Source of the DNA: Lathyrus oleraceus
Lineage: Eukaryota > Streptophyta > Magnoliopsida > Fabales > Fabaceae
Assembly: GCF_024323335.1 (NCBI RefSeq)
Contig: NC_066579.1
Coordinates: 244,029,068-244,093,067, forward strand
Direction of reading: 5' to 3'
DNA: 64,000 nucleotides
Position numbers and translations under genes: made by a program. Shown piece after piece: positions 1 to 64,000 of the stretch (its first letter is position 1; each line of letters starts with the position of its first letter). The notes beneath the pieces are model-generated. The model did not search any database. It was given only the letters and a program-made list of their open reading frames with translations, and was not told the origin of the DNA.

Positions 1-1
1 G

Positions 2-2203
2 GGAAGTTCCTCGTCAGGTTTCACTGAACTTATCTTGACAGGTGAACGGGTTGAAAGCGGCATTCGAAGTGGAAAGATACAGGCAGCTACTTCTGCAAGC
101 ACCAAAAAGTCCTATCAGGGAAAGAATGAATCAAATGCTGTGTACAGTGAGAGGAAGCATAAAAAGAAGAATCGTGACCATACTGTTGGGGCAGTTACAA
201 TTGCCGCACCGCCATCTCAGAACTTCCAACACAGACAAGACAGGTCGAGAAGACAGTTTACCAAGATCAATATGACTTTAACCCAAGCACTGCAGAGTAT
301 GTTAAAGGCCAATTTGATTACCCTCAGAGGCCCTCCTGCAAATCCCAACACTACTTCTCCTCGTTATAATCCCAACGCCAGGTGTGCCTATCACTCCGAT
401 AGCCCCGGGCATGATACGAATGATTGCTGGTTGTTGAAGAACAAGATTCAGGATATGATCGACGCTGGAGAAATTGAATTTGATCCTCCGGCGACCCCCA
501 ATGTCATCACAGCACCTATGCCTAATCATGACCAGAATGTTAATGTTGTGGACGACAATTCTCACGTTACTGACGTTGCTGATTTAGCATCTCCTCTCCT
601 GATCGTTAAGAAGAATTTATTGCAAGCTGGTTTATTTCCAGGTTGTGCTGAAGATTGCGATCTCTGTGTACTCCGACCCAATGATTGTTTGAAGTTGAAG
701 AACGACATTCAACGGCTGATGGATGATCGTACAATTCTATTTGAAAGGGTTCCTAAGGTGGACAACTCTATTGAAGAGGTATCTGTGATTGCTAGGTCCA
801 AAGCTCCAGTGAAGATTACCGCTACTAGAGTGCCTGTGAAGATTACCGCTGAGCCCAAAGTGGCTCCCCTGATTATTACCGCACCTGGCCCCGTGCCATA
901 TTCCTCCAGCAAAGCTATTCCGTGGAACTATGGAGGCGACGTTTACATCCATGGCATAAAGCAAGTTGGTAGTTCTGCTAATCCTAATGATATTGTGGGG
1001 ACTAGTAAAGTTACTCGAAGTGGAAGGATCTACTCCCCAAAAATCTCACCTCCCGCTCCCGAAATTCGAGGAAAAAGACCAGTCAATCCTCCTCAGTCAG
1101 AGACATCGGTCGAAGTTACTTCTGAAGATATTGCCAAACAGGAAATGGAAGAGATGCTGAAAATCATCCGTAAGAGCGATTTTGATGTAGTGGAACAATT
1201 GGGGCATACTCCGTCTAAAATCTCAATGTTGTCCTTGTTATTATCCTCTGAATCCCATGCCAATGCATTGATGAAATTCTTGAAGACCGCTCATGTGCCT
1301 CAAGAAACATCCGTCGATCAATTCGAACATTATGTTGCTAATTTGACTGTTGACAATGGCCTAGGCTTTTCCGATGCTGACCTGACGCCAGCAGGAAAGA
1401 ATCACAATAAAGCTCTGCATATCTCCATCGAGTGTCAGGGGATCACCCTGGCTCACGTGTTGATCGACAACGGCTCTTCCTTGAATGTGCTCCCGAAAGC
1501 TGTACTCGATAAATTTGACTACAAAGGCATTGAACTGAAACCTAGTGATGTTATGGTGCATGCTTACGATGGTGCGAAGAGTGTTGTCTATGGTGAAGTG
1601 GTTCTCCCTATCAAGATAGGACCTCAAGTCTTCAACACTACCTTTCACGTGATGGACATTCGTCCCGCCTACTCCTGCTTGTTGGGGCGCCCTTGGATCC
1701 ATGGGGCAGGTGCGGTAGCTTCGTCGCTTCATCAAAAGCTGAAGTATCCAATAGCAGGCATGGTTGTCACTGTATGTGGAGAAGAAGAGTATATTGTCAG
1801 TAGTGTGCAAGCCTTCAAATACGTCAAGATGGATGGTGAATTCTTTGAGACTCCTTCTCAGTCATTTGAAGTGGTTCCTCCACCCAGTCCTGTCCTTAAG
1901 CCAACTCCCCTTGTGCCCAAGGTTGTTCGTGCTCCCCCTGTCATGATCTCTCTGAAAGATGCTCAAGCCGCGATTGAAAATGGTGATCGTGCTGGTTGGG
2001 GTCAACTGATCAATGTACCGTACAAGTCTGATAAAGCTGGCCTGGGGTTTAACTCTGGAAAGATAGTCAAAAATCAGATTAATGCTATGGAAGATGCTGA
2101 TAGTGATTGCGACTTGGATAGCTGGATTTTCCCAACAATTGGTGACGGACTCAACAATTGGAAGACTGAAGACATTATCCCGATTTCCTTTAGTCAGGAG
2201 TAA
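2..2203 (+). CDS. gag-pro: Gag-protease polyprotein of element A (N-terminus outside window)
   Basis: The frame is open to the left edge, so the true start is outside; no ATG decides a start here. Counted from position 35, a zinc-knuckle-like motif of spacing C-x2-H-x5-H-x4-C lies at residues 117-131, followed by a second cysteine-rich patch near residue 204. A retroviral-type aspartic protease has its active-site Asp-Asn-Gly near residue 478, and a flap-to-C-terminal region with LLGRPWIHGAGAV lies downstream. Gag forms the particle and binds RNA; the protease matures the polyprotein. At least 722 codons contain no stop, in contrast to the wrecked pol downstream. The stop TAA at 2201-2203 overlaps a possible GTAATT splice donor at 2200. 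Confidence 0.85.
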   Translation, partial: GSSSSGFTELILTGERVESGIRSGKIQAATSASTKKSYQGKNESNAVYSERKHKKKNRDHTVGAVTIAAPPSQNFQHRQDRSRRQFTKINMTLTQALQSMLKANLITLRGPPANPNTTSPRYNPNARCAYHSDSPGHDTNDCWLLKNKIQDMIDAGEIEFDPPATPNVITAPMPNHDQNVNVVDDNSHVTDVADLASPLLIVKKNLLQAGLFPGCAEDCDLCVLRPNDCLKLKNDIQRLMDDRTILFERVPKVDNSIEEVSVIARSKAPVKITATRVPVKITAEPKVAPLIITAPGPVPYSSSKAIPWNYGGDVYIHGIKQVGSSANPNDIVGTSKVTRSGRIYSPKISPPAPEIRGKRPVNPPQSETSVEVTSEDIAKQEMEEMLKIIRKSDFDVVEQLGHTPSKISMLSLLLSSESHANALMKFLKTAHVPQETSVDQFEHYVANLTVDNGLGFSDADLTPAGKNHNKALHISIECQGITLAHVLIDNGSSLNVLPKAVLDKFDYKGIELKPSDVMVHAYDGAKSVVYGEVVLPIKIGPQVFNTTFHVMDIRPAYSCLLGRPWIHGAGAVASSLHQKLKYPIAGMVVTVCGEEEYIVSSVQAFKYVKMDGEFFETPSQSFEVVPPPSPVLKPTPLVPKVVRAPPVMISLKDAQAAIENGDRAGWGQLINVPYKSDKAGLGFNSGKIVKNQINAMEDADSDCDLDSWIFPTIGDGLNNWKTEDIIPISFSQE

Positions 2204-2460
2204 TTGTTATTGTTTATTCTAGAATTGCAAATTTTAATTTTCTTTTACAATCAAACTTCTTAAAGCATTGTGTCTATGCCCGAGGCACAATGGCTAATTT
2301 GTTAGGGGTTTGTCATTTTCATAAGCATATTCATATTCAATAGATCAATGGACTTTTTGCATTCAAATATTGCGCTCTTTATCTTTCCTGTCATTTTTCA
2401 AACAAGTTATGTTTCTTGCACACACTCACGTAACAATTTGCCGATCCATATCCACTCTGG
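2200..2460 (+). other. Probable gag-pro/pol intron of element A
   Basis: An AT-rich stretch without coding similarity separates the protease from the first pol-like residues (about 2460 onward), at the same place as the intron of element D. A donor-like GTAATT starts at 2200 and contains the TAA stop codon. I found no acceptor AG that joins in frame to the downstream remnant, which may reflect decay, so the right border is approximate. Confidence 0.45.
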
Positions 2461-3115
2461 ATCCTGTTGGTAATGACTCTGCTGCTGTTCATTATGACTT
2501 TGAAAATCCGATCTACCAAGCCGAGGATGGAAGCGAGGAAGATTGTGAAGTCCCTGGAGAACTTGCCCGACTACTGCAAGAAGAAAAGACTATACAGCCG
2601 CATGAGGAATCAATTGAAATTGTAAATCTGGGTACTGAAATAAACAAGAAAGAAGTCAGAGGTTTCTTGGGGCACTCGAATTACATTGCCCGATTCATTC
2701 CACACTTGACTGCTACCTGCAAACCCATCTTCAAATTACTGAGACAAAATCAAGAGATGGTATGGAATGATGAATGCCAAGAAGCTTATGACAAAATCAG
2801 GAAATATCGCCAAGAACCTCCAGTTCCGATGCCACCAGTTGAAGGAAGACCTTTAATTACGTATTTGACCGTGTTAGAAAATTCAATGAGGTGTGTTGGG
2901 GCAACATGACGAGTCTGGTCGAAAAGAGCATGCCATATACTGCCTTAGCAAAAGGTACCGACTGTGAAACAAGATACTCACAGCCCGAGAAAGCTTGCTG
3001 TGCTTTGGCCTGGGCTGCTCGCCGACTAAGACAGTATATGTTGAATCATACCACCTTATTGACTTCTAAGATGGATTCTATCAAATACCTATTTGAGAAA
3101 CCTGCTGTCTCCTGA
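2370..3115 (+). pseudogene. pol: RT/RNase H remnant of element A, with RT core deleted
   Basis: The acidic leader upstream of RT (residues like EDGSEEDCEVPGELARLLQEE) is followed directly, near 2640, by the region just after the RT palm (KKEVRGFLGHSNYIARF). About 0.85 kb present in element D is missing here, including the YVDD catalytic motif. The join falls in ACTGAA, similar to ACTGAG at the far end in D, so a short-homology deletion is likely. The degenerate first RNase H follows with a frameshift near 2890-2910 and breaks off at 3105-3115, where a second deletion begins. No enzyme activity can be expected. Confidence 0.8.
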
Positions 3116-3785
3116 AAGAGTTATCACTGACAATGGTACTAATTTGAACAACAAGATGATTACTGAACTCTGCACGCAGTTCAAAATAAAACACCATAAC
3201 TCTTCTCCGTACCGGCCAAAGATGAACGGCGTCGTGGGGACTGCTAACAATATCAAGAAGGTCATGCAAGAAATGACAGTAACATACAAAGACTGACATG
3301 AGATGTTACCCTTTACTCTTTACGGTTATTGCACTTCAGTGCGCACTACGACAGGGGCAACTCCGTTCTCTTTAGTCTATGGAATGGAAGCCATCTTACT
3401 AGTGGAAGTTCAGATTCCCTCTCTAAGAATCATGAAAGAGGCGGGCTTAGATGAAGATGAATGGATTCAGACTCGACTCGATCAGATAAATCTGATTGAT
3501 GAGAAGAGACTTGCGGCTGTTTGTCATGGGCAGATATATCAGAAATGCATGACCCAGGCATTCAACAAAAAGGTCAAGAGACAAGTGTATCAAATTGGCG
3601 ACTTGGTAATCAAACGCATCATCCTACCACAAACTGACCCCAGAGGCAAATGGACTCCCACATACGAAGGGACATTTGTAGTTAAGAAGGTATTCTCAGG
3701 TGGAGCCATGATACTCGCTACAATGGATGGTGAAGACTTCCCACATCCCGTGAACGCGGACATAGTTAAAAAATACTACGCATGA
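3098..3785 (+). pseudogene. pol: Integrase C-terminal half of element A, inactive
   Basis: Sequence jumps from RNase H (FEKPA) directly to the second half of the integrase core (ITDNGTNLNNKM). About 1.3 kb has been lost relative to D: the rest of RNase H, the additional archaeal-type RNase H, the zinc-binding domain and the first catalytic Asp. The position of the third catalytic residue, Glu in D (VEAANKN), is Gly here (VGTANN), and Trp-to-stop TGA occurs at 3294-3296. The tail (GKWTPTYEGTFVVKKVFSGGAM) and natural stop at 3783-3785 are preserved. It was integrase once but is dead. Confidence 0.85.
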
Positions 3786-3795
3786 AAGAGACCCG

Positions 3796-3976
3796 CTAGA
3801 TCGACGTATCTAGGCAAAAGTAAGGGCATCCCGGCGAACCAAAAGGGTTCGGGCAAAAATTAGGGATATATATAAAAAAATGTACACCCGGCAAGTCGAA
3901 AACCTGAAAAGGCGGCTTGGGCAAAAAAGGGTATCCTGGTGGACTGAAAACCTGAAAAGGCGGTCCAGGCAAAAAT
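3796..3976 (+). promoter_or_regulatory. Post-integrase hairpin modules ending in GGCAAAA (element A)
   Basis: Four hairpins start 11 bases after the pol stop, each followed by GGCAAAA: CTAGAT/ATCTAG (3796-3813), CGAACC/GGTTCG (3835-3851), CAAG/CTTG around CCT-GAAA-AGG (3892-3919), and TGGAC/GTCCA around CCT-GAAA-AGG (3940-3967). Elements B and D carry the same architecture at the same place with CCC-GAAA-GGG and different outer stems. Function is unknown; a structured 3' UTR RNA is the simplest reading. Confidence 0.6.
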
Positions 3977-5029
3977 TAGGGATTAAAGCGTATGACTATG
4001 TCCCGTTCTCAGTCAACTTTCATCCAAGTTCGAGGGACTGACCAAGCCAATCACTTCTATCCGACAGCAAGGGATGAGATGCTCGAAGACATAATGACAG
4101 TAGTAGGCTTAAAATCAATAGGACTTCTTCCACATAACTTTCTCTTTGTTTTCGACAATTTCCTCTTACTAGGATTTCTGTCTCCTTGTACACAAATTGC
4201 CTGTTTATAGGCCTCCTTTCAAAATCAATACAACCCTCTTTCAAAAAAAAGATGCTTTTGTTTTTACTTTTCTGTTTTGGTTGCGTAAATGTCCATTGAT
4301 TTAATTTGAATTAATATGTGCATTTGAATATGATAAATGTTTACCAAAATATATGCGTAGAATAGCAATAGCAATTACTACCCGACTTCAGGATCGAGGA
4401 GAAGGTCTAACCATGCTTCCAATGAATCCGCTACCAATTCTATTCCCCCAGCAAGTCTGTTATTCCTCAGAAGAAATTAGCAGTATTCCCCGGCACAGCC
4501 AGTTACTCCCCAACAGAGGTCGGCATCATCAGACAGATTGATCATCTCATCCATCCTCAGCCAAGATCTGTGGAATATTTCTACCATCAGACAGAATCAA
4601 GAACCCCCTGCCGAGAAAGGGTCATCGTTACAAATATCTCCAATCAGTAGATGGGGATTTATTTTCCCCAGTAGAGTCCCCAAGCAGAACTTCTCATACG
4701 CATAACTCATTCATTACATCATTTCACAACATACGCATGCATAAAACATTCACATTTATTTTAGCATAACACGAAACATCTCATACATCATGACATAGCA
4801 TGAAGCTAACTTTTCTTTGCAGGTTAATTATCCTCCTGATATAGTCAAAGTAGAAGGTTCATTCAGACAGACACCTTTATCAATCACATTCAAGATTCAG
4901 ATACATATTTCAAATACAGTTCATGGGAACATTCATTCTGACAACACTTCGATATCCTCCTAACGATGGCATCTCTAAGCCCATCCCAGACATTTATTGC
5001 AAGTACAACATATACAGGTTATCAGATAC
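3977..5029 (+). other. Element A spacer, no coding content
   Basis: I see no conserved protein here. The stretch is AT-rich near 4200-4340, then holds phrases such as CCCCAGCAAG and CCCCAGTAGAG that also occur in the spacers of B and D. It is part of the long 3' untranslated region between integrase and LTR typical of Tat elements. Confidence 0.5.
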
Positions 5030-5720
5030 AGCCTAACGTACGGTTCATTCTGATTCAGCCCAACATATGACTTCTTCAGCAACTCCAATGCGGTCTAACG
5101 TACGACCCATTTGGACCTTCAAATCCTCAGATGCTGCCTAGCGTACGGTACATTCAGGGGTGTAGTCTAGCGTACGACTACTTTCTTTTTCAGATGCAGC
5201 CTAACGGACGGCTCATTCTACAACTCGGATACGATCTAACGTACGATCCATTCTGAACTTCAACAACCCCAACGCGGTCTAACGTACGACCCGTTTGGAT
5301 CTTACAACCCTCAGATGCTACCTAAGGTACGGTACATTTCTGAAGTGTAGTCTGGCGTACGACTACCGCTTTCATCATCAGATGCGGCCTAACAGACGAC
5401 TCATTCTGCGACGGTCTAACGTACGACCCGTTCGGATGTCCATCCCCTCAAATGCTACCTAACATACGGTACATTTCTGAAGTGTAGTCTAACGTACGAC
5501 TACCCCTTTCGTCATCAGATTCAGCCTAACGTACGGCTCATTCTGCAACTCAGATACGATCTAGCGTATGATCCATTCTGATCCTTTATCCCCAACAGCA
5601 TATGACACACTCCGACTCCCCAGCGAAGTCGGCAGCCTAATGGATGACTCATTATTCGGTCTAATGTACGACCCAGTGTGGCACCCATGTCTTCAAATTG
5701 GCCTAATGTACGGCTCGATC
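5029..5720 (+). repeat. Array of about 19 hairpins with constant TAACGTAC loop and changing stems
   Basis: Repeated short units have the form stem-TAACGTAC-stem. Stem classes seen: GGTC/GACC (5092, 5276, 5413, 5658), GTAGTC/GACTAC (5162, 5347, 5484), AGCC/GGCT (5209, 5523), GATC/GATC (5233, 5559), TACC/GGTA (5319, 5457), plus G-T-wobble forms such as AGCC/GGTT (5030). Loop variants include TAGCGTAC, TAACATAC and TAAGGTAC. The stem types recur in a fixed order, giving a higher-order unit of roughly 140-190 bases. No reading frame runs through it. Confidence 0.75.
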
Positions 5721-5894
5721 TGAAGCTTTCGTCATCAAACCTCCCGGATGGCATCTTTAAGCCCATCTCCATCAAGACCAACTGTCGATTCTCAAGTGCA
5801 AATTTTTGGGGCATTCTAGTGTTCAATAATCTTCCACCTCCAGACCACGAATGGCATACACGCCATCCTAACTCTCTCGGTTCAAGAATATTGA

Positions 5895-5905
5895 ACAGGG
5901 GCAGC
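5895..5905 (+). promoter_or_regulatory. Polypurine-tract-like site of element A
   Basis: AACAGGGGCAGC lies directly before the LTR's first TG, the position where the plus-strand primer of an LTR element is expected. It is short and interrupted by C, as in the Ogre copies here. Confidence 0.6.
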
Positions 5906-5940
5906 TGTCATACCCCAAATATTACCCATCATTTTTCCTA

Positions 5941-5971
<31 letters not shown>

Positions 5972-5998
5972 TAATTAATTAATTAATTAATTAATTAA
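5941..5998 (+). repeat. Poly-A run followed by (TTAA)n
   Basis: About 25 A residues are followed by about nine TTAA units, 35 bases inside the LTR start. G lacks the run at this place, so it is a simple-sequence expansion private to this copy, not a retroposon tail. Confidence 0.9.
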
Positions 5999-6088
5999 AT
6001 AATTAAAATAAATATATAAATAAAATATAACAAATTATTTTGGACTTGGGTCTCCCTCATTTCAAGCCCATTACCCACGAAATTAGTC

Positions 6089-6096
6089 TATAAATA
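6089..6096 (+). promoter_or_regulatory. TATA box of element A LTR
   Basis: TATAAATA lies about 180 bases into the LTR in an otherwise AT-poor stretch; G has the same octamer at the corresponding place (10546-10553). Transcription of the element would start roughly 30 bases downstream. Confidence 0.65.
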
Positions 6097-7806
6097 CTGA
6101 AGTTTCAGTAGAGGACACTGGGAGTTACACTTGGAGTTTACACTGGGAGATTCACTGGAGAAAGAAGGAAGAGAAGCAAAACACTCTGAGGTTTCCTTGG
6201 AACAAAACCTTGAGGAAAAAGAAAGAGAGAGAACAGAGAAGGACGGATAGAAACTTTGGCATAGGAACCCTGCCTACCCGGAGAATTCAGAGTAAAGAAA
6301 CCCTGAAGGCAGCCCATCTGCACCGAAGCCATCGCCGTCCAATTCCCGCTGCCTAACTTATTCCGATACTACAAGTGGTCAATCCCTTCAACCTTGAATT
6401 GGCAAACAGGTTTGCGTATCTCTATTGTTTATACTTTCAATTGGCCATATCTACATATATAATGCATCATGATTAAATGTTGATATATAATTTGCTTTCG
6501 TATGGGAATTTAAATATGCCTGAATACCCTGAATGTTTGATCATGTTATTCCTGTGATAAAATGCCATAAAATTCAAAGTTCCTAACGTGGGGCTGTTTT
6601 CAAATTCAAAATCCGTGGCCTATTCTGTTTTTTTTTTATGTTTTATCATAGCCATGCATTATTCATCCTATCCTATTTATTGTTGTGATATTTCTCCGGT
6701 GTAATCTTCGATTGCACCCTGATTTGGTGTTCTGACATGTTTCTTTTTTTGAGTTTCGTAAAGGTTCACATATCCCAGGAAAAGGTTATTGGCTAGGTAT
6801 TCCACTTTATTTGTGGGATACCCTTGTGGAGTTTCACCCTAAATTAATTTTTAATGTATTAATTTCTAATGTATTAATTTTTTTAAAATATTATTTTTAA
6901 TAATTTTAATGTGGAGTTTCATCCTAATTATATAATTAATTGCAAAACTTTGCCTTTGAATAAGTGATCTTGGACCTCTCTTTGTTGCCTTACGATTACG
7001 ATATTACGGTCATGTCCCGCGAACGTGGGGATACCCTTAGCAAAGACCCTTCGGTTAAATCATCATAAAATAAATTATAGTCCCTCGGATGTTGCCTTCG
7101 AATATACAACTTTGTCCCTCGATGACCCTCCGATGTTGCCTACGGTTAAATGATGATAGTCCCTTTGAATGCTAAGGTATCCTCATAACTGTTGCCTTCA
7201 ATGACCAATCGATGACCCTACGATGACCCTTTTACATCCAAAGGATAAAACTACTTATTTCTCAATAATAAGGACAGTTTTACCCTCATAAGGATAGGAA
7301 ATACTCATAAAGACCTTGGGTCGGTATAACTCTTAATTGCTGGCTCACAACCTAAAACATTTTTTCACACCTCACACCTTTCAAAATACCTTCAGAAAAT
7401 CACCACTTGGTATACATTCATACTAGAATCATTACCGAGTTATATTTTTCTAAATAATTTTCAAAACTAAACGAGATAATCACTTTGTATACATTCATAC
7501 AAGAATCATTACAAAGTTAAATTCTCTTTTCAAAACAATTTTTCTAAACAATTCACAAACACTTTTTTTTTCAGACAAAAATAATATAAGTGATCGAGCA
7601 ATTAAGAGCCCATGGATAACCATGGATACAAAGGGTGCTAACACCTTCCCTTTGTATAATGTACCTCCCGAACCCAAAATCTAAATTAAGGTTTTTCCTG
7701 TTCTTTTCCACCTTTCCTTATTGGATAAAAGAAAAGTCGGTGGCGACTCTTGCTAACCGCGACATTGCGATTAAAACCACAAAAAAGTCCAGTTCACTGT
7801 ATGACA

Positions 7807-8046
7807 CATGCCAAAAGGAGAAGTGATGACATTGTTGGCATATTTGATTAATACGATGATATTCATTCAATAATCACATGTTAAGTGTTTGTTTTTCCAA
7901 ATTATTTTTCCCTTTTTGCTTTTTGCATGAAATTGGTGATCACCATAAAACCCTAAAAAAGAGAATAAAATCAATCTTTTCATCTGCATAATGATTTGCC
8001 TTGTTTGAATTCTGAAATCTCTTTTATACTCAAAATTATTATGCAG
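7807..8046 (+). other. Element B: remaining 3' part of gag-pro/pol intron with acceptor
   Basis: From CATGCCAAAAGGAGAAG onward this matches the intron of element D (47378-47611). The acceptor TTATGCAG ends at 8046 and the next codons continue the pol leader. The donor and gag-pro of B are left of element A and outside the window. Confidence 0.75.
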
Positions 8047-10256
8047 GTTGATCAAACCCATTGAACATAATGATCCAACACCATCTCCCAACTTTGAGTT
8101 CCCTGTATTTGAGGCAGAAGAAGATGATGTTGAAGAGGTTCCTGATAAGATTACTCGTCTGCTTGAGCACGAGGAGAAGATCATTCAACCGCATCTTGAG
8201 AATCTGGAAACAGTCAATTTGGGGGTCTGAAGACTGCATTCGTGAAGTGAAGATTGGGGCACTCCTTGAAGCGTTTTTTAAGAAGGGGTTGATTGAGTTG
8301 CTACAAGAATGTGTCGACGTCTTTGCCTGGTCGTATGAAGACATGCATGGTCTAGATACTGATATTGTGCAACATTTCTTGCCATTGAAGCCTGAGTGTG
8401 TACCTGTGAAGCAGAAGCTCAGAAGAACTCATCCTGATATGGTAGTGAAGATTAAAAAAGAAGTTCAGAAGCAACTTGATGCGGGGTTTCTGGTGACTTC
8501 TACATATCCTCAATGGGTGGCCAATATTGTGCCCGTGCCGAAGAAAGATGGAAAAGTACGAATGTGTATGGACTATCGAGACTTGAGTAAAGCTAGTCCA
8601 AAAGATGATTTCCCTCTACCAAACATTGATATGTTGGTAGACAATACAGCTAAATTTAATGCCTTCTCATTCATGGACGGATTTTCCGGTTATAACCAGA
8701 TTAAAATGGCACCCGAGGATATGGAGAAGACAACATTCATCACACCTTGGGGAACATTCTGTTATCGAGTGATGCCCTTCGATTTGAAGAACGTCGAAGC
8801 CACGTATCAACGAGCTATGACTACTCTGTTTCATGATATGATGCACAAGGAGATTGAGGTGTATGTCGATGATATGATTGCAAAGTTGAAAACGGAAGTT
8901 GAACATGTAGAGCACTTGTTGAAGTTTTTCCAGCGCTTGAGGAAGTACAAACTCCGTCTGAATCCAAACAAGTGTACATTTGGAGTCCGTTCCGGCAAGT
9001 TATTGGGCTTTATTGTCAGCGAAAGAGGTATTGAGGTTGATCCTGCCAAGGTCAAAGCATTACAAGATATGCATGCACCCAAAACTGAGAAGTAAGTTCG
9101 AGGTTTTCTTGGTCGCTTGAATTACATTTCCAGATTTATATCCCACATGACTGCCACATGTGCGCCTATATTCAAACTCCTCCAGAAAGATTAGCGTCAT
9201 GATTGGACCGAGGATTGCCAGAACGCCTTTGATAGTATCAAAGGGTATTTGTCTGAGCCTCTAATTTTGTCTCCGCCTGTTGAAGGGAGACCGTTGATTA
9301 TGTACTTGACTGTGCTTGACGACTCCATGGGTTATGTATTGGGTGAGCAAGATGAATCAGGGAAGAAAGAATATGTGATATACTACTTGAGTAAGAAGTT
9401 CACTGATGGTGAGTCTCGGTACTCAATGCTTGAAAAGACATGATATGCTTTGGCTTGGCCCGTTAAGCGCTTACGCCAGTATATGTTGGATCATATGACT
9501 TGGTTGATATCCAAAATGGATCCAATTAAGTATATCTTTGAGAAGCCTTCTTTAACTGGGAGGATTGCCCGTTGGCAGATGCTGTTGTCTGAGTATGACA
9601 TTGAGTATCGAGCTCATAAAGCTATTAAAGGTAGTATCTTGGCTGACCTCTTGGCACATCAACCATTTGAAGATTATTAGTCCGTTCAGTACGACTTCCC
9701 TGATGAGGAGATGTTGTATTTGAAGATGAAAGATTACGATGAGCCTACGCTCGATGAAAGGCCAGAGCCTAGTTCTCGATGGGGTATGGTGTTTGATGGC
9801 GCTGTTAATCAGTATGGAAATGGTATTGGGGCAGTGATCATTACTCCTCAGGGCATACATTTTCCTTTTACAGCAAGGCTAACTTTCAAATGCACGAATA
9901 ATATGGCGGAGTATGAGGCCTGTATTATGGGTTTGGAAGAGTGTATTGATCTTAGGATCAAATAGCTTGATGTTTATGGTGATTCGGCCCTTGTTGTTAA
10001 TCAAATTAAGGGTGAATGGGAGATGAATTAGCCTGTTCTCATCCCATATAGAGATTATGCGAGGAGGATTTCAAATTTCTTTACTAAGGTTGACTTCCAT
10101 CGTATTCCTCGAGATGAGAATCGGATGGCAGATGCTCTTGCTACACATGCTTCAATGATTGTTGTCAAATATTGGAATGAAGTCCCCAACATTACTGTGA
10201 TGCGCTTGGATAAACCAGCTTATGTGTTTGTAGTTGAAGAAGCGAAAGATGATAAG
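8047..10256 (+). pseudogene. pol: Ogre pol, part 1: RT and RNase H domains (element B)
   Basis: The acidic leader is followed by a full RT with the YVDD active site at 8862-8873, a degenerate first RNase H, and the additional archaeal-type RNase H known in Tat elements (VFDGAVNQYGNGIG). A run of five G at 8221-8225 (four in D) shifts the frame once. After that a single frame holds six stops: 9093, 9192, 9441, 9678, 9963 and 10029. RT motif PFGLKNA is changed to PFDLKNV. The gene is cut by solo LTR G just before the integrase. It once encoded the enzymes that copy the RNA and remove the template; it is now inactive. Confidence 0.9.
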
Positions 10257-10406
10257 TGTCATACCCCAAAATTTGCCCATTAATATTTTAAGACATTTTT
10301 CAGGGCATTCCAACTCATTTTTATGACACTGATCTTAAAGGAACAAAGACCCAGCTCACGAATGGCCCAATCCAGAAAATGGCCCAAACTGGCCTGTTCG
10401 CTACAC

Positions 10407-10484
10407 GTTCGCTACACGCTCGCCTAGCGAACGTTCGCTACACGCTCGCCTAGCGAACGTTCGCTACACGCTCGCCTAGCGAAG
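10407..10484 (+). repeat. Three 26-bp tandem repeats with palindromic junctions
   Basis: The unit GTTCGCTACACGCTCGCC... repeats three times without a gap. At each junction it creates the 16-base perfect palindrome TAGCGAACGTTCGCTA (10425-10440, 10451-10466). A second cluster of GCTAGCG/CGCTAGC-like words lies at about 10985-11060 in the same LTR. It sits upstream of the TATA box, so an upstream promoter element is possible. Confidence 0.85.
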
Positions 10485-10545
10485 CTGACAGACAACAAAA
10501 AATTTCGGGCTTCATTCTGAGCCCATTAGGTCATCAAAGGAGTAT

Positions 10546-10553
10546 TATAAATA
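10546..10553 (+). promoter_or_regulatory. TATA box of LTR G
   Basis: TATAAATA, identical to that of element A and at a matching position relative to the LTR body. Confidence 0.6.
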
Positions 10554-12247
10554 CCCCAACTCCAGAACGAAAAGGGGAGGAGGAAAGAGGACGAAAACAG
10601 AAGGAGGACGGACGGAAACCCTAGCATAGAAACCCTGGAGAGTAGCCCAGAGAAGTCGGAGTGAAGAAACCCTGACGGCCTCTCATCCGCACCGAAGTTA
10701 CCGCCGCCCAACTCAACCCGATACCAAAAGTGACTTGCCAATTCAGCATTACCACTCCATTGCAAACAGGTTTGTGTATCATTATTGTTTTATGCTTCCA
10801 ATTTGTAAATCTCTAAATACATAATGCATCATGATTGAATTTTTGGATATGTAATTAGACTTTGCATGTGAATTCCAGTACGCCTGGATATCCTGAGTGT
10901 TTGACCATATTTTTTCTGTAATTGAATGCAATAAGGCATGCAGCATGCTGAGATCATACTGTTCTGAAATTCAAAACCCGCAGCCGCTCGCTAGCACATC
11001 GCTAAGCGAGCATGTAGCGAGCATTCGCTAGGCCCTCGCTAGGCGAGGCAGAGGCGAACGGGACAGCCGCTGATATTTGTTATGTCCTATGCGTAACCTG
11101 ATTTATTCTATGTTAATTATGCACTGTTTTGCCTGACATTCATGCTGCTGTGTTTTCTTTTGCGGTGTAATCCTCGATTGCACCCTGATTGGTATTCTAA
11201 CCCGTTTGCTGAATTTTGTAAAGGTTCACATATCCCAGGAAAAGAGTGCTGTTTAGGCCTTCCACTTTATTTGTGGGATACCCTTATGAAGATCCACCCT
11301 AAATTGCTTAATTAATTTTAATGTATTAATTTTAATGTATTAATTTTAATGTATTGATTTTAATGTGGAGATTCATCCTAATCACCTAATTGACTTTAAA
11401 ATATGACCTTTAAACATGTGATTTTGGACCTCTCTTTGCTGCCCTACGGTATTACGGTATAACGGTCATGTCCCGCGAATGTAGGGATACACTTAGCAAA
11501 GACCCTTCGGTTAAATCATCATAAAATAAATCATGGTCCCTCGGATGTTGCTTTCGAAAATACGATTTTGTCCCTCGATGACCCTTCGGTGTAGCCTACG
11601 GTTAAATGATGATCGTCCCTTCGAATGCTAAGGTATCCTTACAACTGTTGCCTTCAATGACCTATCGATGACCCTACGATGACCCTTAAACATCCAAAGG
11701 GTAAAATTACTTACTTCTCAATAGTAAGGACAGTTTTACCCTCATAAGGATAGGAAGCGTTCATAACGACCTTAGGAAGGTATAACTCTCAATTGCTGGA
11801 TCATAACCTAAAACATTTCCCACCCCTCACACTTTGCAAATCCTAGAAAATCACCACTTGGTATACATTCATACTGGAATCATTACCAAGTTACATTTTT
11901 CTAAACCGTTTTCAAAATCAAACGAGATAAATACTTTGTATACATTCATACGAGAATCATTACAAAGTTAAACTCTCTTTTCGAAACATTTTTAAACAAT
12001 TCACCAACACTTTTCAGACAAAAATATAAGTGATCCAGCAATTAAGAGCCCATGGATAACCATGGATACAAAGGGTGCTAACACCTTCCCTTTGTATAAT
12101 GTACCTCCCGAACCCAAAATCTATTGAGGTCTTTCCTGTTCTTTTCCACCTTTCCTTATTGGATAAAAGAAAAGTCGGTGGCGACTCTTGCTATCCGCGA
12201 CATTGCGATAAAAAGCAAAACACTCCAAGTCAGTTCACCGTATGACA

Positions 12248-13486
12248 ATAAGCCATGGTATCACGATATCAAGTGTTTTCTCCAAAGTCAGACTTACCCG
12301 CCTGGGGTATCTGTTAAAGATAAGAAGACTTTGAGGAGATTATATGGCAGTTTCTACCTTAATGGCGATGTGCTTTATAAGAGGAATTTTGACATGGTTC
12401 TGCTCAAATGCGTGGATAGACACGAAGCAGACCTGTTGATGACTGAAGTCCATGAGGGTTCATTTGGTACTCATTCCAATGGACATGCCATGGCAAAGAA
12501 GATGTTGAGAGCAGGCTACTATTGGCTGACAATGGAGTCTGACTACTGCAAATATGTGAAGAAATGCCACAAGTGTCAGATTTATGCGGATAAGATTCAT
12601 ATTCCCCCGACACTTCTGAATGTTATTTCCTCACCATGGCCTTTCTCCATGTGGGGAATTGACATGATTGGCATGATTGAACCAAAGGCGTCAAACGGTC
12701 ACCGTTTTATTCTCGTAGCTATTGATTACTTCACCAAGTGGGTTGAAGCGGCATCATATGCGAATGTGACCAGGCAGGTGGTTGTGAAGTTTATCAAGAA
12801 CCAGCTTATATGCCGATATGGTGTGCCCGATAGGATCATTACTGATAATGGATCTAATTTGAACAACAAGATGATGAAAGAGTTGTGTAGCGAGTTCAAG
12901 ATTGTACATCATAATTCTTCTCCCTATAGACCCAAGATGAATGGGGTTGTTGAGGCTGCTAACAAGAATATCAAGAAGATTATCCAGAAGATGGTTGTTA
13001 TGTACAAAGATTGGCATGAGATGTTTCCATTTGCTCTGCATGGTTATCGTACATCTGTCCGCACTTCCACAGGGGCAACCACTTTTTCTCTTGTATATGG
13101 CATGGAGGTTGTGCTCCCCGTGGAGGTTGAGATCCCATCAATGAGAGTCTTGATGGAAGCCAAGTTGACTGAGGCTGAATGGGTTCAGAGCCGGTACGAC
13201 CAGTTGAATTTGATTGAAGAAAAAAGATTAACTGCCATGTGCCATGGTCAGTTGTATCAGCAAAGGATGAAGAAAGCCTTTGATAGGAAGGTCAAGCCTC
13301 GTGTGCTCCGAGAAGGTGACCTCGTGCTCAAGAAAGTCTTGTCTTTCGCGCCCGATTCCAGGGGCAAGTGGACTCCAAACTATGAAGGTCCATATGCTGT
13401 TAAGAGAGCCTTTTCAGGCGGTGCTTTGATGCTTACAACTATAGATGGTCCATATTTCAGATGCAGTCAAGAAATACTTTGCCTAA
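12248..13486 (+). pseudogene. pol: Ogre pol, part 2: integrase (element B)
   Basis: An open frame resumes right after G. It shows the zinc-binding region (HEGSFGTHSNGH ... CHKCQIY), a complete core with Asp in WGIDMIG, Asp in IITDNGSN and Glu in VEAANKN, and the C-terminal GKWTPNYEGPYAVKRAFSGG region. Integrase joins the cDNA to chromosomal DNA. The domain has no internal stop but is separated from RT by the LTR insertion. A deletion of about 14 bases near 13452 shifts the last codons away from the usual end (compare DAVKKYFA in D), so the frame runs on to 13503. Confidence 0.9.
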
Positions 13487-13507
13487 AAATAAAAACAGAA
13501 TAGCTCG

Positions 13508-13665
13508 CTAAGTTGAAAACCCGAAAGGGAGACTTAGGCAAAAATGAGCGTCTCGGTGGATTGAAAACCCGAAAGGGTGGTCCAGGAAAAAGTAGAGACA
13601 TAAAAATGAATATATATATCCCGCTATATTGAGTACCTCACCCTGGGGCAATCTAGGCAAACATT
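13508..13665 (+). promoter_or_regulatory. Post-integrase GAAA-tetraloop modules (element B)
   Basis: CTAAGT (13508) pairs with ACTTAG (13532-13537) around CCC-GAAA-GGG. TGGAT (13557) pairs with GTCCA (13580-13584, one G-T wobble) around CCC-GAAA-GGG. A third, partly decayed stem near 13625-13655 ends in CAATCTAGGCAAA. The same series follows pol in A and D. Confidence 0.6.
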
Positions 13666-16580
13666 CGGGATTTGGAAGTAACTGCATCCTGACAAGACTT
13701 TGTTCTATAGCTGTCATCTGTCAAAGATTCTCGCTCAGTCATCGTCAACTGAAGCTTCAAATACATTGGATTCGGAGTTGGTGGAGAAATGGTCATTATG
13801 TTCAATGTAGCCGTTTTTCCAATATATATCACCAATTTCAAATTTGTAAAGATCCATGGAGTCTCGCCATTTGCGGACTACCATTATATCAAATAAATTT
13901 GAGCCTTTATCCAATTCTTTGCACTCTCATTTGTTTCTGCTTAACAAATGTTTGCATGTTTTAATTGATAAATATCATTATTTTAAACAAATAAAGTTTT
14001 TATAAACTATTTTTAAACAAAGTGAACATTCACAATGACTGAAAGGATAAATGAAATGTCTTCAGTGCTCTCCCAAGGATAGTATGATCTCCCAAAGGGT
14101 AAGACATTTGTTCATATTTTGGCATGTTTGTATCCTCTTCATCATCTTTCAGGTTGTCTCCCCAGCGAGTGCAGAAAGAATAAAACGTTATCAGATCCCC
14201 AGAGAGTCTGGAGTTTTGGCCTCGATCTTTTAAAGATGTGTATACCTCTATATCAGGCACTAGCATTTGTGTTTTATCAATTATATGGTTGTCATCCCTT
14301 GTGTGAACTGACCTAAAATCCCTTAAAAATTGATAAAAGTTGATATGCTACCTATTCAGGAGGAAGTTGGTCTTTCCCCAGTATGAGTAGAAGTCCTCAG
14401 CGGAGTAAGCATGTGTTCCCTGCAAAGCTATCTTTCAGATATCTCCTCAGCAGTAGTTGCCTAGAGCAGTTGGTGAAGGGTTTGTTCCCCTTTTCATCCC
14501 TAGCATAGCACGTGTTGACGTAGGATTCGTTTCCAATTCCCTCAGCCAGGGCAGTCTCCTTTGAGTTTGCCTACAGCTCATCCCCAGTTGGGTCGCCTAC
14601 AGTCCATCCCCAATGGAGTTGCCTGATCCTAGCTTGACATTTGTATCCCCTCCATGATTGAAGATTCTTCCAGTATCGGATGGTGATGAGGAAGATGTGT
14701 TATTTCCTTCCCCAGCGGAGCAAATGGTTCTCTCTCCCCTTAGCAGAGATGTCTCTTCAGCGGTTAGAAGGGAGTATTTTGATGAGTATTTGTTTGGTGG
14801 TTGTTCCCCATAGAGTTTCACATCATTTCCTTGATAAATTCCCCAGTAGAGTTTCTTCTACGACGGATCTTATCGGTATCTTGTCACCTGGTCCCCGAGA
14901 ATTGTTGGAATATCCCCGGCAATCGGAGGCGGTAACTCTGCATGTTCCCCATCTATGACTTTGCCTATCCTTAGCGGTGGTCTGTGTCTCCTGGTATTTG
15001 ATGCTCCCCACCAGATTTTATTTCTCCTATGGGCCTGGCTGCTTTTTTGAGATGTTATACTGGATGTCCGTCCATTGATTCTCGGACCTGTTTGTGTTAG
15101 ATATGTCTGTCTGTCAGCATTAATCATACATAAACCACGCATATACATGCATTCAGATATTCATGTTGCATTCTTTGCCATATATCTTTGCTTGTTGTCT
15201 CCTGCTATTGGTGAAATATCCATCCCTAAGCAGATGTTTGAGTCAGCCCCATAGGTAGAAAGTGTCTATCTTTCCTTCTATATTCCCCACTGAGTCATGT
15301 CCTCGTGGATGATTTTTGTTTCAGTTTCCTCCCCAGTTATGTATTGGGATGGAATTACTCCCCTAAGTTATATCCTCATCGGGTTGAGTCTTGTTTGATT
15401 GTGTCTAGACTAACTCCTTTCTTGCAGTTTCCTGCGGGTTAGTTGTTCAATTGCTCAGTAACCATTAATTGTCCATCTTTTCCCTAGTGGATCTAGTGGC
15501 CTTCTACCTATTAACCGGTAGTTATAAGTCATATATCTATGGTTTTCTACCCAGTAACCGGTAGATGTAATCCCCTCTTTGATGGTTATCTTTATCCAAT
15601 ATTCGGTATTGATATTCCTCCGCTTTCGAGTATACCACCCAATAACCTGTGGTATATCTCCTGGATAATTGCTTTTGTTAGGCAATTCATCCCCCGGTGA
15701 GTCATCTTTCATTTACCCTTGTTTGGTAATGATTATTTCTCCTTTTTGATTGGTCATCATTTTATACCCAGTAACCGGTATCCCGATGTCCTTTCTTTTC
15801 GGTCGATTTATCCTTTATTAACCCAGTAACCGGTTGTGGATAATCTTACATGCGAGTATGTTATCTATGTTATGACGGTAATAGATAATATATCTCATGC
15901 GCTCTTCAGTCGAAGTCTTTTTCTTCCCCAATTGAGTAAGATTCGTATTTCCTTATGGAATCGAATGTCCATCTTGTAGGTCGAGTTTACTTTTTCAGCC
16001 CTCCCTTCGGATGATGAGTGTCTTGGATGTGTTCCCAATTCACGCCTGGTTGGTCACCTATTATATGCCCAGTAACCGGTATCTCGGGTGTTCCTTCCTT
16101 CTTCTCCCTATTATGACTTTTTTCCCCTATGGAGTTAGATTTTCCTGAGTTGAGATGTGCCTTTTGGGTCCTCCTCAGATGTTTCGGATGATTGATATCT
16201 CTCACCCTTATACCGGTCTTAGATATTCCTCCTTCCTGAGCGTGTTGTTCTCTCACCCAGTAACCGGTGTTTTGATAACATGTCTTGCTTTGAGTTTATT
16301 ACCCGGTAGCCGGTAATATCTCGTTGTGTCTTCCTCAACTGAGTCCTTTGTGGACATCTCAGTCTGAGTCCGGATTTTTATCCGATGTATCCTTTGAGGA
16401 TAGTTTTGATGTATTGGCATATTCCCTAATACATGCATCCTTGCGTCAGCTCGAGTCTTTCCATCGATCTATTTTTGTGGAATCCCTTCGAGTCTCCCAG
16501 CAAGTTTTCAAGTCGTGACCTGCTCACGCATTTTTACCTTATTTCCCCCCAGAGTCTCTGTCTTAGTGAGTGTGTTACTC
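13666..16580 (+). other. Element B 3' spacer with hairpin array
   Basis: No protein is encoded. The first part (to about 15480) is rich in CCCCAG(C/T)AGAGT phrases shared with D. From 15504 to 16317 there are about ten short hairpins with a constant loop and changing stems, e.g. CTACC/GGTAG (15504, 15547), TATACCAC/GTGGTATA (15631), ATACC/GGTAT (15764), AACC/GGTT (15820), CACC/GGTG (16254), ATTACC/GGTAAT (16298). An 11-bp hairpin stands at 15857-15892. Element C starts at 16581, after TACTC. Confidence 0.75.
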
Positions 16581-16770
16581 TGTAGCGGGGTATTCGTTAC
16601 CATTGGAGATATTGACTAAATCCAAGGTAAATCATACAAAGTCGAGTCGCCACCGCACTTCTATTTATCCAAAGGAATGGTTAGAAAGCGAGCAAAAACC
16701 TAATAGTTTTAACAAAAATTAGTAAAAGAAACAGAGATCTGGGTAAGGGGGTTGGTTATGCAATGGGAAG
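16581..16770 (-). mobile_element. Element C 3' LTR, distal piece (LTR 3' end)
   Basis: Reverse complement of the last 190 bases of an Ogre LTR; it begins TGTAGCGGGG, i.e. the ...CCCCGCTACA end of D's LTR reversed. It is broken at GGAAG (16766-16770) by solo LTR E and resumes at 30374. Together with the other two pieces it makes an LTR of about 4.9 kb. Confidence 0.9.
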
Positions 16771-18016
16771 TGTAACACCTCAAAATTTGCCCTCCTCTCT
16801 TGGGACTAGTTTAGCATTTTGCATTTCATGTTTTAGGACATTAGGCATTTGCATTGTTGCATATCATCTGAAATAAGCAGGCCATCCTCCAAAGTCTTTC
16901 TCAGAAGATGAAGAAGTTGTCTGGTTCAAGCCTAAGGGTTTTCATGAATTGATGATCAGCCATCTCAGGGTATGGGCTTCAGTTAGGGTTTCCTGATCTT
17001 TCAAAGGCCTTGAGTAGTGTCTTGGTTGCAAGGATATATTACCATCATCATGGTTTTATTCTCCTCAAGGGCTTTACTGTACATGTTCAAGTTCCTTTGG
17101 ATTAGGGTTTTGACCTCTGGTCAACCCTAATCAATGGAATTCTTCCAACCAGGGATTCTCAAGGAGGTGAAGTATTCTATTGAGATGGAGATCACATGGT
17201 TATGTGGAGAAGCTTATGTGAGCTAGGGTTTCATTTCTGAGCCAATTCCTCAAGTGGTTGAGGCTCAAGCTGATCAGAGCATGTCAAGGTCATCTGAGGA
17301 CCTATACAATCAATTGTGTAAGAGCTGAGGGCTTTGAGGTGGGGAATTGAGTTTCAACACCCCAGTCATGTTCAAAAGAGGTTCATTTGTCATTTCAAAC
17401 ATATATCTTGAAGATTTTTAAGTCAGAGCAAAAGTTTCCCAAAATGGAAAGTGACTTGTAATTGAAAGTTTCCAAAAATGGCAAGTTTTTGGTCCACATT
17501 CAACTTGACTTTCCAACATCAAAGAAGCTTCAATTGAATTTTTGGTGAACATGAAAGTTGAAGATCTTTCTCTCCTCTTTCCAAAAAGTCCAAGATCATG
17601 ATCATCTGATGAATGGTTGAAGAATTATGGCCAAAGGATGACAAAGTGCACATGGAAGTTCAACATATCATAACTTTTGATCCAAAAAATGGAGTCACTC
17701 TTTTTGCAAAATGCTTCTCATGACCTATATTTTCCAAATCAAGCATTGCATTGCATGAAAAAAGTTCAAATGATCAAATGTCCATTCAAGTGCATTTTAG
17801 AGGGAAAATGAGGAATTTAAATTTGGTGCATCACATGAGTAAAATACCACTTGCATTGTGTTTTGTGGCTGATTTTAAGTGAATCCAAGCATTTGCATGC
17901 TACACGTGGTGCATGGCCTTACAAGCTCATTTTTTTCATTTTTGAAAATTGGTCCATATTTTCTTAATTTTAATTAATCAAGCCTAATATGGATTAGCAT
18001 GGTGATTAGTGAATGA

Positions 18017-18024
18017 TATAAATA
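18017..18024 (+). promoter_or_regulatory. TATA box of LTR E
   Basis: TATAAATA about 1.25 kb into the LTR, followed within 50 bases by AATCATAAC and then the CT-rich leader start, matching the layout of D's LTR. Confidence 0.55.
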
Positions 18025-20418
18025 GTAAATCATAACAGAATTTGCTCATAATCACAATTCTAGATCTAGAATTTTCTTTTCCCTCCAAAATTCTCTCTCA
18101 TTGGATTTCAAAAATTCTCCACACAAGCACACAATTTCTTCATAGATCCTTCATCCTCATGGAATTTGGAGCATGATTCATCCATTTTTCGTGGCAATTG
18201 AGCAAGGTTTGGAGATGTTCAAGTGCATTTGCATATCAATGGAAAGTTCAAATTAAGCAAGATCTAGGCCGTGTCAAGTGTTGATTTGTGCATAGAGCTT
18301 CATAACAAGAGTGGAGAAGGAGATCTGGAGCTGGAGAAGGCTTAACCACAAGGATTTGGTCACTGCAAGTTGTAGGTCTTTGAATGCTGATAATTCTGAT
18401 ATAAATATTGTTGAATTTGGATGAATATTGATGAAGTTATGTTGAATTAAAGTTTAGATCTATGAAATTCTTTGCTTCGATTCAGAAAATCCATGGAGAT
18501 TTAGGCTTAGCTAATAGGATATTTGGAATGTGCGTTCAAAGACCTTTCCAACGATATATATTTTGTTAAATTCTGCACTTGGTGACGGTGGCGCTCCGCC
18601 AGAGACGGCCGGAGAAGACGGTGGAAACCACCGTCCGCCACCGCCTGTTGATTGGCTAGGGTTAGCTCTGAAACGGCGTCGTTTTGGCTAGGTGCTCATG
18701 AACCGTCCAAGCGCTGGTTCGAGTCCTATCGCGCGCATTTGTTTTATTCCATTTGAGTTTTTCTGAGCGTTTGTTTGAATCCCTTGGTCCTGTGTTCGAT
18801 TCCTGCCAGGCGCGTTTGTAAATTTAATTCTGAAGCGCCTTTCTGGACCTGGAAGGCGTTTGTTCGAACCCTGCTTGTGGCACATTCTGATTTTGTATGC
18901 TGATTTCCATTTTCCATTGTTATTTTTTCATTATTTCATGATAATCCATATATTTTCCTTAACTTCAAAAATCCATAAAAAATAGCAAATTAATCCAAAT
19001 TGCTCCCAATTTTTTTTCACTTGATTGTATTGATGTCTATTATTTTTAGATGTCATTTGTGTGATCTGATTGCTTCTGGTTTTTTAATTGAGATTGTATC
19101 TTTGAACATGTATGCAAAACTACCATGCTTCATTCAATTGATTGTGAAATGCTCATTAATTGTCCAATTGCCATGAAATTTAACATGCTTATTCCTAACA
19201 TGTTACAGGATTTTTGAGCTTTTGTTTGGAATTTTTAGCATATTCCATATCTATTTTGGACACATGGATGTATGGTGTGACAATGTGTGTCACACATTTT
19301 GATGTTGCTCTTGTTCATTTTCATATACATGTCAATTGAGCTTTTCTGATTCCAATTTTTTGCATGATGCTTGTATTTAACATGTTGTGTGCACATAAAA
19401 AATTTCATGATCATTGGATTCATTTCTGTTTTAATGTGGATTTTTTATGTTTGATATCCAATTGTGTGCATTGTGATTGCCTTTGCCTTATCTTGTTCAT
19501 TAGATGGCTTTTCTTATTGATTTGGATTTGATCCTTTTTAGGACATGTTCTTACTTGATTAAATGTGCTTCATGTTGAACATCAACTTCTATTTTGACTT
19601 TTTGCTTTGCCTTTGACCCTAGTCTTTGCACTAGTGGTTTGTACTCACCTTTTGAGCTTTGTATTTCAGGTTCAAGCAATTAGCTATAATGGTTGATGTG
19701 ATCTCATTACTTGAGATGCAAGTTACTTTGGTTAACTAACTTTGATTGTGTTGTAGGTCCTTTGGTGGTGAACTCACTTGATTGATTGCCTTTTAGGACT
19801 TGCTTTGTGTACATATTGGAAACCACTGTTGTTGTCTGTTGGTTGTTTGTCTGAATATCCTACTGATTGTTTGGCTTTTGTACAGGTACATTAGTCGCTT
19901 TTAGCTCTTGCTTGAGCTTTGCTTTGACTTGTGGTTGGCATACCACTTAGGTAACCATTCTTTTCTCCATGTAGTTTGGAAGCCCTATCGCTTTTTTGGC
20001 AGGCGTTTGGCTGAAGTCCTCCTTAAGAGGCAATGTCTGTGATTGTTTACTTTCGTGCTAAAGACCTCCTTGTTGAGGCATGGTTACATGTTAAGACCTC
20101 CTAAGTGAAGAGGCAATTGGCAGATAGAAGGGATTTGCAATCAATCCCCTGCTATTCAGTTGAGTCTTTCATTATGCTCGCACTACGTGCTGATGCTTTT
20201 GAATAAACACCCAAAATCTTGTATAGAGTCAGTCAAGTGGAATAGGGTCCCTCATTCTGGACCCCTACACCTTCTTTGTCTTGAGCTCACCCAAGCCAGG
20301 GTTAAGAGCCTGAGGTCTCATTCTCAGTGCCTTTCATCTGCTCACCTTAACTCTCAATGTTAGAGGTTAAGAGCTCCAGATTACCATTGCATTCAGGCTT
20401 GTTTGTCGATGTTGACAT

Positions 20419-22536
20419 TGTAACACCCTTCTAAATACCCCAAAATATTTAATTAAAATAATAACATATCAATCAGAGTAATTATGCCCCGAAGGGTGTC
20501 ACACAATCATTTCACAACAATTATCAAAATATCCTGTCATGCTCATTTATTAAATCAAAATAAGACTCTTTTGCATAATTCGCAGCGGGTACAAAACATC
20601 GACATTCAAATCATGTACTACATTACATGTAAAGTTGAATCAACAACTAAATTAAAACATAGTCAAACATTCCCTCCCGATGTTACATCTACCAGAGCAT
20701 GACCCACTAAGGACGACACTAGACTCCATAGCACTAGCTTCTACTCAACTCACTGCTCGTTACCTGAAAAATAGATGTAAGGGTGAGTTCCTCAATCAAT
20801 ATAATAAGCATTATAGAACAACATGTAATGCTAAGTAAATAACACATCAATTCACCCTAATCAGACTACGCACCCAGCAACGGCAATATCCGTTCAAACA
20901 TCATATTCAACAGTAACATATAGCATATGTATAATCTCAACCATACTCAACATCAACAACGCAACACATAACACATATATAATACTGGAATACATCCATT
21001 CATATTATATGCCATACATTCATTATGCAATGAGACTCCACACATGCGGTACCGACTATTCTTGAACATACAGTTCAAGCTCACCGATCAAATCCAGATA
21101 CGGCTACTAAGCTCACTAGTCCCACTCATTTGAGATCTAATGACTCACTCACCAATTCCTCACCATGGGAATTAGCTACAGCCCCGAAGGCTAGACTATG
21201 CACACTAATCATCTAGTATGCAAACATCAACAACAAACCCACCAAGGTTCACTCACTAATTCCTCACCATGGGAATTAGCTACAGCCCCAAAGGCTAGAA
21301 TAAGCATGCTAATCACCTAGCAATGCAACAACAACAACAACAACAATTCAAGAATAGACATAAGCTCACACTCTAAGCCATAAAACCGTCTATTCACAAA
21401 TGCATACATAACTGATACATTCACAGCATCATGCTTATCATCACACATCATTAATACATTTTATCACAAAAGCATATCACATCATGCCACATAATCAAAT
21501 ACAGTATTAGCACACTCTACTAATACCTATACCACTCAAAACAACGGGAAATGATCCCTGCTACATCATACATCAGCTAAGTACATCACTCAGCCTAAAC
21601 AACCAAAAACTGCACAACAACAGCACAGAAAAATCACAATTCTGCCCATACGCGTATTGCCTATGCCCATACGCGTATTGCCCACGCCTGACCAAATCCA
21701 TACGCGTAATGCCCACTCTCATACGCGTATTGCGCATTTCCTCGCCCAACCCATACGCGTATCACCTGTCTCATACGCGTATGCTACGCGTATCACATTC
21801 CCATACGCGTACCAACAGAGACCAAAACACGCTCAAAATATCATCTTTCTCACCCATACGCGTAAGGCTTCCTCCATACGCGTACCAGCCATCTCATACG
21901 CGTATTGCCTAGTGCCATACGTGTATGACCAGAGACCAGAACTCTCAGATCTGCCATGGCTTTCTCTGCTACGAGATCTACCCAATCCAACCTTCCACCG
22001 TCCAAATTTCACACATAATTCATTCATCTCATCTAACACGAATTATACACTTTCGATTCCAAAATTTTCTAACGTTTCTACCTCTAATTCCTACGAATTT
22101 CCTCAATTTTAATCCCAATTCCGTTCATCCAATATTCTACCAATTCCAGCATGCATCAATCAAATCAGAGGTAAAACAATAGTTTCTTACTACCCAGTAC
22201 ATATCATCCCATAATACCCGTTAATCGATGATAAACCCCCCTTACCTGAGTTAATCCAGCAATCTCTGAGCTCCAAGCTTTTCCTCTTCTCTTGCTCTGC
22301 CTTTTTGCCCTTTTTCCACTTTCAACCGCTTCTCTGTGTTTTCCTTTTCACGTGCAAACCCTTTTTACCAAAAATGGGACTTTTTATTATTCCAACTTAT
22401 TTTATTCCAATAAATAATTATCCCAATAATTATTATTCCAAAATAATAATAATAATAATTCAATTATCTAATTAAATTAATAAACATATTATTAACTTAA
22501 TTTAAATAATTATTATATTATTATCGGGGTGTTACA
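20419..22536 (-). repeat. Element F 3' LTR
   Basis: Reads TGTAACACCCTTC to GGGTGTTACA on the plus strand; the ends are inverted copies of each other (TGTAACACC/GGTGTTACA). It lies downstream of pol for the minus-strand element. Same length as the other LTR. Confidence 0.95.
21649..21927. repeat. Cluster of eleven TACGCGTA palindromes in F 3' LTR
   Basis: The octamer TACGCGTA, usually within CATACGCGTA, occurs eleven times in 280 bases, with a twelfth variant CATACGTGTATG at the end. Some copies extend to 10-12 base palindromes. Spacing is irregular (about 12-40 bases). The apparent 151-codon ORF across it is produced by the repeat and is not a gene. Confidence 0.9.
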
Positions 22537-22537
22537 A

Positions 22538-22550
22538 CTCTCCCCCACTA
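22538..22550 (-). promoter_or_regulatory. Polypurine tract of element F
   Basis: On the minus strand AGTGGGGGAGAGT lies immediately before the 3' LTR, the expected site for plus-strand priming. Confidence 0.85.
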
Positions 22551-22578
22551 AAAGAGTTTTCGTCCTCGAAAACATACC

Positions 22579-25500
22579 TCAAGCGAACAACTCTGGGTAA
22601 GACTCCTTCATCTTACTCTCCAGTTCCCAAGTCACGTTGCCACCTGCTGGTCCTCCCCAAGCTACCTTCACCAAGGCAATCTCTTTACCCCGCAACTGCT
22701 TCAACTCTCGATCCTCGATCCTCATAGGTGATGTTTCCACAGTCAGGTTATCTCTCACCTGTACATCATCTATTTGGACTACATGCGACGGATCATGAAT
22801 GTACCTCCTCAACTGAGACACATGAAAAACCTCATGCAAATTCGCAAGCGACGGCGGTAAAGCGATACGATAGGCTACCTCTCCTATCCTCTCCAAAATC
22901 TGATAAGGACCAATAAAACGAGGTGTCAACTTCTTCGACTTCAAAGCTCGACCAACACCAGTTATCGGAGTAACACGAAGAAACACATGATCCCCCTCTT
23001 GGAACTCAAGTGACTTCCTCCTCTTATCATGATAACTCTTCTGACGACTCTGAGCAATTCTCATCTTCTCCTGAATCATCTTTATCCTTTCCGTAGTTTG
23101 TTGAACAATCTCCGGTCCAACCACAGCACTCTCACCGGACTCATACCAACATAAAGGTGTCCGACATCTCCTACCATACAAAGCTTCAAACGGTGCCATA
23201 CCAATGCTCGAATGAAAACTATTGTTGTAGGTAAACTCAATCAAAGGCAAATAACAATCCCAAGCACCTCCCTTTTCCAAAACACAAGCTCTCAAAAGAT
23301 CCTCTAATGACTGAATCGTCCTCTCAGTCTGACCATCAGTCTGCGGATGATATGCAGAACTCAATCTCAGCTTAGTTCCCAAAGCCTTCTGCAAACCTTC
23401 CCAAAACTTCGATGTAAATCTAGGATCTCTATCCGAAACAATACTCGACGGAATACCATGCAAACTTACAATCTTCTCAATATACAACTCGGCTAATCTC
23501 TCTAACGGATAATCCATTCTGATCGGAATGAAATGAGCCGACTTCGTCAGTCTATCCACAATCACCCAAATAGCCTCAAAATTCTTACTTGTCCTCGGCA
23601 AACCAGAAACGAAATCCATACTGATACTATCCCACTTCCACTCTGGAATAGCCAACGGTTGCATTAGCCCAGACGGCTTCTGATGCTCAATCTTTGACTT
23701 CTGACAAGTCAAACAGGAATAAACAAAACTCGCAATTTCTTTCTTCATTCCCGGCCACCAAAATAACTTTTTCAAATCATGATACATCTTCGTAGCTCCA
23801 GGATGAATACTCAAACCACTACGATGTCCTTCTTCAAGAATGCTCTTCTTAAGCTCAGTAACATCCGGAATACACACCCGATTACCAAATCTCAAAACAC
23901 CATTCTCATCAACTCTGAATTCACCACCTTGACCTTGATTCACTAAAGTCAACTTATCAACCAAAAGCATATCGGATTTCTGACCCTCTCTGATCTCATC
24001 CAAAATATTACTCGTCAACTTCAACATTCCCAATTTAACACTATTGTGAGTACTCTCACACACCAAACTTAGATCTCTAAACTGTTCAATTAAATCCAAT
24101 TCTTTAACCATTAACATAGACATATGTAATGATTTCCGACTCAATACATCAGCTACTACGTTTGCTTTACCCGGATGGTAATTCAAACCAAAATCATAAT
24201 CCTTCAGAAATTCTAACCATCTCCTCTGTCTCATATTTAGCTCTTTCTGATCAAACAAATACTTCAAACTTTTATGATCACTGAAAACCTCAAATCTTGA
24301 TCCGTACAAATAATGCCTCCACAACTTCAGAACAAAAACCACAGCTGCCAACTCTAAATCATGTGTCGGATAGTTCCTCTCATGAACCCTTAGCTGTCTC
24401 GAAGCATAAGCTATAACCTGCTTATTCTGCATCAACACACCACCCAAACCCAACAATGAAGCGTCACAGTAAACCTCAAATGATTCCGACGAACTCGGTA
24501 ATATCAGAATAGGAGCACTAGTTAACCTTCTCTTTAACTCTTGGAAACCTTCTTCACATTTTGAGTCCCAAACAAATGCTTGCCCCTTTCTAGTCAACAT
24601 CGTCAACGGTAACGCCAACTTCGAAAATCCCTCAATGAACTTCCTATAATAACCAGCCAATCCAAGAAAACTTCGAATCTCAGCAACAGACTTCGGAGCT
24701 TCCCACTTAGACACCGCTTCTATCTTAGAAGGATCAACAGCAACACCGCCTCTTGAAATCACATGACCAAGAAAACTAACCTCTTCTAACCAAAATTCAC
24801 ATTTAGACAGTTTAGCAAATAACTTCTTTTCTCGTAGAACTCTTAAAACCATTCTCAAATGCTCAGCATGCTCTTCTTCAGATTTCGAATACACCAAAAT
24901 GTCATCAATAAACACTACCACAAACTTGTCTAGGTACGGATGGAAAATCCTATTCATATACTCCATAAATACTCCAGGCGCATTAGTCACACCAAAAGGC
25001 ATTACAGAATACTCATAATGTCCATACCTTGTTCTGAAAGCAGTCTTCTGAATATCTTCAGTTTTCACACGTATCTGATGATACCCAGATCTCAAATCTA
25101 TTTTGCTGAACACACTCGCACCAACCAACTGATCCATCAAGTCATCAATCCTCGGCAAAGGATACTGATTCTTGATCGTCACTTTATTCAGTTGCCTATA
25201 GTCCACACACAACCTCATAGTACCTTCCTTCTTCTTAACCAACAACACTGGTGCACCCCACGGTGACACACTCGGACGAATAAATTTCTTATCCAACAGA
25301 TCTTCCAGCTGACTCTTCAATTCAGCTAACTCAACAGCAGACATACGGTACGGAGCCATCGATATCGGTCTAGTACCAGGTACCAAATCAATCGAGAACT
25401 CAACTTCACGCTCTGGCGGCAATTCATTCACTTCTTCAGGAAACACATCAGGAAAATCACACACCACAGCCAGATCACAAATCACCAGTTTATCTTTAGC

Positions 25501-26367
25501 TTCCAAAGTCGCTAACAGCATAAACAACTCTGCCCCATCTGCTACTTCCTCATTCACTTGCCTTGCTGATAGAAACAAACTCTTTTCTTCCTCAACCTCA
25601 GGAAAGATCACAGTCTTATCAAAACAGTTGATATAGACTCGGTTAAACACTAACCAGTTCATACCCAGGATAACATCAATCTGCACTAGTGGAAGACACA
25701 CAAGGTCTATCCTAAAATCCCTACCAAAAATACTCAAAGGGCAACTTAAACAAACTGAAGTAGTAGTCACTGAACCCTTCGCAGGAGTATCAATCACCAT
25801 ACTACCCAACATCTCAGATATCTCTAACTTAAGTTTCACAGCACAATCCAAAGATATAAAAGAATGAGTCGCACCTGTGTCAATAATAGCTACAAGAGGA
25901 AAGCCATTAATATAACACGTACCTCGGATCAAACGATCATCTGCAGAAGTCTCAGAACCCGATAAAGCAAAGACCTTGCCTCCTGACTGATTCTCTTTCT
26001 TCGGCTTAGGACACTGTGGACTGATATGGCCCAACTCTCCACAGTTGAAACAAGTCACAGTCTTCAACCGACACTCTGCAGCCAAATGACCACCTTTTCC
26101 ACACTTGAAACACTTCATCTCAGCACTGGTACACTCATGAACACGATGTCCAGCCCGACCACATCTGTAACACTTAACAGGAGCACTAGAGTCTCCCCCA
26201 CTAGGCCTCTTCATCCCACTCTGCCGCTGGAAACCTTTGCCAGCTGCATACGGTTTCCCACGATCAATCTGATTCTTACCTTTCCTATCAACCCTTTGCT
26301 GATAGCTCTCTGCTCTAGCCTTGGAATCCTGTTCGAAAATCCTGCAACAGTCAACCAAATCAAAAAA
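22579..26367 (-). CDS. pol: Element F pol region: knuckles, protease, RT, RNase H, integrase, chromodomain
   Basis: One uninterrupted frame. Counted from the first in-frame Met (26427, which lies in out-of-frame gag sequence), three CCHC knuckles are at about residues 86-99, 106-119 and 126-139. Protease DTGA is at 183-186, and RT with FIDD at 506-509. RNase H spans about 650-765. Integrase has a His/Cys zinc site at about 868-908, catalytic Asp 938, Asp 999 and Glu 1035 (35 residues apart). A GPY/F-like segment ([13 protein letters not shown]) and a final chromodomain-like tail ([18 protein letters not shown]) complete the usual order for Tekay-type elements. All catalytic motifs look intact. 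The frame is separated from gag only by a one-base shift. Confidence 0.95.
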
Positions 26368-26950
26368 ACACCCTGATCCGCTGATATCCAATAGCCTGTT
26401 TGATCTCGGGACGCAGCCCGTTCTCAAACTTCACACACTTAGAAAATTCTCCAGCAGCCTCATTATAGGGAGTATAATACTTTGACAGCTCTGTGAACTT
26501 AGCAGCATACTCTGTAACAGACTTGTTACCCTGCTTCAATTCCAAAAATTCTATCTCTTTCTTCCCTCTGACATCCTCTGGAAAGTACTTCCTCAGGAAT
26601 CTCTCTCTGAACACTGCCCAAGTAATCTCAGCATTCCCAGCAGTTTCCAACTCAGTGCGGTTAGCAACCCACCAATCATCAGCTTCTTCTGACAGCATAT
26701 GCGTACCGAACCTGACCTTCTGGTTATCGGCACACTCAGTTACTCGGAAGATTCTCTCGATCTCCTTCAACCACTTCTGAGCACCATCTGGATCGTATGC
26801 TCCCTTGAACATTGGAGGATTGTTTTTCTGGAACTCACTCAGTTGACGAGCAGCTCCCATTCCCACAACATTCGGATTTCCTCCAAGTACTCCAGCTAGC
26901 ATACCCAGAGCCTCAGCAATTGCAGCATCATCTCTACCTCTTCCAGCCAT
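26368..26950 (-). CDS. gag: Element F gag, N-terminal part, frameshifted from the rest
   Basis: Start chosen at the ATG at 26950 ([16 protein letters not shown]), typical of this group; an upstream in-frame ATG at 27007 is possible but has an atypical leader. The capsid-like domain includes [19 protein letters not shown] and [16 protein letters not shown]. Gag packages the RNA. The frame ends in the run of seven T (minus strand) at about 26362-26368; the knuckle and protease region continues in another frame. One extra base in a homopolymer explains the shift. Whether it is real or a sequencing error cannot be told here. Confidence 0.88.
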
Positions 26951-27057
26951 CTCTATTCTGAAACCCAAACAACTAAAACAATGAGTACTGATAGGGTTAC
27001 ACAACACCTATACCGTACAGGGAAACAGAATAATTACGACTCGACTCGACCGACTAT

Positions 27058-27069
27058 GCTCTGATACCA
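27058..27069 (-). promoter_or_regulatory. Primer binding site of element F (initiator Met tRNA)
   Basis: TGGTATCAGAGC on the minus strand, four bases inside the 5' LTR border, is the standard plant iMet tRNA primer site. Confidence 0.95.
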
Positions 27070-27073
27070 CTAA

Positions 27074-29191
27074 TGTAACACCCTTCTAAATACCCCAAAA
27101 TATTTAATTAAAATAATAACATATCAATCAGAGTAATCATGCCCCGAAGGGTGTCACACAATCATTTCACAACAATTATCAAAATATCCTGTCATGCCCA
27201 TTTATTAAATCAAAATAAGACTCTTTTGCATAATTCGCAGCGGGTACAAAACATCGACATTCAAATCATGTACTACATTACATGTAAAGTTGAATCAACA
27301 ACTAAATTAAAACATAGTCAAACATTCCCTCCCGATGTTACATCTACCAGAGCATGACCCACTAAGGACGACACTAGACTCCATAGCACTAGCTTCTACT
27401 CAACTCACTGCTCGTTACCTGAAAAATAGATGTAAGGGTGAGTTCCTCAATCAATATAATAAGCATTATAGAACAACATGTAATGCTAAGTAAATAACAC
27501 ATCAATTCACCCTAATCAGACTACGCACCCAGCAACGGCAATATCCGTTCAAACATCATATTCAACAGTAACATATAGCATATGTATAATCTCAACCATA
27601 CTCAACATCAACAACACAACACATAACACACATATAATACTGGAATACATCCATTCATATTATATGCCATACATTCATTATGCAATGAGACTCCACACAT
27701 GCGGTACCGACTATTCTTGAACATACAGTTCAAGCTCACCGATCAAATCCAGATACGGCTACTAAGCTCACTAGTCCCACTCATTTGAGATCTAATGACT
27801 CACTCACCAATTCCTCACCATGGGAATTAGCTACAGCCCCGAAGGCTAGACTATGCACACTAATCATCTAGTATGCAAACATCAACAACAAACCCACCAA
27901 GGTTCACTCACTAATTCCTCACCATGGGAATTAGCTACAGCCCCAAAGGCTAGAATAAGCATGCTAATCACCTAGCAATGCAACAACAACAACAACAACA
28001 ATTCAAGAATAGACATAAGCTCACACTCTAAGCCATAAAACCGTCTATTCACAAATGCATACATAACTGATACATTCACAGCATCATGCTTATCATCACA
28101 CATCATTAATACATTTTATCACAAAAGCATATCACATCATGCCACATAATCAAATACAGTATTAGCACACTCTACTAATACCTATACCACTCAAAACAAC
28201 GGGAAATGATCCCTGCTACATCATACATCAGCTAAGTACATCACTCAGCCTAAACAACCAAAAACTGCACAACAACAGCACAGAAAAATCACAATTCTGC
28301 CCATACGCGTATTGCCTATGCCCATACGCGTATTGCCCACGCCTGACCAAATCCATACGCGTAATGCCCACTCTCATACGCGTATTGCGCATTTCCTCGC
28401 CCAACCCATACGCGTATCACCTGTCTCATACGCGTATGCTACGCGTATCACATTCCCATACGCGTACCAACAGAGACCAAAACACGCTCAAAATATCATC
28501 TTTCTCACCCATACGCGTAAGGCTTCCTCCATACGCGTACCAGCCATCTCATACGCGTATTGCCTAGTGCCATACGTGTATGACCAGAGACCAGAACTCT
28601 CAAATCTGCCATGGCTTTCTCTGCTACGAGATCTACCCAATCCAACCTTCCACCGTCCAAATTTCACACATAATTCATTCATCTCATCTAACACGAATTA
28701 TACACTTTCGATTCCAAAATTTTCTAACGTTTCTACCTCTAATTCCTACGAATTTCATCAATTTTAATCCCAATTCCGTTTATCCAATATTCTACCAATT
28801 CCAGCATGCATCAATCAAATCAGAGGTAAAACAATAGTTTCTTACTACCCAGTACATATCATCCCATAATACCCGTTAATCGATGATAAACCCCCCTTAC
28901 CTGAGTTAATCCAGCAATCTCTGAGCTCCAAGCTTTTCCTCTTCTCTTGCTCTGCCTTTTTGCCCTTTATCCACTTTCAACCGCTTCTCTGTGTTTTCCT
29001 TTTCACGTGCAAACCCTTTTTACCAAAAATGGGACTTTTTATTATTCCAACTTATTTTATTCCAATAAATAATTATCCCAATAATTATTATTCCAAAATA
29101 ATAATAATAATAATTCAATTATCTAATTAAATTAATAAACATATTATTAACTTAATTTAAATAATTATTATATTATTATCGGGGTGTTACA
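27074..29191 (-). repeat. Element F 5' LTR
   Basis: 2,118 bp, colinear with the 3' LTR (offset 6,655) with about eight base differences. It carries the same palindrome cluster at 28304-28582 and ends against the second GACAT duplication. Confidence 0.95.
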
Positions 29192-29362
29192 GACATGACC
29201 CCTTGACTAAAGCCCACCCTTGTGTGAAGCCTCTTGTTTGTATATAGAGTGTGATGATTGCTTTTGATATGTTTATCTTCTTTCCACTTCTCATCTCCTT
29301 TTCTGTAGGAGTCGTATGGTCAACTTCCAAGGAAGTTGAACGTATGTAGAGATAAACTTGAG

Positions 29363-29387
29363 TTGACTCACTTCCTGTGTGAGTCAA
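29363..29387 (+). promoter_or_regulatory. Hairpin with TTCCTGT loop in LTR E
   Basis: TTGACTCAC (29363-29371), loop TTCCTGT, GTGAGTCAA (29379-29387): a 9-bp perfect stem. The same loop with other stems occurs five times in H. Confidence 0.65.
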
Positions 29388-29512
29388 ACTCTTGTTAAAG
29401 ACCTCAACCTAGGGTTATAATTTGCATGACGACTATTAGGCTCGAGTCTGTCTCCCTTTTAGTTCGTTATTCCCTTGGTCTCTGGTTAGGAGAATTTCTC
29501 CCCTGTTAAGGG

Positions 29513-30049
29513 GAACTACATCGCCCCGATCCTCATACTAGATGAGGTACGTAGGCAGGAGATCGTGCGAGATCTCTCCGGGCACCCTTTTCTTTTTTTG
29601 TGTGTGTTTGCTTGACAACTACTACGCTCGAGTTCCAGACTCCCTTTTAGTTTGTCAGTTGGAGAACCTTTGGTGTTCGCTGGTTAGCGATTGTTTATTT
29701 GTTTGGAGTTAGATGTAAGCCCATTGATTGGCATTCAGTTTCCTTGTGCTGTTTGGTTTGGAGTCGGATGTAAGCCCATTTATTGGCATTCCGTTTCCTT
29801 GTTTGCCTTTGTTTGGAGTCGGATGTAAGCCCAGCTATTGGCATTCCGTTTCCTTGTTGAGTTTCTTTTGACGTCTCAGCGTCTCTGTGTTGTGTTTTGT
29901 TTCGGTGTGCGTTAGCCGAACTACGGTAGCTCTGATTCTCATTCCAAATGAGATACGTAGGCATAGGATGCGATATCCTAGCGAGCATGTTCCCCATTTC
30001 CCCGAACTACGTTGACTCTGATGTTTGTTTCTGACAAACTACGTAGGCC
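29513..30049 (+). promoter_or_regulatory. Three two-stem modules in the leader part of LTR E
   Basis: Each module has GAACTAC, a spacer ending GAT, a 6-bp hairpin with 5-base loop, then TACGTAGGC. Inner hairpins: CCTCAT-ACTAG-ATGAGG (29531), TCTCAT-TCCAA-ATGAGA (29937), GTTTGT-TTCTG-ACAAAC (30023). The outer CTACG can pair with CGTAG. The same modules, with other inner stems, occur in H, D and C. Between modules 1 and 2 lie three 60-bp repeats with GGATGTAAGCCCA (29703-29855). Confidence 0.65.
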
Positions 30050-30373
30050 CATGATGCGATATCCTGCCGAGTTCGCTTCCTCCGTTTTCTTCCACCTGTT
30101 TGTTATTCCAGTGTGTGCATTCTTTGAGCAGTTATTCAGCAACTTTTTTCTATTCTTTTGAGCGTGGATCCCGTCGAGTACGGCGGACGTGAGGGGTGTT
30201 AATACCTTCCCCTTGCGTAATCGACTCCCCTGCCTTGCAATCTCTGGTCGTAAGACCATTCCTTTCCCTTTTTCAGGTTTACTTCGAGCGTTTCCTTTCC
30301 CTCTTTTGGGATAAATAACGCACGGTGGCGGCTCTGTGTTTTTTTTCCGCCGGTTGTTTTTCGCGTTGCGACA

Positions 30374-32300
30374 GGAAGGTGTTAGGCACCCAAAACATCC
30401 TAGGTACTCCTAGGGAGCCCTTTTCATACTTGTTGCCAAGGTTATTGTTTTGTGAAAACTTTATTTGTGCAAACATGATTGAAGAGATGAGAAGAGAATG
30501 TACAAGTTATTTACATTTTGTGTTTGGATGGATAAACCCATTGCCTACGTACCATCTTATAAAAAGATTAGGATCAAAACCTCGTAGTTCGGGGTAAAAA
30601 TCTCTAAACAAATTGGTGAATTGATTGGTCCAAAAGCCTTAAGGTCTTTTGTTATCAAAGGGATAAAACTCAACCAAACCACAAATCCACCATGTGAGGA
30701 TAGCTTCAACATGCTAGTAGGGGTTAACCCTATAACAAGCATGGAAGACTCATTGTCCATCACTAAGGATATAGGTGAGTATTACATCTACCACAAGGAT
30801 AACTCAAACCTAATAGCTAAAGGTTATGAAAAAAATTTGATTAAGAAGTGGCCACTAGAACCACAAAAGGGAAATTTGAATGGGTTATATTTTCTAATTA
30901 GAAGTATATACAAAAATGGTCAAAGTTGACTTAGAGATTCAATTCAAAATGAGTGTTATGAAAAGAAAGTTTGAAAATCAAAAGCATAAGGCTTAGGTTT
31001 CTAATGTTGAAAACAAAGGTTAAATGTTTGCACAAAAGGGTTTTGGCTTGGGTTAGAGTGGAGAGATGAAGAAGAAGGGCTAAGTCCTAAGGAAAACAAA
31101 AAGGTGAGGGATAAGAAATGAAACCACAGTAGGAGTTCCTCTCTTGAGATCATATTGATGATCCAAGTAGCTCCCATCCTTTGGAATAAGCAAGCACAAA
31201 GTATAAGCAATCAAACAAGTCTCATAAGAGATCCTCAATGTATCTGGTATCTTCCACTTGGATAAACATGGTAATGATCCTCCAATTAAGCTCAAATGGA
31301 AACTCCTAGTTCAAGAGCACACACATCAAAAGTTTCATGGGGTAAAACACTCTCCTAACCAGAGACTAGGGAAACAACAAACTAATAGGGAGATTAAGAC
31401 TCGAGCCTAATAGTTGTCATGCAATCAACATCCCTAAGTTGAGGTCTCTAACAAGAACTTAACTCACAAGTAAACAAACATCACACACTATATCCATACA
31501 AGAGGCTCAAACAATGGGTGGCCTTTAGTCAAGAGGGGTCATGTCAACCTCGACAAACAAGCCAAACTGTAAAGGGTAATCTGTAGCTCTTAACCACTAA
31601 CATTGAACGTTAGGGGAAGCTGATCAAATCGGTAATGAGGATGAGACCTCATGCTCTTAACCCTGGCCAGGGTGAGCTCATGACAAAGAAAGCGTGGGGA
31701 TCCAGAAAGTGGGATCCTTTTCCACTTGACAGACTCTGGACAAAGATCTGGGGCACATGTTCAGAAGCATCAGCACGTAGTGCGAGCATAAAGAACGACA
31801 CACTGATAACGGGGGATTGGCTACTAATCCCTTTTATCCGTCAATTGCCTCTTCTCTTGGAGGTCTTATCAAATATAACACATGCCTCTTCTTGGAGGTC
31901 TTTTAGCACAATTTTAAACAAACACAAACAGAGCCTCTGAAGGAGGACTTGCCAGCAAAATGCCTACCAAAAAGGTGACAGGACTTCAGACTACATGAAG
32001 TAAGAAGCTAACTACCTGAGTGGTGTGTCAACCACAATCCAAAGCTTAAGCAAGAGCTAAAGCAAGCAAGCAACTAAGGTACCTGTACAAAGACGAAACA
32101 GTTAGTACTTCAGTCATAAAACCAGCAGACAAACAGTGAAACCCTCTAACAGTTACACAATTCAGTGCATAAGTGCCCTAGCACTCAAATGAGCTCATGA
32201 GTTCACCACATCAATTAAAACCCTACAAAATAACAATAGGTCAGTACTAAATGTATTCGCATCTCACAAAGTGAGAACAAACCCAATTACCAATGCTAAG
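30374..32300 (-). mobile_element. Element C 3' LTR, middle piece
   Basis: Reverse complement of Ogre LTR sequence corresponding to the region between about 35.0 and 36.9 kb of D's 5' LTR. It includes one leader module (30543-30590) and the words AACACCTTCC at the left break. The left end repeats GGAAG after E. The right end CTAAG (32296-32300) is the target duplication of D. Confidence 0.92.
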
Positions 32301-35300
32301 TGTAAGACCCCAATTTTGTCCCTAAAATCCCTCACGGCATCATAATATTGCATTGCATAGCCTCAAGGATCATTGAGCATCTTGGCTCCCTTTTCCTTTG
32401 GGTAGGGATCTCTTGTAAGTGGTTTGAGATCACCAAGCATGCTTGAATTGTATATCCTTGCTTTTCTTGTTTTATTCACTAACCAAAAGCACAAAAATAT
32501 GTCATTTAACATCTTTTGTTATAGCTTAAGCAATCACCAGGTCAAGAGCTTCAAGAAGATCCTTTGTGCAAGAGATGAGGTATTTTCTTGGGATGAAGAC
32601 CACATGATCATTATAAGGAGCTTACATGAGCTAGGGTTCCATTTTGAATCTATTCCATCAAGTGGTAGAGGCTCAAGCTAATCAAGACATTTCAAGGCCA
32701 TCTGAGGACCAAAAGTCAACTATGCAGTCAACTAAGGGCTATGAGGTGGGGAAATGAGTTGAGACACCTCAATCATGTTCAAATGAGGTTCATACATCAT
32801 TATAATCATCCATCTTGAAGATTCAAAGGTCATGGCAAAAGTTACTAAAAATGGAAAATGACCTTAAATTCAAAGTTTCCAAATTTGGCAAGTTTTTGGT
32901 CCACATTCAACTTGACTTGTCAATGTCAAAGAAGTTTCAAATGGACTTTTAGTGAACATGAAAGTTGTAGATCTTTGTCTCCCCTTTCCAAAAAGTCTTA
33001 ATTCATGTCCATATGATGAATGGTTGAGAAGTTATGGTCATTTGATCACAAGGTGTGCATGGAAATTCAAAATGACCTAACTTTTGATACAATGCTCCAA
33101 TTTGATTCATTCTTTTTGCAAAATGCTCCTCATGTTCAAGGCATCTCAAAATGACCTCATTTGGCTCAATTATGCAAAGGAATCATGGTTTGTATTCTCA
33201 CTATTTCACACATGTGCATTTTGAAGAAAATATTCATTATTCATTTTTGGCTTAAGGTGCAAGCAAATTAATCATCAAACCATGACCATTGGTTGATCTT
33301 GAGTGAATTCCAAGCTTAACATGGAGTTGTACACGTGGATTATGGTAAGGAAAGATCAATTTGCATTTTTGCAAGATGCTTGAAATCTCATTAATCATGA
33401 TTAGCATTTGGCTTAAGTGATTAGCAGCATCATTAGCATGGGATATAAAAGCTCAAACCCTAATCATAACTGAAGAAAAGAACCAATTCAGATCTGAAAA
33501 TTCAAAACTCCCTCCAATTTCTCTCTCTTCGAATTTTGATTTTCTCCACACAAACACCAAAAAATCTTGCATATTCTTGCTCCTGGTGCTTCACTGAGCA
33601 GGATCCATCCATTGATTGGAGCAATTCAGCCAGATTTCATGCAGATCAAGAGCTTGAACATGGCGATGGAATTTGAAAATTGAAGAAGATTCAAGAGGTT
33701 TCAACTGTTGATTCTTGCTTAAAGCTTCATAGGAAGATCAAAGGAGAAGATCTGGAGCATATGAGCGCTTGAGAACACGATTTCAGCAACCTCCATTTCC
33801 AGGTGATGCAAAATTCATCATCTTCTTTTGCTGTTTTAAGGTCGTAGATGTGTAGATCTTGATTAGTAGAGCTTGTAGATATGATTAGAATTGATTTTGG
33901 TTGAGTATTGAGCATGTATGGTTGACTGTAAGTTTTGATCATGAATATGTTTCTCTTCGATCCTTGGAATCTAGGAAGAATTAGATGAAATTGAATTGAT
34001 ATTTGGAATCCTTGTTGAAGGACGGTTTGAATGGTATAGGCCTCGTGAGTTTCTGCAAAATTTTGTGGCGGCGCCACCGTGCTTGTGGTCGGAGAAGACG
34101 ACCGGAGCTTAGCTCCGGCGTCTGTGTTAAATGTTAGGGTTTGCCTTGTTGGCTGCCATGTGTGTTGTTACGTGTGAGATTGATTGGCTACGATTTCGTT
34201 GACCTTGCCACGCGTGTTTTGAAATCTGATTGTGCATGCTGACTGTTTAATGAAACGCGGCATTTTGCTAATTTGAATGTGGAACGTTGATGCTTGATGC
34301 GCGCCAGATCCAAGGGCGTGTGTTTATTCTGATTTGATTCAAATATTTGAATTTCCCTCCATATTTTCCATGTTATTCCATTTATTTTGTTCATTTTGTT
34401 TAGTTCATTAAAAATGCAAAAATAGTCCAATTTAATCCCAAATTTTTTTCATAGTTTTGTTTTGATCTCTACTACTTTTTTGTGTTAATTTCATGATTTG
34501 TTGATGTCTGGATTTTTATGTGGATATTTTTGATTGAACATTGTGCTAATTTGGTCTATTGCATTCAATGCTTTGTGAAATTCTCTATGTTGAGCCATTT
34601 GATCCAATCTTTTGCATGCTTGACATTCATACATGATGTGAATTTTTGGTCGCTGGTTTGGAATTTTTCTCATATGTTATCATCACTTTTGACACATAGA
34701 GAAAAGTGTGACAATTTGTGTCACATTTTTGACATTGAATTGTTACATTCTTGTTCATATATCATTTGAACCTTTCTGGATTTGATTTTTTGCATATTGA
34801 TTGTTCATGACATGAAGAACTTGTACAAAAAATATCAAAGTCATTGCATGCATTTCTGATTTGAGGTGAATTTTCTAACTTGGAAGTTCATTTTGTACCT
34901 ATTTTTGGTCATTGCATAGCATAGGCCATTTGAGGCACTTGCTTTTTGATTTGATGCTGGTCCTTTTGAGGACATTTTGTGGATTGTTTGAATGTATAAT
35001 GTGCAAAAGATTGGGTTCTGTTTTGATCATTTGACATAGTTTTGAATCTAGTCTTTGCACTAGTGGTTTGTACATAAACTAACCTTGTTTTGTGTTTCAG
35101 GTTTGGACAATTAGCATTGATGGTTGATTTTTCTCATTTTGTGAGATGCAAATGATTTGAGTTCTAACTTATGTTTGTTTTGTAGGATTTTAAGTGATGT
35201 GCTTGAGCTCATGAGTTCATTTGAATGCTTGGGCATTGTTCATTGGATTGTGTAATTGTTGGAAAGTTTCACTGTTTGTCTGTTGGTTTTACAACTGAAA

Positions 35301-37097
35301 TATTAACTGTTTAGTCTTTTTACAGGTACCTTAGTTGCTTGCTTGCTTTTGCTTTTGCTTAAGCTTTGGATTGTGGTTGACACACCACTTAGGTAGTTAT
35401 CTTCTTACTTCATGTAGTCTGGAAGTCCTGTCACCTTTTTGGCAGGCATTTTGCTGGCAAGTCCTCCTTCAGAGGCTCTGTTTGTGTTTGTTTAAAATTG
35501 TGCCAAAGGCCTCCAAGAGAGACATGTGTTACTTGATAAGACCTCCAAGAGTAGAGGCAATTGACGGATAAAAGGGATTAGTAGCCAATCCCCTGTTATT
35601 CAGTGTGTCGTTCTTTATGCTCGCACTACGTGCTGATGCTTCTGAACATGTACCCAAGATCTTTGTCCAGTGTCTGTCAAGCTGAATAGGATCTCACTTT
35701 CTGGATCCCCACGCTTTCTTTGTCATGAGCTCACCCCGGCCAGGGTTAAGAGCATGAGGTCTCATCCTCATTACCATTTTGATCAGCTTCACCCTAACGT
35801 TCAATGTTAGTGGTTAAGAGCTCACTTGATTACCCATTACAGTTTGACTTGTTTGTCAAGGTTGACATGACCCCTCTTGACTAAAGCCCACCCATTGTTT
35901 AAGCCTCTTGTATGTATATAGTGTGTGATGTTTGTTTACTTGTGAACTTTTGATGTGTGTGCTCTTGAACTAGGAGTTTTTCCCTTTGAGCTTAATTTGA
36001 AGATCATTACCATGTTCATCTAAGTGGAAGATACCAAGATACATTGAGGATCTCTTATGAGACTTGTGTGATTGCTTATGCTTTGTGCTTGCATATTCCT
36101 AAGGATGGGATCTACATGGATCATCAATATGATCTCAAGAGTGGAACTCCTAGTGTGGTTTCATTTCTTATTCCTTACCTTTTTGTTCTCCTTATGACTT
36201 AGTCCTTCTCCTTCATTTCTCCACCCTAACCCAAGCCAAAACCTTTTTGTGCAAACATTTGACTTTGTTTTCAACATTAGAAACCTAAGCCTTATGCTTT
36301 TGATTTTAAAACTTTCTTTTCATAACACTCATTTTGAATTGAATCTTTAAGTCAACTTTGACCATTTTGTATATACTTCTAATTGGTAGATATAACCCAT
36401 TCAAATGTCTTTTTGTGGTTTCAATGTCCACTTCTTAATTAAAAAAATTCATAACCTGTAGCTATTAGGTTTGAGTTATCTTTGTGGTAGATGTAATACT
36501 CACCTTTGTCCTTAGTGATGGACAATGAGCCTTCCATGCTTATTATAGGGTTAACCCCTCACTAGCATGTTGAAGCTATCCTCACATTGTGGATTTGTGG
36601 TTTTAGGTTGAGTTTTCTCCCTTTGATAACAAAAGACCTTAAGGCTTTTGGACCAATCAATCCACTCATTTGTTGTTTTAAATTTTTACCCCGAACTACG
36701 AGGTTTTGATCCTAATCTTTTTATAAGAGGGTACGTAGGCAATGGGTTTATCCATCCAAACACAAAATGTAAATAAACTTGTATATTCTCTTCTCATCTC
36801 TTCAATCATGTTTGCATAAATAAAATTTTCACAAAACAATAACCTTTACAACAAGTGTGAAAAGGGCTCCCAAGGAGTACCTAGGATGTTTTGGGTGCCT
36901 AACACCTTCCCATTGCATAACCAACCCCCTTACCCAGATCTCTGTTTCTTTTACTAGTTTTATTTGTAAAACTTTTAGGTTTTTGTTCGCTTTCTAACCA
37001 TTCCTTTGGATAAATAGAAGTGCAGTGGCGACTTGACTTTGAATGATTTACCTTGGATTTAGTCAATATCTCCAATGGTAACGAATACCCCGCTACA
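32301..37097 (+). repeat. Element D 5' LTR
   Basis: TATAAAA at 33444-33450 is the likely promoter, followed by CAAACCCTAATCATAAC and a CT-rich leader. A leader module with CTACG/CGTAG and an inner TTTAT-loop hairpin is at 36693-36740. Near the end, after GGATAAATA, AGTGGCGACT (37024-37033) resembles the primer site that follows the LTR. The short open frames in the LTR match no family. Confidence 0.94.
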
Positions 37098-37103
37098 GAA
37101 AAG

Positions 37104-37121
37104 TGGCGACTCTGCTGGGGA
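37104..37121 (+). promoter_or_regulatory. Primer binding site of element D
   Basis: TGGCGACTCTGCTGGGGA begins six bases after the LTR end. Ogre elements are known to use tRNA-Arg; this sequence stands in that place, but I did not check it against a tRNA. Confidence 0.75.
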
Positions 37122-37946
37122 GATGCGGTCCCTAGTGGGTTTTGCCTACTTTTCACCTTTGTTGTTGTATTATATTGTTTTTTTACATATTTTTGTGCAA
37201 TTTGGGATTACTGTATTATAAGTAATGATTGACTTGCTTGATATTAATTCCTTGTGTGCTTGGTGATGTTTGTGAGATGAGTTCTATACCCGAACTTGAG
37301 TGCAATTAGGATAGGAGAATGGCGTAGTCTTGTCGACTTGTGTGGAGTTATTCCTTAGCAAGTTGACTTGTGAGTCCATTCACTTGGTGGAGGTCATGTT
37401 GGGATCAATAATGTCACACAAGTAAGTTGTGGTTAGACATTACTCTTTCCAATATAGACCTTAGATGCCAAGGACCTTAGTTTACCAAACCCATCTTGGC
37501 CTATTTTTAGGATGTAGTGCGGAAGTCGTTCAAATGTAAGGTTTGGTACGATTGTTATGCGATACTACACTCATAAGAGTCTCTCTTGAGAATATTGTTG
37601 GAATACGAGTAGTCGTTTCTCCGATAATATTCGAAAGATGGGATGATGACTATGGGAACCTCTTGTAGACTTGCAACAAACCCTTGATTCATGGTTGATC
37701 CGTTCATGCATCCTTAATATCAATGGAACTTGGGTGTTGATAAGGTGTAAACCATAATCCACCAAAATGGATGATTGATATTAAGGATAATATGATCCGT
37801 CCCATGACCTTTGTTTGGTGTGCTTTGCTTGATCCTTGAGTGTGATTGTTGCATTCATGCATTCATGCACCCATTTGCATCCATATCATCAATAATAAAA
37901 GAAATTTTCAAGGAACTTAAGGGGTTTATTTGCAAAATTTTCAAAC
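37122..37946 (+). other. Untranslated leader of element D
   Basis: Between primer site and ORF1. I see no protein similarity and no strong repeat; small open frames here are short and unlike known families. Confidence 0.6.
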
Positions 37947-39398
37947 ATGGAAAGACAAAGAAGGAATACAAAGAAGTACAGCTTCAGACAGCCAGATTTG
38001 AAAGAGTTAAGGAATCTGACATCCTATGTATTAGATCCCTTGGGTTTCAAAGCTCGTTTTGGGAAGCTTCTTCCTCTTTTGACTACTCAGGTGGATGAAG
38101 GGTTGATGAGCGTATTGGTGCAGTTTTATGATCCCTTGTACCGATGCTTCATGTTTCCGGACTTCCAGCTTTTGCCTACCCTTGAGGAGTATGCTTATCT
38201 CGTGGGTATACCTATTCTGGATCAGTTGCCGTTCAGTGGCTTGGAGAGTACTCCTACTTCTCAAGAGATAGCTGACATGTTGCACATAGATGAATCTCTG
38301 GTTGGTGCTCATATGACTACCAAAGGTGGAATTCAAGGTCTCTCTTCTGAGTTCCTCATTGCTCAAGCTACTGTTTATGGGAAGGCCATGAGTGAGGATA
38401 CCTTTGAAGCCATATTTGTACTTCTCATCTATGGGTTGGTATTATTCCCCAACATCGACAAGTTTGTGGATGTGAACGCTATTAGGATCTTCTCTGCTCT
38501 TAATCCCGTTCCTACTCTGTTGGGTGATACCTATTTCTCTTTGCATATGAGGAATGCAAAGGGTGGTGGTGCCATTGTGTGATGTTTGCCTCTGTTGTAT
38601 AAGTGGTTTATTTCTCACTTACCTCAGACGGTCGCCTTCAAGGAGAACGAGGGATGTCTACGGTGGTCCACGAGACTTATGTCTCTCACTAATGATGATA
38701 TCTCCTGGTATAACCGTGTATATGATGGTGTGCAAATTATTGACTCTTGTGGTGAATTCTCCAATGTGCCTCTTCTTGGTACATGTGGTGGGATTAACTA
38801 CGACCCTGTTATAGCGCGTCGTGAGCTTGGGTTCCCCCTAAAGGATAAACCTAATAACATTCTGTTAGAAGGTATGTTCTTTCAGGAGGGTAAAGATCCC
38901 CAAGGCTTGAAGGGCAGAATGGTTCGTGCTTGGCACAAGGTTCATAAGAAAGGTAGGAAAGAGTTGGGTCCTAAGAATTGTGTTGCTTTGGAGCCTTACA
39001 CTGCTTGGGTAAGGAAGAGAGCATCTGAGTATCTCATGCCTTACAAATATCCGACACCTACACCTTTGGTTGTGGCTGGGCCCTCAAACCTCCCTAACCA
39101 AGGAGTAGAGGAGTTGAGAGACGAAGACCTATCACGTGCCTGGATCCGTGAAAGGGAAGAGTTGCTTCAGCAGATTAAGGAGAAAGATGCTTTGATAGAG
39201 TTCCCCGAGCATCAGGTTATTGATGATCCTGATGATGCATGGACTTCTCTACTTCCCCAATCTTCCAAGTTTTGGAAAAGGAAGTACGATCGACTCGCCA
39301 AGGAAAAGGCAGATATGGAGGCAGCTTACGAGAGGGAAGTGAAGAGGCTTCGTGCAGCTTATCTTCCTGTGTCCCGAGCTTTAGATGATTGTTTCTAG
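37947..39398 (+). pseudogene. Ogre ORF1 protein (plant-mobile-domain-like), one in-frame stop
   Basis: Start ATG at 37947 (MERQRRNTKKYSF). The frame continues to TAG at 39396, broken once by TGA at 38580-38582. The N-terminal part (LRNLTSYVLDPLGFKARFGKLLPLL ... FPDFQLLPTLEEYAYLVGIPI) resembles the family often listed as DUF7745, related to plant mobile domains. The C-terminal 60 residues are charged and probably coiled-coil (REREELLQQIKEKDALIE, KRKYDRLAKEKADMEAAYEREVKRL). An ORF of unknown function ahead of gag is diagnostic of Ogre. Its last part is repeated at 43547-43741. Function is not known. Confidence 0.85.
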
Positions 39399-39683
39399 GG
39401 ATCCATAGGATGATTATTTTCCTTTTCTCATGTATATGATTAACAATGCTGTACTTCTTTTCCCTGATGCTACTTGATGAGATATTTCCATATGTGATTA
39501 ACAGTTAATATTTCCAAAATTTTCAAATAAAACCCTAGAGTTCCTTTGAAATAAAAACAAATCATATGCACAAGCATTGCATGTATCATATGCATAAGCA
39601 GGTTTTGTTCTCGGCTTCTGGTCCTGTGGTCTAACTCTGTGCTCTCCATTTATTTTGAAGACAAGCTGACTCACCGGTACTAC
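39204..39683 (+). repeat. 480-bp direct repeat, left copy
   Basis: Covers the end of ORF1 and the following untranslated stretch to ACCGGTACTAC. The right copy is 43547-44026; I count 15 differences and no indel. Confidence 0.93.
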
Positions 39684-42578
39684 ATCCCACATTTTCATGG
39701 CCTTTGATTCAGTACCACAAGCAACATCAAACAGCAGATCTTAACATCATTTTCTGTCAATTACAAACCCTAGTAGCAGCCACACCAACTCAGAAATCAC
39801 TCATTCTCTCAAACTTCATTTTTGCATTTTCCAAAAATCTGTCAAAAACTCTCAAAGAACTGAGCCTGGCCATTGTTGTTCCACCATCCAAGCATCATTG
39901 TGGACACATTTCAATCATCATTCTCCATCTGTAACAGCATTTACACAACTGTTTTCTTCAAGCATCAACAATAGCAGAACTCGTGTGCAGCCATTCCAAG
40001 CTATTGCAAGCCAAAGCATCTTCACCATTCATCATTAGGAGGGTTTTAGAGCATCTGTTTCAAACTTAAACATCCAAACAACCATCAAATCACGACTGCC
40101 CTTCAATCTTGGTGAGTTTTTGATCTTCACCATTCTTAAAACTATGCCATGCCTTAGATAGAGTGTGCCATGCTGATCACCATGAAACTTAAATCGTGAA
40201 AAACCATGCCATAATGAGAGAGAACGAGGGTTTTAAAGTTTGTTGTTCATGATTAAATTTGTTCGATTAATGCTTAATATGTTGTTGTTGGATGATATGA
40301 TTGTTGTTTATTGATGCCTGCTGATAGATGTACACGATGCAACGCCTAAAATTCATTTCTGTAAACTTTGCATTTTTCTGGAAATCACGATTGAGGGTGG
40401 TGATGAACAGCGTGTTGTTTTTGGTTGCTGCGTTTTTCCTGCGGATTTTCCTGCAGCCTTCATGAGCTGGCTGCGGATTTTCCTGCGGATTTCTGAATTA
40501 GGGCTTTGTATGAACCGCGCCCTTTTCCATTTGAAACGGACCAATAGAAACATTTCGTTTCCCTGGCCAAAACGCTGCGTTTTGGATAAGTGACCTGGGA
40601 ATTACAAGTTTGCCATTCCCGGTTTTTATTTCATTTAAATCATTTAATTGTTTCAATTTTTATTTCACTTGGCATGGCTCACTTGCAAAAATCATAACTT
40701 GTTCATTTTAAATCCAATTCTCATGGGAATTTTTTCATCATCTTCATCATGATCTCTACTTTTTTATCATATTTTTTCCAGAATTTTGTGATCATTGGTT
40801 TTTGTTTGGCATATTAGTTTGTGACTTGTGACCAATTTTTGTACACTTTGCCAAAACATTTGTGAAATGGTGATACTTTATCCAATGGCTCCCAAATTTT
40901 TTGTGCTTAAACTAGACACACTCATGGTGATTTTGGTATAGAGTTTTTGAATTTATCATTGCTGGTTTGTGAGTTATGATTTTTTGAATTAGGGTGTGAC
41001 AATTTGTGTCACACCATTGATGCCCAACTTCATGATTTTCATTACCATGCTTCTTGAACTCAAATTGGTTTGAATTTTTGCATGAATGTACTCTTGTATG
41101 TCTAGTTTACATGTGAATTTTCTTGGAATTATTTGTGGCATTTCCTAATTGTTTGAGATTTTCTCCCTTGTTTAGTCATATGTTGACTTTTTGCGACACT
41201 TGTTCCCATTTCATTTGTGAAATTCTCATATTTTATTAGAGGGACTTGAAATTTCATATGTGATTACTAGACATCTTAAGCTTTGCCATGGTTTTAGTCC
41301 CATTCATTTATCATACACCATTTCTGATTTATGATTTTTCTAAGTTGATGCATGTTTGGTTGACTTCTTTGAGCATGTTCAAAATTGCTTTGACTTTCTG
41401 ATTTTCATTGACTGCCTTCCACTTGTCCAAATGAGATGAAATTTGACATGCTTACCATGCTATGTGTTAAGATTGATCATGATTTATTTGGTGATTTTTG
41501 GAAATGTTTAAGATTGCTTTCTAGTTAAGTCTTGCTGTTGACTTCTTTGAGCTTCTAAATGCCATGTTTTGACCTAAATTGTTCATGAAATGATGATGAT
41601 GATTGATATGAATGTGAACCCAATTGGTTTTGTTTCTTGATTGTTTGAGCATGATTTTGGATACTTTCCCTTTGCTGTTTTGACTTTTTCATTCTCTTTT
41701 GACCCTAGGTTTGCCCTAGTGGTCCTGTTACTCACTTTTGAGCTTATGTTTTCAGGTTGAGCACCAAATGACCAATGAGACCAATTCTTTTTGGTTGAGC
41801 TTGCTTGAATATCATTGACTAATTTGTTTGTTTTGTAGGTGGCTTGGCTCTCAAGCCTTAAGCCTTGTGCCTTGCACATTCATTTGCTTCTGACTAACTG
41901 TTAATGTCTGGTTCCTTTTGCTTTGTTTTGAAGTTGCATACTAACATCTGCTTGACTGTTTCAGGTGCTTTTAGTTGCTCAGTTCCTTGTGAACTTTTGC
42001 TTTGCTTTGCTTGTATAAGCAATTTGCATTGAGGTATATTTCTCATCTTCATGTAGTCTGGAAGACCTGGCCTGTTACTTGGCCAGGCAACTGTCTGAAG
42101 CCCTCCTTAAGAGGCAATGTTTGTGGATGTTTAACTTTGTCCTTGCATAGAGTCAAAGACCTCCTAAGTGAAGAGGCAATTGGCAGAACCAAGGGATAAG
42201 CAACCTATCCCCTGCTATTCTGTATGTCATCTGCTTTGCTCACACCACTGTGTTGACGCATTGCAGATACAAACCCAAGATCTTGTACAATTGTACAGTT
42301 GAGTCAGTTTTAAATGTGTAGAAGGGTTCCCACTTTCTGAACCCACACATTCTTGTCTTAAGCTCTCCCAGGCCAGGGATAAGAGCTGTGAAGTCTTATC
42401 TTCACTCACCTTTCATCTGCTTCACCTTAGCCCCTCAATGGCAAGGTTAAGAGCACATTCACCCAGTTCCAGAGGTTTGTTTGTTGAGGTTGATATGACC
42501 CCTCGACTAAAACCTAACCCTTGTTTGAGCCTCTTGTGTGCATAGAGTGTGTGCTACCTGTGCTTGTATGTTTGTTTG

Positions 42579-42730
42579 ACTTGCTTCCTGTGCAAGTTAG
42601 GGTTAGTTTAGACTTGCTTCCTGTGCAAGTTAGGTTTTGCTTGGCTTGCTTCCTGTGCAAGTTAAGTGTGTGTGTGGCTTGCTTCCTGTGCAAGTCATGA
42701 TTAGGATAGGCTGGCTCCCTGTGCCAGTTA
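42579..42730 (+). repeat. Five hairpins with T(T/C)CCTGT loop and changing stems (H)
   Basis: ACTTGC-TTCCTGT-GCAAGT (42579, 42612), GCTTGC/GCAAGT with wobble (two copies), and CTGGC-TCCCTGT-GCCAG (last). The last copy changes both arms together. Confidence 0.7.
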
Positions 42731-42851
42731 GCTAGAAACCTTAACTTAGGGACGACTTTGCATGACAACATCTAGGCTCGAGTCGTAGTCTCCCTAGTGT
42801 TGTGTCTCCCTCTGTTATCTGGTTAGGCTAGTCCTGTATCCCTCCGTAGGG

Positions 42852-43228
42852 GAACTACGTCGCCCTGATCCTCATACCAGATGAGGTACGTAGGCAGGAG
42901 ATGAGCAGATCTCTCCGGGTGCTTGTGTCTTTGTTTTGTCAGTTGTGTGCTTGGAAGCTGATGTAAGTCCATCGAGTGGCATTTGGGTTCCAGTGTGCGT
43001 GTGTTTGGTTCGGATGCTGATGTAAGTCCAGCAATTGGCATTCAGGCTCCACGTTTGCCTTAGCCTGTGTTTGTTTGTGTGCGTGTCAGCCGAGCTACGA
43101 ATGCTCTGATTCTCCTTCGTCCAAGGAGATACGTATGCATAGGATGCGATATCCTAGCGAGCATGTGTCGTTTCCCCAGTCCGAACTACTTCGACTCTGA
43201 TGTCTATGCCTGATAGACTAAGTAGGCC
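42852..43228 (+). promoter_or_regulatory. Three two-stem leader modules in H
   Basis: Inner hairpins CCTCAT-ACCAG-ATGAGG (42870), TCTCCTT-CGTCC-AAGGAGA (43111), GTCTAT-GCCTG-ATAGAC (43202). Outer pairs: CTACGT/ACGTAG in the first, and CTACTT (43186-43191) with AAGTAG (43220-43225) in the third, a double change that keeps pairing. Confidence 0.65.
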
Positions 43229-43546
43229 CAGGATGCAGTATCCTGCCGAGTCAGTCTTGTCTGTTTTCTTGTGTCTCTTTCAGCCAGTGTGTGTGTGTGT
43301 GTGAGCAGTGTTTAGCAACCATTTTCCTTTCCATTATGCGTGGATCCCGTAGAGTACTACGGATGCGTAGGGGTGCTAATACCTTCCCTTCGCATAACCG
43401 ACTCCCGAACCCATCCTTTTTGGTCGCGAGACCATGTTCTTTCCAGGTTTACTCTGAGCGTTTCCTTTCCCTCTTTTGGGATAAATAACGCACGGTGGCG
43501 GCTCTGTTGTTCTTGTTTTCCCGCCGGTTTTTCGCGTGATGCGACA

Positions 43547-44026
43547 CTCGAGCATTAGGTTATTGATGATCCTGATGATGCATGGACTTCTCTACTTCCC
43601 CACTCCTCCAAGTTTTGAAAAAGGAAGTACGATCGACTCGCCAAGGAAAAGGCAGATATGGAGGCAGCTTACGAGAGGGAAGTGAAGAGGCTTCGTGCAT
43701 CTTATCTTCGTGTGTCCCGAGCTTTAGATGATTGTTACTAGGGATCCATAGGATGATTATTTTCCTTTTCTCTTGTATATGATTAACAATGCTGTACTTC
43801 TTTTCCCTGATGTTATTTGATGAGATATTTCCATATGTGATTAACAGTTAATATTTCCAAAATTTGCAAATAAAACCCTAGAGTTCCTTTGAAATAAAAA
43901 CAAATCATATGCACAAGCATTGCATGCATCATATGCATAAGCAGGTTTTGTTCTCGGCTTCTGGTCCTGTGGTCTAACTTTGTGCTCTTCATTTATTTTG
44001 AAGACAAGCTGACTCACCGGTACTAC
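43547..44026 (+). repeat. 480-bp direct repeat, right copy
   Basis: Repeats the ORF1 tail with a TGG-to-TGA stop near 43617, and continues into the true gag leader. Confidence 0.93.
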
Positions 44027-44050
44027 TCTAGAGCCAACTCGTCAAGATTG

Positions 44051-47000
44051 ATGGATCATCTAGAGCAAGAGAACCGTGAACTCAAAGAGGAAGTTGCCAG
44101 ACTGAGTGCTTTGATGGAATCATTCCTGGCTGCCCAGAGCCAGTCTTCTTCAACACCTTTAACTCCTCCCTAGAGGACAGTCATCTCTGAGATTGTTTCC
44201 TCAACTGTGCCTACAGCCAATGCACACTTTGTGCCGACAGCCATGCCAACCGGGTTCCCGTGGGGGATGCCTCCTAATTTCATGCCTGAGGGCCCTGCTC
44301 CAATTTTTGCTTCTATGCCGGCATCTAGCCCGATCCTTGTTGTTCCTCCTCCTGTCGTGCATACCATGCCTAGGGTAGACGACACCATCTATCATTCTGA
44401 GCCATCTGAGGCCCCAGATGTCCATGAGAAGATGGATGCTATGAATGACCAATTTCTGGAGCTTCGCAAGGAATTGAAGACTCTTAGAGGAAAGGATCTC
44501 TTTGGCAAGTCTGCCGCCAAATTTTGCTTGGTTCCCAATGTGAAGATTCCTGTGAAATTCAAGGTCCCTGACTTTGAAAAATACAAGGGGAATACTTGTC
44601 CTCTCAGCCACCTGGTCATGTATGCCAGGAAAATGTCTACTCAGACTGATAATGACCAGTTTCTCATCCACTACTTTCAGGACAGTCTGTCTGGTGTTGC
44701 CCTGAGATGGTATATGGGGCTTGACAGTGCGAACATTCGTTCCTTCAACGACCTTGGCGAAGCCTTCTTCAAGCAGTACAAGTACAATGTGGATATGGCT
44801 CCCGATAGGGATCAATTGAGGGCCATGTCCCAGAAGGACAAGGAAACATTCAAAGAGTACGCCCAGAGGTGGCGAGAGTTGGCAGCACAGATCGTGCCTC
44901 CGCTAGAAGAGAAAGAAATGACCAAGATTTTTCTGAAAACCTTGAGTTCATTCTATTATGAGCGGATGATTGCTAGCGCTCCTTCTGACTTCACCGAGAT
45001 GGTGAACATGAGGATGCGGTTAGAAGAAGGGGTTAGAGAAGGACGGCTAACCAAGGAAGAAGGCTCTTCTGCCAAACGTTATGGGGCGTTTGCAAAGAAG
45101 AAGGATGGAGAGGCACATGTTGTGACCTCCCATGCGAAACCAAGAAGACCGTCTGTGAAGAGGAAGACTGTGCGTCTTGCCGGTAACCAGCACCAGGTGG
45201 CTCATATAGCATCTGTTTTCAGAGACAATCAACAGTATCAGCAACATCGCAACAATCAACAACCACCTCAGCAATATCAACAGCAACAACATCGTCCGCA
45301 ACAGCAGGCCTATCAGTCTCGAAACAGTAATGAAACCAACACGAGTTACGAGAGGAAAAAGGTCACTTTTGATCCGATTCCGATGACGTACGCAGAACTA
45401 TATCCCTCTTTGATAGAGAGGAAGTTGATTACTCCGAAAGACCCACCAGCTATACCTGCTAACCCTCAGTGGTGGTATAAGCCTGAATTGCATTGTGTAT
45501 ACCACTCTGGTGCTCCCGGCCATGACGTGGAGAATTGCTATCCTTTGAAGACCAAGGTTCAAGACCTTGTGAGGTGTGGCATCCTGTGTTTTGAGGACGT
45601 AGGTCCTAATGTGAAGAAGAACCCATTGCCCGAGCATGGGAAATCTGTCAACATGGTCCAGGGCTTCCCTGGCAAGTACAAAGTCAAATATGTCAGTCAT
45701 ATTCGACAATCCTTGGTCGAGTTGCACCCTTTGCTGTGCGAGTACAGTCATTGTGAACACGACCATGATAGATGCCGAATCTGCCCTGTTACCCCTTTGG
45801 GTTGTCGCCAGGTGCGTAAAGATCTTCAGGAAATGTTGGACGAAGGAGTTATTGAGATTCTCCAGAATAGGAATGTTGACGAAGATGAGCCTGAGGTCAA
45901 CGTGATTTCCCCAGTGTTTCGGATACTTGAACCTGTTATTATCAAGTACGATGGTAGCAAGCAGAAGGTTTCCCCTTCCTTGATCGTTATGCATGCCGTT
46001 CCTGTACCGTATTCTTCCGAAAAAGCAATTCCCTTTCGTTACAATGCTATTACTGTAGAAGATGGGAAAGAGATGCCTTTACCATCCTCCTCTGTTGTGA
46101 ACATTGCTGACGTAAGTGGTTTGACCCGCAGCAGTCGTGTGTTTTCTGCGCCACCGAAGCCCCAGGCTAAGGCTGCTTTTGTTGAACGTCCGATTGGGAA
46201 TGCTGTGAGCACCCCGAATCCGGAACCTGTTGTTAAGCCCTCCTCTGTACTAAAAACTCCTACTTCTGTTGGCCCTAGCGGCAATGTGAAAGAAGACTGT
46301 GATGAGATGCTGAAGCTCATCAAGAAGAGTGTGTACAACGTTGTAGACCAGCTTCTACAAACGCCATCCAAGATATCCGTGTTATCTTTACTTCTGAATT
46401 CAGAACCGCATAGAGAGGCTCTGCATAAAGTTTTGGATGTGGCATATGTAGATCATGATGTCACTATAGAACAGTTCGATAACATTGTTACAAACATTAC
46501 TGCTTGTAACAATTTGAGTTTCTATGACTCTGATCTCCCTGAGGAGGGAAGAGACCATAACTTGGCTTTACATATATCCATGAATTGTAGAAACGACGCC
46601 ATGTCCAATGTGCTGGTGGACACTGGGTCATCCCTGAATGTATTGCCAAAAACCACTCTCTTAAGACTGTTTTATCAAGGGCCTCCCATGAGGCAGAGTG
46701 GGGTAGTTGTGAAAGCTTTCGATGGGTCTCGAAAAATGTGATTGGGGAAGTTGATCTCCCAATCAAGATTGGACCAAGTGATTTCCAGATTACCTTCCAG
46801 GTTATGGATATTCACCCATCATACAGCTGTCTCCTAGGCAGACCATGGATTCACGAGGCTGGCGCCGTGACATCCACCCTACACCAGAAGCTGGAATTTA
46901 TGAAGAATAAGAAATTGGTAGTGGTAGGGGGAGAAAAGGATCTCCTGGTTAGCCACTTGTCTTCCTTCTCATACATAGATGCTGAAGATGAAGTTGGAAC

Positions 47001-47349
47001 TCCTTTCCAAGCTTTATCTATAGCTGAGCCTGTTGAGAAGAGAACTCATTCATTTACTTCCTATAGAGATACGAAGTTGGCCATTGAGTGTGGTGCAATT
47101 GCTGGTCTAGGAAAAATGATTGAGCTGGAAGACAATAAGTCCTGGGTTGGCATTGGTTTTTCTTCTGGGATCTTCAACGAAAAAGGATTATTCAAGAGTG
47201 GAGGTTTCATCCACACTGGTCAGGAGGAGGAAGTTGTTGTTGTCTTGGAAGAGGATGCAGAGGATTCTGACAATTTCATTATCCCTGGAGGGGTCTGCAA
47301 CAATTGGGTCGCTGTGGATATTCCTACAGTTGTTCACAAGTCAACGTAA
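44051..47349 (+). pseudogene. gag-pro: Ogre gag-protease of element D
   Basis: Start ATG 44051 (MDHLEQENRELKEEV, a coiled-coil start). A TAG at 44171-44173 breaks the frame. It then runs to 46741, where one missing base near 46737 shifts it; the rest continues from 46738 to TAA 47347-47349. A retrotransposon gag domain lies about 44700-45050 (WRELAAQIVPPLEEKEM). The knuckle CVYHSGAPGHDVENC is at about 45495-45539, with a second cysteine/histidine patch near 45740-45800. Protease Asp-Thr-Gly is at 46619-46627, with LLGRPWIHEAGAV after the shift. Q-rich tracts lie between gag and the knuckle. Gag packages RNA and the protease matures it; this copy is broken in two places. Confidence 0.92.
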
Positions 47350-47611
47350 TGATCACTTTGTTTAAAAACTCTTCTCCCATGCCAAAAGGAGAAGTGATGA
47401 CATTGTTGGCAACATAAATACAATGATATTTTCATTCAATAAATTCATGTTAAATGTTTGTTTTTCCAATTATTTTCCCTTTTTGCTTTTTGCATGAAAT
47501 TGGTGATCACATAAAACCCTAAAAAAAAGAATAAAATCAATCTTTTCATCTTCATAATGATTTGTCTTGTTTGATTTCTAAAAGCTTTTCATATCCTAAA
47601 TCATTATGCAG
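47346..47611 (+). other. Predicted intron between gag-pro and pol (element D), 266 bp
   Basis: Donor GTAATG starts at 47346 inside the stop codon: the last codon and TAA read ACG TAA. Acceptor TTATGCAG ends at 47611. Joining the sites removes the stop and keeps the frame into the pol leader. An intron here is known for Ogre. If retained, translation would end exactly at the exon border. Confidence 0.8.
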
Positions 47612-50600
47612 GTTGATTTCTAAACCCATTGAACATAATGATCCAACGCCATCTCCCAATTTTGAGTTCCCTGTATTTGAGGCAGAGGAAGATGATGTTG
47701 AAGAGATTCCTGATGAGATTACCCGTCTACTTGAGCATGAAAAGAAGATCATTCAGCCACATCTTGAGAATCTGGAAACAGTCAACTTGGGGTCTGAGGA
47801 TTGTGTGCGAGAAGTGAAGATTGGGGCACTCCTGGAAGAATCTGTTAAGAAGGGGTTGATCGAATTGCTACGAGAATATGTCGATATCTTCGCTTGGTCG
47901 TATGAAGACATGCCAGGTCTAGATACAGATATTGTGCAACATTTCCTACCCTTGAAGCCTGAGTGCGTGCCTGTGAAGTAGAAGCTCAGAAGAACTCATC
48001 CTGATATGGCAGTGAAGATCAAAGAGGAAGTTCAGAAGCAAATTGATGCGGGGTTTCTGGTGACTTCTACATATCCTCAATGGGTGGCCAATATTGTGCC
48101 CGTGCCTAAGAAAGACGGAAAAGTCCGGATGTGTGTGGACTATAGAGATTTGAGTAAAGCTAGTCCGAAAGATGATTTCCCTCTACCACATATTGATATG
48201 TTGGTAGACAATACAGCTAAATCCAATGGCTTCTCATTTTTGGACGGATTTTCCGGATATAACCAGATTAAGATGGCACTCGAGGATATGGAGAAGACAA
48301 CATTCATCACACCTTGGGGAACATTCTGTTATTGAGTGATGCCCTTCGGTTTGAAGAACGCTGGAGCCACGTATCAACGAGCTATGACCACCTTGTTCCA
48401 TGATATGATGCACAAGGAGATTGAGGTCTATGTTGACGATATCATTGCTAAGTCGAGAACGAAAGTGGAACATGTAGAGCACTTGTTGAAGCTTTTTCAG
48501 CGTTTGAGGAAGTATAAGCTTCGTCTGAATCCCAACAAGTGTACATTTGGAGTCCGTTCTGGCAAGTTATTGGGCTTTGTTGTCAGCAAAAGAGGTATTG
48601 AGGTTGATCCTGCAAAGGTCAAAGCAATACAAGAGATGCCTGCGCCCAAAACTGAGAAGCAAGTCCGAGGTTTTCTTGGCCGCTTGAATTATATTTCCAG
48701 ATTCATATCCCACATGACTGCCACATGTGCGCCGATATTCAAGCTCCTCCGGAAAGATCAGTCTCATGATTGGACCAAAGATTGCCAGAAAGCTTTCGAT
48801 AGTATCAAAGAGTATCTGTCTGAACCTCCGATCCTGTCTCCGCCTGTAGAAGGAAAACCTTTGATCATGTATCTGACAGTTCTTGAAGACTCGATGGGTT
48901 GTGTCCTTGGTCAGCAAGACAAATCAGGAAAGAAAGAATATGATATCTACTACCTGAGTAAGAAGTTCACTGATTGTGAGTCTCGATACTCAATGCTTGA
49001 GAAGACATGTTGTGCTTTGGCTTGGGCCGCTAAGCGTTTACGCCAGTATATGATAAATCATACAACTTGGTTGATATCCAGAATGGATCCAATCAAGTAT
49101 ATATTTGAGAAGCCTGCTTTAACTGGGAGGATTGCCCGTTGGCAGATGTTGTTATCTGAGTATGATATTGAGTATCGAGCTTAGAAGGCTATTAAAGGTA
49201 GTATCTTGGCTGACCACTTGGCACATCAGCCTATTGAGGATTATTAGTTAGTTCAGTATGACTTCCCAGATGAGGAGATTATGTATTTGAAGATGAAAGA
49301 TTGTGATGAACCTACACTCGATGAAGGGCCAGAGCCTGGTTCCAGATGGAGTATGGTATTTGATGGCGCTGTAAATCAGTACGGAAATGGTATTGGGGCA
49401 GTAATTATTACTCCTCAGGGCACACATATTCCTTTTACAGCAAGGCTAACTTTCAAATGCACGAATAATATGGCTGAGTATGAGGCATGTATTATGGGAT
49501 TGGAAGAATCCATTGATCTAAGAATCAAGCATCTTGATGTTTATGGTGATTCGGCCCTCGTTGTCAATCAGATCAAGGGTGAATGGGAAACGAATCAGCC
49601 TGGTCTTATTCCATATAGAGATTATGCGAGGAGGATTTCAACGTTCTTTACTGAGGTTGACTTTCATCATATTCCTCGAGATGATAATCGGATGGCAGAT
49701 GCTCTTGCTACGCTTGCTTCGATGATTGTGGTTAAATATTGGAATGAAGTTCCTAATACCATTGTGATGCGCTTGGATAAACCAGCTCATGTGTTTGCGG
49801 TTGAAGAAGCAAAAGATGATAAGCCATGGTATTATGACATCAAATGCTTCCTCCAGAACCAGGTTTACCCGCCTGGGGCATCTGTGAAAGATAGGAAGAC
49901 TTTGAGAAGATTGTCAGGCAGTTTCTACCTCAATGGCGAAGTGCTTTATAAGAGAAATTTTGACATGGTTCTGCTCAGATGCGTGGATAGACACGAAGCA
50001 AACCTGTTGATGACTGAGGTCCATGAAGGTTCATTTGGTACCCATTCCAATGGGCACGCCATGGCTAGGAAGATGTTGAGAGCCGGCTACTATTGGCTGA
50101 CAATGGAGTCTGACTGCTGCAAATATGTGAAGAAATGCCATAAGTGTCAGATTTATACGGATAAGATTCATATTCCTCCGACACTTCTGAATGTGATTTC
50201 ATCACCATGGCCTTTCTCTATGTGGGGAATTGACATGATTGGCATGATTGAACCGAAAGCGTCCAATGGACACAGGTTTATTCTCGTAGCAATTGACTAC
50301 TTCACCAAGTGGGTTGAAGCAACATCATATGCAAATGTGACCAGGCAGGTGGTCGTGAAGTTTATCAAGAACCAACTCATATGTCGTTATGGTGTGCCGG
50401 ATAAGATCATTACTGATAATGGATCTAACCTGAATAACAAGATGATGAAAGAGCTGTGTAGTGAGTTCAAGATTGCACACCATAATTCTTCTCCTTATAG
50501 ACCCAAGATGAATGGGGCTGTTGAAGCTGCTAATAAGAATATCAAGAAGATTATCCAAAAGATGGTTGTCACGTACAAAGATTGGCATGAGATGCTTCCA

Positions 50601-51074
50601 TTTTCTTTGCATGGATATCGTACATCTGTCCGCACTTCAACAGGGGCAACCCCTTTCTCTCTTGTTTATGGCATGGAGGCCGTACTCCCAGTAGAGGTGG
50701 AGATCCCATCAACGAGAGTCTTGATGGAGGCCAAGTTGACTGATGCTGAATGGATTTAGAGTCGCTATGACCAGCTGAATTTGATGGAAGAGAAGAGACT
50801 GACTGCCATGTGTCATGGTCAGTTATATCAGCAGAGAATGAAGAAGGCTTTTGATAAGAAGGTCAAGCCTCGTGTGTTCTGAGAAGGTGACCTCGTGCTC
50901 AAGAAAGTCTTGTCTTTCGCGCCCGATTCCAAGCGCAAGTGGACTCCAAACTATGAAGGTACATATGTTGTTAAGAGAGCCTTTTCAGGCGGTGCTTTGA
51001 TACTTACAACTATGGATGGGGAGGATTTCACTCGTCCTGTGAATTCAGATGCAGTCAAGAAATACTTCGCCTAG
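47612..51074 (+). pseudogene. pol: Ogre pol of element D: RT, two RNase H domains, integrase
   Basis: One frame from splice site to TAG 51072-51074, broken by six stops at 47979, 48333, 49182, 49245, 50757 and 50880. RT has YVDD at 48429-48440. The first RNase H (about 48840-49250) lacks the usual first catalytic Asp (YLTVLEDSMG). A second, archaeal-type RNase H with VFDGAVNQYG, NMAEYEACIMGLE, YGDSALVVNQ lies at about 49340-49740, as known for Tat elements. Integrase has a His/Cys zinc site, Asp in WGIDMIG, Asp in IITDNGSN and Glu in VEAANKN, then GKWTPNYEG. Together these would copy and insert the element. No frameshift is present; only stops inactivate it. Confidence 0.93.
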
Positions 51075-51103
51075 AAACAAAAACAGAATGGCTCGCTATG
51101 TTG

Positions 51104-51250
51104 AAAAACCGAAAGGGCGGCTTAGGCAAAAATGAGCGTCTCGGTGGATTGAAAACCCGAAAGGGCGATCCAGGCAAAAGTTAGAGACATAAAAAATGAA
51201 TATATGCATCCCGCTAGATTGAGTACCTCATCCTGGGGCAATCTTGGCAA
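51104..51250 (+). promoter_or_regulatory. Post-integrase GAAA-tetraloop modules (element D)
   Basis: TGGAT (51145-51149) pairs with ATCCA (51168-51172) around CCC-GAAA-GGG, then GGCAAAAG. An earlier decayed copy (ACC-GAAA-GGG) starts near 51107. A third stem AGATTG/CAATCT (about 51215-51245) ends in GGCAAAAA. Confidence 0.6.
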
Positions 51251-54200
51251 AAATTAGGGATTTGGCAAGTAACTGCATCCTGACAAGACTGTGTTCTACA
51301 ACTGTCATCCATCAGAGATTCTTGTTCATTCGTCGTCAACCAAAGCTTCGAATACATCGAATTCAGAATTGGTGGAGAAATGGTCATTATGTTCAATGTA
51401 TCCCTTTTCCAATATATATCACCAATTTCAAATTTGTAAAAATCTATGGAGTCTTACCATTTGCAGGCTACCATTCCATCAAATAAATTTGAGCTTTTAT
51501 CCAATTATTTGCACTCTTATTTGTTTCTATTCAACAAATGTTTTGCATGTTTTAATTGAGAAAATATCATTGTTTTAAACAAATGAATTTTTCACAAATT
51601 GTTTTTAAACAAAGTGAACATTCACAATGATGAAAGGATACTTAGGAGATCCTCAGTGCTCTCCCAAGGGTGGCATGATTTCCAACGGGGTAAGACATTT
51701 GTTCATATTCCTGGCATGAGTGTATCCTATTCCTCTGGAACCTTTTATAGTTTCTCCCGAGCAGAGTGCTTGTTGAGGTTATTCATCTCCCCTCCCTTCA
51801 GCTGAGCAGTGGTTTTTCCTCCTCAGCAGATGTGTCATCTTTGGAAGGTTCGGTATTTGGTGGTTGATCCCTAGTATTCCTTCATTTCCTCGGATAAATC
51901 CCCAGTAGAGTTGTTGGTGTGGTGGATTTTATCTGTGATGGTTCATCCCCGAGTGGTATGCTTGTTAAGATGTTCACCACTCTCCCCTTCAGCGGAAGAG
52001 TGATTTTTTTTCTCCTCAGCAGGTGTGATTTCCTTGTTGAGTTCGGTACTTGGTGTTGGATCACCAGATTCCCCTTATCTTCCTCAGATAGATCCCCAGT
52101 AGAGTTGTTGGTGTGATGGATTTTATCTGTGATGATGTTATCCCCTGCAGAGATATTGTTGTTTCCTGGTATCTTTGATCCCCAATAGAGTTGCTTTTGT
52201 GGCAGTTTCTGCCTGTGCACTGAACTCCTTTCCTCAGCTAAGACTGATGATTCATCCCTGCAGAGATTTGTTGTCTCTGATCCCTGGCAGATTGGATATT
52301 CTCCGGTGATCCTGGCTTTCTCTCTTGAGATGTAGTACCGGGTGGTTGATTCCTGGACCTGTGTGTGTTAGATATGTCTGTTTGTCAGCATTCATCAAAC
52401 ATAAATCACACATATACATGCATAATTATAACATTCAGATATTCATGTTGCATTCTTTGCCATATATCTATTGTTTGTTTTCCCCTGCTATTTGGTGATA
52501 TATATTTCCCCAAGCAGATGTGTGTGTCTGATCTCTCAATATAGAGTCATCCCCTTAAGCAGAAAGTGTTTATCTTTCCTGCCATTTCCCTACTGAGTTA
52601 TATCCTCGTGGACGACGGTTGTTTCTGCTTCCTCCCAACACATATATTGGGATGGGTTCCCCTATTGAGTTATATCCTCATTAGGGTGAGTCTCGATTCA
52701 GTTGGCCTTTTTGGTTTGATCCTAAATTGGCCTCTTATGTCTGTCTCTGGTGTTTCCTTGTGGAAAATGAATAATTGCTCAGTAATCAGTAATTATTCAC
52801 CTTATCCTCAGCGGAGTTTGTGGCTTTCTACCCTTATACCGGTAGTTATAAGTCCTATTTCTGTGGTTTTCTACCCTTATACCGGTAGTTGTAAATCCTA
52901 TTTTCCTCCCCATCGCAGAGTTAACCATTGTTGTTCATCCTAGTTGATGACGGTTACTCTTCAGTGGTTTTCTACCTAGTATCCGGTAGATGTAATCCCC
53001 TCCTTGATGGTTATCTTCATCCAGTATTCGATGTTGATATTCCCTCTTGTTCCTGGATAATTGCCTTGCGCTTGCAATTTATCCCCAGCGAGTCATCTTT
53101 CGTCTACCCTGTTGTTGTTGGTAACGATTGTTTCTCTCCTGAATTGGTCATCATTATATACCTAGTTTTGGTATCCCGATGCCTTTTTCTTTTCGGTTGA
53201 TTTATCCTTTACTAACCCAGTAACCGGTTGTGGATAATCTTCCATGCGAGTATACTATCTACGTTCTGACGGTAATAGATAGTATATCTCATGCACTCTC
53301 TGGTCGAAGCCTTTTGTTCTTCCCTAGTTGAGTAAGATTCATTTCCCCCTTTGCAGAGTTAACCAGCTGTTCATCCTAGCTGATGACGGTTACTTTTCCG
53401 TGGTTTTCTACCCAGTATCCGGTAGATGTAATCCCCTCTTTAACGGTTATCATTATCTAATATTCGGTATTGATATTCCCTCCTTCTTTTGGATAATTGC
53501 TCTGATTAAGCAATTTTATCCCCAGCGGGTCCTCTTTCATTTACCGTTTGTCGGTGATGTTTGTTGCTCCCCTTGATTGGTCATCATTATATACCTAGTT
53601 TTGGTATCCCGATGCCTTTCTCTTTCGGTTGATTTATCCTTTATTAACCCAGTAACCGGTTGTGGATAATCTTCCATGCGAGTATATTATCTACGTTCCG
53701 ACGGTAATAGATAATATATCTCATGCACTCTTTGGTCGAAGCCTTTTGTTCTTCCCCAATCAAGTAAGATTCGTATCCCTGTTATGGAATCGAATGTCCA
53801 TCCCATAATTGAGTTTGCATTCTGCCCTCTTTTTGGATGATGAGTGTTTTGGGAATATTCCCCAATTCACACTTTGCTTGGTCACCTATTATATGCCCAG
53901 TAACCGGTATCCCTGGTGTTCCTTCCTTCTGCTCCCTATTATGACTTTGGTCCCTTGTGGAGTCAGATTTTCCTGAGTTGAGATATATACCTTTTAGGTC
54001 TTCCACAATGATTTGGTTGATTGATATCTCTCACCCTTATACCGGTCTTAGATATTCATTCTTCCCGAGCTTGTTGTTCTCTCACCCTTATACCGGTGAT
54101 CAGATCACATGTCTCATTGAGCTTGTTACCCAGTAACCGGTAACACCTCATCCCGAGGCTCCCCCAGGAGAGTCTTTTTAAGACATCCCCAGAGAAGTCC

Positions 54201-54756
54201 CTTAGTGGATTGTCTTTGTCCGGATTTTTATCCGAAGTATCCATTGCGGATAGTTTCGCTGTGTTGGCATATTCCCCAATACATGCATTTTCCCCGGCAG
54301 GGATATTTTGTTCAAACTTTTCCCCAGCCTGAGTCCGGATTTTTATCCGAAGTATCCATTGCGTATAGTTTTGTTGTGTTGGCATATTCCTCAATACATG
54401 CATCTTTGAGTCAGCTCGAGTCTTTCCAATGGATTTATTCCCTTTGGAAACTCTTTTCCCCTAGTTTCAAGTCGTGACCTGCTCGCGCAATTTATCTCCT
54501 TTTCTATCCCCATAAGAGTCCCCGGTAGAGTCTCTATCCCTAGTGAGTGTATTACTCTTATGGATTGTCAATTTCTCCCGATGTCGTTTCTTCTTTGTGG
54601 ACACATATCCCCACAGAGTTTGTTTGTTTTGCATACATACATTTGCATCATGAGGTCTCTTAGGGACCAAAATTTGTCTCTTTGTTATTATTTAAGCCCA
54701 TTCTACCTCGTCGAGACGAAGATTTTAACCTTCACTTCTCCGGCTAGAATGACCTT
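51251..54756 (+). other. Element D 3' spacer with duplications and hairpin array
   Basis: Non-coding. The phrase CCCCAGTAGAGTTGTTGGTG is repeated at about 51900 and 52093, marking a tandem duplication of about 190 bases. From 52828 to 54144 run hairpins with constant loops and changing stems: CTACC/GGTAG (52828, 52871, 52972, 53408), CATC/GATG (53018), ATACC/GGTAT (53158), AACC/GGTT (53214), CACC/GGTG, GTTACC/GGTAAC (54125). Two 11-bp hairpins are at 53251-53286 and 53683-53718, part of a 400-bp duplication. CGGAT-TTTT-ATCCG hairpins are near 54222 and 54332. Confidence 0.75.
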
Positions 54757-54769
54757 AAATAGGGGCATC
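54757..54769 (+). promoter_or_regulatory. Polypurine-tract-like site of element D
   Basis: AAATAGGGGCATC directly before the 3' LTR. Element C has AAATAGGGACATC at the same place on the other strand, so the site is conserved although not purely purine. Confidence 0.65.
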
Positions 54770-57700
54770 TGTAAGACCCCAATTTTGTCCCTAAAATCCC
54801 TCACGGCATCATAACATTGCATTGCATAGCCTCAAGGATCATTGAGCATCTTGGCTCCCTTTCCCTTTGGGTAGGGATCTCTTGTGAGTGGTTTGAGATC
54901 ACCAAGCATGCTTGAATTGTATATCATTGCTTTTCTTGTTTTCTTGACTAACCAAAAGCACAAAAATATGTCATTTAACATCTTTTGTTGTAGCTTAAGC
55001 AATCACTAGGTCAAGAGCTTCAAGAAGATCCTTTGTGCAAGAGATGAGGTATTTTCTTGGGATGAAGACCACATGATCATTATAAGGAGCTTACATGAGC
55101 TAGGGTTCCATTTTGAAGTTATTCCATCAAGTGGTAGAGGCTCAAGCTAATCAAGACATTTCAAGGCCATCTGAGGACCAAAAGGCAACTATGCAGTCAA
55201 TTGAGGGCTATGAGGTGGGGAAATGAGTTGAGACACCTCAATCATGTTCAAATGAGGTCCATACATCATTCTAATCATCCATATTGAAGATTCAAAGGTC
55301 ATGGCAAAAGTTACTAAAAATGGAAAATGACCTGTAATTCAAAGTTTCCAAATTTGGCAAGTTTTTGGTCCACATTCAACTTGACTTGTCAATGTCAAAG
55401 AAGTTTCAAATGGATTTTTGGTGAACATGAAAGTTGTATATCTTTGTCTCCCCTTTCCAAAAAGTCCTAATTCATGTCCATATGATGAATGGTTGAGAAG
55501 TTATGGTCATTTGATCACAAGGTGTGCATGGAAATTCAAAATGACCTAACTTTTGATACAATGCTCCAATTTGATTCATTCTTTTTGCAAAATGCTCCTC
55601 ATGTTCAAGGCATCTTAAAATGACCTCATTTGGCTTAATTATGCAAAGGAATCATGGCTTGTATTCTCACTATTTCACACATGTGCATTTTGAAGAAAAT
55701 AGTCATTATTCATTTTTGGCTTAAGGTGCAAGCAAATTAATCATCAAATCATGACCATTGGCTGATCTTGAGTGAATTCCAAGCTTAACATGGAGTTGTA
55801 CACGTGGATTATGGCAAGGAAAGCTCAATTTGCATTTTTGCAAGATGGTTGAAATCTCATTAATCATGATTAGCATTTGGCTTAAGTGATTAGCAGCATC
55901 ATTAGCATGGGATATAAAAGATCAAACCCTAATCATAACTGAAGAAAAGAACCAATTCAGATCTAAAAATTCAAAACTCCCTCTAATTTCTCTCTCTTCG
56001 AATTTTGATTTTCTCCACACAAACACCAAAAATTCTTGCATATTCTTGCTCCTGGTGCTTCATTGAGCAGGATCCATCCATTGATTGGAGCAATTCAGCC
56101 AGATTTCATGCAGATCAAGAGCTTGAACATGGCGATGGAATTTGAAAATTGAAGAAGATTCAAGAGGTTTCAACTGTTGATTCTTGCTTAAAGCTTCATT
56201 GGAAGATCAAAGGAGAAGATCTGGAGCATATGAGCGCTTGAGAACACGATTTCAGCAACCTCCATTTCCAGGTGATGCAAAATTCATCATCTCGTTTTGT
56301 TGTTTTAAGGTCATAGATGTGTAGATCTTGATTAGTAGAGCTTGTAGATATGATTAGAATTGATTTTGGTTGAGTATTGAGCATGTATGGTTGACTGTAA
56401 GTTTTGATCATGAATATGTTTCTCTTTGATCCTTGGAATCTAGGAAGAATTAGATGAAATTGAATTGATATTTGGAATCCTTGTTGAAGGACGGTTCGAA
56501 TGGTATAGGCCTCGTGAGTTTCTGCAAAAAAAAATGGCGGCGCCGCCGTGCTTGTGGTCGGAGAAGACGACCGGAGCTTAGCTCCGGCGTCTGTGTTAAA
56601 TGCTAGGGTTTGCCTTGTTGTCTGCCATGTGTGTTATTACGTGTGAGATTGATTGGATACGATTTGATGACCTTGCCACGCGTGTTTTGAAATCTGATTG
56701 TGCATGCTGACTGTTTAATGAAACACGGTGTTTTGCTAGTTTGATTGTGGAACGTTGATGCTTGATGCGCGCCAGATCCAAGGGCGTGTGTTTATTCTGA
56801 TTTGATTCAAATATTTGAATTTCCCTCCATATTTTCCATGTTATTCCATTTATTTTGTTTATTTTTTTTAATTCATTAAAAATGCAAAAATAGTCCAATT
56901 TAATCCCAATTTTTTTTCATAGTTTTGTTTTGATCTCTACTATTTTTTAGTGTTAATTTCATGATTTGTTGATGTCTGGATTTTTATGTGGATATTTTTG
57001 ATTGAACATTGTGCTAATTTGATCTATTGCATTCAATGCTTTGTGAAATTCTCTATGTTGAGCCATTTGATCCAATCTTTTGCATGCTTGACATTCATAC
57101 ATGATGTGAACTTTTGGTAACTGGTTTGGAATTTTTCTCATATGTTATCATCACTTTTGACACATAGAGAAAAGTGTGACAATTTGTGTCACATTTTTGA
57201 CATTGAATTGTTACATTCTTGTTCATATATCATTTGAACCTTTCTGGATTTGATTTTTTGCATATTGATTGTTCATGACATGAGGAACTTGTACAAAAAA
57301 TATCAAAGTCATTGCATGCATTTCTGATTTGATGTGAATTTTCTAACTTGGAAGTTCATTTTGTACCTATTTTTTGTCATTGCATAGCATAGGCCATTTG
57401 AGGCACTTGCTTTTTGATTTGATGTTGGTCCTTTTGAGGACATTTTGTGGATTGTTTGAATGTATAATGTGCAAAAGATTGGGTTCTGTTTTGATCATTT
57501 GACATAGTTTTGAATCTAGTCTTTGCACTAGTGTTTTGTACATAAACTAACCTTGTTTTGTGTTTCAGGTTTGGACATTTAGCATTGATGGTTGATTTGT
57601 TCTCAATTTGTGAGATGCAAATGATTTGAGTTCTAACTTGTGTTTATTTTGTAGGATTTTAAGTGATGTGCTTGAGCTCATGAGTTCATTTGAATGCTTG

Positions 57701-59565
57701 GGCATTGTTCATTGGATTGTGTAATTGTTGGAAAGTTTCACTGTTTGTCTGTTGGTTTTATAACTGAAATATTAACTGTTTAGCCTTTGTACAGGTACCT
57801 TAGTTGCTTGCTTGCTTTTGCTTTTGCTTAAGCTTTGGATTGTGGTTGACACACCACTTAGGTAGTTATCTTCTTACTTCATGTAGTCTGGAAGTCCTGT
57901 CACCTTTTTGGCAGGCATTTTGCTGGCAAGTCCTTCTTTAGAGGCTCTGTTTGTGTTTGTTTAAAATTGTGCCAAAGACCTCCAAGAGAGGCATGTGTTA
58001 CTTGATAAGACCTCCAAGAGTAGAGGCAATTGACGGATAAAAGGGATTAGTAGCCAATCCCCTGTTATTCAGTGTGTCTTTCTTTATGCTCGCACTATGT
58101 GTTGATGCTTCTGAACATGTACCCAAGATCTTTGTCCAGTGTCTGTCAAGTGGAATAGGATCTCACTTTCTGGATCCCCACGCTTTCTTTGTCATAAGCT
58201 CACCCCGGCCAGGGTTAAGAGCATGAGGTCTCATCCTCATTACCATTTTGATCAGCTTCACCCTAACGTTCAATGTTAGTGGTTAAGAGCTCACTTGATT
58301 ACCCATTACAGTTTGGCTTGTTTATCGAGGTTGACATGACCCCTCTTGATTAAAGCCCACCCATTGTTTGAGCCTCTTGTATGTATATAGTGTGTGATGT
58401 TTGTTTACTTGTGAACTTTTAATGTGTGTGCTCTTGAACTATGAGTTTTTCCCTTTGAGCTTAATTTGAAGATCATTACCATGTTCATCTAAGTGGAAGA
58501 TACCAAGATACATTGAGGATCTCTTATGAGACTTGTGTGATTGCTTATGCTTTGTGCTTGCTTATTCCAAAGGATGGGATCTACTTGGATCATCAATATG
58601 ATCTCAAGAGAGGAACTCCTAGTGTGGTTTCATTTCTTATTCATTACCTTTTTGTTCTCTAGGACTTAGTCCTTCTCCTTCATTTCTCCACCCTAACCCA
58701 AGCCAAAACCTTTTTGTGCAAACATTTGACTTTGTTTTCAACATTAGAAACCTAAGCCTTATGCTTTTGATTTTAAAACTTTCTTTTCATAACACTCATT
58801 TTGAATTGAATCTTTAAGTCAACTTTGACCATTTTGTATATACTTCTAATTGGTAAGTATAACCCATTCAAATGTCTTTTTGTGGTTTCAATGTCCACTT
58901 CTTAATCAAAAAATTTCATAACCTGTAGCTATTAGGTTTGAGTTATCTTTGTGGTAGATGTAATACTCACCTTTGTCCTTAGTGATGGACAATGAGCCTT
59001 CCATGCTTATTATAGGGTTAACCCCTCACTAGCATGTTGAAGTTATCCTCACATGGTGGATTTGTGGTTTTAGGTTGAGTTTTCTCCCTTTAATAACAAA
59101 AGACCTTAAGGCTTTTGGACCAATCAATCCACTCATTTGTTGTTTTGAGATTTTTACCCCTAACTACGAGGTTTTGATCCTAATCTTTTTATAAGAGGGT
59201 ACGTAGGCAATTGGTTTATCCATCCAAACACAAAATGTAAATAAACTTGTATATTCTCTTCTCATCTCTTCAATCATGTTTGCACAAATAAAATTTTCAC
59301 AAAACAATAACCTTTACAACAAGTGTGAAAAGGGCTCCCTAGGAGTACCTAGGATGTTTTGGGTGCCTAACACCTTCTCATTGCATAACCAACCCCCTTA
59401 CCCAGATCTCTGTTTCTTTTACTAGTTTTGTTTGTAAAACTTTTAGGTTTTTGTTCGCTTTCTAACCATTCCTTTGGATAAATAGAAGTGCGGTGGCGAT
59501 TCGACTTTGTATGATTTACCTTGGATTTAGTCAATATCTTCAATGGTAACGAATACCCCGCTGCA
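54770..59565 (+). repeat. Element D 3' LTR
   Basis: 4,796 bp, same ends and order as the 5' LTR; TATAAAA at 55913-55919, leader module near 59160-59208. Followed by CTAAG. Confidence 0.95.
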
Positions 59566-62358
59566 CTAAGTATCCAATCCTGAAACAAAACAACAAAGTT
59601 AGCTTATGTACATCCAATCAACACAACAAAGCATAAACAACCAATGGCATGAGATGAATCAAATCACAAGTCCCAAACAGAACCATATGAACCCCTAAAC
59701 ACCAATCACCATGGCCAAAGATCCATCATACTCCAAATATCATTCAAATGCTTCAAAAAGCCTCAAAAATATGCACAAAATGAGCTTCCAACTTAGAAAA
59801 TTCATACCAAATCAGAAATGCATGCAATGACTTTGAGATTTTTTGTATAAGTTTCTCATGCCATGAATGTTCAACATGCAAAAAATCAAGTCCAGAATGA
59901 TGCAAATGCTATGTGAACAAAAATGCACCAATTCAATGTCAAAAATGTGACACAAATTGTCACACTTTTCTCTATGTGTCAAAAATGATGATAACATGTG
60001 AGAAAAAATCCAAACAAGTGACCAATAATTTATATTATGTATGAATGTCATGTATGCAAAAAATTGGATCAAATGGCTCAAAAATGAGGATTTCACAATG
60101 CATTGAATGCAATAGGTCAATTTAACACAACATTGATTCAAAAATTCACAAATAAAACTCCAGACATCAACAATTCATGATTTAAGCACCATAAAAAAGT
60201 AGACATCCATACAAAACCATGAAAAAAATTGGGACTCATTTGGATCATTTTTGTATTTTTTATGAATTTTCTAAAATGACTAAAATAAATGGAAATATAC
60301 ATGGAAATGGAGGGAAACACTATAATTCAAATTAAATCCAGAAAAACCACAACCATCAGATCTTGGCGCGCGCCTCAAATCCACGGTCCACATTCAAAAC
60401 ATGAAACGCACCGTTTCATTAAACACAATCAGCATGCACATTCAGCAGTCAAACGCAACGCGTGGCCTGGTCAAGCGCTTTCATCCAATCGTTCGCCCAC
60501 GCAGCGTACTACCTGGCGTACACCTCACCAAAACCCTAGGCACACGCAGACGCCGGAGCTACAGCTCCAGTCGTCTTCTCCGGCGAGACGCACGGAGGCG
60601 CCGCCGTGAAAATTTCCAGAATCTCACGAGTCCTATACCGTTCGACTCGTCTTCTCACACTGAATCCAAATATGCACTTGGTTCCCTCTAATTCTCCCTA
60701 GGTTTTGCAGATCGAAGTGAATAAGTTATGAGATCTAAACTTCCAGTCAACATAACATCCTCAATACTCAGCCAATTTCAATTCTAAACATATGTACATG
60801 CTCTACTCAACAAGATCTACAGTTCTATATCATGAAATCAGCAAAAAGAGAAAGTGAAATTCAACTCACCTGAAATTGAAGCTTTCTGAAATCGTGTTCT
60901 CTCAAGCTCTACAGCTCTAGATCTTCTCCTATGAGGTTCCTTTGAAGCTTTAAGCAAAAAGCAGTGGCTGAAACCTCTTGAGTTCACCTCAATTTCCAAA
61001 ATCCATCAACATGAGATTGCTCTTGAACTGCTCGAATTCTGGCTGAATTGCTCCAAACAATGGATGATTCTTGATCAGTGAAGCATGAGGATCAAAAATA
61101 TGCAATAATATTTGAGCTTTGTGTGAAGAAAATGAGAATTCAAAGAGAGAGAGTTTTTGGAGAGTTTCTTGAATTTTGATCTCAAATGGTTGTTCTTCCC
61201 AGTTATGATTAGGGTTTCTGTTTTTATACTCCATGCTAATGACAATGCTAATCACCTTTTCCATTTGTTAATCATGATTAGTGAGATATGAAGCCATTTG
61301 CAAAAATGCAAAATGAGCTCACATGCCCATAATACACGTGATCAGCTCCATGTTAAGCTTCCAATTCACTTATGGACATCCAAGGGTCAAGATTTGAATA
61401 TTAATTTGCTTGCATCTCAAGTCAAAAATGAATGGTGAAGATTTTCTTCATTTTGCACATGTGTGAAATAATGAACATACACACTTTTCCCATGCATGGA
61501 AAAGCTCATTTTGAGATGTCTTGAACATGAGAAGCATTTTGCCAAAAGAATGAACCAATTTGAAGCATTACATCAAAAGTTATGCCATTTTGAATTTCCA
61601 TGCACACTTTGTGATCAAATGACCATAACTTCTCAACCATTCATCATATGGACATGAATTAGGACTTTTTGGAAAGGGGAGACAAAAATCTACAACTTTC
61701 ATGTTCACCAAAAATCCATTTGAAACTTCTTTGACATTGACAAGTCAAGTTGAAAGTGGACCAAAACTTGCCAAATTTGGAAACTTTGAATTATAGGTCA
61801 TTTTCCATTTTTAGTAACTTTTGCCATGACCTTTGAATCTTCAATATGGATGTTTATAATGATGAATAGACCCCATTTGAACATGATTGAGGTGTATCAA
61901 CTCATTTCCCCACCTCATAGTCCTCAGTTGACTGCACAGTTGACTTTTGGTCCTTAGATGACCTTGAAATGTCTTGATTAACTTGAGCCTCTACCACTTG
62001 GTGAAATTGCTTCAAAATGAAACCCTAGCTCATGTAAGCTCCTTATAATAATCATGTGATCCTCATCCCAAGAAAATACCTCATCTCTTGCACAAAGGAT
62101 CTTCTTGAAGCTCTTGACCTGGTGATTGCTTAAGCTACAAACAAAAGATGTTAGTGACATATTTTTGTGCTTTTGGTTAGTAAATAAAACAATAAAAGCA
62201 ATGATATACAATTCAAGCATGCTTGGTGATCTCAAACCACTCACAAGAGATCCCTACCCAAAGGGAAAGGGAGCCAAGATGCTCAATGATCCTTGAGGCT
62301 ATGCAATGCAATGTTATGATCCCATGAGGGATCTTAGGGACAAAATTGGGGTCTTACA
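59566..62358 (-). mobile_element. Element C 3' LTR, proximal piece (LTR start)
   Basis: Reverse complement of the first part of an Ogre LTR; its start TGTAAGACCCC is at 62358 reading leftward. The TATA box is at 61221-61228 (TTTTTATA on the plus strand). The left end continues the piece broken at 32300 by element D. The open frame at 60289-60691 lies in the GC-rich U3/leader region and matches no protein family. Confidence 0.94.
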
Positions 62359-64000
62359 GATGTCCCTATTTAAGGTCATTCTAGCCGGAGAAGTGAAGGT
62401 TAAAATCTTCGTCTCGACGAGGTAGAATGGGCTTAAATAATAACAAAGAGACAAATTTTGGTCCCTAAGAGACCTCATAATGCAAATGTAGGTATGCAAA
62501 AAAAAACAAACTCTGTGGGGATATGTGTTCACAAAGAAGAAAATATCAGAAGGAATTTGATAATCCCTATGAGTTATCCACTCCATGGGGAAGGGACTCT
62601 ACCGGGGAGTAAAGGGATGAAAGCGCGTGAGCAGGTCACGACTTGAAACTTGTGGAACAGAATCCCAAAGGGAGTAAACCCAATGGAAGGACATCGAGCT
62701 GACTCGAAGGTGCATGTGTTAGGGAATATGCCAACACAGCAAAAGGCGATTCACAACAGATACCTCGCTGGGGATGTCTAAAAAGACTCTCCTGGGGAAG
62801 CAGCGGGATGAGGTGTTACCGGTTACTGGGTAACAAGCTCAATGAGACATGTGATCTGATCACCGGTATAAGGGTGAGAGAACAAAAAGCTCGGGAAGAA
62901 TGAATATTTAAGACCGGTATAAGGGTGAGAGATATCAATCAACCAAATCATCTGAGGAAGACCTAAAAGGTATATATCTCAACTCAGGAAAATCTGACTC
63001 CACAGGGGACCAAAGTCATAATAGGGAGCAGAAGGAAGGAACACCAGGGATACCGGTTACTGGGCATATAATAGGTGACCAACCAAGGCATGAATTGGGG
63101 AATATTCCTAAAACACTCATCATCCAAAAAGAGGGCAGAATGCAAACTCGATTATGGGATGGACATTCGATTCCAGAACAGGGATACGAATCTTACTCGA
63201 CTGGGGAAGAACAAAAGGCTTCGACCAAAGAGTGCATGAGATATATTATCTATTACCGTCGGAACGTAGAAAATATACTCGCATGGAAGATTATCCACAA
63301 CCGGTTACTGGGTTAATAAAGGATAAATCGACCGATAGAGAAAGGCATCGGGATACCAAAACTAGGTATATAATGATGACCAAACAAGGGGAGCAACAAA
63401 CATCACCGGCAAACGGTAAATGAAAGAGGACCCACTAGGGATAAAATTGCTTAATCAGAGCAATTATCTGAAAGAAGGAGGGAATATCAATACCGAATAT
63501 TGGATAATGATAACCGTCAAAGAGGGGATTACATCTACCGGATACTGGGTAGAAAACCACGGAAGAGTAACCGTCATCAACTAGGATGAACAACAATGGT
63601 TAACTCTGCAAAGGGGAGGGGGGAATAGGGTTTACAACTACCGGTATAAGGGTAGAAAACCACAAACTCCGTTGAGGATAAGGTGAATAATTATTGATTA
63701 CTGAGCAATTATTCATTTACCACAGGGAAACACCAAAGACAGTCACAAGAGGCCAATTTAGGATCAAACCAAAAAGGCAACCTGAATCGAGACTCATCCT
63801 AATGAGGATATAACTCAATAGGGGAACCCATCCCAATATATGTGTTGGGAGGAAGAAGAAACAACCGTCGTCCACGAGGATATAACTCAGTGGGGAATAT
63901 GGCAGGAAAGATAAACACTTTCTGCTTAAAGGGGCTGACTCTATATTGAGGGATCAGACACCGACATCTGCTTGGGAAATGTATTACTAACTAGCAGAGG
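62359..64000 (-). mobile_element. Element C internal region: purine tract and 3' spacer
   Basis: Reverse complement of D's spacer. The purine-tract-like site is at 62359-62371. The hairpin array runs from 62813 to about 63655 with the same stems as D (GTTACC/GGTAAC, CACC/GGTG, AACC/GGTT, ATACC/GGTAT, CTACC/GGTAG). The long hairpin (63242-63277) has one mismatch. No coding sequence is reached before the window ends; pol of C should lie to the right. Confidence 0.88.

Follow-up and report, generated by a model that had tools for sequence, protein, structure and literature searches.

Hairpin arrays with co-varying stems and near-constant loops in the 3′ UTRs of two Tat/Ogre-type retrotransposon families of pea

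The closest described counterparts of the arrays analyzed here are the hypervariable tandem repeats in the 3′ UTR of Tat/Ogre elements, which have been identified as a source of satellite DNA in Lathyrus sativus (Vondrak 2019, PMC7004042, which cites Macas 2009). Like the present arrays, these repeats are tandem, variable, and located downstream of gag-pol in a legume, and in the papers covered here the Ogre 3′ UTR is regarded as rapidly evolving repeats from which satellites arise. Within Tat, the Ogre clade carries a second RNase H (aRH) between RH and INT (PMC6317226). Three further systems resemble the present one in part: the palindromes of Sireviruses, plant LTR retrotransposons whose noncoding regions carry them in many copies (PMC2829016), the hairpins of Ty1, which place a sequence-specific loop in the RNA of an LTR retrotransposon and provide a model for what Gag may bind (PMC5454406), and the hairpins generated by template switching, which would likewise have perfect arms changing together (PMC8794818).

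The window analyzed here, a stretch of 64,000 nucleotides from pea (Lathyrus oleraceus), is composed of nested Ty3/gypsy elements of a legume (Table 1). A 5′ extra ORF is a mark of Ogre elements, and the 5′ part of element B2 contains DUF7745 ORFs (37947-39398), which we take to be this extra ORF, upstream of the gag ORF at 44207. The LTRs of B2 are 97% identical, CTAAG is present on both flanks as a target-site duplication, and the primer binding site (PBS) is presumably that of tRNA-Arg. An ORF at 48336-49184 encodes RT and RT_RNaseH, and the following ORF (49281-50759) encodes an RVT_3 domain (residues 27-145) and then the zinc-binding and core domains of integrase; we infer that the RVT_3 domain is the aRH. 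With the aRH, the 5′ extra ORF, and the LTRs, target-site duplication, and PBS, the layout of B2 is that of the Ogre clade of Tat. Element A is represented by an ORF (35-2203) with a weak aspartyl-protease match just under the Pfam cut-off, and no aRH domain was found in the three open frames scanned; relative to B2, the segment corresponding to 49118-50409 seems to be missing between 3106 and 3123. B1 also contains a solo A-type LTR (10257-12247), which is flanked on each side by ATAAG. Array A is tandem and lies between the coding region and the 3′ LTR, the position of Tat hypervariable repeats and the one given by the initial annotation, which had assigned it to the 3′ UTR of a Tat/Ogre-type element. 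A coding function was set aside for this region, as 4901-5900 has at least 12 stops per frame on both strands and a longest stop-free run of 125 codons, on the minus strand. Over the window, Rfam returned 0 matches at the gathering threshold and 0 tRNA genes were found.

Table 1. Features of the window, with positions counted from its first nucleotide unless a contig is named.
Feature	Position	Strand	Remarks
Window	C1:244029068-244093067		Lathyrus oleraceus, 64,000 nucleotides
Element A		+	3′ part only within window; inserted inside element B1
Element A 3′ UTR	starts ~3786	+	
Array A	5022..5723	+	18 hairpin units
Unit 5034	5030..5045	+	AGCC/GGTT, G-U pair
Unit 5096	5092..5107	+	GGTC/GACC; outer stem TCCAA/TTGGA
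Unit 5139	5135..5150	+	TGCC/GGTA, G-U pair
Unit 5168	5162..5181	+	GTAGTC/GACTAC
Unit 5202	5198..5213	+	AGCC/GGCT
Unit 5237	5233..5248	+	GATC/GATC
Unit 5280	5276..5291	+	GGTC/GACC; CG/CG adjoining inner stem, vs TG/CA in unit 5096
Unit 5323	5319..5334	+	TACC/GGTA
Unit 5353	5347..5366	+	GTAGTC/GACTAC
Unit 5390	5386..5401	+	GGCC/GACT, broken by C-A mismatch
Unit 5417	5413..5428	+	GGTC/GACC
Unit 5460	5456..5471	+	TACC/GGTA
Unit 5490	5484..5503	+	GTAGTC/GACTAC
Unit 5527	5523..5538	+	AGCC/GGCT
Unit 5562	5558..5573	+	GATC/GATC
Unit 5638	5634..5649	+	AGCC/GACT, broken by C-A mismatch; loop with 3 mismatches
Unit 5662	5658..5673	+	GGTC/GACC
Unit 5704 (terminal)	5700..5715	+	GGCC/GGCT; long outer stem
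Putative polypurine tract AACAGGGGCAGC	5894..5905	+	Element A, downstream of array A
3′ LTR of element A (TGTCATAC...GTATGACA)	5906..7806	+	
Hairpin set of B1, homologous to array B	15504..16318	+	Loops at 15509, 15552, 15769, 15824, 16070, 16207, 16258, 16304
Element B2	32301..59565	+	LTRs 32301-37097 and 54770-59565
PBS-like site of B2, TGGCGACTCTGCTGGGGA	37104..37121	+	
TCCCCAGCAGAGTC-like motif in B2 3′ UTR	51755..54532	+	12 sites at threshold 11.5; A, B1, and B3 carry it too
Array B (element B2)	52828..54145	+	Dispersed hairpins, variable stems
Array B loop starts	52833, 52876, 52977, 53218, 53413, 53650, 53898, 54036, 54087, 54131	+	
B3, partial copy	62.6-64.0 kb	-	
Hairpin set of B3, homologous to array B	62814..63655	-	

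The initial annotation had described an array of about 19 hairpins; the array was recovered, with 18 units instead. Seventeen of these are loop copies with two or fewer mismatches (20 rows of the loop search, less three overlapping, off-register rows), and the last is a copy with three mismatches at 5638, while a candidate 19th unit at 5062 was degenerate, with a fold of only -3.1 kcal/mol, and was set aside. The units share one plan: an outer stem, a 3x3 internal loop or bulges, an inner variable stem of 4-6 bp, and the 8-nt loop TAACGTAC. All five stem classes of the initial annotation (AGCC/GGCT, GATC/GATC, GGTC/GACC, TACC/GGTA, and GTAGTC/GACTAC) are present, as are its G-U-paired units AGCC/GGTT, TGCC/GGTA, and GGCC/GGCT (at 5034, 5139, and 5704). 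The inner stem is fully Watson-Crick over at least four pairs in 13/18 units, four inner pairs are completed through G-U in these 3/18, and a C-A mismatch occurs in 2/18 (5390 and 5638), leaving all four inner positions paired in 16/18. Loop positions T1 and A7 are invariant (18/18), an invariance partly built in because units were picked by loop, and the loop-closing C-G is found in all 18 units. The outer stem, revealed by folding and often TCAGA/TCTGA or similar, is present in most units and covaries, with 75.6% of outer-stem cells paired. This covarying outer stem, the array of a second family, and the genome-wide abundance are features beyond those of the initial annotation. The motif CTAACGTACG, with two or fewer mismatches, has 40 matches in the window vs 13.9 expected (0/100 shuffles), and 18 of the 40 rows, including an overlapping one on the minus strand, fall in 5033-5712. 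Within array A, a 137-bp higher-order repeat copies the stem classes, so the units are not all independent and few independent compensatory events are represented; by a manual count, at least five double changes would be needed to connect the five types of inner stem.

The pairing of the arms in array A exceeds chance by several measures. Cognate arms have a mean energy of -8.86 kcal/mol vs -4.82 kcal/mol (sd 0.73) when permuted (0/20,000), and with arms collapsed to six classes the cognate pairing ranks 1 of 720; pairing is just as good in antisense, at rank 2 of 720. For the named structure, 85.2% of 162 cells are paired vs 67.9% in shuffles (0/500) and covariation is 0.620 vs 0.275 (0/500), with slid structures reaching at most 0.245, below the real structure; pairs with two-sided change number 8 vs 5.8 (28/500). 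The inner helix is 97.2% paired vs 78.3% shuffled (0/500), with covariation of 0.742 vs 0.319 (0/500), and two measures were unremarkable for this helix alone (pairs with two-sided change, 222/500; further pair types, 435/500). RNAalifold predicted both helices unaided from the 18 units, with two-sided change in 7/8 pairs. Under a null that keeps the tree and the changes per column, with trees derived from all columns or from non-stem columns, the observed covariation was reached in 0/1,000 simulations for the inner helix, the outer helix, and both, and the percentage paired was less extreme (inner, 19 and 2 of 1,000; outer, 57 and 19 of 1,000). The proposal of a near-constant loop with co-varying stems was supported, as was the argument that ordinary repeat decay is inadequate, and class-collapsed and tree-based tests still exclude chance. 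Shuffled arms, named beforehand as one of the comparisons that could undo the proposal, paired worse than cognate arms in array A and in the genome sample. Folding of the whole array gives z=-3.2 for the sense strand and z=-2.7 for the antisense strand (20 shuffles each). Local folding z-scores (120-nt windows) are only moderately low in the arrays (means -0.81 to -1.83, both strands) vs -0.74 to +0.40 in eight other regions, and are alike on the two strands. Within the window, a covariance model of the array A unit recovers array A units alone, 13 of the 18, and therefore does not reach the second family.

This second family (B) occupies the 3′ UTRs of B2, B1, and B3, which contain dispersed hairpins with an 8-nt loop (CAGTAACC, CTTATACC, or a close variant), a near-constant ACC/GGT beside the loop, and variable pairs outside it. 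In class-level re-pairing, the cognate energy ranks 2 of 5,040 in B2 and 5 of 40,320 in B1, for units that were chosen with stems in view. The aligned copies offer examples such as TATTACC/GGTAATA in B1 vs TGTTACC/GGTAACA in B2 and B3. When helices were taken from one homologous copy and scored in another, B1 to B2b showed 17 breaks vs 32.3 expected (0/500), and in eight control comparisons the corresponding value ranged from 17 to 375 of 500. For the close pair B2b to B3, breaks were not below expectation (198/500), and double compensations among the aligned B copies (3 vs 2.2 in the position-shuffle null) were not in excess.

Both loop cores are abundant in the 3.795 Gb genome (1,550 contigs), in which the A core CTAACGTACGAC has 14,715 matches vs 117 for the reversed pattern and the B core ACCCAGTAACCGGT has 62,779 vs 4. 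Loci were sampled by loop core alone, with 39 A loci (all clusters among the matches listed; first 26 Mb of C1) and 40 B loci (of 49 clusters among the matches listed; first 8.5 Mb of C1). The exact B core is found in none of the 39 A loci and the exact A core in none of the 40 B loci. The A loci have 38 distinct arm orders, several of them clearly close copies, and in 30/39 a GGGG stretch and a TGTCATA LTR start lie 185-372 nt past the last matched unit. Among 438 A units (loop with at most one mismatch, 39 loci) there are 43 distinct arm pairs, and the four inner positions are all Watson-Crick in 327 and Watson-Crick or G-U in 399; the corresponding values for 145 B units with the exact loop are 86 and 109. 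Permuting right arms lowered the paired fraction from 0.860 to 0.726 among distinct A arm pairs (0/5,000) and from 0.739 to 0.505 among B pairs outside ACC/GGT (0/5,000). The check on other family members suggested by the initial annotation was run in this form, and the covariation recurs in the 39 A and 40 B loci. A permutation test on the homologous terminal unit was not significant (522/5,000). Some inherited A types lack full pairing (CGTC/GACA in 7, CTTC/GACG in 6, and AGCC/GACT in 4 of 39 loci).

The loops were also assessed in A units selected by stem, in which the arms could lie 4 to 14 bases apart. An 8-base loop was found in GTAGTC/GACTAC 87/87, GGTC/GACC 112/113, TACC/GGTA 101/104, TGCC/GGTA 29/29, and AGCC/GGCT 96/97. 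For GATC/GATC it was found in 95/170, and of the rest, 44 have CATTCT, the sequence that separates two units. Loop length is looser in family B, with 8 nt in 71/82, 22/22, 18/36, 45/60, and 1/3 for five stems. The loop of the 87 GTAGTC units is TAGCGTAC in 30 and TAACGTAC in 16, and TACC-TTCGGACA-GGTA accounts for 48 units in 7/39 A loci. The A loop sequence is a consensus and not strictly constant.

Additionally, a companion motif near TCCCCAGCAGAGTC, a sequence that is complementary to most of the B2 PBS, is repeated in the 3′ UTRs of both families; in scoring it, C to T and A to G changes were given half weight, as PBS pairing survives them. At a threshold of 11.5, the window's four 3′ UTRs together contain 28 sites and the six control regions none, compared to a mean of 0.2 sites for permuted motifs (0/300), and at a threshold of 11 there are 34 and 2 sites, respectively. 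A stricter control in which TCCCC was kept gave 0/300 at 11.5 and 1/300 at both 11 and 12. In the sampled loci, sense sites number 77 in A (39/39 loci) and 175 in B (39/40 loci), and no antisense sites were found in either set. For comparison, 40 permuted motifs had means of 1.6 (A) and 1.3 (B), with single extremes of 34 and 11, and the permutations keeping TCCCC had means of 3.7 (A) and 8.7 (B), with extremes of 71 and 44. The PBS of element A lies outside the window, such that the pairing partner of the A motif is assumed.

In two families of one genome, with different loops, the arms of the units change together. Each family combines a limited number of stems with one near-constant loop of 8 nt, or two such loops in B, and the arrays lie a short way upstream of the polypurine tract. 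Joint change of both stem sides around a loop that hardly varies suggests that the fold is retained for a purpose. Our preferred explanation, held with evenly balanced confidence, is that the hairpin arrays are kept for their fold, which acts in cis and is selected in the genomic RNA or its cDNA. Strand-neutral pairing, the lack of an excess of double changes in the aligned copies, the non-significant terminal-unit test, the two unremarkable shuffle measures for the inner helix, the inherited arms that are not fully paired, the variation of the loop, and the looser loop length in family B count against selection on the fold.

The main rival, which we consider unlikely, is mutational maintenance: one arm would be copied from the other by template switching in the course of reverse transcription or replication, and perfect arms would arise and be retained without a function for the fold. 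Template switching has been proposed to make and maintain RNA hairpins (PMC8794818), and the tandem repeats at this location have been hypothesized to result from abnormal strand transfer or illegitimate recombination (PMC7004042). The process requires no RNA-strand preference, and none was detected when G-U and A-C departures were compared between shared and rare types (6:4 and 10:11, p=0.70). The sampled loci contain no loop inversions (0 inverted vs 204 forward in A, 0 vs 106 in B), which argues only weakly against it since PMC8794818 calls inversions extremely rare and describes an intrastrand route that keeps the loop. G-U versions are also widely inherited (TGCC/GGTA in 19 loci and AGCC/GGTT in 19 loci), and covariation reaches the outer stems beyond the internal loops and bulges; both speak against this rival.

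It is distinctly unlikely, in our judgment, that the palindromes act as DNA, either as cruciforms or as dyad sites for a DNA-binding protein, for instance a transcription or anti-silencing factor. A palindrome is strand-symmetric and the two strands have similar scores here, the A loop with its closing G includes CGTACG in 10/18 units, repeated palindromes in Sirevirus LTRs have been suggested to be regulatory (PMC2829016), and VANC anti-silencing proteins are associated with noncoding regions of transposable elements (PMC5735166, PMC10398659). A protein that binds a dyad should nevertheless keep the half-sites constant, whereas in these arrays it is the half-sites that vary, around a nearly constant centre; a structure-dependent cruciform may be compatible with varying half-sites.

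A historical accident, in which a few stem types that paired by chance were spread by the higher-order repeat without selection, would account for the observation that five arm types make up 323/438 A units in the 39 loci, given that the 137-bp repeat copies them, and for the tests at homologous sites in which double changes are not in excess. This appears improbable, as the tree-preserving simulations reach the covariation in 0/1,000, the second family has the same design with another loop, and CATC/GATG, TGTC/GACA, CGTC/GACG, and AACC/GGTT, each seen once among the A units, are fully paired. Kissing contacts between the loops of genomic RNAs, for dimerization, are highly improbable: the A loop has 4-nt palindromes, from which the initial annotation had conceived of loop-loop contacts, and Ty1 has been modelled with kissing loops (PMC5454406), but ACGT is intact in only 7/18 loops and GTAC in 13/18, and the family B loop CAGTAACC is without a self-complementary 4-mer core.

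Should the arrays be kept for their fold, selection would act on the genomic RNA or the minus-strand cDNA, and the array may function as a multivalent docking platform for a protein that reads the loop and its closing pairs, such that the stem need only be paired. The likeliest reader would be the Gag of the element itself, for packaging or assembly, with a host RNA-binding protein as the alternative. Repetition of the unit would provide avidity, and the variable stems may lessen mispairing among neighboring units. We would more tentatively, and with some doubt, extend this to the whole Tat/Ogre 3′ UTR as a structured RNA control region, in which the hairpins and the PBS-complementary motifs could together fold or circularize the genomic RNA, offer it to Gag, and regulate priming by tRNA; if so, with tens of thousands of copies, these would be among the most numerous structured RNA motifs in the genome.

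How plant Ty3/gypsy genomic RNA is recognized and packaged is, to our knowledge, an open question. If the pairing is a conserved property, the Ogre 3′ UTR has a function and this question becomes testable, with the 14,715 and 62,779 exact cores providing ample natural variants for the study of covariation. A role for the hairpins would also offer a reason for hypervariable repeats to arise in the Ogre 3′ UTR, where hairpins that stall the reverse transcriptase would be expected to favor strand transfer.

Relatives of the arrays outside pea were not apparent in the material covered. A pattern scan of IMG/VR returned 36 stretches with one match each, which were taken as chance, and protein scans of viral contigs and genome contigs found no relative. 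Among the described systems, template-switch hairpins can, very rarely, leave loop inversions (PMC8794818), and none occur in the loci sampled here. The Ty1 hairpins differ in being few, in lying at the 5′ end, and in using two complementary loops, with no array of near-constant loops in the model (PMC5454406). The Sirevirus palindromes belong to Ty1/copia elements, lie mostly in the LTR, and combine constant CGG-CCG arms with a variable spacer, which is the opposite design (PMC2829016); array A was rejected as a Sirevirus motif, having a near-constant centre and variable arms and lying outside the LTR of Ty3/gypsy-type elements. The Tat/Ogre repeats are described in PMC7004042 as sequence, with 'palindrom' and 'secondary structure' absent from the main text, whereas here it is the pairing and the loop that are conserved. 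No description of constant-loop, variable-stem hairpins in an Ogre 3′ UTR was found in the open-licence PMC papers searched. Variable tandem repeats at this place are already known, as reported in PMC7004042, and the hairpin design of a constant loop on variable stems would, within these papers, be the new part.

A recurring motif close to TCCCCAGCAGAGTC, complementary to the primer binding site (37104-37121) of the Ogre element, lies in the four 3' UTRs of the window, where 28 sites were counted, compared with 0 in six control regions. Among the fetched genome loci, sense sites numbered 77 in those of A type and 175 in those of B type, and there were no antisense sites in these same loci, such that the motif is sense-only there.

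Within the A-type hairpin arrays, 48 TACC/GGTA units at 7 of the 39 loci carry the 8-nt loop TTCGGACA in place of TAACGTAC; the loop has been exchanged, while the stem and the loop length are unchanged.

Sequence comparison of element A, the Tat/Ogre-type retrotransposon bearing the array, with B2, a copy of the second Tat/Ogre family, revealed a B2 stretch (49118-50409) that seemingly lacks a counterpart in element A (gap at 3106-3123) and that covers the RVT_3-matching part. Element A is apparently a degenerate copy. The additional Ty3/gypsy element is apparently a recent insertion; its LTR-like repeats are 99.6% identical, and these ends hold tandem repeats containing ATACGCGTAT palindromes.

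Positions of the features in the window and among the genome loci
Feature	Position or loci	Strand	Remark
Inverted repeat GTTCAA-GAATA-TTGAAC	5880-5896		overlaps start of element A putative polypurine tract
TCCCCAGCAGAGTC-like motif, window	4508, 4666, 5618; 14.4-16.1 kb; 51.75-54.53 kb
TCCCCAGCAGAGTC-like motif, window	62.6-63.7 kb	minus
TCCCCAGCAGAGTC-like motif, genome	L045-L083, L093-L132
TTCGGACA-loop TACC/GGTA units	L045, L055, L061, L063, L066, L070, L071
Solo A-type LTR	10257-12247		within element B1; flanked both sides by ATAAG
26-bp tandem repeat	10405-10483		in solo LTR
Further Ty3/gypsy element	20419-29191	minus
1,282-aa open frame	22579-26427		in Ty3/gypsy element

The inverted repeat of element A recalls the one located at the polypurine tract of Sireviruses, as described in PMC2829016.
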